Positions 1-39,053 of a DNA stretch of 39,053 nucleotides are shown here, one piece after another. The notes under the pieces were generated by a model that was given only the letters and a program-made list of their open reading frames with translations, made no database searches and was not told the DNA's origin. The translations under genes and the position numbers were made by a program. The stretch is from an uncultured Opitutia bacterium (lineage in GTDB: Bacteria > Verrucomicrobiota > Verrucomicrobiia > Opitutales > Opitutaceae): the NCBI GenBank assembly GCA_903896015.1, contig CAITWF010000074.1, positions 1-39,053 on the forward strand, given 5' to 3'. Every line of letters begins with the position of its first letter. Positions within the stretch are counted from its first letter, which is position 1.

Positions 1-217
1 CGAAGCGTTGCTTGAGGTGTTCAATGGTGCGCGCCGTCACACCCAGCGCGCCGGCGATATCCGCGACCGTCCAAGGATCGCCCCAGCGACCCGCATCGCA
101 TAACAACAAGGCCCGCGCGTGCACGAAACTCGGGGCCGTCGTTCGTCCGTTCTTGGTCAGCGCTTCCAGCTCGGCGCGTTCTTCCTGCGTCAGGGTGACT
201 TTGTATCGGGGTGGCAT
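1..217 (-). CDS. IS630-type transposase, N-terminal part (runs off the window)
   Basis: Reading the minus strand from an ATG at 217-215 gives 72 codons open to the window edge. The protein starts MPPRYKVTLTQEERAELE and continues through a helix-turn-helix segment ending near TARTIEHLKQRF. This is the usual N-terminus of IS630/Tc1-like transposases, in which the helix-turn-helix precedes a DDE catalytic domain; that domain would lie outside the window. The insertion-sequence end should lie between the start codon and about 290, because the ankyrin gene resumes there, but I could not define the terminal inverted repeat without the other end. The frame has no stop inside the window and is easily missed. 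I am fairly sure of the family. Whether the element is intact cannot be seen. Confidence 0.75.
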   Translation of the reverse strand, partial: MPPRYKVTLTQEERAELEALTKNGRTTAPSFVHARALLLCDAGRWGDPWTVADIAGALGVTARTIEHLKQRF

Positions 218-274
218 TCCGCTGGACTGCCACACCGGGCTTCGCCGGTCAAGATACGAAAGCTAGCATGTTAC

Positions 275-793
275 ATGATACTAGAACCACATCGGGGTCC
301 GGCGCACTGGGCCTATCTGCGGTTTTCTCGGTTCATGGCCTACCGAGCTGAATCCCGTCTTCGCCTCCTGATCGATACCGGGGCGCATGATTGGGCATGC
401 AGTGCCACCACAGGTGACAACGCTCTTCACCTTGCCGTTGAGATGAGGCACCCTTCCGACGTTACGCTTTTGCTCAACGCGGGCATTGATCCCAATGGCG
501 CAGACCACGCTCGACGCACCCCGCTACACGACGCGGCGCTCACAGGATGCCACCAAATCGGTCGCATCCTTTTGAAGCGAGGCGCCGACGTTAATGCCCG
601 CACGGAAAGGGGTCTGACCCCGCTCCATTTTGCGGCAATGGATGACAGCCCACCCGGCTTGAATTTCATCCAGTTTTTGGTCTACCAAGGTGCAGACGTA
701 AAGGCCACCGCCGAAGGGCAAACCGCGCGTGCCGTCGCCTATGGGAACTTATCGTTCGAGGCGGCAAAACTGCTCCGCCGGCTGGGCGGGTGA
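275..793 (+). pseudogene. Ankyrin-repeat protein, 5' end probably lost at an insertion-sequence junction
   Basis: The frame encodes about three ankyrin repeats, with the hallmarks TGDNALHLAVEM, ARRTPLHDAALTG and RGLTPLHFAAMD, each followed by LLL and G-D/A-N turns. Ankyrin repeats are protein-binding modules and give no enzymatic function. The segment AHWAYLRFSRFMAYRAESRL aligns by eye with residues around 70-90 of the ankyrin protein at 22052 (ANWAYEKFERAAKARDSATF), so about 65 residues expected at the N-terminus are missing. The frame upstream runs into the IS630-type transposase on the other strand. The ATG at 275 is only the first available start near the junction; 335 is another. I infer truncation by transposition. 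The shortened protein could still be made. Confidence 0.6.
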
Positions 794-922
794 GCCTGTC
801 ATCGCAGCTCCAGGCCGTCATGCCCAATGCCTTCGACCTACCATTTGAGCAGAAACGGTCCCTGACGGAGGGGGCGTTGGGCGGGGCACCCCGGATTTAC
901 GACCAGATTTCAGGCCGTCTGG

Positions 923-928
923 TATAAT
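923..928 (+). promoter_or_regulatory. Possible -10 box (TATAAT)
   Basis: A perfect TATAAT lies 57 bases upstream of the ATG at 986. I see no good -35 box at 16-18 bases spacing, so this is only a candidate promoter for the small gene at 986 and the gene at 1280. Confidence 0.25.
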
Positions 929-985
929 TGCCTTGAGACCGCCGGAGGCCGTGGCCGACGGCCAAAACACAAATCACCTCAACCA

Positions 986-1222
986 ATGATCGCCCAGACC
1001 ACCCACTACACATCCGCCCTCCATCGGGGCGTTCACACCACCGAGAAGAATATTGGAACTCGCCGCAACGGCCACCAATGGCACGCCCCGCTAGGCACCT
1101 TCGATGCGCCGGCCCGAGCGGCTTTGGCCGCAGGTCAGGTCGTTCGCAACCACGACCAGGGGTTCGATGCGTTCCCGGCGGGTGCGGGGATCATCAACGT
1201 GCGCTTTTCGCCCTCATCCTGA
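986..1222 (+). CDS. Hypothetical 78-residue protein
   Basis: This is a short frame with a balanced composition (starting MIAQTTHYTSALHRG, ending INVRFSPSS). It lies 57 bases upstream of a clearer gene on the same strand and downstream of a TATAAT. I do not recognise a family. No signal peptide or membrane segment is visible. A competing frame covers 1078-1278, so the call rests on position and composition only. Confidence 0.4.
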   Translation: MIAQTTHYTSALHRGVHTTEKNIGTRRNGHQWHAPLGTFDAPARAALAAGQVVRNHDQGFDAFPAGAGIINVRFSPSS

Positions 1223-1279
1223 CGCCGTCGGGACAATCAAAACGATCAACGACTCCTCTCCATTCTCATACCGCGTAAC

Positions 1280-2314
1280 ATGAAAATCAGCATTCGCATC
1301 GACCAGAAAGCGGCCTTGCTTCAGGGCCTCGAACTCGGACCCCGCGCCGTCATTGAAATCACGAAGGATCAGGCCGGTGCTCACTGGCCGGCCATCGTGG
1401 AATCCCTCATTAACCTGGCTGTCACTCCCGCGGAGAGCAGCCTGCCGCCGGTCGCCACCGACACGGTCGCTGCGTTCCTCGAAATGATGGACCAGCAGCA
1501 GGCGCACGCTGACGCTAAAACAGCCGAGGCAAAAATCGTGAGTGACAAAGCCCTCGCGCGTTTGCGCTCGGAGGTCGAAGCGCGTGAAGCGGCGCTCCGC
1601 GAGCCGTTGCGGGAGACCTACGAGTTCTCTGTCGTCAATCGCCACAGCTCGCAGCTCAGTCGCACCTCGGGCCCAAGGATCAAGAGCTTCATTCGTGAGA
1701 TCCCGGCGGTGTCCTGTTACTCACGCTGGGGATTCACGAGTGACGGCGTGCTCCAGGAAAACATGCCCGAGTGGGAGGCACTCCGCCGACGGGCAGACGA
1801 ACTCGAGGCCCAAAATCGGTCGGAGATCGAGGCCGCCAACGTCAGCGCGCTCCAGGAACAGGCGGCGGTCATCGATGCCTACTGGGCGCAGGTCGACTCC
1901 GCAGAAGCACAACGACAGGCCGAGAAGGAGCACGCCCAACAGCAGCTCCTGACGAAGCGCCTGCAGTCGGGTTGCTGGGAGAAGGACACGCATGCCTACA
2001 ATCGGAAACGCTACTCGTCACCGTGGTGCGCAAAAGTGACCTTCCCGGATGGTCCCAAGGCCGTTTACGAATTCGGCCAGAGTTCGGGCGACCGCGGTGA
2101 GGCGGGTGTGATGCGGGTGCCGTGCCGTGCCGGGGAGATCGTGGCCTGGGGACAAAAGGATTTCCGAAATTCAAACGGAACGACCCACCAGCTCGCGGTC
2201 ATGGAGCAGGACGGATCAATGACCAACGTGGATCGCGTCGAAGCCTACCGTCGCTTCAGCCGGCGCGAGCAGGAAATCGCGGCGGCAACCGTCGCCGCCG
2301 CGCCCGTAATCTGA
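1280..2314 (+). CDS. Hypothetical coiled-coil protein, 344 residues
   Basis: A complete frame starts at ATG 1280 (MKISIRIDQKAALLQG). Residues roughly 75-115 and 165-235 are rich in Ala, Glu, Gln and Arg with heptad-like spacing and probably form coiled coils. The C-terminal third, from about SGCWEKDTHAYNRKRYSSPW, looks like a compact beta-rich domain with many aromatic residues and glycines. No catalytic motif, signal peptide or membrane span is evident, so a cytoplasmic protein is likely. It converges on the KAP NTPase gene, whose stop lies about 65 bases away, with no obvious terminator between them. I do not recognise the family. The gene is probably cargo of a mobile region. Confidence 0.7.
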   Translation: MKISIRIDQKAALLQGLELGPRAVIEITKDQAGAHWPAIVESLINLAVTPAESSLPPVATDTVAAFLEMMDQQQAHADAKTAEAKIVSDKALARLRSEVEAREAALREPLRETYEFSVVNRHSSQLSRTSGPRIKSFIREIPAVSCYSRWGFTSDGVLQENMPEWEALRRRADELEAQNRSEIEAANVSALQEQAAVIDAYWAQVDSAEAQRQAEKEHAQQQLLTKRLQSGCWEKDTHAYNRKRYSSPWCAKVTFPDGPKAVYEFGQSSGDRGEAGVMRVPCRAGEIVAWGQKDFRNSNGTTHQLAVMEQDGSMTNVDRVEAYRRFSRREQEIAAATVAAAPVI

Positions 2315-2380
2315 GCCAAACGAATCGCCGAAATCCCCATGATCGTCGAACCCCTCAGTGGACCGCAGTCGCCAAGCGGC

Positions 2381-4090
2381 TCACTTCAGGCCGGCACCGA
2401 TGGCGACGCGCTGGGCGTCCGCAAGTGATCGTTTTGCCAACTGCCTCAGCGCGCCATCGAGTTTTTCAATGATGGGCTTGCCGGCGGCATCGTTCCCGAA
2501 TCGCTCTCGTAGCTTCTTCACATTTCTCAGTAACCCCGGATCCTTCTCGGTTAAGAGCCAATCCAGAAAGTCTTTTTCGGTGTAGCGGGCAAGGTAGACC
2601 AAATCGCTTGAGTTCCAACCCGACTTGTCTGCGAGGAGAGCCACTGCCTCGGGGATCGGTTTGATGATGACCTTTGCCTCGAGCTTTTTTTGAATCTCCT
2701 CAGTGACCTCTTTGCTCAGCCCATAGAAATCGCGGTCAATGTCGGTGACCACTGCGCAGGCTTCGACAACCTGATCAATCTTCGTCGTCAAGATGGCCTC
2801 CGCTTCCGGGGATTTGACCTGCAGGCGACGGAGGAACTCCACTAATTGACTGACCTCATTGAGGCTCATGGTCGCCGCGTGTTGCCTTAAGAAGGTCAAC
2901 TGCGTGTCCACAAACTGCTCCTGCGTAGTCTGGAAGTTATCCCAGAGTAGATTCCAATTGGCATGGTAGAGGGCGCCCTTTTCCAGCCGAATTTGCTCGT
3001 CCTCCTGCTTCTGAAGCAGATCACCATTTTTTTCCCAATCGACGAAACCACCGGTGAGATAGTCCACAATGAGGCGGTCTGTTGCGGCCGGACTGTAAGC
3101 GATTTTTTCTACCGGCGCATATTTCTTCTTTATAGCTTCCCCCTCCGCGCCGTCGCGCCGTCGCTTAACAAGGATTTCAACCCAGCGGTTGTGATCGACG
3201 ATGTCTGCGAGCTTCACCTCCTCCCCATATCGGTAGTGCAGGCACGACAACTTGACCACCTGCCGAACAAAGCCCGGCCACATCTTCGGGTATTTGCCCG
3301 AGATGGCTGCAGCAAAATAATCCAGGGCCAATCGGGTCTTACGCATGACCCGAATGTTGGCTAGGTCGAGCGCCTCAAATAGCTCGACCACGGAGCGATG
3401 ATCCTCGGCTTGAAATGCGTTTGCCGGGCCCGGGTGCCCAGCCGGCAGATCGTATTTTCCATCCTTGAAGATCAGTTCGTAGCATTCCCTGACGGTAGGC
3501 TGTAGGACGATTTCGCGGTCGATGACCTTTTCTCGATATTCGTTCAGGCTGGAAATAAATTCGTCTGCCTCCTCGGCCTTGTTCGCATTGAACAGCAAGA
3601 TCACTTTGCACCGGCGCTCGTCCCGTAAGTTAGTGATCAAACCAAGCACCGCGGAGGTGGTCACATCGTCCTCTTTACGCTCTAGGTCATCGAGGCAAAC
3701 AATGCAGTCTCGTAGCATGCGGGCTTCGATGGCGTCAGCCCAAAGTTCGGTATTTTTCAGTCCGACCATTGGCACACCCAAGTCGATATCCACATGTCGG
3801 GCGGCACGGCTCACAATGCGCTTGGCCCAGAATTCTATGCGCCCGGGCTGCGACCCGAGTGGCGTTTGGTTGGCAAAGATCGCCCGGCGAAGTTCTGAGA
3901 CGCCGGCGATTCCAAAGAGAGACACATAAGAATATGCGCGGTAGCCCGGGACAGTCTTTTGTTCTGCGATAAATTTCTTCCAAACGTAAGTCTTGCCGAC
4001 ACCCCATTCGCCCTTGAGTGCGATCACCCCAGGCTCCGGGTCCGCGAGGAAGCTGGCCAACGTTGCATTCACTAGGTCGGTCGAATTCAT
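2381..4090 (-). CDS. KAP-family P-loop NTPase, last gene of the DISARM operon
   Basis: The chosen start, ATG 4090 (MNSTDLVNATLASFLADP), gives 569 residues; a start at 4120 would add ten unlikely ones. Walker A is GEWGVGKT at about 27-34, Walker B is IVCLDDLERK at about 130-139, and a VILLFN strand follows at 163-168. This arrangement fits KAP/STAND-like P-loop NTPases, a group that includes the phage-exclusion protein PifA of plasmid F. I see no membrane segments; the C-terminal 300 residues are helical and unassigned. It starts about 62 bases after drmC on the same strand, so it probably shares the drm transcript, yet it is not a core DISARM gene. The sampled rows 3121-3180 and 3541-3600 are near 50 percent GC. 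An effector or sensor role is inference. Confidence 0.8.
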   Translation of the reverse strand: MNSTDLVNATLASFLADPEPGVIALKGEWGVGKTYVWKKFIAEQKTVPGYRAYSYVSLFGIAGVSELRRAIFANQTPLGSQPGRIEFWAKRIVSRAARHVDIDLGVPMVGLKNTELWADAIEARMLRDCIVCLDDLERKEDDVTTSAVLGLITNLRDERRCKVILLFNANKAEEADEFISSLNEYREKVIDREIVLQPTVRECYELIFKDGKYDLPAGHPGPANAFQAEDHRSVVELFEALDLANIRVMRKTRLALDYFAAAISGKYPKMWPGFVRQVVKLSCLHYRYGEEVKLADIVDHNRWVEILVKRRRDGAEGEAIKKKYAPVEKIAYSPAATDRLIVDYLTGGFVDWEKNGDLLQKQEDEQIRLEKGALYHANWNLLWDNFQTTQEQFVDTQLTFLRQHAATMSLNEVSQLVEFLRRLQVKSPEAEAILTTKIDQVVEACAVVTDIDRDFYGLSKEVTEEIQKKLEAKVIIKPIPEAVALLADKSGWNSSDLVYLARYTEKDFLDWLLTEKDPGLLRNVKKLRERFGNDAAGKPIIEKLDGALRQLAKRSLADAQRVAIGAGLK

Positions 4091-4152
4091 CCACCAGTAA
4101 CAAATACACTTCCGTCCCAACCGGCTAGTCCTTTGAGATGTGAGTCTTGGCG

Positions 4153-4947
4153 TCAGAGCGCCGGAAGCCTTCGCAACTGACCAGCTTTTCGTAGGCCTTC
4201 AAAATAGGAGCCGACCCGCTCAGCTAAGTAGGGAACCGAGCACAGCACACCAATCTCGATGTTTCTCTGCTGGGCGGCCTCCGTGAAATTTGCCGACCCG
4301 ATGAAAAGCAGCCGGCGGTCGATGATAACGACCTTGGCGTGGAGGCTGGCGCGGACCTTGGCCTCGGTTTCGAGTGCGCGAGAATCGAAGTAGATTTCGG
4401 GGGGTGGCGTCCACGGCCAGTGGCGTTCTCGGAAATCTTGAGAATAGCGGAGAATGATGGCGTCTGTCGAAGACGTGTCCCCGTGTCGGCGCGGAACGTC
4501 GACATGGAAGGTCACCTTAAGGTTGGGGTTGGCCGATTTCTTCGAGGCGAGGCCCTCAAACAAAGCGCGTCCGTTGTAGAAGGCGTAGCCTGCAATTAGC
4601 ACTTCGGCCTCGGCTTGTTGAAAGAGGCTTTGCACCACCGCGTGGGTGTCCGCAGTTGGCACGCCTGCGACATCCGGTCCCGACATCACGAGTTCAGGCA
4701 TCAGTGCCCGGTCTCTCTGACGCCCTGCGAGCACGGCTGTGATCAACCGAGCAGTCTGTTTTGGCGAAAATCCGTCCGACTCCAGTTGTTGCAGCCACTC
4801 AGCAGCGCGCGCTCCCTCGTCCCCGACGATGGACGTGAAAGCCGCCTCCGGCGACGAGCTTGCCAACCAGCCCGCCTCAACGGCTGTCGCGAGCGCGGCA
4901 AGCGCGGCGTCAGGCAATGACACGAGCACTGCATCCGAAGCGCTCAC
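4153..4947 (-). CDS. drmC: DrmC, PLD-type nuclease of DISARM
   Basis: The 264-residue protein ends in one phospholipase-D-type motif: H203, K205, D210 and then G217-S218-x-N220 (SLHAKVVIIDRRLLFIGSAN). An earlier strand, VLIAGYAFYNG at about 116-126, matches the first half of a PLD fold. Single-motif PLD nucleases work as dimers. DrmC is a core DISARM gene, though it was reported not to be essential in every tested system. The start is GTG at 4947, overlapping the drmB stop codon (GTGA), which implies translational coupling. Length, motif and position directly after the DUF1998 gene all agree with drmC. Confidence 0.9.
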   Translation of the reverse strand: MSASDAVLVSLPDAALAALATAVEAGWLASSSPEAAFTSIVGDEGARAAEWLQQLESDGFSPKQTARLITAVLAGRQRDRALMPELVMSGPDVAGVPTADTHAVVQSLFQQAEAEVLIAGYAFYNGRALFEGLASKKSANPNLKVTFHVDVPRRHGDTSSTDAIILRYSQDFRERHWPWTPPPEIYFDSRALETEAKVRASLHAKVVIIDRRLLFIGSANFTEAAQQRNIEIGVLCSVPYLAERVGSYFEGLRKAGQLRRLPAL

Positions 4948-6770
4948 GGCGGCGGGAAGAATTCAGCGCCGCAGTTTTCGACAGTCGTCACCACGAGCGC
5001 GCGATCTAGGAACTCATTGCGCTGCTCACAGGACGTCTCCGGCACCAAGACACAACCGTGGCAGGCCGCTCCGAGAAGTGGAGCGTGGTCGTGCTGTCCA
5101 GGTTGATGATGAGCGCAGATCGGATCGTTTGAACAAAGCGCAGCCAACTCCAGCGCCTTGCGGACAAACTCGCGGATTCTGCGCGCCGCTTCGACGAGTC
5201 CGCCCAACGTTCCTTCGGCATCGGACGATCCCGTGAAGATCAGAACCCCATATTTGGCCGGCTGTCCTGGCACACCCGGGAGAGCGTAGATCCTTTCGCG
5301 CAATGACGACGCGGGGTAGCCGCAGTCCAAGGAAATGGCGGTCATCAGCAGATGTGAAAACGTGTGCAACAGGTAGTAGGCTCCGCCCGGGAACGTTCGG
5401 CTGCTGTTCGGGTGACCCTCCAGCCAGGAGGCAAACCCGGCGTTCATGACCGCGAGGCGTTCCTGCACCTTGTCGCGCTTGAGCCAGTTTGAAATTGCAG
5501 CGGCATCGAACGAAATGAACACGCCTTCGCCCCGATTCTCCACGGCAGGGAGCCAGTCCGCGTCCCGTGCGATGGGAGCAACCTTGAGTTCAAGAGCGAG
5601 TTCATCGGGAAGCTCACCCGCGATGTCCGCGCCTTGGGATTCAAATCGCGTAAATCCAACCTGTGCGACCACCTCGCGGAGACGGTGAACCAGCACTACG
5701 CGTTGAATCGGCGCCATCCACGGCGCATCCCACGCTGACTTCGGCAATGTGCGTGCAAAGAAATCGTCGCTGGGATGATCACTGCCGAGTTCTTCCGCGG
5801 CATCGGTGAACGCCTCAATCTCCACTTCTTTTACCGGGCGTTCCGCGAATTGCGCCACCCCCTGCGCGACCCGGGCGACACTCGCCATGATTTCTGTGTC
5901 GGCGATTCCCGCCAGGCGCGTGGCGATTTTGGGAATTTGTCGGAGCACGGGCAGACTCGTGGGAGTCGAAGCGAGGATGCTGAGTCCATCGTCCCACAAG
6001 GCTTTCACGATTTCATCGACCGGTGATTTTCGGTCGGGAATCGATATCACCGAGAGCGTCTGAGAAAAATAGGCGTTGCTCGCGCTGCGAATGAGCAGGC
6101 GACTTAGTTGATCACATTTCTCATGGCTGTAGGAGCCGAGCCAAGGGCGAGCACCATTGCACAGTCCGAGGGCCTTGCTTCCTCGAATCGCCGCTGCCGC
6201 TAGCGAACGTTTTTCTCCGCACGAGCACGTCGCCCAAACGTCGACCAGCGCTCCCGTCGTGCTGCGCTCCTCCAAATGCAGGCTGCCGCCACAGCCACCC
6301 TTGTAGCCGTGGATAAACCCCGGCCAGTCGATGTCGTCGACATGCCCGTGCTCGCACGCACGAACGAAGCGCACGGGCACGATGTCGTAGGACTTGTCGC
6401 CGTCTTTGAATTTAGCCCCGGCCAATTGGGATTGAGGGACCAGTCGCCTCCGGTTTCCCGAACCATTCGAGAGACTCTCTGGATTTTGCACGAGAAACCA
6501 ACAGGGGAATCGCCAGACCACGATGCCTGGCTTGCCGGCAGTCGGGTCGTCCGTGGATGCCGGCGGCGCCTTCAACACCAAGGTCGGCTTTTCCAAGCGG
6601 GCACGAAGCTTCGCCACCAACCGCGGCTCGTCGATGAGAGGTTGAGCCCCGGATGCATAACGCCAGTTATCTAATCCGCCGACGATCACGGAGCCATCGG
6701 GCAGATCCATCATGGCGCCCGGACCAAACGTGGTCAGCAGCTGACTCGAACGAACTTCGCTTTTACTCAT
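4944..6770 (-). CDS. drmB: DrmB, DUF1998 protein of DISARM
   Basis: This 608-residue protein starts MSKSEVRSSQLLTTFGPGAM, a typical DrmB beginning. A conserved RACEHGHVDDIDW segment lies at about 135-147 with a CSCGEK pair further on. The DUF1998 signature YYLLHTFSHLLMTAISLDCG lies near 465, and a C-terminal cysteine/histidine cluster (CSNDPICAHHQ, then CHGC) suggests zinc binding. DrmB forms a complex with DrmA that, from published work on DISARM, loads on DNA with a 5' single-stranded end. The ATG at 6770 follows the drmA stop by about five bases, and the stop overlaps the drmC start. Family assignment is firm. Confidence 0.93.
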   Translation of the reverse strand: MSKSEVRSSQLLTTFGPGAMMDLPDGSVIVGGLDNWRYASGAQPLIDEPRLVAKLRARLEKPTLVLKAPPASTDDPTAGKPGIVVWRFPCWFLVQNPESLSNGSGNRRRLVPQSQLAGAKFKDGDKSYDIVPVRFVRACEHGHVDDIDWPGFIHGYKGGCGGSLHLEERSTTGALVDVWATCSCGEKRSLAAAAIRGSKALGLCNGARPWLGSYSHEKCDQLSRLLIRSASNAYFSQTLSVISIPDRKSPVDEIVKALWDDGLSILASTPTSLPVLRQIPKIATRLAGIADTEIMASVARVAQGVAQFAERPVKEVEIEAFTDAAEELGSDHPSDDFFARTLPKSAWDAPWMAPIQRVVLVHRLREVVAQVGFTRFESQGADIAGELPDELALELKVAPIARDADWLPAVENRGEGVFISFDAAAISNWLKRDKVQERLAVMNAGFASWLEGHPNSSRTFPGGAYYLLHTFSHLLMTAISLDCGYPASSLRERIYALPGVPGQPAKYGVLIFTGSSDAEGTLGGLVEAARRIREFVRKALELAALCSNDPICAHHQPGQHDHAPLLGAACHGCVLVPETSCEQRNEFLDRALVVTTVENCGAEFFPPP

Positions 6771-6775
6771 CGTGG

Positions 6776-9700
6776 TCAGCCATTGAGGGTTTGCGGGAAC
6801 AGGTCGACACTCGCCTCAACGTCACGCATCGAGCGATTGGCTCGGAATTTTCTGTAGTCGTCAGCCAGTGTAGCAAGCGCTTCATCAAGGAAACCATGGA
6901 GCAGTGCCGGATGATTTGGCAGCTCCGTGCCATACTGCAGTTGAGCACCCTTGTTCTTTTCCACGTCGGCGAGCTTATACCAGGTGTCGAGAAGATCGAT
7001 GCACCGGTCCCGCACCTTTGCCCGCAACGCGGCTTGGTCGTGGGAATTCATCTGACGGTGCGCCATCGCTCGGTCGGCGAAAGCATCGGCAACTACTGTT
7101 AATGCAGCCCGGTTGGTGAGCACGGATGCGGCGCCTTCGGAGGCGCCGAAGCCAATTGTTTGATGGCGCGCGAGCGCGACAACCGCTGCAGCAAGTGCCC
7201 GGTCGAGCGCCCTCGGGGAGAACGGCGTAACACTCGTCGCCTCGACCGTGCGGTAAAACGACTCGTGATAGCTGCCGAAGCGTTCGTAGTGCGAGCGATC
7301 ACGCGGCTTGTGCACATTGAGAAGCGCCACCACGAGACCGGGGCGGGAAGGATCGCGGCCGACACGGCTGGTCGCTTGAATGTATTCCGCCGACATCTTT
7401 GGTTGCCCCAGCACGACCATCAAACCCAGCCGGGTGATATCGAGGCCGACCGAAATCATGTTCGTCGCCAGAGCGATATCTACGCGGTCATCTTCGGCGA
7501 ACGTCTGCGTCAGGCGTCGCTTGGCCTCCGACACTTGATTGGTCGACACGCGCGATGTCAGTTCGAGCGGCTCTCCGATTTCACGTTTGGAAAACAGGGC
7601 ATCAACCGGATCGCGTCGGCGCCGGCCGGCGTAGCGACGGAGCTGGCTCGTAACTTCGTCCTCTACAATGCGCCTGGAGCCGCCGAGCTCACGGAGGCTG
7701 TTGAAGTAGCCCAACAGCGTCAGGTAAGGGTCGACCGGGTTGCTCGGAGATTTGCCGCCGGCTTGTTTGAAGAGGGTCTGTCCTGCTGACAGCAGTGCCA
7801 GCGAAGTTCTCAAAAGAACCACCTTCAGGCTTCGCCCTTGGGCACCAACGCCGAGGTAAAGACGCGCTGGGGTTTTGTCGGAAGTATGGGTCTGCGAAAA
7901 AAAGGAATCGCGGCGATCCGGTCCCGGAGGCGGAAACACCATCGAATGCGGTCGGCCAAACAAAGCACGGATTTGTGCTTCGGCCTGCTTCACGGTTGCG
8001 GTGCTGGCGATGATCTTGGGCCGAAGCTTCCGACCGTTGCCGAGATCGCGCTCCGCCAATTGCCCGATGGCGGTTTCATAAACACCTGCGATGGTGCCCA
8101 GCGGGCCGGAGATCAGATGCAACTCGTCCTGGATGATCAGCTCCGGCGGCAGTAGCGGCCCGCCCAGGGGCAATCCACGGCCTGGCTCGGCCGCACTATA
8201 AAAACCATCCTTGTCGCTTCGCTCTACGTTGCCGAAAAGCTTTCCCGACGGCCCGATCCAGGGCAGCGCAGCAAACTTGTCGACGGTCGCGATCAGAAAG
8301 CCCGGCAGCCGCCGATAGATCGGTTCGTCCACCGCCACGATAGGCAACGGCGAATCTCCGGTGAATTCGCATTTCGCGTTTACGCAGATGATGCGAAGGT
8401 CCAGCGGTGCCTCATCCGATGGCAGCAACCGGAAGGACTGCGTGGCAAACTTCGTCCCACACCACGGACAATTTTCGAGAGGAATTGGCGACGCGCTCCT
8501 TCTTGAATCACTCTTGAACGCGCGGACTCGACGATACGCAGTGGTGTCTGCGCTTGGCCCTTTGTCTCCCCGGCCGCCCATGCGATTAGGGGTTGCGGCC
8601 GATCCTACCCAAAGGCCGATCTCGAAAGGCCAGTCACCGAGTTTGGTATCGCCGCTCTTCAGTCGTTCTCGGCGTTCAAGCTCGAGCGCACACACAAGAG
8701 CCGATGCACGGCCCAATTGATCCAGCGTCAAAAGCCTCAGCGTGTAACGCATCAACACATTTACCCCTGCACCTCGTCGGCCGGGATTACGCAGGCGTCG
8801 AAGCACGAGAGAAAATGCCGCAAGACCGAGATAGGCTTCTGTTTTTCCGCCACCCGTGGGAAAGAACAGAAGATCGACTAGCTCCCGTTCAGCGTGGGCG
8901 GGATCGTGGAGACCGCGCAAATTGAGTAAGATGAAGCCGAGTTGGAACGCACGCCAAGTCGGCACGTCGACCTTATCCGGCGTGGTGTTGGCTTTCTGCG
9001 CCTCGCGTTGCCGGGCTTGCCGCGCCATCGTGCGATTGGCTGTGCAGAATGCTTCTCGAACATCGTCATGAACGAGCAGCTCGATACCTGCCGCGATGCG
9101 ATCCGCCGCCAGTCGGGCACGGCGGACGAGCTCATCCGCCGATTTCCTCCGGCTTTTCTCGAGCACCTCCGAAGCGAGGTGCGTGGCCTGCACGTCAATC
9201 CACGCGCGGTAGTGATCTACCAACTTGCCCATCTTAGCGCGCGCATCGGCTACATCGGCGACGTTTGCGAGCGACTCCATCGACAAGTCGACTCCGGTGA
9301 GCGCCGTCGTGTTGAGATGGCCGACAAATTCGACTTCGGCAGATGGAATCCAACACGTCTGCACGGTCGTGCATGGTTTGCCCTCCTGGATGCCGACCGT
9401 TTCGCCGGCGCAACCAATGCCAGAAACGAAATCGGACACCGTGCGGTATTGTAGATCTGCCACCTGCTCATCCCAATCCTGCGCTCGGCTGCCATCCTCG
9501 CCGCTGCGCAAATCGGGACGCGGCACGAACGGAACGGAACTCTTCAACTGCAGCCGCGCCTGGAACGCGTTGCCTTGATAAGCCCGCTCGGCGGCCTGCC
9601 GGCCATTCACCAAGAATACACACACCGCACGCGTTCCCGCCGGAATTCGGCTGTGGCTGTCGGCTGAAATCGGTCGCGCAGAAACGACCACGCGGAGCCC

Positions 9701-10297
9701 GCCACTATTGGGCACCAGAAACGACTCAGTGCGACCGTTTGCTTGAGGCAAAGTAAGCGTCAGAATTTCGAGACGGGGTGTGCGGCGAAAGCCTTTGGGT
9801 AGAGGGGTTGGAACGACTACGTCTCCGCTCGGCGGATCATTTACGACAGGATCGGCGCCAGCCGGTAGCGGATAGGGCAACGCAGTCGGATCCTCCTTCA
9901 GTCCCAGCCCATCGTCCACGGGCTCCACTTCATCCTTGGACGGATCTTCCCACATGTAGTCGCCCCAGGTGATCTCGGCTTGGATTTCTTTCGTGCCGGG
10001 AGGAATGAGAACGCTGAGGCCAATTGAGCTCGGCAAAAGACTCGGAATCGCGGCCTTGTCCGGCGTGCTGTTGTCGTCCGTTCCACCGCTCTCGCCACCG
10101 AGGTCCAGTTCGTCCTTTGAATCCGCATCAGATCGGTGACTGACGGGCGCTGCTTCGGGCACGAGATAGCCGGTCAGATACCAGCGGTTGGGATTCTCCG
10201 GAAGCAATTCCCGCTCGAACGCGTGCCCGGGCCACGGGCCTACAAGGTCGAGATGGAGCGCATCGACAAGTCTCGCGCGGGCTTCAGGTGAGTTCAT
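6776..10297 (-). CDS. drmA: DrmA, superfamily II helicase of DISARM
   Basis: The 1173-residue protein starts MNSPEARARLVDALHLDLVG, and GHAFERELLPENPNRWYLTG is the usual DrmA opening. Motif I is FFPTGGGKTEAY near 478, motif II is IIQDELHLISG (DELH) near 722, motif III is STATV near 766, and motifs V-VI are VGLDITRLGL and YIQATSRVGRD at about 950-985. Between motifs I and II, CPWC and a second cysteine pair (CVNAKC, about 610-640) look like a zinc ribbon insert. DrmA is the helicase core of DISARM and pairs with DrmB. Its start lies 22 bases after the extra helicase. A sampled row (8581-8640) is 60 percent GC. Confidence 0.95.
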   Translation of the reverse strand: MNSPEARARLVDALHLDLVGPWPGHAFERELLPENPNRWYLTGYLVPEAAPVSHRSDADSKDELDLGGESGGTDDNSTPDKAAIPSLLPSSIGLSVLIPPGTKEIQAEITWGDYMWEDPSKDEVEPVDDGLGLKEDPTALPYPLPAGADPVVNDPPSGDVVVPTPLPKGFRRTPRLEILTLTLPQANGRTESFLVPNSGGLRVVVSARPISADSHSRIPAGTRAVCVFLVNGRQAAERAYQGNAFQARLQLKSSVPFVPRPDLRSGEDGSRAQDWDEQVADLQYRTVSDFVSGIGCAGETVGIQEGKPCTTVQTCWIPSAEVEFVGHLNTTALTGVDLSMESLANVADVADARAKMGKLVDHYRAWIDVQATHLASEVLEKSRRKSADELVRRARLAADRIAAGIELLVHDDVREAFCTANRTMARQARQREAQKANTTPDKVDVPTWRAFQLGFILLNLRGLHDPAHAERELVDLLFFPTGGGKTEAYLGLAAFSLVLRRLRNPGRRGAGVNVLMRYTLRLLTLDQLGRASALVCALELERRERLKSGDTKLGDWPFEIGLWVGSAATPNRMGGRGDKGPSADTTAYRRVRAFKSDSRRSASPIPLENCPWCGTKFATQSFRLLPSDEAPLDLRIICVNAKCEFTGDSPLPIVAVDEPIYRRLPGFLIATVDKFAALPWIGPSGKLFGNVERSDKDGFYSAAEPGRGLPLGGPLLPPELIIQDELHLISGPLGTIAGVYETAIGQLAERDLGNGRKLRPKIIASTATVKQAEAQIRALFGRPHSMVFPPPGPDRRDSFFSQTHTSDKTPARLYLGVGAQGRSLKVVLLRTSLALLSAGQTLFKQAGGKSPSNPVDPYLTLLGYFNSLRELGGSRRIVEDEVTSQLRRYAGRRRRDPVDALFSKREIGEPLELTSRVSTNQVSEAKRRLTQTFAEDDRVDIALATNMISVGLDITRLGLMVVLGQPKMSAEYIQATSRVGRDPSRPGLVVALLNVHKPRDRSHYERFGSYHESFYRTVEATSVTPFSPRALDRALAAAVVALARHQTIGFGASEGAASVLTNRAALTVVADAFADRAMAHRQMNSHDQAALRAKVRDRCIDLLDTWYKLADVEKNKGAQLQYGTELPNHPALLHGFLDEALATLADDYRKFRANRSMRDVEASVDLFPQTLNG

Positions 10298-10319
10298 GCC
10301 TTAGTCGTGAATAGTTGGC

Positions 10320-13300
10320 TTAGGCGCTGCCGTAAACCACAAGTGCACGCCCGGTAAATTCTCGAACATAATTGTCGGCGGCCCCTAAAATTGCCGAATG
10401 GTCTGCCGAGAGGGAACCTGCCGACAATCCCGGTTGAACAATCGCAATTTCAAATTTGCTGCGCCTATGCGAAAGGCGTTTTCGCAAAGCACGGAGTTCC
10501 TTAATCGTCCCTTTCTCGAAGCGGGTAGGCCGACCGTTCAGCCTGCTTTCACGTTTCTCGAGGTGTCGCAACAGTGACTCGGGTCTTTCGACCCATCTAG
10601 CACTGCGGACAGCCTGGCCGCACACCTCATAGAGATCTTTGGCACGAGAACCCGCATCATCCGACCCGGAAAACTTACAGTGGAAAAATTTAATCATGAC
10701 GTCGGTCCCACGCTCTTCGATTTCAACAATATCAGCAGACTCACCCGAGCCATCGTCATCGATCACGAAGCTATTATTCAACGTCAGTAGCACCCCTAGG
10801 AAGTGACCTTGGACAGACGACGCACGCTGCTCGCCATTTCGCCACTTAGACTCGACGGTGATTGGCGTAGCTCCCCATTCAACCTGTTTAATACTCTCCC
10901 TCGCATAAGTAAATTGGACAGCGTCAGGCCGCTTGAAATAGAGCCTCCCTCTAATCTCAGAGCCGTCCATCAAGAATAGGACAGGTGGGTTTTCCTGAAA
11001 GAAACTGGCCAGCGAAGCAGATGACGCTTCGTGGCGAATTTCGACGGATGGCCCTGCCACTTGAGAAATTCCGAGCTCACTACCAGTTACGCCCCACCGA
11101 ATCTCGAACTCAGCTGTCGCATCACCATCCCACGCCACGGTGAATTTCAAGAGGCGCGAATCTACCCTGGTCCACGACGAGATACCAAGTTGGATGAGGG
11201 GAATCTCCAGTCCCGCAGCCAGGACCCTGGCGTTTTCCTCAAATACTCCGAACCATTCGTCGGGAAGCAAAAGTGAAAGAACTTCATCAGACGGTAACTC
11301 GATGATCTCTTGAGGCACCAAGGTGTGCTGGAGAAATGCGTTGGTTCCGATTCTGTCGTCCCGGATCTTGTCCGCGACTGCACCGCACCAGGCCTGCCAA
11401 TCCGGGATCGAAGATGATGACATCGCCCAAACGCGTCCCTTTTGCGAGGCTCCAACGCTAACGCGCTGACCGTTCTCGTAGCCAACGGCGAAAAGGTTGC
11501 TCTTGGTGCTACCGAGTTGCTGTGTCGGAGAGATGGCTTCTCCGACGTCCAGTCCGGTATACATCCGGAATCTGAGACTACCCCGCCCGTAGAGCCCAAC
11601 GTTGTGGAAAACGAGGCGCTGAACGCCATGAAACGCGCGGAACATCCTTTCGCCGCTGACCAACTGCGCGTTATCGCCGCTGACCGCCTTGGCGATGTCT
11701 CCATGAAGGGTTCCTTTCTGGGAGCTGTGGATGAAAAGTAGCTGCCGAACCGCGTCGTAGTGCAGCACGAAAATGTCCCACACCTCATTCGTGGTTTCCT
11801 TGATAATTGCCCAGTCGATTGGCGGCTTGGTCTTCGTGACAAATACCAAGAGCCTCCGGTCTGTGCTCGGCCACGAATGCTCGACCATCGTGCCTTTCTT
11901 TAGGCCCTTCCGGAAGGCTCGGTAGTTAAACGTCGCTGCGTTGTAGATGACCGTGCTGGTCTTCGGCCTTAGAATATTCAGGTCAAATGACCCATCTCCG
12001 TGGTCCCGATCATGGCTCATGCCGCTTAAGAATGCGGCGAAATCCATCTCAGACTGAATCGCCTTCGAGCTTAGGGCTGGAATGAGTTCATTCCAATCGG
12101 CGTCTTCAGCATACAAATCTTCAATCGCTTCGTTCACCTTCACGTCCGCGATATTTGCTATCAGCGTTGCACTGCCGATGTTTTCCCCGGACCTAGTAAA
12201 TCGCCCTGTAAACTGAAGAGTAATAGCAAGGCTGCCGTGCACTTCGTGCATAGCGGCGATCTTTAGTGAGGGAAGATCGTAGCCTTCACCAAACATATCC
12301 ACGCAAACGACAACCTTGTGGCGACCCTCCTTGATCGCTTTGAGCTTCTCCCTGCGACCTGGGATACCTGTATGGATTACAATCGGGTTAAGGTCCGGAA
12401 AAAGCGGTGAGTAGATCGTTGAAAAAAGCGAATCGGCCCGCTCCTTCGTTTCTGCTCGAGCAAGAATAAGGTGATTGAGCCCGGCCGCCGTATCGAGTCG
12501 CCACTGCTCGACAGCTCTGTTTGCAATCTCGCGATCCGCAACTTGGGCGTCCGTCTCATTAACCTCCAAGAATTTTATCGGCCGGAAATAGCCCTGCTTC
12601 TGCGCAATTCTAAGTGGGAAATTATAGATGATTCGCCCTGGGATTCGTAATCCATCAAAGCGGAACGGCGTCGCGGTGAACTGGACTATCCGCTGTGACT
12701 TCAAATTGTCCTTAATCCTTAGCCACGTTCCTGCAGGTAGGTGATGTGCTTCGTCAAAGTAGACGACGTCGAACTCGGCTAATAATCGCCGCAAAAGCAG
12801 TGTCGGGAGGGCAGCCAACATGGCAACCGTCGAAACAACCACATTACACACTTGCATCACTGCGATAGCGTTTTCGTCTGCAGGGGCGTGTTCTAAAAGT
12901 CCAGCGATTGGTCGCCGGCACTGAACCGCTAAAATCGGTGAGTCCGGAAGCACGCCAAGCGTTCGCACCTTCTCGAAGGTTTGGATTCGTAAGGAATCAG
13001 ACGGAACCAACACCAATGCGCGTTGAGGCTGCTGCATGATGATACTTGCGAGCATAACCTCTGTTTTGCCTGTTCCGGTTGGCATGACCACCAAGGCCGC
13101 CCCACCTTCCACGGTCCAGTGTGCGGCCAGCGAATGGAGGGCTCCAATTTGGGGTGGCCTTAGGCCCTTCGTAATCGAGCGACCATTATTATCAGTCGTT
13201 TCCGCGACGAGAGTAAGGCCGGAACTCCAGCTTTCTCGAACCACGTTTCGATAGGCCAGGAGATCCGTAGGAGGAAGATTTGGGTGTTTTTGCCAACGAT

Positions 13301-13610
13301 GTCGGCGAGAAAAAAACAACATGTCGCCGTCTAATCCAAAATCGGAGGCCTCCAACTCAAAGACTGCTGCAGCAAAAAGATCTTCCTCAATTCCTGCGCC
13401 AGCAATCAGCAATTGCCCCGAATTCAGGGTGACTTGAATGCGCCTAACCTTTCCTTTGAATGTTCGTAGCGACGCGGCGACTCCTGCGACTATCAGCGAT
13501 GGAGTTGCGACGTGCTCAACTCGTAGATAACCGGCTTCCAGTCGCGACAATTCTACGGACGGAAGATGAATCCGTCTTACTTGAGCTAGTTCTGCTTCCG
13601 TGACTGGCAT
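10320..13610 (-). CDS. Extra superfamily II (DEAH-type) helicase inserted between drmMI and drmA
   Basis: This protein has 1096 residues. Motif I is VVMPTGTGKTEVM at about 177, motif II is VVYFDEAHHLPAG near 286, motif III is FTATPFRFDG near 310, and motif VI-like ITLQFTGRFTR lies near 470. This resembles the translocase subunits of type I/III restriction enzymes and DEAD/DEAH helicases. Residues 1-130 and about 500-1096 match nothing I recognise; the large C-terminal region has no nuclease motif I can see. It starts three bases after the drmMI stop and ends 22 bases before drmA, so it is embedded in the operon, yet class 1 DISARM as described goes directly from drmMI to drmA. Sampled row 10681-10740 is 25/60 GC, well below its neighbours, which suggests separate acquisition. 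Confidence 0.88.
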   Translation of the reverse strand: MPVTEAELAQVRRIHLPSVELSRLEAGYLRVEHVATPSLIVAGVAASLRTFKGKVRRIQVTLNSGQLLIAGAGIEEDLFAAAVFELEASDFGLDGDMLFFSRRHRWQKHPNLPPTDLLAYRNVVRESWSSGLTLVAETTDNNGRSITKGLRPPQIGALHSLAAHWTVEGGAALVVMPTGTGKTEVMLASIIMQQPQRALVLVPSDSLRIQTFEKVRTLGVLPDSPILAVQCRRPIAGLLEHAPADENAIAVMQVCNVVVSTVAMLAALPTLLLRRLLAEFDVVYFDEAHHLPAGTWLRIKDNLKSQRIVQFTATPFRFDGLRIPGRIIYNFPLRIAQKQGYFRPIKFLEVNETDAQVADREIANRAVEQWRLDTAAGLNHLILARAETKERADSLFSTIYSPLFPDLNPIVIHTGIPGRREKLKAIKEGRHKVVVCVDMFGEGYDLPSLKIAAMHEVHGSLAITLQFTGRFTRSGENIGSATLIANIADVKVNEAIEDLYAEDADWNELIPALSSKAIQSEMDFAAFLSGMSHDRDHGDGSFDLNILRPKTSTVIYNAATFNYRAFRKGLKKGTMVEHSWPSTDRRLLVFVTKTKPPIDWAIIKETTNEVWDIFVLHYDAVRQLLFIHSSQKGTLHGDIAKAVSGDNAQLVSGERMFRAFHGVQRLVFHNVGLYGRGSLRFRMYTGLDVGEAISPTQQLGSTKSNLFAVGYENGQRVSVGASQKGRVWAMSSSSIPDWQAWCGAVADKIRDDRIGTNAFLQHTLVPQEIIELPSDEVLSLLLPDEWFGVFEENARVLAAGLEIPLIQLGISSWTRVDSRLLKFTVAWDGDATAEFEIRWGVTGSELGISQVAGPSVEIRHEASSASLASFFQENPPVLFLMDGSEIRGRLYFKRPDAVQFTYARESIKQVEWGATPITVESKWRNGEQRASSVQGHFLGVLLTLNNSFVIDDDGSGESADIVEIEERGTDVMIKFFHCKFSGSDDAGSRAKDLYEVCGQAVRSARWVERPESLLRHLEKRESRLNGRPTRFEKGTIKELRALRKRLSHRRSKFEIAIVQPGLSAGSLSADHSAILGAADNYVREFTGRALVVYGSA

Positions 13611-13613
13611 TGC

Positions 13614-16600
13614 TCAATTTGCAGATTCAAAAAAATCGCCTTGCGCGGGCGGGAGGAGCTCGGGCTGTGCACCGATAACACCAGTGGATTCTGACTTTGG
13701 CTTGCGACCGCGTTTAGCTCCAGTGGAGGAATTCCTCAGGGAGGCTTTGGCGGAAACATTCGAGCCGGCGAGGCGTTCCTGCTCAGCGCGCTCGGCGTTG
13801 AGTTTGAGGAGACGGGCGAGGACTTCGTCGCGGACCTCGTCAGGCCAGCGGTAGCGCCAGGGTTTTTTCTTTTGGCGACCCGTGGATTCCTCGGCCTCGT
13901 CGTCCTCGTAATCGAGCAGGAACTCGCAGGTGCATTTTGGGAGCAGGTCGGACCAGTCGTAGGCGGTGAGGACAGCGGCGTCCATCGCGGCGTGCAGGGT
14001 GCGCAGGCGCTGGACGCCCGCGAGCGCGGCGGCGGGGGTGGCGTAATGCGTCAGCGGCGAGCGGTCGGCGGGGACGGCCTCGGCGGTGCGCCAATCGCTG
14101 GTGGCGGAGCGCTTGCGGTAGCGGGCCTCCAACCGCGCCAGGGCCTCGTCATCGGGCGAGTGAAAGTGGTTGTAGATTTCCGTGAGACCGAGCCAGAGGT
14201 CCTTCATGAGCGTCTCACGGAACTCGTAATACTCGGTCCCTGCCGCCGCCAGAACTGCGTTCCGCTCGAACTCGGTGGGAAACGGGAATGTGTCGAAGCA
14301 TTCGCTTGGAGTGTAACGCGGGTCGTTCTTCAAAGACGAGGAGAAGAACCGCGCCCAGAATTCGTGGACACGACTCTGCATAGTCGTGAAGGCCGCCCAG
14401 CGATCCGTTGTGAATCCAATCAGGGATTGAGAGAGTATAACGTCGCCAGTCACCTTAACGAAAGCGAAGGTCGCGCTAGTCTTGGCAGTCGCGAATAGGG
14501 AGCCGATTCGGAGAAACTCGGAATGCAATTCAGCCGACGGATAGTTAAACTGCCACCATTTCTCTTGCGCTTGGCCTTTGGCTGACTTGGCCGTCAAGTT
14601 ACCCCGGTAGCCAAATACTTTCTGCTGCAAGATTTCGAGAGCTGCGGGCCATTTGCTAACCGTTTCCGAGTCCCAATTTGAAAAGTAAATCGCGTAGCGT
14701 GGAACTGACCAACCGTCGTAAAACTCCTCAACGCCAATGATTCTTCGGATCACTTGCGAGTAGCGCGGCTCTTTGCGAAGCAACTCGTCTCTGGTTGAAA
14801 GTGGCGATGCGCCGGAATTGCCGTCCTCAAACAGGAACCCGTCGCCGCGCAGGACGCAGCCTTGATAGCTGGTGAAGCCCCTGCCACCGGCCAATTGCGC
14901 AGGACTTTCGTCGATGGGAAATTCCTTCAAATATGCGCTAATTCGGCCAACGGCTTTTCCGTCGAGCAGAGGGATTTTCGGACGAACGCCCTTTTGGAGA
15001 CAAACTGATGTAACAAAGACCTGCGCTTGTCCTGGCCAGGGAACTCGTGAAACAACGTCGAAAATGAACCCGTCACTTCGGCAGATGAACGTAAGGCCAG
15101 ACTGACGAGTGTCCCCTTGGGCAATCGTTTTTGTCGCGAGTAGACCGAGCACTCCACCAGTCCTTAGCCCAGCGAAAGCTCTCCTAAAAAAATAAGCGAC
15201 GAGGTCACATTTTCCGCCCGACTCGGGGTAGACCCAATGCAGGAACTCGGAATAGAAGGTGTGGTTTCCCGAAGACAAGGTGTAGTGCCCTGCGTATGGC
15301 GGATTTCCCACAATGCCATCGAAGCCGGGATTTTCGCGGTCGAACACCTCCGGAAATTCAATTTCCCAGTGGAACGGCGTCACCGGGGATTGTCCGCCAC
15401 GCAACGCGACTTGGATTTTCTTGAGCTCCAACCTTCCGGTGATCTCGGACGCCGTGGCGGCGTATCGCTGTAGCAAATCATCGCGCAGTTCGCGACGTGC
15501 CTTGTCCTTTCCCGCGCCGAAGAATGCGGCAATGGCGAGATCGCCGACAAAACGAATTTCATCCAAGGCCTCGTCGGCCAACTGTAGCTTTTGCGTCTTA
15601 AGCGAGGGCAACAAGAGGTCGCCGGCCTCAAGGATGTCGCGCCGGTAGGCGATGGCCGCGGCGATTCGCTTCTCCAATCGATCCTGTCCCAGGAGCCGCT
15701 GCACACCGGCGGTCGGTCCCCAGGTGAAGGCGGCGACCTGCTTCGTGGTAAGCCCCACCAGAGAATCGCCCGACCGAATCGAATGATCGAGAAACGTGAA
15801 CGGATGGTCCTTGGCGAGGGTGGCGAGCCAGAGGGAAAGCTTGGCGAGGTCCACGGCCATCGGATTGCGATCCACGCCGTAGAGGCAGCGTTGCGCGATG
15901 GTGCGCATGGCCAGGAGTTCCTCGGTTTCATCGGCCGGCAACGCGGGGCGTCCGCCATGCACGCGCCAGGAGCGCACCAGAACGTCGGCAAGCTGACGGC
16001 AGGTCTCGACAAGGAACGCCGCGGAGCCGACGGCGACGTCGCAGATTTTGAGTTCGAGAACTTGCACGGGCGTCGGTTGTTCGCCGAAACGCTTGAGAAT
16101 CGGTTCGAGAGTCTTGCGGACGATGGGCTCGGTGAACGAGCGCGGCGTGTAGTGCGAACCGCTGCGGCGGCGTTCGTCGCCAGGTTGCAGCACGAGTCCA
16201 CCCCTAGCCACGGGCGCAGGCGTGGCGTTGATGTCCATTCGCTTTCCGAGCGCGACGAGGAGGTCGTCCACGGTGGCGGCGGTCTTGAGGCGCTTGTCAG
16301 CTTCGCCGGTGAGTTCGGTGTCGGCGTTTTCCTTGAGCCACCCGGCGCGGTCCTTGGCAGGGATAGCGAGGAGTTGTTCTAGGCTGATGACGGGCGAAGC
16401 GGGCACGCCGCCGTTCTTGCGTTTGCCCTTGAGCGCGATGGCCGTGCCGGCTGCGGTTTCAACGCCGAAGCCCATGATGGTTTGGTAGACCGAACCGATT
16501 TCTTCCACGTCGAGTGTGCGGTAGCTGACGCGTTCACCCTGGAGGATGCAGAGTTTTTCCAAGATACGATGGAGCGTGCCATCGCTAACGAGCGGCAGCG

Positions 16601-17798
16601 CACCGATTGCCTCGCTGCGCGAGGCGCGGCCTTCGAGAAACGGGTAGCGGTCCGGGTCGAAGAGGTGGCCGGCACGGGCGGGCATCTTGATTTCGGAGTA
16701 TTCGCAGCCCCCGTGAATCATGCGGAAGAGCGCGAGCAACTGCGGCCACGCACCGAACCGATGGTCCATCGTGTCCGGATAATGCTCGGCATCGTTGCGC
16801 AGCCGCTCGAACAGACCGCGCACGGAGTAGTGCCTAACGTAAAGTCCGCTCAGGGGCAACAGCCCGCGGTCCTCTGCGAACAGCGTGAAGACGAGCCGAA
16901 GCAACACCGTGACCAGACCGCCATAAATACTGTGTGGGTCTTTCGTCGCGAGTTCCCGGAGGAGCGCGCCCTTGACCCGTCCATCTGCTGCCTCGAATCC
17001 GCGCAGCAGTTCATAGAGCGCGTGGAGAACTTGCTCGGCAAGCACCTCGGAGACGCTGGCCTGGTAATCGCGACTGCGCTGAAGCAAGCCCGGCAGCCGC
17101 GCATCGCTCGGTGCCGTGAACAGCGTCCACGAGTTGAGGAGGAGATGAAACGCACCGAGGATCAGGCGACCCGAAACCTCGGACATCGGACCAACCGAGA
17201 ACTTCAATGAGCCGGAATTTTCTTTCGGCGGAGCGTAGACCAGTCGGAATTCCGTGCCGTTGGTGAGCAGTCCGATGGTCACACCGCTCTCGCGCAGCAG
17301 GCGCTCGAACTTCTTGGCCGGGGATGCAGGCCAGCCGCGTTCGCCACCGGTGGCGGGCCGGTCGAGATCGACTTTGGACGAATGCGTCTGGACGAGTAAG
17401 AGCCACGGTGACGTCCCCTCCTTGGCATTGGGGTTGGTCACGGCGTAGCTGGGCCGGAGGGTCTCCTGAAATTCTGGCAACGCGACTGACAGGGCGTCGG
17501 GCAATGGTCGGGACGGATCCCATCCGACAATCTGGTCAGCCTGCCACTCGAGAAATTCGGTGAGGAATCGCGGTATGTCAGGCACGCCGGCGACGGTGTC
17601 AGCCGTGTCGCCGTCGGTAAGCGGCAGGTCTGTGACGTGTTCAGCGAAGCGCCGCTGAAGGTTTCCCAACTGCGCCCGGTCAATGACGACTTGAGCATCC
17701 ACCAAGGCCGGCGCCGAGACAACGAGCCCCTCCGGCTGGACATAACCCAGCCACGCGAGGTGGTCAGCGAGCACGGGATCTTTGGGAATGAAGACCAT
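13614..17798 (-). CDS. drmMI: DrmMI, class 1 DISARM adenine-specific DNA methyltransferase
   Basis: A 1394-residue protein if started at ATG 17798 (MVFIPKDPVLADHLAWLG), two bases after the drmD stop; a GTG at 17819 would add seven residues and overlap drmD. Motif I is CDVAVGSAAFL near 586 and the catalytic motif IV is VGNPPYAGHY near 830, the NPPY tetrad of N6-adenine methyltransferases. Size and position between the SNF2 helicase and the drm core fit DrmMI, which methylates host DNA to mark it as self. The part from about 14.3 to 15.3 kb, after NPPY, has markedly lower GC (row 14521-14580 is 29/60) than both sides (rows 14101-14160 and 15661-15720 are 45/60 and 40/60). This is where target recognition would be expected. 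PglX of BREX is a distant look-alike, but no other BREX gene is present. Confidence 0.92.
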   Translation of the reverse strand: MVFIPKDPVLADHLAWLGYVQPEGLVVSAPALVDAQVVIDRAQLGNLQRRFAEHVTDLPLTDGDTADTVAGVPDIPRFLTEFLEWQADQIVGWDPSRPLPDALSVALPEFQETLRPSYAVTNPNAKEGTSPWLLLVQTHSSKVDLDRPATGGERGWPASPAKKFERLLRESGVTIGLLTNGTEFRLVYAPPKENSGSLKFSVGPMSEVSGRLILGAFHLLLNSWTLFTAPSDARLPGLLQRSRDYQASVSEVLAEQVLHALYELLRGFEAADGRVKGALLRELATKDPHSIYGGLVTVLLRLVFTLFAEDRGLLPLSGLYVRHYSVRGLFERLRNDAEHYPDTMDHRFGAWPQLLALFRMIHGGCEYSEIKMPARAGHLFDPDRYPFLEGRASRSEAIGALPLVSDGTLHRILEKLCILQGERVSYRTLDVEEIGSVYQTIMGFGVETAAGTAIALKGKRKNGGVPASPVISLEQLLAIPAKDRAGWLKENADTELTGEADKRLKTAATVDDLLVALGKRMDINATPAPVARGGLVLQPGDERRRSGSHYTPRSFTEPIVRKTLEPILKRFGEQPTPVQVLELKICDVAVGSAAFLVETCRQLADVLVRSWRVHGGRPALPADETEELLAMRTIAQRCLYGVDRNPMAVDLAKLSLWLATLAKDHPFTFLDHSIRSGDSLVGLTTKQVAAFTWGPTAGVQRLLGQDRLEKRIAAAIAYRRDILEAGDLLLPSLKTQKLQLADEALDEIRFVGDLAIAAFFGAGKDKARRELRDDLLQRYAATASEITGRLELKKIQVALRGGQSPVTPFHWEIEFPEVFDRENPGFDGIVGNPPYAGHYTLSSGNHTFYSEFLHWVYPESGGKCDLVAYFFRRAFAGLRTGGVLGLLATKTIAQGDTRQSGLTFICRSDGFIFDVVSRVPWPGQAQVFVTSVCLQKGVRPKIPLLDGKAVGRISAYLKEFPIDESPAQLAGGRGFTSYQGCVLRGDGFLFEDGNSGASPLSTRDELLRKEPRYSQVIRRIIGVEEFYDGWSVPRYAIYFSNWDSETVSKWPAALEILQQKVFGYRGNLTAKSAKGQAQEKWWQFNYPSAELHSEFLRIGSLFATAKTSATFAFVKVTGDVILSQSLIGFTTDRWAAFTTMQSRVHEFWARFFSSSLKNDPRYTPSECFDTFPFPTEFERNAVLAAAGTEYYEFRETLMKDLWLGLTEIYNHFHSPDDEALARLEARYRKRSATSDWRTAEAVPADRSPLTHYATPAAALAGVQRLRTLHAAMDAAVLTAYDWSDLLPKCTCEFLLDYEDDEAEESTGRQKKKPWRYRWPDEVRDEVLARLLKLNAERAEQERLAGSNVSAKASLRNSSTGAKRGRKPKSESTGVIGAQPELLPPAQGDFFESAN

Positions 17799-17800
17799 GG

Positions 17801-20800
17801 TCAACCGGTGACGGGCCACAGGTAGGCGAGCCCGATAGGTTCGAGCCGGAACGATTTAGTCCGGTAAAATTCGGCGATGCGTTGGGGTTCGCGCGTAAGG
17901 TCGCCATCGACGTTTTCGAGCCACCGCTGCCAGTGGCGACGATCAGCAGAGAGCTGCTTCTTTTCCTCGTCGCTGAAACCGAGGAGCAACTGTTCGTGGC
18001 CCGTGCTCTCGTATTTGGCGAGCACGCGCCGACGCTGGTCTTGCAACGTGGCCCGCAGCGCCTCGGATTCGATGCGTCCTCGCTCAGCGAGCATTTTCTC
18101 CGCGTCAACCTGCATGGCATGGCCGCGCTGCTCCAAATGCGGAAGCAGCTCCCGAATATCCTGCGCCATGCTGTCCTTCAGACGGCGGGTTGCGGTGGAA
18201 GGCACGGCCCGATCCTTGCCAGTCAACTTGAGAGAGTCCTGAAGGATGGCGATGGTGCGCGACTCGGCATCGCGCGCATACGGAGAGAGCGGGGCCTTGC
18301 GGGTGGCTGGATCGATCCAGCGCGCCGTAACCGTGATCAACTCTTCGTGCAGACGTGCTGCACCCGAACCGTAGAGAGAAAGTCTTCCCAGTAGCACGAC
18401 GCGAGGAATGGCGTCGTCGGATTGCGCGAGGCACGCCCGGGAGAGGTCGTGATAGACGAAACCCTGCGAGAGAAAGCGACCGAGCAGACGCTGGACGACC
18501 CGGTGCGACAGGTGAAGCTGGACGGTGTCCCCGTCGAATCCCAAAGGAGGAGAAAATACAACTGGCCGAAGCGGTGCTTCGCGGCGCCACTCAAACAGCG
18601 TCTGGTCGCGAGTTGGCGGAGGACGGAGGGTGTCGAGCGTCGCGGCCCATCGGGGATCGCCGCCATGGCGGGCCTGAAGGTTCGGAAAAACATAACGTGT
18701 GGGCTCACCTGGCGCGGAGGGGGTCTCCTTCAGCGGCTCCGCATTCAACATGTTGAGCGAGCAGCCGAGGGCGTCTCGAAGTTGAACTTCATCGAGGCCG
18801 ATCCAGTTGCGGGCGTCCTCGATCCGTTTCCCCAGACTCTCGATTTCAGAACGCAGGCGACTCTGGCGGGTGCGAGCGGCATCATCCAATTCCGCATCGC
18901 GGGCGGCCCGTTTTTCAGGGTCGTCCTCCAGCGCCTCAATTTCTGCGGCCGCGGCTTCGGCGTCGGCACGACGGATGCCGTTCCGCAGGCGCTTCTCGAC
19001 GACTTCAGAAAGACTGCCGAGTTCGAGTCGGATCGTTTCCGTTTTCCGGACGAGCGCGCGAAGAACGCGGTCCTCGGGGCGCTGGGTGTAGACAAAGTAA
19101 TGGCAAAACACCTTGTCGCTCGGCTGAAGCTTGCGGTCGATGCGGCCATTGCGCTGTTCGAGGCGTGACGGGTTCCAGGGGAGATCGAAATGAAAGAGGT
19201 GCCAGCAATGCGCCTGCAGGTTGAGGCCCTCGCGAGCGGCGTCTGTGGCGATCAGGATGCGGAGGGGGTTGCGCGCGGGTGGCTCATTGAACGCGCGCTT
19301 GAGCATTTCCCTTTTGTCGGGAGGAGTCGGGCCGTGAAAGACTTCGAGTCGCGCATCGGCGCGCTCGGTGCCGGCGAAGGCCGCCTCGAGCTGACTGCGC
19401 AGGTAGCGGGCGGTGTCCTCGTATTCGGTGAAGATGATTAACCGGAGCGGTGTCCACGTCGCCCCGGGCTGCGGGCTCTTGTTTCCTTCTGTCCGAATCC
19501 CGCTGCAGGCGTTTTGCCGCAACCAGTCGAGCAACCAAGTGATGCGCGCATCGGGACGGAAGCGGTGCTGCTCGGCGACCCGCGCCATGTCTCCGAGAAG
19601 CTTACGCTCCGTCGCTACATCGGCGGACGTAGACTTCCCACCGGCCAAAAGAGAGGCCTGCTCCATGGCCGCTGCTGCCTCGGCCTCCTGTTGATCGGGT
19701 GGCAGCAGGCCGCGCTCGTCATCGTTGTCGTAACCGGCGGAGAGCTGAGCGATGTCAGCCGTGGAGGTGGCGCTGCGCACGGCACCTTCGCCGGCCCAGA
19801 CTTTTTCCATCGCACGCCGATGGGAGGCGAGGGTTCGCTGGAACGCCTCGACCGAAGAGAAAAGGCGCTGCTGCAGGGTCGAGAGGATGAGGGCGCCTTG
19901 AGTTTGTTCTCGTTTGCTCGCCCCGTCGAAACGCTGCCGGCGAATGGTGCTGTAGGCATCCAGCCATTCGGCGAGCCGAAGTTCTGGCGCATCAGGCGAG
20001 AGATTTTTCAGATCGATCTGAACGACTTCACGGATCGGGAAGCCTCCGGCGACAACACGGACATCTTCCTTCAGGCGACGAACCATGACAGCTTCCAAAT
20101 CGCTCTTCCGGACGGCGACGCCGCGCATGAAGCGTTTGTCGTCGAGCAACTCGAGCAAAGCGCTGAAACTGTTGGAGTGCCCGTTGTGCGGAGTGGCCGA
20201 CAAGAAAAGGCGATGCTCGAAGCGTGGGGCGATGTCGCGAATCGCCTTCGTGATCTTTGAATCGATGGCGTATTTGGCGCCGCTGGATGGCGCGGCGTGG
20301 TGCGCCTCGTCGAGAATCAGCAGGCTTCCCGGACGGAGGTTGTCCAGCCACACGCGCAGGGGCGACGTGTAGGCCTCGTCGATCAACAGACGCTGCGACA
20401 CAAGGAAACGTGGGAACGTGGTCCACGGGTTGACGGCATAGCCGCGCTCGCGACGGATCCGGTCAACGTAGTCGCGGTCAAAAATCTCGAAGCGCAGACC
20501 AAAGCGAGCATCGAGTTCGTCCTGCCATTGCTTGAGCATCGACGGCGGGCACGCGACCACGACGTCACGAACGCGGCGGCGGAGGAGGAGTTCCGTGGCA
20601 ATCAGACCGGCCTCAATCGTTTTGCCGAGACCTACGTCGTCGGCTATGAAAAGATTTACCCGAGGAAGCTGAAGCGCCTTGCGCAGGGGCTCCAATTGAT
20701 AGGCGTCAATTCGGATGCCGGCCCGAAACGGCGCCTGAAAAAGTTTTGGGTCCGTGGCGGTGATGCAGTGCCAGCGGAGGGTGTTGAAGTAGGCCGCAAA

Positions 20801-21043
20801 CTGCCGCGGATCATCGAAACCCTTTTCGCCGATCTTTGCCCAAGCCTCGGCATCGATGACTAGGCCATCGAGTTCGGCCTCCCATATCACTTCAACAATT
20901 TCACCTTGGGCGTCGTCCTCGACACACGCGAGCCGCAGCCAAGTGCCGGATTGCGATGGCGCGGAGTCTTCCACAAGCCAATGGCGAGCTCGGACTCGGA
21001 CGATCTGGCCTGCCTTGGGGGCTGGAGGGGCGGACACAATCAT
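17801..21043 (-). CDS. drmD: DrmD, SNF2-type helicase of class 1 DISARM
   Basis: This 1080-residue protein carries motif I ADDVGLGKTIEAGL near 133, motif II LLILDEAHHAAP near 245, motif III FLSATPHNGH near 279, motif V ATDAAREGLNLQ near 600 and motif VI LEQRNGRIDR near 630, a complete SNF2/RapA-like ATPase. A charged helical region follows at about 690-760. DrmD distinguishes class 1 from class 2 DISARM, which has DrmE instead. The ATG at 21043 is the first drm start in this operon. Upstream lie about 220 noncoding bases with two inverted repeats, then the metallophosphoesterase gene on the same strand. Confidence 0.93.
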   Translation of the reverse strand: MIVSAPPAPKAGQIVRVRARHWLVEDSAPSQSGTWLRLACVEDDAQGEIVEVIWEAELDGLVIDAEAWAKIGEKGFDDPRQFAAYFNTLRWHCITATDPKLFQAPFRAGIRIDAYQLEPLRKALQLPRVNLFIADDVGLGKTIEAGLIATELLLRRRVRDVVVACPPSMLKQWQDELDARFGLRFEIFDRDYVDRIRRERGYAVNPWTTFPRFLVSQRLLIDEAYTSPLRVWLDNLRPGSLLILDEAHHAAPSSGAKYAIDSKITKAIRDIAPRFEHRLFLSATPHNGHSNSFSALLELLDDKRFMRGVAVRKSDLEAVMVRRLKEDVRVVAGGFPIREVVQIDLKNLSPDAPELRLAEWLDAYSTIRRQRFDGASKREQTQGALILSTLQQRLFSSVEAFQRTLASHRRAMEKVWAGEGAVRSATSTADIAQLSAGYDNDDERGLLPPDQQEAEAAAAMEQASLLAGGKSTSADVATERKLLGDMARVAEQHRFRPDARITWLLDWLRQNACSGIRTEGNKSPQPGATWTPLRLIIFTEYEDTARYLRSQLEAAFAGTERADARLEVFHGPTPPDKREMLKRAFNEPPARNPLRILIATDAAREGLNLQAHCWHLFHFDLPWNPSRLEQRNGRIDRKLQPSDKVFCHYFVYTQRPEDRVLRALVRKTETIRLELGSLSEVVEKRLRNGIRRADAEAAAAEIEALEDDPEKRAARDAELDDAARTRQSRLRSEIESLGKRIEDARNWIGLDEVQLRDALGCSLNMLNAEPLKETPSAPGEPTRYVFPNLQARHGGDPRWAATLDTLRPPPTRDQTLFEWRREAPLRPVVFSPPLGFDGDTVQLHLSHRVVQRLLGRFLSQGFVYHDLSRACLAQSDDAIPRVVLLGRLSLYGSGAARLHEELITVTARWIDPATRKAPLSPYARDAESRTIAILQDSLKLTGKDRAVPSTATRRLKDSMAQDIRELLPHLEQRGHAMQVDAEKMLAERGRIESEALRATLQDQRRRVLAKYESTGHEQLLLGFSDEEKKQLSADRRHWQRWLENVDGDLTREPQRIAEFYRTKSFRLEPIGLAYLWPVTG

Positions 21044-21101
21044 GGACGCAAATTTTCTGACTGGCCGGGCAAAAACGCGCGAGCAATTTTCGAGTCCTAG
21101 A

Positions 21102-21120
21102 GTCGGGAGTTTTTCCCGAC
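21102..21120. repeat. Perfect 7-bp inverted repeat upstream of drmD
   Basis: The arms GTCGGGA (21102-21108) and TCCCGAC (21114-21120) are separated by five bases. The repeat lies about 60 bases before the drmD start. No T-run follows on either strand, so a protein-binding operator or transcript hairpin is more likely than an intrinsic terminator. Confidence 0.5.
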
Positions 21121-21172
21121 GTCAAATCGATGCGACCTCGCTCGGAGCACGCCTGTTTTGCTCATGCCGGTT

Positions 21173-21202
21173 GCGGCGCTGCTATGGCTGGACGAGCGCC
21201 GC
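21173..21202. repeat. 8-bp GC-rich inverted repeat between metallophosphoesterase and drmD
   Basis: The arms GCGGCGCT (21173-21180) and AGCGCCGC (21195-21202) pair perfectly around a 14-base loop. It lies between the end of the metallophosphoesterase gene and the drmD leader. It may separate or attenuate transcription between the two genes; no T-run supports a classical terminator. Confidence 0.45.
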
Positions 21203-21267
21203 CATGAACTTCGGCTCATCCTCTGCGCGAATTGGTTTTCTTCCAGCCATGTTGAAAAGCTGCGCGG

Positions 21268-21954
21268 TTAGAAAGCGACCGGGCCGACCACTCCCTCCGC
21301 GGTCACGAACTCGGCGCGGCGGGCAACGGTGTCGATAACGACGTGCCGAGGAACCCTAGCCATCAAATCACACCCCGGATTGAAACACGCGACGTCGCCA
21401 ACGTAGGCGATCCATTCGTCGGGTTCGTGAACGTGACCCGACAAGACGATGCCGCCGGTTCCCTGCAGACTCTCCGCCACGAGACGCGTCGAATAATCTC
21501 CACCGGCATCCCACCCCCGGCGGTTGGCGACGTCCGCCCCCTCCGGCGGCGCATGAGCAAGCAAGACGGTGGGTCCCGGCGGGGGCTCAATCTCTCCGAC
21601 CCACGGTCGGCACACGACATTGAAGCCGGCCACCGCGACCACGTCGCCGTCGATGGCAATGCCCGGTCGCCGCGCGCGCTGCAGCCAGCCCGCCTCGTCA
21701 TTCGGCTTATCGGGGCACCAATCGTGATTGCCGCTAACAGCGAAGACGCGCGTCCGCCCCCCAACATGCAGCTTCTCAAACCAATCGACCACCCATTCCA
21801 CTTGTCGCGGCAGCGCAACTGCCGCGTTGGGATGAGCGTCCAGAAAATCGCCCGCCAGGCAAACGGCGTCGAACCGATCCTCCGCGACGACCCGTGCTAC
21901 AAACTCAAAAAACGTCCGTCGAAAATGAAGGTCGCCAAAGGTGATCAGTTGCAT
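21268..21954 (-). CDS. Calcineurin-like metallophosphoesterase
   Basis: The 228-residue protein has every signature of the metallophosphoesterase fold in order: GDLH at 7-10, GDFLD at 35-39, GNHDW at 75-79, AHAPP at 133-137 and GHVHEPDEW at 173-181. These residues hold a two-metal centre for phosphoester hydrolysis. The substrate is not evident; relatives act on nucleotides, nucleic acids or phosphoproteins. There is no signal peptide, so it is cytoplasmic. It lies upstream of drmD in the same direction but is separated by 224 bases and two inverted repeats, so membership in the drm operon is uncertain. It is divergent from the ankyrin gene at 22052. Confidence 0.88.
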   Translation of the reverse strand: MQLITFGDLHFRRTFFEFVARVVAEDRFDAVCLAGDFLDAHPNAAVALPRQVEWVVDWFEKLHVGGRTRVFAVSGNHDWCPDKPNDEAGWLQRARRPGIAIDGDVVAVAGFNVVCRPWVGEIEPPPGPTVLLAHAPPEGADVANRRGWDAGGDYSTRLVAESLQGTGGIVLSGHVHEPDEWIAYVGDVACFNPGCDLMARVPRHVVIDTVARRAEFVTAEGVVGPVAF

Positions 21955-22051
21955 GGCCTAGAGCTGCAAAAGAGCCGGACAACAAGTGCGCAGGATTGGG
22001 CGTTGATCACCTCGCGACCGGGCCCAATAAAAGCCCGCCTCCACACCAGCC

Positions 22052-22783
22052 ATGGTAACGCGCTTGAGGAATAGCCAGTCAGGCGAACAGTGGGACCCCG
22101 ACCTCATTCCTTGGCCGGTGCGGGCTGCGTGCGACGAAGTGCTCGCGAACTTTCGGCGTCGCGCGCCGGGAACGGTGTCGCTCGTCCAGATTCATCGTTG
22201 GCATGTTGCCGCCACGGCTCTCGGGAAAAAGGCAGCGGGGATCATCGCCAATTGGGCCTACGAGAAATTCGAGCGGGCGGCGAAGGCTCGCGACTCGGCG
22301 ACTTTCAGGATGCTCATCGAACAGGAAATGGAGCCGATTGCCGTGAGCTCAAAATATCGATTCCGCCCGCTGCACGCGGCGGTGCAAACGGGGTTTCGCA
22401 AAGGCGTGAGTCTCCTGCTCGACGCGGGCGCCAACATCGACGCCGAAAACATCCACCGCTGGCGACCGCTGCACTTGGCGTTGTCCAATCGGCGGAAAAC
22501 CATGGCGGTATACCTGCTGAAGCGCGGCGCTGACCTTCGTCCGAACGGCGGCACGTTTATGGTCGATTCAGCCATAGCTGATATGCCGGAGGCTGATATC
22601 GAATTCCTGCAACGGTTTATCTGGCGCGATCCGGCGGCGCCCTCCTTGTGGGAACAGTTGGCGACCAAACGGCGTCTCGCCGAAGTTTACGGCTGGATCG
22701 GAATCACCATCAAAATTCAACAGTTGGAATCCGCGGAAGCCAAACGCGCGCCGAACGACGGCCGACGTTTGAGCCCTCCCTGA
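22052..22783 (+). CDS. Ankyrin-repeat protein
   Basis: This 243-residue protein has a helical N-terminal domain (about 1-95, WDPDLIPWPVRAACDEVLAN) and then about two to three ankyrin repeats, such as RFRPLHAAVQTGFRKGVSLL and HRWRPLHLALSNRRKTMAVY, each followed by LLDAGANI or LLKRGADL. It appears to be the full-length relative of the truncated gene at 275-793. Ankyrin repeats mediate protein contacts and no enzyme domain is present. The ATG at 22052 lies 97 bases from the divergent metallophosphoesterase start, so the two probably have separate promoters. A role in the surrounding defence region is unknown. Confidence 0.82.
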   Translation: MVTRLRNSQSGEQWDPDLIPWPVRAACDEVLANFRRRAPGTVSLVQIHRWHVAATALGKKAAGIIANWAYEKFERAAKARDSATFRMLIEQEMEPIAVSSKYRFRPLHAAVQTGFRKGVSLLLDAGANIDAENIHRWRPLHLALSNRRKTMAVYLLKRGADLRPNGGTFMVDSAIADMPEADIEFLQRFIWRDPAAPSLWEQLATKRRLAEVYGWIGITIKIQQLESAEAKRAPNDGRRLSPP

Positions 22784-22904
22784 AGCCCCCTCCGCCCCGC
22801 GCGACCGACCGTTGCTGGCTGTTTGGTGGGCGCGGCATGTAACCGGGTGTCATTTAGAAACCGGTTGCGACCTGCTGGTCCTAATTCTTTGCTGAGCATG
22901 TTAA

Positions 22905-24383
22905 ATGTCGCCTCTCCCCTCAGGCCAACACTCCGACGCCATCGAGTCCCAACTCGTATGCAGTTCCTGCGTTGGTGAAAAACATCTACAGCACGAGATG
23001 GAGATAACTGGAGCGGATGCTACATGCCACTATTGTGGAGAGCCGGGGAAATGCTGGACAGTCGAACAACTTACAGATCGGGTCGATAAGGCTTTCGAGC
23101 AACATTACGAGCAAACCGCCGCGAATCCAGAGGGCGTCGAGGCAACGATGGCCAATGATCCGGAAAGCAGCTACGAATGGGAGCGTTCGGGCCAACAGAG
23201 CGCCGACGCCATTGCGGAAGCGGCAGGAGTCTCAGAGGAGATTGCCGAGGATGTCAGAGAAGTGCTAAGTGATCGGCACTTCGACCGCTCGTCGGCGGAA
23301 GTTGGTGACGAGCAGGCGTTCGATGCCGATACGCACTACGCGAAAAAGGAGATCACGGGTGCCCCATACCAGGAGGACTGGAATCAGTTTGAGCGGACCG
23401 TGCGCGAAGAATCCCGCTACTTTGCCCCGGTCGTTCGCTCGACCCTCGACCGGATTTTCGACGGAGTCGCCGGACACAAGACCATTTCAGGACACACGGT
23501 GGTCGCTGATGCCGGCCCGAGCACAAAAATCGACCACCTTTTCAGGGCGCGAGTCTTTCAATCTGAAAGAGCCGTGCTCGAAGCTATTGAACGGCCAGAC
23601 CTTCGTCTCGGCCCGCCACCACCGAACCGTGCCACGGCAGGAAGGATGAACCCTGCCGGCATTTCGGTTTTCTACGGCGCTAGATCAACTAAAGTGGCCA
23701 CGGCAGAAGTTCGGCCGCCGGTCGGGAGCAGAGTCGTATCGGGAAAGTTTGAGATCACGCGATCTTTGAAACTGCTCAACCTGGATGCTCTCGTTGATGT
23801 CTATGTTAAGGGGAGCATCTTCGACCCCAACCATGCGGGACGCATGGAGCGCGCGGCATTTCTTGGCACCTTGGGCTTTCTACTTTGCCGCGCGGTCATG
23901 CCAGAGGAGGAAACGTCCGGTTATCTGGTAACCCAAGTTGTCGCGGACTACCTGGCCAACGTTGTAAAGCTCGACGGCGTGATCTTTCGCTCAGTCCAAA
24001 CCGGCACGAAGAGTGCAAATGTGGTGCTTTTCCATCATGCCTCTCGCGTGGAAAAACTTGATCTCCCAGAGGGAAGCAAGATCAGCGCGGTGGGGGGCAT
24101 GATGGGACCGGATGAGGACGATGCGGACTATTACGTCGGCGAGGAGGTTCCTGAAATCGTTCCACCCAAGAGGGAGGGGCACGGAGTGAAGATATCAGGG
24201 ATGGGAGTATTTGAGTTTTGGGGCAGCAGCGAGCCTGTAGACCCACGACCCGTCACCCTCAGACTTGAAACGAAGAGCGTGCAGGTAACGCATATCGCGA
24301 AAGTCGAATACAGTGGGCGCTCATTTGAGGTTCATCGCTATCGCACAACTAAGCCGGCCGCGGGCGAGAAGCCGCCGTTCTGA
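22905..24383 (+). CDS. RES-domain protein with N-terminal zinc ribbon
   Basis: This protein has 492 residues. Cysteines C19, C22, C41, C44 and C50 form a zinc-ribbon-like start. Residues about 55-190 are acidic and helical and fit the N-terminal domain described for long RES proteins. The RES domain runs from about 208 to 380: HLFRARVF (R214 or R216), VFYGARSTKVATAEVRP (Y257, E268), a YLVTQVVADYL helix and VIFRSVQTG (S363). RES domains of RES-Xre toxin-antitoxin pairs degrade NAD+ and resemble ADP-ribosyltransferases. No Xre-type antitoxin is adjacent, and the domain organisation differs from the small RES toxins. An abortive-infection effector or NAD-using enzyme is plausible but inferred. 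It converges on the gene at 24433. Confidence 0.82.
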   Translation: MSPLPSGQHSDAIESQLVCSSCVGEKHLQHEMEITGADATCHYCGEPGKCWTVEQLTDRVDKAFEQHYEQTAANPEGVEATMANDPESSYEWERSGQQSADAIAEAAGVSEEIAEDVREVLSDRHFDRSSAEVGDEQAFDADTHYAKKEITGAPYQEDWNQFERTVREESRYFAPVVRSTLDRIFDGVAGHKTISGHTVVADAGPSTKIDHLFRARVFQSERAVLEAIERPDLRLGPPPPNRATAGRMNPAGISVFYGARSTKVATAEVRPPVGSRVVSGKFEITRSLKLLNLDALVDVYVKGSIFDPNHAGRMERAAFLGTLGFLLCRAVMPEEETSGYLVTQVVADYLANVVKLDGVIFRSVQTGTKSANVVLFHHASRVEKLDLPEGSKISAVGGMMGPDEDDADYYVGEEVPEIVPPKREGHGVKISGMGVFEFWGSSEPVDPRPVTLRLETKSVQVTHIAKVEYSGRSFEVHRYRTTKPAAGEKPPF

Positions 24384-24432
24384 ACAATGCGATGGGAGAC
24401 CGAGGCCTCCGCATGAGCGCCGGTGCGCTTCG

Positions 24433-24933
24433 TTACTTCCGCTGGTTCCTGATTTCTTCGATGACGCGATGGAAGGCGAAGACATTGGTCTTGGGGTCCA
24501 GCTCTTCGATATGACCGCTCTCCTTCGTGGGGAGCACCAATGTCGCAAAGCACTGTTCGTAGATCCCCGATCCCGTGTTCGACAACGAACCGTATGTTGG
24601 AGGATTTTTTGAGCCAGAAGCCGTGCGGTCGAGCCAGTCACCGTGATGCGTCAAGACGGCAGCTGACCCTGAACCAGAAATAAAAGCGGTGCCGAAGGGC
24701 ATCTGATCAATCTTCCCATGGTCCTTGCGATAAAGGTTCGCGACCACGAACTCTTCGTTCTTGCTCCCCGAGCGAACAAGCAGGACCGAATCACATTTTG
24801 CGAGCAGGGCGGACGCCACCGGGGCGGGAACCAGGCTCGGGGACACCACTCGATAGGAATTCTCGGGCAAAAGGTTGAGCCACGCCGACGAATCGCCGCT
24901 GTTCAGAGGAAATGGTTGGAACCAGGTGGTCAT
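24433..24933 (-). CDS. Hypothetical protein, 166 residues
   Basis: A complete frame starting MTTWFQPFPLNSGDSSAWLN encodes a protein with alternating beta-strand-like segments (CDSVLLVRSG, EEFVVANLY, GTAFISGSGSAAVLTHHG) and a short charged C-terminus. No signal peptide, membrane span or catalytic motif can be named. It stands between the convergent RES gene and the upstream N-formylglutamate amidohydrolase-like gene, which reads in the same direction about 85 bases downstream of nothing obvious. I do not recognise the family. Confidence 0.65.
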   Translation of the reverse strand: MTTWFQPFPLNSGDSSAWLNLLPENSYRVVSPSLVPAPVASALLAKCDSVLLVRSGSKNEEFVVANLYRKDHGKIDQMPFGTAFISGSGSAAVLTHHGDWLDRTASGSKNPPTYGSLSNTGSGIYEQCFATLVLPTKESGHIEELDPKTNVFAFHRVIEEIRNQRK

Positions 24934-25019
24934 AGTATGGGTGCAATACTAACCTGGAAACTCGCGCGGGCGAGCGTGGACTCCATGATCAGTTTGATCA
25001 GTTGTCGAAAGGCGTTAAC

Positions 25020-25766
25020 CTATGCCCTCAATCTGTGGAGTTGCGAACACACCTCTTGGATCGTCCGCTTGATCTCCTCGAACCGCGCTGAGCGCACTCC
25101 CGTTGATTCGTCCATGTAAAGCGCGCGGTTCACCTCGATCATGAGGGCGTGAACCGTCGGCTCCGTCCGATAGTAGCGAGTCGGAACAATGGCCCCACCG
25201 TAGGGCCAATTCAAACGGGCGTTGAACCCCCTCGACTCAAAAAAGGCTAATGCCGCCTCTGCCAAATAGGTCGGAGTGTGAAACGGATCGGAACCGACAC
25301 AGAAGTCCGGCCGCCGACGGTCTTGGTATTGCTCGACCTGCCACGGAATCGCGGGAAAGGAATGTGCGTCAATGATCAGCGCCTTCTGATCGAGGCTCAG
25401 CGCCGCCGCCGTGATTTCTTCAAACGCGGCGTGATGAGGTCGATAGAATCGGTCGAGCAATGATTGTCGTTCGCTGGCAGTGAGCGCCCGGCGCAGCGGT
25501 CGTCCATCCACGCAATGAGAATAGATGACCCCGCGGCCAACGCGGGCCATGGCTTCTTCGTCATCTGACACGAATCGCTCCGGATCGACGACGACGCGTG
25601 AAACTGGATAATAAGCCACCGTGCAGTCAGGTCGGGAAAAAAGCTCATCAGTGAACCAGTCGGTTGAATGAAGCAGCTCAGCTTTCAATTCTACATCGGT
25701 CACCGTAAACTGGCTGCGAACATCTGCCGGAATCACTGAAGAAGAATGAGGGATGTGAAGAATCAA
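25020..25766 (-). CDS. N-formylglutamate amidohydrolase-like enzyme
   Basis: The 248-residue protein starts MILHIPHSSSVIP, the hallmark opening of this family. It also has STDWFTDELF (35-44 region), RVVVDPERF, ALIIDAHSFP (about 150) and HALMIEVNRALYMDE near the C-terminus; the His, Asp and Glu residues in these motifs are the expected metal ligands and catalytic residues. Characterised relatives hydrolyse N-formyl-L-glutamate at the end of histidine degradation. No other hut gene is present, so a different amidohydrolase or peptidase role may apply here. It is divergent from the three-gene block, with 163 bases between the starts. Confidence 0.88.
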   Translation of the reverse strand: MILHIPHSSSVIPADVRSQFTVTDVELKAELLHSTDWFTDELFSRPDCTVAYYPVSRVVVDPERFVSDDEEAMARVGRGVIYSHCVDGRPLRRALTASERQSLLDRFYRPHHAAFEEITAAALSLDQKALIIDAHSFPAIPWQVEQYQDRRRPDFCVGSDPFHTPTYLAEAALAFFESRGFNARLNWPYGGAIVPTRYYRTEPTVHALMIEVNRALYMDESTGVRSARFEEIKRTIQEVCSQLHRLRA

Positions 25767-25824
25767 TTTTGGGAAACAAACAATGCAGGGCGCACATGTG
25801 CAATCAACCCCTCCGCAAGCTCCG

Positions 25825-25855
25825 TTGCCATAGTCAGGTGCCTCCCTTGTTTAAT
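25825..25855 (+). promoter_or_regulatory. Weak candidate promoter of the three-gene block
   Basis: TTGCCA (25825-25830) and TTTAAT (25850-25855) are separated by 19 bases and lie about 75 bases before the ATG at 25930. Spacing is longer than optimal, so this is only a suggestion. Confidence 0.2.
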
Positions 25856-25929
25856 CCGGGAACATCACACTACTACGCCTTGGAATAAGGTCGCTCGTCG
25901 GATCACGCGTCCGGTAGTTTCGGTCCCGA

Positions 25930-27135
25930 ATGAAGCCGTCCCTGGGGTGGACCATGTTGTCCCGCGCCGATATGCGACAAGCCGAACGCGCTTTGGAGAG
26001 CGGTGATCGTGGCACGCGTGACGAAATCGGCTTCCTCCTCATTCATCAGGCATTTGCGGACCGTTTTTTCCCCGGCACGTCGGTGCTCCACACTCGGTTG
26101 CGCTACGCTCTCTTCATTCCGTGGCTCTATCAGCGTGCAGCAGATTCGCCGCGCAGGGGACGCGATCTGGAGGCCCGGATTCGCGACTTACTGATCGAGC
26201 TGGTTCGGCGACTGAAATTGATCGGCAAGGAACCTCGCGGAGTGATCGGCGGCGACAAGCCCGACGAACTGACGGCGCAGCCGTCCGACGTATCCTACTG
26301 GGGTGCGCTCCGCACTTGGGGAATCGTCCTTGAGGATGTAACATCTAGGACGGAAGCACGGCGCCGACTTCAGGCGCAGCGGTCCCCCGGGCAGCGCGAT
26401 GAAAATGGCGACCGCATCGATGACGGCAGCATCGAAGTATTCCGCAGCCTGGTGGCGCCGCCCGACGATTGGGATAAATCCGACGGAGCGTTGAACTTCC
26501 CCATGCGCCCACGGGAACGAGAATTTCTCCGCGGAAGGTTGACCCAGCTTTTGAGGTCCGACGGAAAGCCCACGCTTCTCGCTCGCCTCATGGAAGCGCG
26601 CCGCTGCATTCACAATGATGCCTTTGCGTTGCCAAAGGCGCTAGATGCCGTGGCCGATGAGGACGACAAGCGGGCACTCGCGGTGGCACGAGATGCCGCA
26701 TCGTTGACCGCAATTGGTCGCGCCGTTTACGGCGCACTGGTCGAACACCTGCTCGCCGCCGACGGCATCAATATCGAGCCCACCTTCCGCAACCTGCTAG
26801 AAGAACATTTGGTCGATTTCGGTGCAGAGGCGGGTCGCTGCGACATCGTCGAACTCCAAGCGTTCATGCCGACCATGCCAAAGTATGTGCGTGAGGTCCT
26901 TCAGCAAACCAAGGACTTCGCTCGTCTCGGCGACCCGTCGCAGTTCGCGGGGCTTCTCACCTGCTACCGCGAGTCCGAATGTCGGCGCAAAGGGCAGCGC
27001 GCCCGTTTGGCCAATACCCATCGGGCGGCGCTGCGTCGGCGAGACTGGGACCCGCTTCAGCACAACACCGAACGACTCCACTACCGCTGGGGCGTCGTCT
27101 ACGACATGCTTAACGACCTCTTCGGCGAATCATGA
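25930..27135 (+). CDS. DUF6361 family protein, first gene of a DUF6361-PLD-helicase operon
   Basis: The 401-residue protein has the N-terminal pattern I associate with DUF6361: LGW near the start, RGTRDEIGFLLIHQAFADRF, FFPGTSVLHTRLRYALFIPW and SYWGALRTWG near 120. The rest is helical and charged, without a catalytic motif I can name. Family function is not known to me. The stop codon overlaps the start of the PLD-like gene (ATGA), so the two are translationally coupled. Co-occurrence with a PLD nuclease and a helicase suggests a structural, sensing or regulatory partner in a nucleic-acid-targeting system; that is inference. The ATG at 25930 is supported by the family-like start. Confidence 0.82.
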   Translation: MKPSLGWTMLSRADMRQAERALESGDRGTRDEIGFLLIHQAFADRFFPGTSVLHTRLRYALFIPWLYQRAADSPRRGRDLEARIRDLLIELVRRLKLIGKEPRGVIGGDKPDELTAQPSDVSYWGALRTWGIVLEDVTSRTEARRRLQAQRSPGQRDENGDRIDDGSIEVFRSLVAPPDDWDKSDGALNFPMRPREREFLRGRLTQLLRSDGKPTLLARLMEARRCIHNDAFALPKALDAVADEDDKRALAVARDAASLTAIGRAVYGALVEHLLAADGINIEPTFRNLLEEHLVDFGAEAGRCDIVELQAFMPTMPKYVREVLQQTKDFARLGDPSQFAGLLTCYRESECRRKGQRARLANTHRAALRRRDWDPLQHNTERLHYRWGVVYDMLNDLFGES

Positions 27136-28955
27136 AACGCGAAGCCTGGCCGATATTTTCTATCGTCGAAGTCCTGCGGCCGCCGGAGGGTTGGCGAACG
27201 GACCACGCGATCATCGCCACCTACTCCGCCGACCTCACCGTTATTGTCACGGCGCTTTTCGCGATGGCCGGTTGCGACCTCGACAATCGCCGAACCGGCA
27301 GCCGCATTGAACTGATTCGCGCGGTCGACTTGTTACGAGATCGGTTTCGCGTAGTGGTCCAAAAGAATCGGATCGCGGTGCCTCGAGCGTCCTCGCAGCA
27401 GACCATTCTCAAGTTGCTCGATCAGTTTGTATCCATCGTCGACGTCGACGAGGCGAAGCTGTCTTGGCACCCGAAAGTCATGCTTATCCGCTACACCCGG
27501 AAAGGCGACAGCTCCGATTTTCAATGGCGCCTCTGGCTGGGAAGCCGAAACCTCACCTCTGCTTCGAATTGGGACGCCGGCATCACGCTGAACAGTCGCG
27601 CCGATGGCGGCCGGAGCATTGATGGCCTTGCCACTCTTGCCAGGGAATTGGCCGTCCGTGCGGCTTTACCAAAGTTGAAAGCGGCCGCGCTGGCGACGGA
27701 GCTCGAAGGGCAGCGGTGGGAGTGTCCGCCCGGGTGCGATGCCGCAGTAATCCGCCTGCTGGGTCCCGGTCTACCGTCGATCAATCCTTGTGCGACCGAA
27801 GCGGTAGATAAGGTCATGGCATTTAGTCCATTTTTGGACTTGTCGACGGTTCGAGCGCTGGCGGCTTCGGGCGGCAGTCGAGCCAAGCGAACACTCATAT
27901 CAACCCGGCATGCTCTTCAAACCCTGCATCAGCAAGATGCGGGTGTTTTTTCAGGATTCGAGAATGTCAGCTGTTTCGGAGACCCAGAGCGACCCGCCGA
28001 AGGCACTGGGCTAGTAAGCGAGGAGGAGACCAGCTCAACGGAAACCCCCGACGCGGAGGATACCGCGATTGCTGGACTGCATGCTAAGTTGTTTTTCACC
28101 GAGAAAGGAGCCCACCGAACTCTCTGGATCGGCAGCGCCAATGCCACGGAGCGAGCGTGGAATGGACGCAACTACGAGGCTGTGGCGCGATTGACTGTGC
28201 CACGGGAAGTGTCCGCTTCACTGGAAGAATTCGCGCAACGTGCAGAACGTTTTTCCCCTGGCCCACCCCTGCCCGACCCGGACCAAAATGAAGCATTGCT
28301 CCATTTTGCCCGGCAATCGCTGTCAAACTCGTGGCACCTAAATCAAAAGGTATCGGGGTCCATGATTGATATTTCATGCGATGAGCCTCCCGCGACCGGC
28401 GATCCAGCCGTCAAAATCGAAGTCGCCGCGCTGGGCGGGCAGTGGACGCTTTGGCCAGCTGGAGCGCGCGAGGTGACCATTTCTCCTGATCCCCAAAATC
28501 CCGAGCGATCCGATTTCGTTCAGGTGCGGCTGGTCTGCGGCGACAAGAGTTGCGCATGGATCCAGATTGCTCCGTGCGACCCGCGCCCCGATGCCAAGCG
28601 GAACCGCGCGCTTGTGGCGCATTACTTGGATGCGTCTTCATTCATTCAGTGGCTGCGAAGTGTTCTGGCAGACGAAACCGACCACGAGGGCGGTGGCGAC
28701 TGGGATGGTCCTGATCGCGAACCCGTCGGACGTCCGGCTGGAAACCCAGCCACTCCCGCCGACATTCTAAGTGTGGAGGAAATTCTGCGTGCCTGGACTC
28801 GCAATCCCACGGTTTTCAATGAAGTCGATGCCAAGGTCCTGGACTACATTGGGGATATGCTGAACGTCGCAATTCAGCGCGGCCGCGGCGCTGACGAGAA
28901 ATCGTTGCGGTCATTTCAGACCCTATGGGAACAGATTGCGAGGGAGCTGAGGTGA
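27132..28955 (+). CDS. PLD-like nuclease with two HxK motifs
   Basis: The 607-residue protein has two phospholipase-D-type half sites. The first is SWHPKVMLI (H113, K115) followed by LGSRNLT (G137-S138, N140). The second is LHAKLFF (H317, K319) followed by IGSANAT (G334-S335, N337). Both lack the usual Asp six residues after the Lys, as in several PLD nucleases. A monomer with two half sites can form one active centre. The region from about 400 to 607 is unassigned. The gene overlaps DUF6361 upstream (ATGA) and the helicase downstream (GTGA). A nuclease acting on DNA loaded by the helicase is the natural inference. Confidence 0.85.
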   Translation: MKREAWPIFSIVEVLRPPEGWRTDHAIIATYSADLTVIVTALFAMAGCDLDNRRTGSRIELIRAVDLLRDRFRVVVQKNRIAVPRASSQQTILKLLDQFVSIVDVDEAKLSWHPKVMLIRYTRKGDSSDFQWRLWLGSRNLTSASNWDAGITLNSRADGGRSIDGLATLARELAVRAALPKLKAAALATELEGQRWECPPGCDAAVIRLLGPGLPSINPCATEAVDKVMAFSPFLDLSTVRALAASGGSRAKRTLISTRHALQTLHQQDAGVFSGFENVSCFGDPERPAEGTGLVSEEETSSTETPDAEDTAIAGLHAKLFFTEKGAHRTLWIGSANATERAWNGRNYEAVARLTVPREVSASLEEFAQRAERFSPGPPLPDPDQNEALLHFARQSLSNSWHLNQKVSGSMIDISCDEPPATGDPAVKIEVAALGGQWTLWPAGAREVTISPDPQNPERSDFVQVRLVCGDKSCAWIQIAPCDPRPDAKRNRALVAHYLDASSFIQWLRSVLADETDHEGGGDWDGPDREPVGRPAGNPATPADILSVEEILRAWTRNPTVFNEVDAKVLDYIGDMLNVAIQRGRGADEKSLRSFQTLWEQIARELR

Positions 28956-31900
28956 GCACGCGGCAAATCAGCCCGCCCAAGAATTTTCAGCAGGCGACCG
29001 TTCGCGCTGCCTTGAAAACACTCAGGGGTGAAGGTGCGCGACGATTTCTCGTCGCCGATGAAGTCGGCCTGGGAAAAACCGTCGTGGCGCGCACCGTCCT
29101 GCAACGACTCGTTGAAGGAAAGCGTAAGCCCCTCGTCGTTTTCTATGTGGCGAGCAACCTCAACATCGCGCACCAGAATCGAAACAAGTTGATCGAAATC
29201 CTCCCCGAGGGGGAGCAGAAGTCCGCCGTCGCTAAATCCGACCGACTGACACTCGCCGCCAATCCGGCCATGCGGCCGCGGCACGAACGCGTTCACCTCT
29301 ACACTCTCACTCCGGACACCTCGGCGCCGCAGTATCGTCGACGCGCCGGGATGGGGCGTTTGGAGGAACGCGCCCTCATCTATCGATTGCTCACGACGTG
29401 CTTTCCCAGCGTGGCGAAACCGTTTTTCCGAGATTTCTGCCGCGGAGGGGGTCGGAGCCAAAAACGCTGGTTAGAAGCGCTAAAAGCCCAAAGCCAGACG
29501 CGGCACGAACGCGCCTTGCGGGACGAATTCCTGAAAGCGATCCGGGCCGATGCGAGCCTTCTGATCGAGGTCGACATTCCGCAATCACTCCTCCGGATCG
29601 CATCGCAACCAGTCCCCTCCCGTGCCTTGGGCCGCCTTCGATCCGCGCTGGGACTCGCGGTCTTTCGCGTGCTCCAGCCGGATTTGATCATCTACGACGA
29701 ATTTCAGAAGTTTCGGGATCTTCTCATCGACCGGAAGGAGCCAAGCCACGATCCCTTGATTGCCTCATTTCGCGGCGAAGGGCCCAAGCCAGCGGCCGCC
29801 TTGCTGCTGCTTTCTGCAACGCCGTTTCGCCTCTATTCATCACGGTTAGATGACGCCGATGGATTCTCTCACCATCATGAGTTTTTCGAGCTGATCCGAT
29901 TCCTCTCCGACTCTGAATCCGGGCCGAAGAAGATCGAATCGAAGCTGCTGGAGTTTGGCGAACTCATGCAAAAGCGCGGCGAGGCGCCCGATCTCGCGCG
30001 CCTGGGAGCCTTGCGCTACGAAATCCAAAAGCTGTTGGCACCGATATTAAGCCGAACTGAACGAACACATTTCGAAGAAGGGAAAAGGCCGGCCATTCAC
30101 CCGAAGTCAGAAGTGCGCTCTGAAGACATCCAGCTCTTCAAACACTGGGTAGAGCGGCTACGCGAACGGACGTCCCAAAAACCTGGACGAGTTGATATGA
30201 CGAGCTTCGCCGTGCCGTTCTGGCTGTCGGTTCCGTTGCCCATCCAAATGCTGGGTCGGAACTACATGGCGTGGCGCAAGGCGAATAGGAGCAATCGGCG
30301 GCGGAACGAGCCGATCCTCCGCCAGAAGCACCGCGACCGGCTCAGAGCTCCAAAAATTTGGCCGCACCCTCAATTTCGAGAACTGAAAAAATTGGTCGGG
30401 CCTTCTCGACTGGTGCTACCGTGGGTTGCGCCGTCCGTGCCATGGTGGGACTTGAATGGGGCCTGGAACCAGCCGGACGCGGGCGGCGGAAAACTTCTGG
30501 TATTTTCACGATTCAAGGCAGTCCCCCAGGCGCTCGCGAGCATGTTGAGTTACGACCTGGAGTCGTCGTATGCGGCGCGACTTCGCCACAACTATCGTCG
30601 AGCCGGTCTGGCTCAACCGCTCCAGCTTCAGCCTAAGCGCGTGGCGCTCCTTGCACTCTTCTTTCCATCACCGACACTGATTGCCTATACGGATCCCCTG
30701 CGGGACAAGCCGGCCAGTTTGATTGCAGCGCGGGCATCGATGCGCCGCCAAGTGGGAGCGTTGCTACGAAAGCTGGGCGTCGCCATCAAGCGACGCGGTC
30801 AATCGCGTCCCCTCTGGAAACTGATCGGTGCACTGGAGGTTCAACGGTGTTTGATGCTGGGGGACGACGGACTCCCCAGTTGGGAAGAGATGAAACGCCA
30901 CTGGCGCAGAGTTGGTGCAGGACAAAAGGAGATCATGACCGGTGTCCTGAACCAATGGACCGTTGCTGCCTACGACTCGGTGACATCCGTCAGCCAGCGA
31001 GAGGCGGCAACACTGGCCGAATTCGCGTTGGCGGGACCAGGTGTCGCGCTCGGCCGAGCATTATTTCGATTCGATCCAAGTTGCGTGAAGAGCGACCGAT
31101 TCTCCGAGATCCTCGATCTTAGCTGGAATGGATTTCGGTCTTACCTCAATCGGTCGATTTTCCACGCGGCACTGACCCGTCGTGGTCAAACCTACACAAA
31201 GGCCGTTCTTTCCGCAGTAGTGGACGGCAATCTTGAATCCGTCATCGACGAACACCTGTGGGTCGCCGGACGCCTCGATGCCGACGCCGTCACACGATTT
31301 CCGCAGCATCTCAAAAACGTGTTTACGCTGCGCGAAGGGCGCCACCTGGTGCATGAACCCGGTGGAAAACCTGCTCAATTTCAACTGCGGTGCCATGCGG
31401 CAATGCCGTTCGGCGGAGCCAAAGTCGTCGACAAATCTGGCGCCGACGAGGGGAAGCTTCGAACGGACGAGTTGAGGCGCGCGTTCAACACACCGTTCTG
31501 GCCGCATGTCCTCGTCACGACATCGCTCGGGCAAGAGGGACTGGATTTCCACGTTTGGTGCCGGCAACTCTTGCATTGGGACTTGTGCCACAGCCCCCTC
31601 GATCTTGAGCAGCGCGAAGGACGGATCCAGCGATTTGGTGGTCTGTCCGTGCGGACCGCGTTGGCGAACGAACTCGGAAGTGATGCCCGCAAGGGTGCAA
31701 CCGGAAGCGTCTGGGGTTCGCTGGCCAATCTTGCCGAGCGAAAATATGACCACGATCCGTCCGGGCTCAGCCCGTGGTGGTCGTGCACCAACGAACGGAT
31801 CGACAATTTTTTCGTCGTGATGCCTCAATCCCGAGAAATCGCCCGCTTTGATCGGCTAAGTCATCAGCGCTGGCTCTATCGTTTGGCGCTCGGCCAGCCG

Positions 31901-32020
31901 CATCAGGAGGACTTTATCGAAAGCGTCTCAAGCCTGGCGCAAGATGACAGAAAGCAACATGTGCTGTGCCTCTCCGCGTGGAAGAATGGCGTCGATAAGA
32001 AAAGTGCCCCGCCCTCGTGA
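28952..32020 (+). CDS. Large SNF2-like superfamily II helicase, third gene of the block
   Basis: The preferred start is GTG 28952, overlapping the PLD-gene stop (GTGA) and preceded by an AGGGAG ribosome-binding sequence; it gives 1022 residues (an ATG at 28925 would add nine). Motif I is VADEVGLGKTVVAR at about 34-47, motif II is LIIYDEFQKF near 244, motif III is LLLSATPFRL near 285, motif IV-like KLLVFSRFKA lies near 515, motif V is TTSLGQEGLDFH near 855 and motif VI is LEQREGRIQRFGG near 885. A segment of about 330 residues separates motifs IV and V, far longer than in a minimal SNF2 core. It resembles DrmD in its ATPase motifs but has a different architecture. It ends the operon; no clear terminator follows. 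Confidence 0.88.
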   Translation: MSTRQISPPKNFQQATVRAALKTLRGEGARRFLVADEVGLGKTVVARTVLQRLVEGKRKPLVVFYVASNLNIAHQNRNKLIEILPEGEQKSAVAKSDRLTLAANPAMRPRHERVHLYTLTPDTSAPQYRRRAGMGRLEERALIYRLLTTCFPSVAKPFFRDFCRGGGRSQKRWLEALKAQSQTRHERALRDEFLKAIRADASLLIEVDIPQSLLRIASQPVPSRALGRLRSALGLAVFRVLQPDLIIYDEFQKFRDLLIDRKEPSHDPLIASFRGEGPKPAAALLLLSATPFRLYSSRLDDADGFSHHHEFFELIRFLSDSESGPKKIESKLLEFGELMQKRGEAPDLARLGALRYEIQKLLAPILSRTERTHFEEGKRPAIHPKSEVRSEDIQLFKHWVERLRERTSQKPGRVDMTSFAVPFWLSVPLPIQMLGRNYMAWRKANRSNRRRNEPILRQKHRDRLRAPKIWPHPQFRELKKLVGPSRLVLPWVAPSVPWWDLNGAWNQPDAGGGKLLVFSRFKAVPQALASMLSYDLESSYAARLRHNYRRAGLAQPLQLQPKRVALLALFFPSPTLIAYTDPLRDKPASLIAARASMRRQVGALLRKLGVAIKRRGQSRPLWKLIGALEVQRCLMLGDDGLPSWEEMKRHWRRVGAGQKEIMTGVLNQWTVAAYDSVTSVSQREAATLAEFALAGPGVALGRALFRFDPSCVKSDRFSEILDLSWNGFRSYLNRSIFHAALTRRGQTYTKAVLSAVVDGNLESVIDEHLWVAGRLDADAVTRFPQHLKNVFTLREGRHLVHEPGGKPAQFQLRCHAAMPFGGAKVVDKSGADEGKLRTDELRRAFNTPFWPHVLVTTSLGQEGLDFHVWCRQLLHWDLCHSPLDLEQREGRIQRFGGLSVRTALANELGSDARKGATGSVWGSLANLAERKYDHDPSGLSPWWSCTNERIDNFFVVMPQSREIARFDRLSHQRWLYRLALGQPHQEDFIESVSSLAQDDRKQHVLCLSAWKNGVDKKSAPPS

Positions 32021-32701
32021 CAGGATTGGGCCACCAAGCCGTCGATGCTCTCGGACGTATCTACGCCGTATAGCCGTCCAAGGTTGGTGCCGGCACCTTC
32101 GGCGAGATCGAGGTGCTGGAGGGCCATCGCCCAGTGGAGACTGCAAAATTTCGAGGCCTTTTTTCGCGATGTGGTATATTACCGACGTCGACGGCCGGTT
32201 CTCTCCAAACAACATGGTGAGCCTCGGTCGCCGGCGGGGGCTTAAGACTTTCTGCCCCTCTAGCCTTTCGCCTAACCACCGGCACGGAATGAAAGACAAC
32301 GGCGAAAGTCGTGGAGCGCGGCCTGCGTGTTCGTTAACAAGATCACGGGAACAGGCTCCGTAGCCGAAGGCATAAATCGAATTTCAAAGCAGCGAACGAG
32401 AGCGATGCGAAGCGCTCAATGCCACCTTGGTCCTGGGATTGAACACAAACCACCCCAGGTTAAAGCGTGATCCGGCCGAAAGGCGCGGGAGGGCTTCGTG
32501 GCGGGAGAAGGCTCCCGCGTCGGACAGCGGCACAACCAACGACGGTGCCACGAAGCTACAATGACCATACGGATACCTATACTGGGCTTTCGGTCTGTCA
32601 TCCTCATCCTCCACCGAGGGTGAGGTGTGTCCACCCCAGCCGTTTCCTGCCAACGCTTTGGTCTGTGCGAGGACGCGTGCGCACTTCCACCAACGGCAAC
32701 G
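32021..32701. other. Gene-poor stretch between the helicase and the recombinase operon
   Basis: About 680 bases hold only short overlapping frames on both strands, the longest about 90-140 codons. One minus-strand frame (32384-32653) is somewhat protein-like but matches nothing I know and has competing frames. I see no RNA gene, no repeat array and no terminator with a T-run after the helicase stop. Confidence 0.5.
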
Positions 32702-33046
32702 TCAGTCCTCCTCGTCACTGATCACGAGCGAGTGCGAAACCGGGTCGCCCTCCTCCGCCCAATTCCAACGCTCGCACGCGACCAGAGTGACGGTGACGTC
32801 CCAATCGGACACTAACTCCGTCAGAGCCGAAATAGGGAAGTCCTCGAGCACGACGGCCATTTCATCGCAGTCCCGCTGGGAGTAGATCGGGTCCGCGTTG
32901 AGCGTGTCCAAATAGCGAGGGAGGCAGGTCTCCGTCCAACGCACGCCATACTTGGTAGTCCGCCGCGCCCAGGTCAGAATCTCCTCGTGGGTGCCGTCGC
33001 GCCAGTGCGGAGCACGTCCGCGGCTGACGAGTAGACGAATTCTCAT
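32702..33046 (-). CDS. Hypothetical protein, 114 residues, coupled to the gene upstream
   Basis: The ATG at 33046 (MRIRLLVSRGRAPHWRDGTH) overlaps the stop of the gene at 33043-33699 (ATGA), which decides this start over one 69 bases further upstream. The product is acidic, with ERWNWAEEGDPVSHSLVISD at its C-terminus. No domain is recognised. It is the last of three coupled genes headed by a tyrosine recombinase, so it is probably part of the same mobile unit. Confidence 0.65.
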   Translation of the reverse strand: MRIRLLVSRGRAPHWRDGTHEEILTWARRTTKYGVRWTETCLPRYLDTLNADPIYSQRDCDEMAVVLEDFPISALTELVSDWDVTVTLVACERWNWAEEGDPVSHSLVISDEED

Positions 33047-33699
33047 GATGGCCCAGAGCTGCCCACCACGCGGTCCTCCGTGCGCGCTTTTGCCTGCACA
33101 AGGAAGGTCCCGCACGGTTCACCGGAGCCCAAAATCTTAATCGGTCGGCCCACCGGACCGAGGACATGCAGCGCAGCATAGTCATCGTCAGACAATTGCA
33201 GGTTAAACCAAAGCTGGCGCCGCAGGAAGGCCGACACGGCGCCATGGACGCTCGGCAGAACCACTGGCGGCTCCTCCTCCGAGTGAACAAACCACTCGCT
33301 CAATCCAGGCCAGCCGTCCTGCAGCAACGTCTCACGGTTTAGAATCGTGCAGCGCAGGTAGTGGGCGCAGGCCGTGTCAAGGGCGCCGATGGTCAGGATA
33401 TCGACCGTTGGTTTGCCGTCCACCGGCACAACGAGATTCCGCTTTTCGAACAAACGCCATGCACCGAGGGCCGACAGGTTCAGGAGTCGTCGACTATCAA
33501 AGGCACGTCGGAGGTGCCCCGCAAAATCGTCCGCCACGCCACAGATTGTCGGACGGGACTCGTTCTCGAAGCGGTGCGATGCTTTGAGCGCAGAGCTCAC
33601 CCGCTCGCGCAGCCCTGCCTCGCTGACAGCCATGATCCTCGCGTTGTAGCTTTGAGGATCGAGGATCCATACATAGATCGGAGGGGGCAGGATTTTCAT
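33043..33699 (-). CDS. Hypothetical protein, 218 residues, coupled to the recombinase
   Basis: The ATG at 33699 (MKILPPPIYVWILDPQSYNA) shares one base with the recombinase stop (TGATG); a TTG at 33702 would add one residue. The protein is soluble and mixed alpha/beta, with GALDTACAHYLRCTILNRE in the middle and LHVLGPVGRPIKILGSGE near the end. I do not recognise a family. Coupling to an integrase suggests a role in integration, excision or its control, but nothing in the sequence proves this. Confidence 0.7.
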   Translation of the reverse strand: MKILPPPIYVWILDPQSYNARIMAVSEAGLRERVSSALKASHRFENESRPTICGVADDFAGHLRRAFDSRRLLNLSALGAWRLFEKRNLVVPVDGKPTVDILTIGALDTACAHYLRCTILNRETLLQDGWPGLSEWFVHSEEEPPVVLPSVHGAVSAFLRRQLWFNLQLSDDDYAALHVLGPVGRPIKILGSGEPCGTFLVQAKARTEDRVVGSSGPS

Positions 33700-34412
33700 C
33701 AAGACGGTGTTAAGCCAACGGAGGACATGCCACTGTCAGAGGCTGCGCTCTCGGCGGGAAATTTCTCCCCGCCCGTGGTCTCATCACGGACATGCCGGCG
33801 CGACAGGTTCAGGACCGCTTGCGTCGCCGCCTCGCCATCGGTCTCGAGAAAAAGGTAGCCGGCGGTCGTAAGTGCGCTCGCATGTGAAACACTGCGGCGC
33901 GCGATCTCCAGGTTGGTCGCCTCAAAAATTCGGCGCACAAAACGCCGGCGAAGCGAGTGACCGGCCCAGGTTCGCGCAGGATCACAGCCCGCCTGCAGAA
34001 AGATTTTACGGATGATTCGCCAGGCTTGGACGCGGGAGAGATGTTTCCTGCCATCACGTCCGGGAAAGAGCGGTGCCTGCGGCCAAAGCGGACCCTGCCG
34101 TTCGCGGTCCTCGAGGAAGTGCGTGAGATATTCCCGCGCGTGATCGTTCAGCGGGATTTCCCGGCTCCGGACTGAGCGGGCGCGGACCGCGCCAACTTTC
34201 CCGGCCTTCAAAAATCGGCGACTGATTCGCAGGACCGAAACGCACGCGCCATTCCGCCAGACCGCCCCCGTCGGCAGGCGACACAGTTCGGTCAAGCGCA
34301 GTCCCGTTTCGAAGCCGAGGATGACAATGACCTGCTCGGAGAGCGGAAAGAACTTCAACGCGGCGATGACGCGTTGCTCGTCGAGTTCGGTCGGACAGGA
34401 AGCGCGGAGCAT
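33699..34412 (-). CDS. Compact tyrosine recombinase (integrase)
   Basis: The start at ATG 34412 (MLRASCPTELDEQ) gives 237 residues; the frame stays open to an ATG at 34562, but those 50 extra residues are low in complexity and unlike protein. Catalytic residues are visible: Arg in FETGLRLTEL, HxxR in GHSLRRRFVRR, the second His in VSHASALTT, and the nucleophile Tyr in AGYLFLE. The N-terminal SAM-like DNA-binding domain normal in phage integrases is short or absent. The enzyme would cut and rejoin DNA at attachment sites by a 3'-phosphotyrosine intermediate. It heads a coupled operon with two unknown genes and lies about 3.3 kb from the tRNA-Leu fragments, a likely but unproven target. Confidence 0.85.
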   Translation of the reverse strand: MLRASCPTELDEQRVIAALKFFPLSEQVIVILGFETGLRLTELCRLPTGAVWRNGACVSVLRISRRFLKAGKVGAVRARSVRSREIPLNDHAREYLTHFLEDRERQGPLWPQAPLFPGRDGRKHLSRVQAWRIIRKIFLQAGCDPARTWAGHSLRRRFVRRIFEATNLEIARRSVSHASALTTAGYLFLETDGEAATQAVLNLSRRHVRDETTGGEKFPAESAASDSGMSSVGLTPS

Positions 34413-34562
34413 GGGGAAAAGCTGCAAATCAGCGGAAGCGGCGCCCGCGGCCGCGCGCACGGTAACGGCGATAAGAAATTTCCCGGGGGCGATCCGGCGG
34501 CTCGAATCCCCGGAGGGTCGGAGTCCGTGATTTTCGCCCGCGCCGGAACGCCGCCTGCCCAA

Positions 34563-34894
34563 TCAAAAAAAACACCTTCACGATCCCCAGGGCGATGCGT
34601 GGCAATCCGGCAGCGAGGTGCAGCGAAAACAAAATCCAGGCGACCCCGACACAAGTGACGGGATCAGTATATGTGAGAGACCAGGACATGCCGCAGAGCT
34701 GCGCCGCCCCCTCCGCGCTCCTTCCTCATCCCGCCCCGCCGCGCAGTCCGCTCGGACAGGAAACAAAACGCCCAAGGTGTTTCATCGCGCCCGCCGGTGC
34801 GCCAAGTGCGACCCGCGCACAACGCTGAATCGTTCCTTCACGGTCCAGAGTCATTGGCCGGCCTCGCCTTCGAGCAAAAAAATGTTCGTCGGGG
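34563..34894. other. Intergenic stretch between recombinase and helix-turn-helix-like gene
   Basis: GC-rich sequence upstream of the recombinase with several short frames on both strands and no recognisable gene or RNA. It should contain the recombinase promoter, but no convincing -10/-35 pair was found. Confidence 0.4.
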
Positions 34895-35836
34895 TCACCA
34901 CCGATTGGCTGGCACTGGAAATGCCACGACCGGATTGCTCTCTTTAAGTTTCGCGATCCATCCGTCGGGGCGGCCCTTCGAAGTGCGCTCTGCTGCGCGC
35001 AACATCTTCTCGAGATGGCGGTCGTTTTCGTCGTCGGAAAACTGGAAGTAGGCTTGGGATAGATCCAAGAAGGTGGCGAAGCGAAGAGCAAAAAGATGGC
35101 ACCGCCAGAGGGCCGTTGGCATTCGTCCCGCTCGAATGAGCTCTTCGAATCCCGGATGAATCAGCAAATGCTCACGCCAACCGACATACCTTTTGAAATC
35201 GCGCGACTCTCGACCGATTGAGCCATTTCGTTTTCGGTGCAGAATGGTTCCGTTGAAGGTTTCCAAGAGTTGCCTGTAGCCCGGCAGGAAGGCTTCGGCC
35301 ATCTGCAGGATCTCCTGAGAAAGCCCCACGTCACTAAGGCGCAGTCTCCTCAGCAGCGTGTCCAAGAATCCGATGGCGACCAGCAACCGGTGGCTTTCGC
35401 TGCGTGGGCAGAGAAACCGCAGGTGGGCCCACTGAGGGGGCGCTTCGCCAGCCATGAATCCACGAAGCTTTCGCGCATGGATGCCGAGTTCGACGCCCAA
35501 TTCTATTTGGGTGAAACCGAGCGTGCGCTTTTTGGCCTCGATTAACCCGCGGTAGATTCGCGACGGGGAGTTCATTTGCAGTAGAGCCAATTCCCATGGG
35601 CTAAAAGTCGCGCGGCTCAGCTTTCGCTCACAGCTTTCGAGGTAGGCCATGCGAAGCGCGAGATCCCGCACGAGAGCCCGGCCCAGCGCGCCGGACGGGC
35701 TTGGCGTAAAGCCCTGCGCTTTCACCGACCGGGGAGCGGCTTCCATGGAAATTCGCCACAGTTGGAGATACTCCCTAACATAGTGTGGAGCGCATTTGCT
35801 CACTGCGCATGTTTTCGGAAACAGTGCGGCGACCAC
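34895..35836 (-). CDS. Hypothetical protein with a helix-turn-helix-like segment; 5' end doubtful
   Basis: The first usual start is GTG at 35836, giving 313 residues. A segment at about 95-125 (RGLIEAKKRTLGFTQIELGV then ELGIHARKLRGF) resembles an Xre-type helix-turn-helix. The C-terminal half is helical, with YVGWREHLLIHPGFEELIRA. The same frame stays open and protein-like for 31 more codons upstream (including RVRIKDGKPLTPSTYAEIE) to a TGA at 35932-35930, without any ATG, GTG or TTG. The gene may therefore use a rare start or have lost its true 5' end. It is divergent from the pair at 35932. Function unknown; regulator is a guess. Confidence 0.6.
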   Translation of the reverse strand: MVAALFPKTCAVSKCAPHYVREYLQLWRISMEAAPRSVKAQGFTPSPSGALGRALVRDLALRMAYLESCERKLSRATFSPWELALLQMNSPSRIYRGLIEAKKRTLGFTQIELGVELGIHARKLRGFMAGEAPPQWAHLRFLCPRSESHRLLVAIGFLDTLLRRLRLSDVGLSQEILQMAEAFLPGYRQLLETFNGTILHRKRNGSIGRESRDFKRYVGWREHLLIHPGFEELIRAGRMPTALWRCHLFALRFATFLDLSQAYFQFSDDENDRHLEKMLRAAERTSKGRPDGWIAKLKESNPVVAFPVPANRW

Positions 35837-35931
35837 CTCGAGCAGTTTCTTCTCAATCTCTGCGTAGGTGCTCGGCGTAAGCGGCTTCCCGTCTTTGATT
35901 CGAACCCGCGTCCGGCGGCTATCTGGATATC

Positions 35932-36129
35932 ATGGATGACTACCTAAGAGGTGTATTCGTCACCGGGACGAAAACACCCGATGATTTTATGCCAACGGCA
36001 CATATTTCCGAGCTATGGGCCTTCCAATACCGATTGACGGAGGTTCGGGACACCATCGACTTTCTGTTCGAGCTGGAAGAAGCCTGCTCAGTGGGCTTTG
36101 CCGGTGAGCACGAAAAAACACCTGCCTGA
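35932..36129 (+). CDS. Hypothetical 65-residue protein upstream of the cyclase-like gene
   Basis: A short frame starting MDDYLRGVFVTGTKTPDDF, with a helical, acidic second half (ELWAFQYRLTEVRDTIDFLF). Its stop lies two bases before the ATG of the 443-residue gene, so they are probably cotranslated. No family recognised. It could be an antitoxin-like or regulatory partner of the downstream protein. Confidence 0.5.
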   Translation: MDDYLRGVFVTGTKTPDDFMPTAHISELWAFQYRLTEVRDTIDFLFELEEACSVGFAGEHEKTPA

Positions 36130-36131
36130 CT

Positions 36132-37463
36132 ATGCACCAAAACCGAGATGCGGTCGAATTCGACCACTTGGAGTGGATTCTAGCGGGAGTGGCTCCGAAG
36201 CTTAATGTAGGAGGTTCGCGAAGCGGGCGCGCAGCCAAAGCAATGTTCGAAACACATATGCGGGATCGGTATGAGCACGCGGGGTGCTTCGCGTATGTCG
36301 GATGGGCTAAACGCGACGGGCTGCATATTCCAAGCAGTGATCTCCAACAGAAAATCTACGCGATTTATGCCCGTGCCGCAGTCGCAGCTAAAGTTTATCT
36401 CGGGGCAATGGAGCCAAATGAAGGCTTTGGATTGGCCGCGTGGGTCGACAAATGCGGTGGGTCGCTTGAAGCATCCGTCGCATCAGTTCCAATTCAGGCC
36501 ATGCTAACTACGGCGTCTTTGGCCGCAGATCTTTTGGCGAAAGAGGTTAGCAACGAAAAACTGCGGACAACTCGAATGGTCCTAGGATACGGGACGCTGC
36601 GCGGAAAAGCGCTGCTTTCGGCGCCTAGTCACATGATGTTGTTGGCTGGGCCCGTTTGCGTTGAATCTCTTTATGGCGAAATCCCCAACAGGTGCGGGGG
36701 CATTGCAAAAGGCAAAGACACTATCGCGAACCGTGTGTTCAAAGATGCCGATCTGCTCAACCCAACAGAGGCCGTGATCGTGTATTGGCAGCCTTGGAGT
36801 CGCTTGACCTATAAGCGAAACCAACTCCTCCCTCCAACATCGAGCGACGTTGCCTCCACATCGGGAAAGAACCCAGCAATTCCGGACGAACTGCTCGAAA
36901 TCTATCCGACCAAACCAAGAGAAATTAGGGGCAATGAAAACAAACCCTACCTAATAGCCCTGAGCTTGGACTTCGCGCAAAGTCGTGCCGAATACAAATC
37001 AAACGCCCATCTCGCCCGAACGGTTGTCGACCAAATCCTTGTTGCCTTTGATGACTTGGCAAAACGCTCCGTGGGAATGTTTGTCTCCCCGCGATATGGT
37101 GACGGTGTTAGCGCAGTGATTGTGGTTGAAGCACCTTCGGAGAGTGACGCGCTCAACATCGAATGGCTCGCGTCAATCAAGGGCTTTCGGGATTTTGCCA
37201 CCGCCCTACTTCGCAACTGCAAAGGCCTCGGACTGCGAATCGGCATGGCCGCAGATCTGGATGTCGTTGCTTGCGCGCCGCGGTTGGCCGGGGTGGCGCA
37301 GACTTCAAGTCCTGCCGTCGACACTTTGGCTAACAAAGTCATCACCCGAGCGCGCCAATGTCACGACGCTGCTAAGCATCACAAACTTACTGCGGAGCGA
37401 GAGGCGAAGTTGTTCTTCAAACGGGCAACTCACACGAAGTATCAAGTCGAAGAGATTCGATGA
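36132..37463 (+). CDS. Putative class III nucleotidyl cyclase-like protein, 443 residues
   Basis: The C-terminal domain (about 270-425) has features in the order of class III cyclases: a strand with a possible metal-binding Asp (YLIALSLDFAQSR, D280), a GDG turn (D324) in SPRYGDGVSAVIVVE, an LRIGMAADLDVV strand at 368-379 like the RIGI-x-G motif, and a helix with N401 and R406/R408 (TLANKVITRARQ). The N-terminal half contains MVLGYGTLRGKALLSA and MMLLAGPVCVESLYGE (149-183), which resemble strands of a second cyclase-like domain. Spacing of N and R is off by one from the classic motif, so activity is uncertain. No membrane segment is visible. If real, it could make a nucleotide signal as in Pycsar, but no recognised effector is adjacent. 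The family call is inference. Confidence 0.45.
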   Translation: MHQNRDAVEFDHLEWILAGVAPKLNVGGSRSGRAAKAMFETHMRDRYEHAGCFAYVGWAKRDGLHIPSSDLQQKIYAIYARAAVAAKVYLGAMEPNEGFGLAAWVDKCGGSLEASVASVPIQAMLTTASLAADLLAKEVSNEKLRTTRMVLGYGTLRGKALLSAPSHMMLLAGPVCVESLYGEIPNRCGGIAKGKDTIANRVFKDADLLNPTEAVIVYWQPWSRLTYKRNQLLPPTSSDVASTSGKNPAIPDELLEIYPTKPREIRGNENKPYLIALSLDFAQSRAEYKSNAHLARTVVDQILVAFDDLAKRSVGMFVSPRYGDGVSAVIVVEAPSESDALNIEWLASIKGFRDFATALLRNCKGLGLRIGMAADLDVVACAPRLAGVAQTSSPAVDTLANKVITRARQCHDAAKHHKLTAEREAKLFFKRATHTKYQVEEIR

Positions 37464-37601
37464 TGGTCAGTTGCGACGCCATAAACCCTGCGCCGCGCCG
37501 CGATGGGGTTTTCAATCGTCGGCTCGCCGGCGGTCCTCTGGTCGCGTGCGGCAACTTGGAATGAGCGCGGCGGAGGGGGCGCCCAGCCCCCCTTCTTATT
37601 G

Positions 37602-37617
37602 CCGGTAACAATACCGG
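37602..37617 (+). terminator. Possible terminator after the cyclase-like gene
   Basis: CCGGTA (37602-37607) and TACCGG (37612-37617) form a six-pair hairpin with a four-base loop, followed by ATTTTGT. It lies about 140 bases after the stop codon. The stem is short and the T-run weak. Confidence 0.35.
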
Positions 37618-37751
37618 ATTTTGTGTCCAGTTGTGTCCAAACATGCCCAGAAAACCTCTGAAAATTGCCGTTTTTTCGGTTTTTTTGGTCGATTTATTTA
37701 TACGACTGTTTTCATAGGTAAAATACGTCGCTTTATAGGCCTAAATTAGAA

Positions 37752-37809
37752 GGACTTAAAATCCCCTTTCCGTAAGGAAGTGCGGGTTCGAGCCCCGCCC
37801 CGGGCACCA
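37752..37809 (+). repeat. 3' end of a tRNA-Leu(UAA) gene: attachment-site-like direct repeat, copy 1
   Basis: The segment holds the anticodon loop with TAA (37757-37759), a variable arm, a perfect T-arm (GCGGG at 37782-37786, loop TTCGAGC, CCCGC at 37794-37798), a seven-base acceptor strand CCCGGGC (37799-37805), discriminator A and an encoded CCA (37807-37809). Upstream there is no D-arm or 5' acceptor GCCCGGG, and anticodon-stem pairing fails where the repeat begins, so it is a fragment and not a tRNA gene. Integrases that target tRNA genes leave such 3' copies. It matches copy 2 at 38810 at 52 of 58 positions. Confidence 0.8.
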
Positions 37810-37869
37810 CTTTGGATCCAGGTCAAAAAAGTCAGGAGGCGGTAAATCAGGAAAATGCCGTAGGATTCC

Positions 37870-38277
37870 TCAAACGCGTCTTGGCAGGAGTTTTCGAAGC
37901 CGCTGCGTAGCCTCGCTGCGATCGATTGTACTCGATGCAACCGCCAACGTAAGTTCTTCCCATTCTGGACCGTCAGCCTTTGGTTTAATCCCGTTCAGAC
38001 GGAGAAACACGATGCACGCGCCCAGCGCCGCTCTCTTGTTACCGTCCACAAAAGGATGGTTTTTGCAGAGGTAAAACAAATAGGCCGCGGCCACTTCTGC
38101 AATGTCCCGGTAGATCGACTGCCCGCCGAAGCTCGCCTGCGGTGCCGCCACCGCTGACTCCAACAGCGCCAACTCCCGCATCCCGTCCGAGCCGCCAAAT
38201 CTCGTGATTACCTCAGCGTGAATTTCCCGCACGATTTCTACGGTCAGGTGCAGACAACTGTCTGGCGTGGCTTTCAT
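37870..38277 (-). CDS. doc: Doc-type toxin (Fic/death-on-curing family)
   Basis: The 135-residue protein carries the Doc/Fic catalytic motif HPFVDGNKR at 74-82, preceded by the helix ALLESAVAAPQASFGG and YRDIAEVAAAYLFYLCKNHP typical of Doc. Doc of phage P1 phosphorylates elongation factor EF-Tu and stops translation. The ATG at 38277 overlaps the antitoxin stop (ATGA), the expected antitoxin-first order. The pair lies between two tRNA-Leu 3' fragments, which suggests that it stabilises the inserted DNA. Family assignment is firm; the target here is by analogy. Confidence 0.93.
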   Translation of the reverse strand: MKATPDSCLHLTVEIVREIHAEVITRFGGSDGMRELALLESAVAAPQASFGGQSIYRDIAEVAAAYLFYLCKNHPFVDGNKRAALGACIVFLRLNGIKPKADGPEWEELTLAVASSTIDRSEATQRLRKLLPRRV

Positions 38278-38501
38278 GCCAGCTTCTTCATCGTCCCGGC
38301 GTAGTCCTTCATCGTGGCTTTGATGACGCGTGAAACCTCGACGGGGGAGAGCTTGGGTCGCAACGGCGTAAGCGTGATCGTACCACCTTCGTGGACCTCC
38401 ACATTCACCTGATCACCCGTTTTTAAGCGCGCCAGATCCATTAGGGCCGCGTCAAACATCAACCCCTGCGAATTTCCAATTTTGGAGATTGTTTTCACCA
38501 T
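38274..38501 (-). CDS. AbrB/MazE-type antitoxin of the Doc pair
   Basis: The 75-residue protein has an N-terminal swapped-hairpin DNA-binding domain of the AbrB/MazE type: KTISKIGNSQGLMFD, LKTGDQVNVEVHEGG and TITLTPLRP at about 3-51. The remaining tail (SRVIKATMKDYAGTMKKL) would bind and neutralise Doc. Doc is usually paired with a Phd-type antitoxin; the AbrB-type partner is a known alternative. The ATG at 38501 directly follows a palindrome and promoter-like sequence, consistent with autorepression. Confidence 0.9.
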   Translation of the reverse strand: MVKTISKIGNSQGLMFDAALMDLARLKTGDQVNVEVHEGGTITLTPLRPKLSPVEVSRVIKATMKDYAGTMKKLA

Positions 38502-38504
38502 GCT

Positions 38505-38537
38505 GTAAAACTATGTTTTACCTGTTATTCTTGTCAA
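38505..38537 (-). promoter_or_regulatory. Promoter with palindromic operator for the antitoxin-toxin operon
   Basis: On the minus strand TTGACA (38537-38532) is followed after 18 bases by TAGTTT (38513-38508). The -10 region lies inside a perfect 7-bp palindrome, GTAAAAC and GTTTTAC with a 3-base centre (38505-38521), just before the antitoxin ATG at 38501. This fits a repressor site for the AbrB-type antitoxin. Transcription would start at or within a few bases of the ATG, so the mRNA may be leaderless. Confidence 0.65.
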
Positions 38538-38809
38538 GCTAGACTGCCAGTGTCGTTCGAACGGCCATCGATTAAACCACCGGCACAGTTCGGCGAGCCC
38601 GCCGGAGCTCCACGAGCCGCAGCGCCGGAATGATGGCGAACCCCCGGAATCCGGACACCAGTTGCTGCTCGGCTCAGCGTTGTGGCTAAAAGTGGCTAGA
38701 AAGGGTTTCAAAACGCCCCGAAACCGGGCATTTTCACGATTCTGGGAATCTTTTTCCGGCGGCCCAGTTTCAGACGTGTAACAGGCAAAGACCGGGAGCT
38801 TAACCTGGC

Positions 38810-38866
38810 GGACCTAAAATTCCCTTTCCGCCAGGAAGTGCGGGTTCGAGCCCCGCCCCGAGCACC
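38810..38866 (+). repeat. 3' end of tRNA-Leu(UAA), degenerate direct repeat, copy 2
   Basis: A second copy of the sequence at 37752, with an intact T-arm (GCGGG/CCCGC). It has changes in the anticodon loop (C instead of the invariant T before TAA), the variable arm and the acceptor strand, and CACCC instead of CACCA at the end. No 5' half of a tRNA precedes it. It is probably an older attachment-site scar. The 1.06 kb between the copies contains only the Doc toxin-antitoxin pair. Confidence 0.75.
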
Positions 38867-38935
38867 CACCACTGAAGCAGGCGGCCCCTTCGGTCTTAAG
38901 CATCAACCTAAGCCACAGGCGTCCCATAGAAATCA

Positions 38936-39053
38936 TCAAAGTTTCAATGCTTTGAGAAGACTGCTCAGAGAGGCGGGACTGAAAGCGTCGGGGTCAAAGG
39001 GCTGGCCGAGCCACTCGAGGAGATGCGTGCGCTCCGGGTGGTCGGGGTCAGCC
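38936..39053 (-). CDS. pRiA4b ORF-3-like protein, C-terminal part (runs off the window)
   Basis: Entering from the right edge, the minus strand is open for 38 codons to a TGA at 38938-38936. The sequence includes HPERTHLLEWLGQPFDPDAF, which matches the C-terminal pattern of the plasmid pRiA4b ORF-3 family (a DPEH-like stretch, then EWLG-x-FDPEAF). Members are common on plasmids and in accessory DNA, and their function is unknown. No start is visible. It lies outside the second tRNA-Leu fragment. Confidence 0.65.
   Translation of the reverse strand, partial: ADPDHPERTHLLEWLGQPFDPDAFSPASLSSLLKALKL

What the first reader, a model, noticed from the sequence alone, without database searches (positions are those of the whole stretch)
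25930..32020. Tightly coupled DUF6361 + two-motif PLD nuclease + large SNF2-like helicase: candidate undescribed defence system
Three genes are joined by ATGA and GTGA overlaps next to a DISARM locus. The PLD-like protein has two HxK/GSxN half sites (113-140 and 317-337). The helicase has DEVGLGKT, DEFQ and QREGRIQR motifs with a long insert of about 330 residues between motifs IV and V. I know of no named antiphage system with this exact set. Helicase plus nuclease plus an unassigned partner is the usual shape of a DNA-targeting defence module; defensive function is inference.
Basis: partly seen in the sequence, partly recalled or inferred. Interest (0 to 1): 0.82.

Follow-up and report, generated by a model that had tools for sequence, protein, structure and literature searches.

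The report
Divergent Azaca anti-phage system beside DISARM
The three linked genes are real, but they are a distant member of Azaca, an already named bacterial anti-phage defence system whose mechanism is still unsolved, and not a new system.

Summary
In detail: DUF6361, two-site PLD and Swi2/Snf2-type genes joined by 4-base overlaps, 4.9 kb from DISARM. The claim that the set is unnamed does not. All three proteins match the PADLOC models ZacA, ZacB and ZacC (283, 364, 809 bits) over nearly their whole length; these are the genes of Azaca. Of 80 genome contigs fetched by ZacB, ZacA is next upstream in 75 and ZacC next downstream in 77; the 8 gaps lie at contig ends. Both PLD half-sites and the checked helicase motifs are kept nearly without exception. 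The modest news: this copy is only 20-29% identical to those relatives and groups with Azaca from four proteobacterial plasmids (about 40% in Methylocystis), in a genome inferred to be Verrucomicrobiota. ZacC models as a Swi2/Snf2 motor; ZacB's second half-site matches the type IV enzyme SauUSI; ZacA is all helix, fold unassigned. Best mechanism, inferred: an ATP-driven DNA-tracking nuclease with ZacA as recognition or control subunit. Low interest as a discovery; Azaca's trigger remains open.

The parts
25930..27135 (+). zacA: DUF6361 protein, 401 aa, nearly all-helical model
   Evidence: PADLOC ZacA 1.3e-84, residues 1-398; PF19888 3.2e-15; AlphaFold2 pLDDT 79.3, pTM 0.79
27132..28955 (+). 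zacB: two-half-site PLD-family protein, 607 aa, ATGA overlap with zacA
   Evidence: PADLOC ZacB 5.2e-109, residues 10-604; PLDc_2 2e-8; junction read
27468..27551 (+). zacB first PLD half-site, HPK (113-115) to SRN (138-140)
   Evidence: H113, K115, R139 and N140 in 76 of 76 aligned ZacB; position 138 is S in 57 and T in 19
28080..28142 (+). zacB second PLD half-site, HAK (317-319) to GSAN (334-337)
   Evidence: H317 74 of 76, K319 75, G334 75, S335 75, N337 75; profile aligns with SauUSI 7clg 111-165
28952..32020 (+). zacC: Swi2/Snf2-type SF2 ATPase; GTG start at 28952 preferred (GTGA overlap); upstream ATG at 28925 possible
   Evidence: PADLOC ZacC 2.4e-243; junction statistics; fold comparison
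29057..29080 (+). zacC motif I, DEVGLGKT (Walker A)
   Evidence: G48, G50, K51 and T52 in 65 of 65
29696..29707 (+). zacC motif II, DEFQ
   Evidence: 65 of 65
30509..31519 (+). zacC stretch between motifs IV and V (residues 529-865), mostly helical in the model
   Evidence: spacing 337 aa, range 337-467 in 65; model secondary structure
31610..31633 (+). zacC motif VI, QREGRIQR
   Evidence: Q896, R897, G899, R900 and R903 in 65 of 65

Best explanation
This is a complete, divergent Azaca (ZacABC) anti-phage operon. Shown by sequence: identity of the three genes, kept catalytic motifs, gene order shared with relatives. Inferred mechanism: ZacC is a double-stranded DNA motor of the Swi2/Snf2 type. 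ZacB is a PLD nuclease whose two half-sites in one chain make a single composite active site, where SauUSI and BfiI use a homodimer. ZacA is a non-enzymatic recognition or control subunit that licenses the motor-nuclease on invading DNA. ATP-driven tracking along the DNA then delivers the nuclease, as in ATP-dependent restriction by SauUSI, but with the functions split over three proteins and no modification enzyme in the operon. Confidence is about 0.97 for Azaca membership and about 0.5 for this mechanism; the figure given is for the two together.
For: PADLOC ZacA/B/C hits over nearly the whole length. PMC12278908 lists ZacC as the helicase of Azaca and PMC10952713 lists a PLD-like domain in Azaca (passages). 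Gene order A-B-C at 80 loci apart from contig ends. In 387 phylum genomes DUF6361 occurs in 7, each time beside a ZacB match, 6 of them complete. Kept catalytic motifs. ZacC model matches Swi2/Snf2 ATPases: 7enn Z 14.1, 416 aligned, 4.0 A; type ISP LlaBIII 4xqk Z 13.8, 366 aligned, 4.8 A; SauUSI 7clg Z 13.0, 318 aligned, 5.8 A; ZorD 8qy7 Z 13.0, 430 aligned, 5.3 A. The ZacB profile finds one PDB sequence at E 0.01, SauUSI, 2.8e-5, at the second half-site. SauUSI is a translocating PLD nuclease with an SF2 ATPase (PMC7913695, abstract and passages).
Against: No experiment here. The ZacC rows shown lie within 2 Z units (14.3 to 12.4) and are mostly eukaryotic remodellers, so they say 'Swi2/Snf2 motor', not 'restriction enzyme'. 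The ZacB match to SauUSI covers one half-site of about 55 residues. ZacB was not folded. Nothing shows that A, B and C form one complex, that ZacB cuts DNA, or what ZacA does. G391 has ZacA with a ZacB cut short and no ZacC found in the 16 kb read.
Confidence: 0.7

Rival explanations
1. Same system, other mode: a genome-integrity sensor that degrades all DNA in the infected cell (abortive), as reported for Hachiman, with ZacC as sensor helicase and ZacB as released effector.
For: No methyltransferase among the three genes to mark self DNA; Hachiman is a nuclease-helicase pair of this kind (PMC12278908, passages).
Against: Among the solved structures, ZacC's model matches Swi2/Snf2 motors, restriction motors included; no Hachiman protein was compared here.
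Confidence: 0.3
2. An undescribed three-gene system, distinct from Azaca.
For: 20-29% identity to the other Azaca proteins aligned; well separated group in the ZacC tree; Pfam DUF6361 matches only residues 27-133.
Against: Near-full-length matches of all three proteins to ZacA/B/C, same order, same catalytic residues, three-gene relatives at 35-42% on plasmids.
Confidence: 0.03
3. A decayed or silent passenger copy of Azaca.
For: Rare in the phylum sample (8 of 387 genomes with a ZacB match at 1e-20); no promoter-like site on the coding strand (the consensus used need not suit this phylum).
Against: All three frames open and catalytic residues kept.
Confidence: 0.07

Closest known systems
Azaca (ZacABC; Millman et al. 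2022, cited for Azaca by PMC10952713 and PMC12926258; the paper itself is not held)
   Same: three genes, order, DUF6361/PLD/helicase make-up, near-full-length model matches
   Different: 20-29% identity to the aligned relatives; groups with four proteobacterial plasmid copies
Azaca of Methylocystis parvus plasmid pMpar-1 (NZ_CP092969)
   Same: same three genes with 4-base overlaps; ZacC 40% by tblastn (42%), ZacA 38%
   Different: on an alphaproteobacterial plasmid, next to an integrase and toxin-antitoxin genes; no DISARM gene annotated in the 9 kb on either side, in a gene table that PLSDB keeps incomplete
SauUSI (type IV, PDB 7clg)
   Same: PLD nuclease plus SF2 translocase; its HxK...GSxN half-site aligns with ZacB's second half-site
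   Different: single chain, nuclease site made by two protomers, own methyl-C recognition domain (PMC7913695)
NgoAVII and CglI (PLD plus SF2 ATPase restriction enzymes)
   Same: PLD nuclease and SF2 ATPase in separate subunits, R2H2 (as told in PMC7913695, passage)
   Different: the PLD subunit carries a B3 recognition domain and the system has modification (restriction-modification, same passage); not compared here by sequence
PDC-M27 (PADLOC candidate)
   Same: PDC-M27C is the next best model for ZacC; a ZacB-like/PDC-M27C-like pair exists in G480
   Different: scores far lower here (71 against 809 bits); no ZacA found near the G480 pair
Hachiman (HamAB)
   Same: nuclease with a partner helicase
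   Different: two genes; not compared here by sequence
DISARM (DrmC PLD, DrmD Snf2)
   Same: PLD and Snf2 proteins; the window's DrmC weakly hits the ZacB model and its DrmD the ZacC model
   Different: separate operon in the same window, minus strand

Membership tests
Azaca | ZacA (DUF6361) over its whole length | tested here: met
   283 bits, residues 1-398, model 1-391 of 396
Azaca | ZacB PLD protein over its whole length with both half-sites | tested here: met
   364 bits, residues 10-604, model 9-579 of 586; motifs
Azaca | ZacC helicase over its whole length | tested here: met
   809 bits, residues 13-1019, model 8-1017 of 1019
Azaca | zacA-zacB-zacC adjacent, same strand, in that order | tested here: met
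   same in relatives
Azaca | anti-phage activity | not testable with these tools
   activity of Azaca is from the literature as cited; not tested for this locus
SauUSI-type IV restriction enzyme | PLD and ATPase domains in a single chain | tested here: not met
   PLD and ATPase lie in separate proteins; only works-like is claimed
SauUSI-type IV restriction enzyme | methyl-C recognition domain | not tested
   no search for such a domain was made beyond Pfam, which names none in the three proteins
DISARM | DrmA and DrmB core within the operon | tested here: not met
   the three genes give Zac as best model; ZacC hits DrmD and DrmA models only weakly (49 and 36 bits); DISARM proper is the minus-strand cluster 4153-21043
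Hachiman | HamA and HamB genes | tested here: inconclusive
   no Ham model among the PADLOC matches listed for the three proteins (25 of 26 shown for ZacC); that the library holds Ham models is recalled

The most novel reading that the evidence does not exclude
The window's branch (with Methylocystis, Bradyrhizobium, Mesorhizobium and Janthinobacterium plasmid copies) is a distinct Azaca type with its own trigger, spread between phyla on mobile DNA, and it works together with the DISARM locus beside it.
Probability: 0.15. Interest if true: 0.4.

Novelty: new member of a known kind. Interest (0 to 1): 0.18.

Why it matters
It removes a false lead: the set is Azaca. It also gives material for the open question of how Azaca works: alignments with the residues kept in all three proteins, the prediction that ZacB is a one-chain composite PLD nuclease and ZacC a Swi2/Snf2 DNA motor, a nearly all-helical ZacA whose fold is unassigned, and a divergent branch for comparing triggers.

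Tried and rejected
Rejected: an unnamed system. Paper searches that led nowhere: 'zacABC' and 'DUF6361', 0 papers each; ZacA/ZacB/ZacC as words, 504 papers, the 20 listed unrelated by title, the rest not seen. 'Azaca' gives 28 papers, 27 listed, many unrelated; 12 also hold 'defense system'. I read passages with the word in PMC10952713, PMC12278908, PMC10482375, PMC12629846, PMC12926258 and PMC10121019; none of these passages gives a mechanism; the other six of the 12 were seen only in the listing. Passages of PMC12839542 (BREX-related systems) show that PLD (HKD) nucleases with Swi2/Snf2 helicases serve as effectors elsewhere; DUF6361 is not in that text.

The first genome scan, with the window's ZacB alone, found nothing; an alignment query succeeded. 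No Azaca found in viral contigs (two short patterns, so weak evidence of absence). ZacA: one PDB sequence at E 0.28, not credible; Foldseek best E 1.5; VIA-align best Z 5.2, 4.5 A, 115 aligned, a bacterial bestrophin, below what helical bundles give by chance according to the tool's note; so no fold is claimed, and absence is not shown. ZacC profile: no PDB sequence at E 1e-5. Promoter/terminator scan not above shuffles.

Coupling of Azaca to DISARM: homologues of two or more of the window's DISARM proteins lie in the fetched DNA of 4 of 80 loci (L037, L041, L080, L095); L018, L034, L072, L079 and L083 have only weaker hits to single proteins; no background rate was measured. The ZacC tree used 45 rows: the window, 6 plasmid rows, 3 phylum genomes and 35 of the 64 full-length ZacC; quick method, long branches and uneven letter make-up flagged by the program; two plasmid rows (Bradyrhizobium USDA 61, Halomarina) fell outside the window's group.

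Rows dropped before the residue counts: ZacA under 330 aa (69 of 75 kept), ZacB under 520 aa (75 of 80 kept), ZacC under 900 aa (64 of 77 kept), then the window added. In one search ZacA was counted at over 40 bits and ZacC at over 100; L081 and L097 look cut or frame-shifted but have all three.
Full report
What is there. Three genes on the + strand, 25930-27135, 27132-28955 and 28952-32020, form a tight operon. The junctions are ATGA and GTGA. An upstream ATG for the third gene (28925) exists, but 56 of 77 relatives carry ATGA or GTGA at the ZacB stop and two plasmid relatives are annotated with the short overlap, so 28952 is preferred. Residue numbers for ZacC below count from 28925.

Identity. 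PADLOC-DB 2.0.0 gives ZacA 283 bits (1.3e-84), ZacB 364 bits (5.2e-109) and ZacC 809 bits (2.4e-243), each over nearly the whole protein and model. Pfam gives DUF6361 for residues 27-133 of the first, PLDc_2 for the second, and a bare ResIII match for the third. NCBIfam has no family over its cut-off. Zac genes are Azaca: PMC12278908 lists 'Azaca (ZacC)' among defence helicases and PMC10952713's table lists a PLD-like domain in Azaca, citing Millman et al. 2022 (passages). PMC10482375 counts Azaca among systems of unknown mechanism (passage). The original paper is not held; that it tested Azaca against phages is recalled.

Conservation of the set. ZacB alignment A4 was used to scan genome contigs (84,980 species, by the tool's description): 398 relatives, of which the best 80 were kept and examined; the other 318 were not seen. 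In those 80, ZacA is next upstream in 75 and ZacC next downstream in 77; the 5 and 3 exceptions have the contig end within 50 bases. They span many bacterial phyla and archaea (Methanotrichaceae; record titles); plasmid copies include Halomarina, Cronobacter and rhizobia. In a sample of 387 genomes of the phylum, DUF6361 occurs in 7, each beside a ZacB match; 6 (own included) are complete ABC, the seventh, G391, has ZacA and a 110-aa ZacB fragment with 71 residues matched, with no ZacC found in the 16 kb read. An eighth ZacB match, G480, is a weaker PLD protein (95 bits) paired with a PDC-M27C-like helicase, without ZacA. So DUF6361 is, in this sample, an Azaca marker. In a sample of 286 genomes of the class, 3 have ZacB.

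Catalytic residues. Alignments hold the window plus rows of sufficient length: 76 ZacB, 65 ZacC, 70 ZacA. ZacB: H113, K115, R139, N140, W147, D148 and E349 in 76 of 76; H317 74, K319 75, S335 75, N337 75 of 76. ZacC: 26 of 27 positions checked in motifs I to VI and the Q motif are the same in 65 of 65; at 530 the window alone has F, the others W. Motif IV to V spacing is 337 in the window, 337-467 in all. ZacA: G107, Y123 and W124 in 70 of 70; D31 and E32 in 67, P48, G49, R56 and Y59 in 68, with 2 gaps; at position 9 the window has M where 64 have D. I recognise no classical catalytic signature in ZacA (recall, no test).

Structure. The ZacA model (pLDDT 79, pTM 0.79) is almost all helix and has no confident match in the PDB. 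The ZacC model (pLDDT 73, pTM 0.79) matches Swi2/Snf2 ATPases: Foldseek 9b1e 5.1e-6 and RapA 8spg 3.7e-5; by VIA-align ALC1 7enn Z 14.1 (4.0 A, 416 aligned), LlaBIII 4xqk Z 13.8 (4.8 A, 366), SauUSI 7clg Z 13.0 (5.8 A, 318), ZorD 8qy7 Z 13.0 (5.3 A, 430), RapA 6bog Z 12.5 (5.9 A, 424). These lie close together: they support the motor fold, not a particular system. ZacB was not folded. Its profile finds one PDB sequence, SauUSI, E 2.8e-5, with the HAK...GSxN half-site aligned.

Mechanism. SauUSI joins a PLD nuclease, an SF2 translocase and a recognition domain in one chain; its active site forms from the HxK motifs of two protomers (PMC7913695, abstract and passages). NgoAVII and CglI hold a PLD nuclease and an SF2 ATPase in separate subunits (same paper), so a split is not without precedent. 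Azaca distributes similar parts over three proteins, and ZacB carries two half-sites in one chain. I infer a DNA-tracking nuclease in which ZacA or the long ZacC insertion supplies recognition. How self DNA is spared is unknown: none of the three genes is a methyltransferase. A Hachiman-like abortive mode is the main rival (0.3).

Position in the family. The window proteins are 20-29% identical to the aligned relatives. Tblastn against plasmids gives ZacC 40% in Methylocystis parvus and ZacA 38-39% in Methylocystis and Mesorhizobium. In the ZacC tree the window joins four proteobacterial plasmid copies, 100% SH-aLRT, on a branch of 2.48 (root placed for drawing only); two other plasmid copies fall elsewhere. 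Transfer from or with proteobacteria is plausible, not shown. The window is a whole contig, C74 of 123.

Surroundings. DISARM genes run on the minus strand, 4153-21043, and a phage-integrase-family gene lies at 33699-34562. Four of 80 other Azaca loci also have DISARM genes in the DNA fetched; no background was measured, and many loci are cut short.

Verdict. A sound observation of a real defence operon; a known system; a divergent member. Interest 0.18.

Noticed in passing
window 4153-21043 (-): DISARM cluster DrmC, DrmB, DrmA, DrmMI, DrmD with an extra 1096-aa SF2 helicase (10320-13610) between DrmA and DrmMI that weakly hits type IV, PbeA and DpdF helicase models.
   Followed up: partly
window 2381-4120 (-): KAP-family NTPase matching PADLOC candidate PDC-S49 (4.9e-31), directly beyond DrmC.
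   Followed up: no
window 22905-24383 (+): HEPN/RES N-terminal domain joined to a RES domain, between DISARM and Azaca; a possible toxin or effector. No homologue found in the fetched Azaca loci at E 1e-10.
   Followed up: partly
window 119-793 (+) and 22052-22783 (+): Two ankyrin-repeat proteins, one on each side of DISARM; the second weakly hits PADLOC candidate PDC-M72A.
   Followed up: no
window 21268-21954 (-): Calcineurin-like phosphoesterase weakly matching PDC-S10, just upstream of DrmD.
   Followed up: no
window 33699-34562 (-) and 37870-38277 (-): Phage-integrase-family recombinase and a Fic/DOC protein downstream of Azaca, suggesting a mobile island.
   Followed up: no
L018:3670-8393 (-): A ZacB-like PLD protein paired with a PDC-M27C-like helicase, no ZacA found, about 2 kb from a DrmD-like gene (705 bits): perhaps a sister system of Azaca.
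   Followed up: partly
L019:4965-6507 (+): Full-length ZacA followed by a ZacB cut short, with no ZacC found in the 16 kb read: a broken or misassembled Azaca locus.
   Followed up: partly
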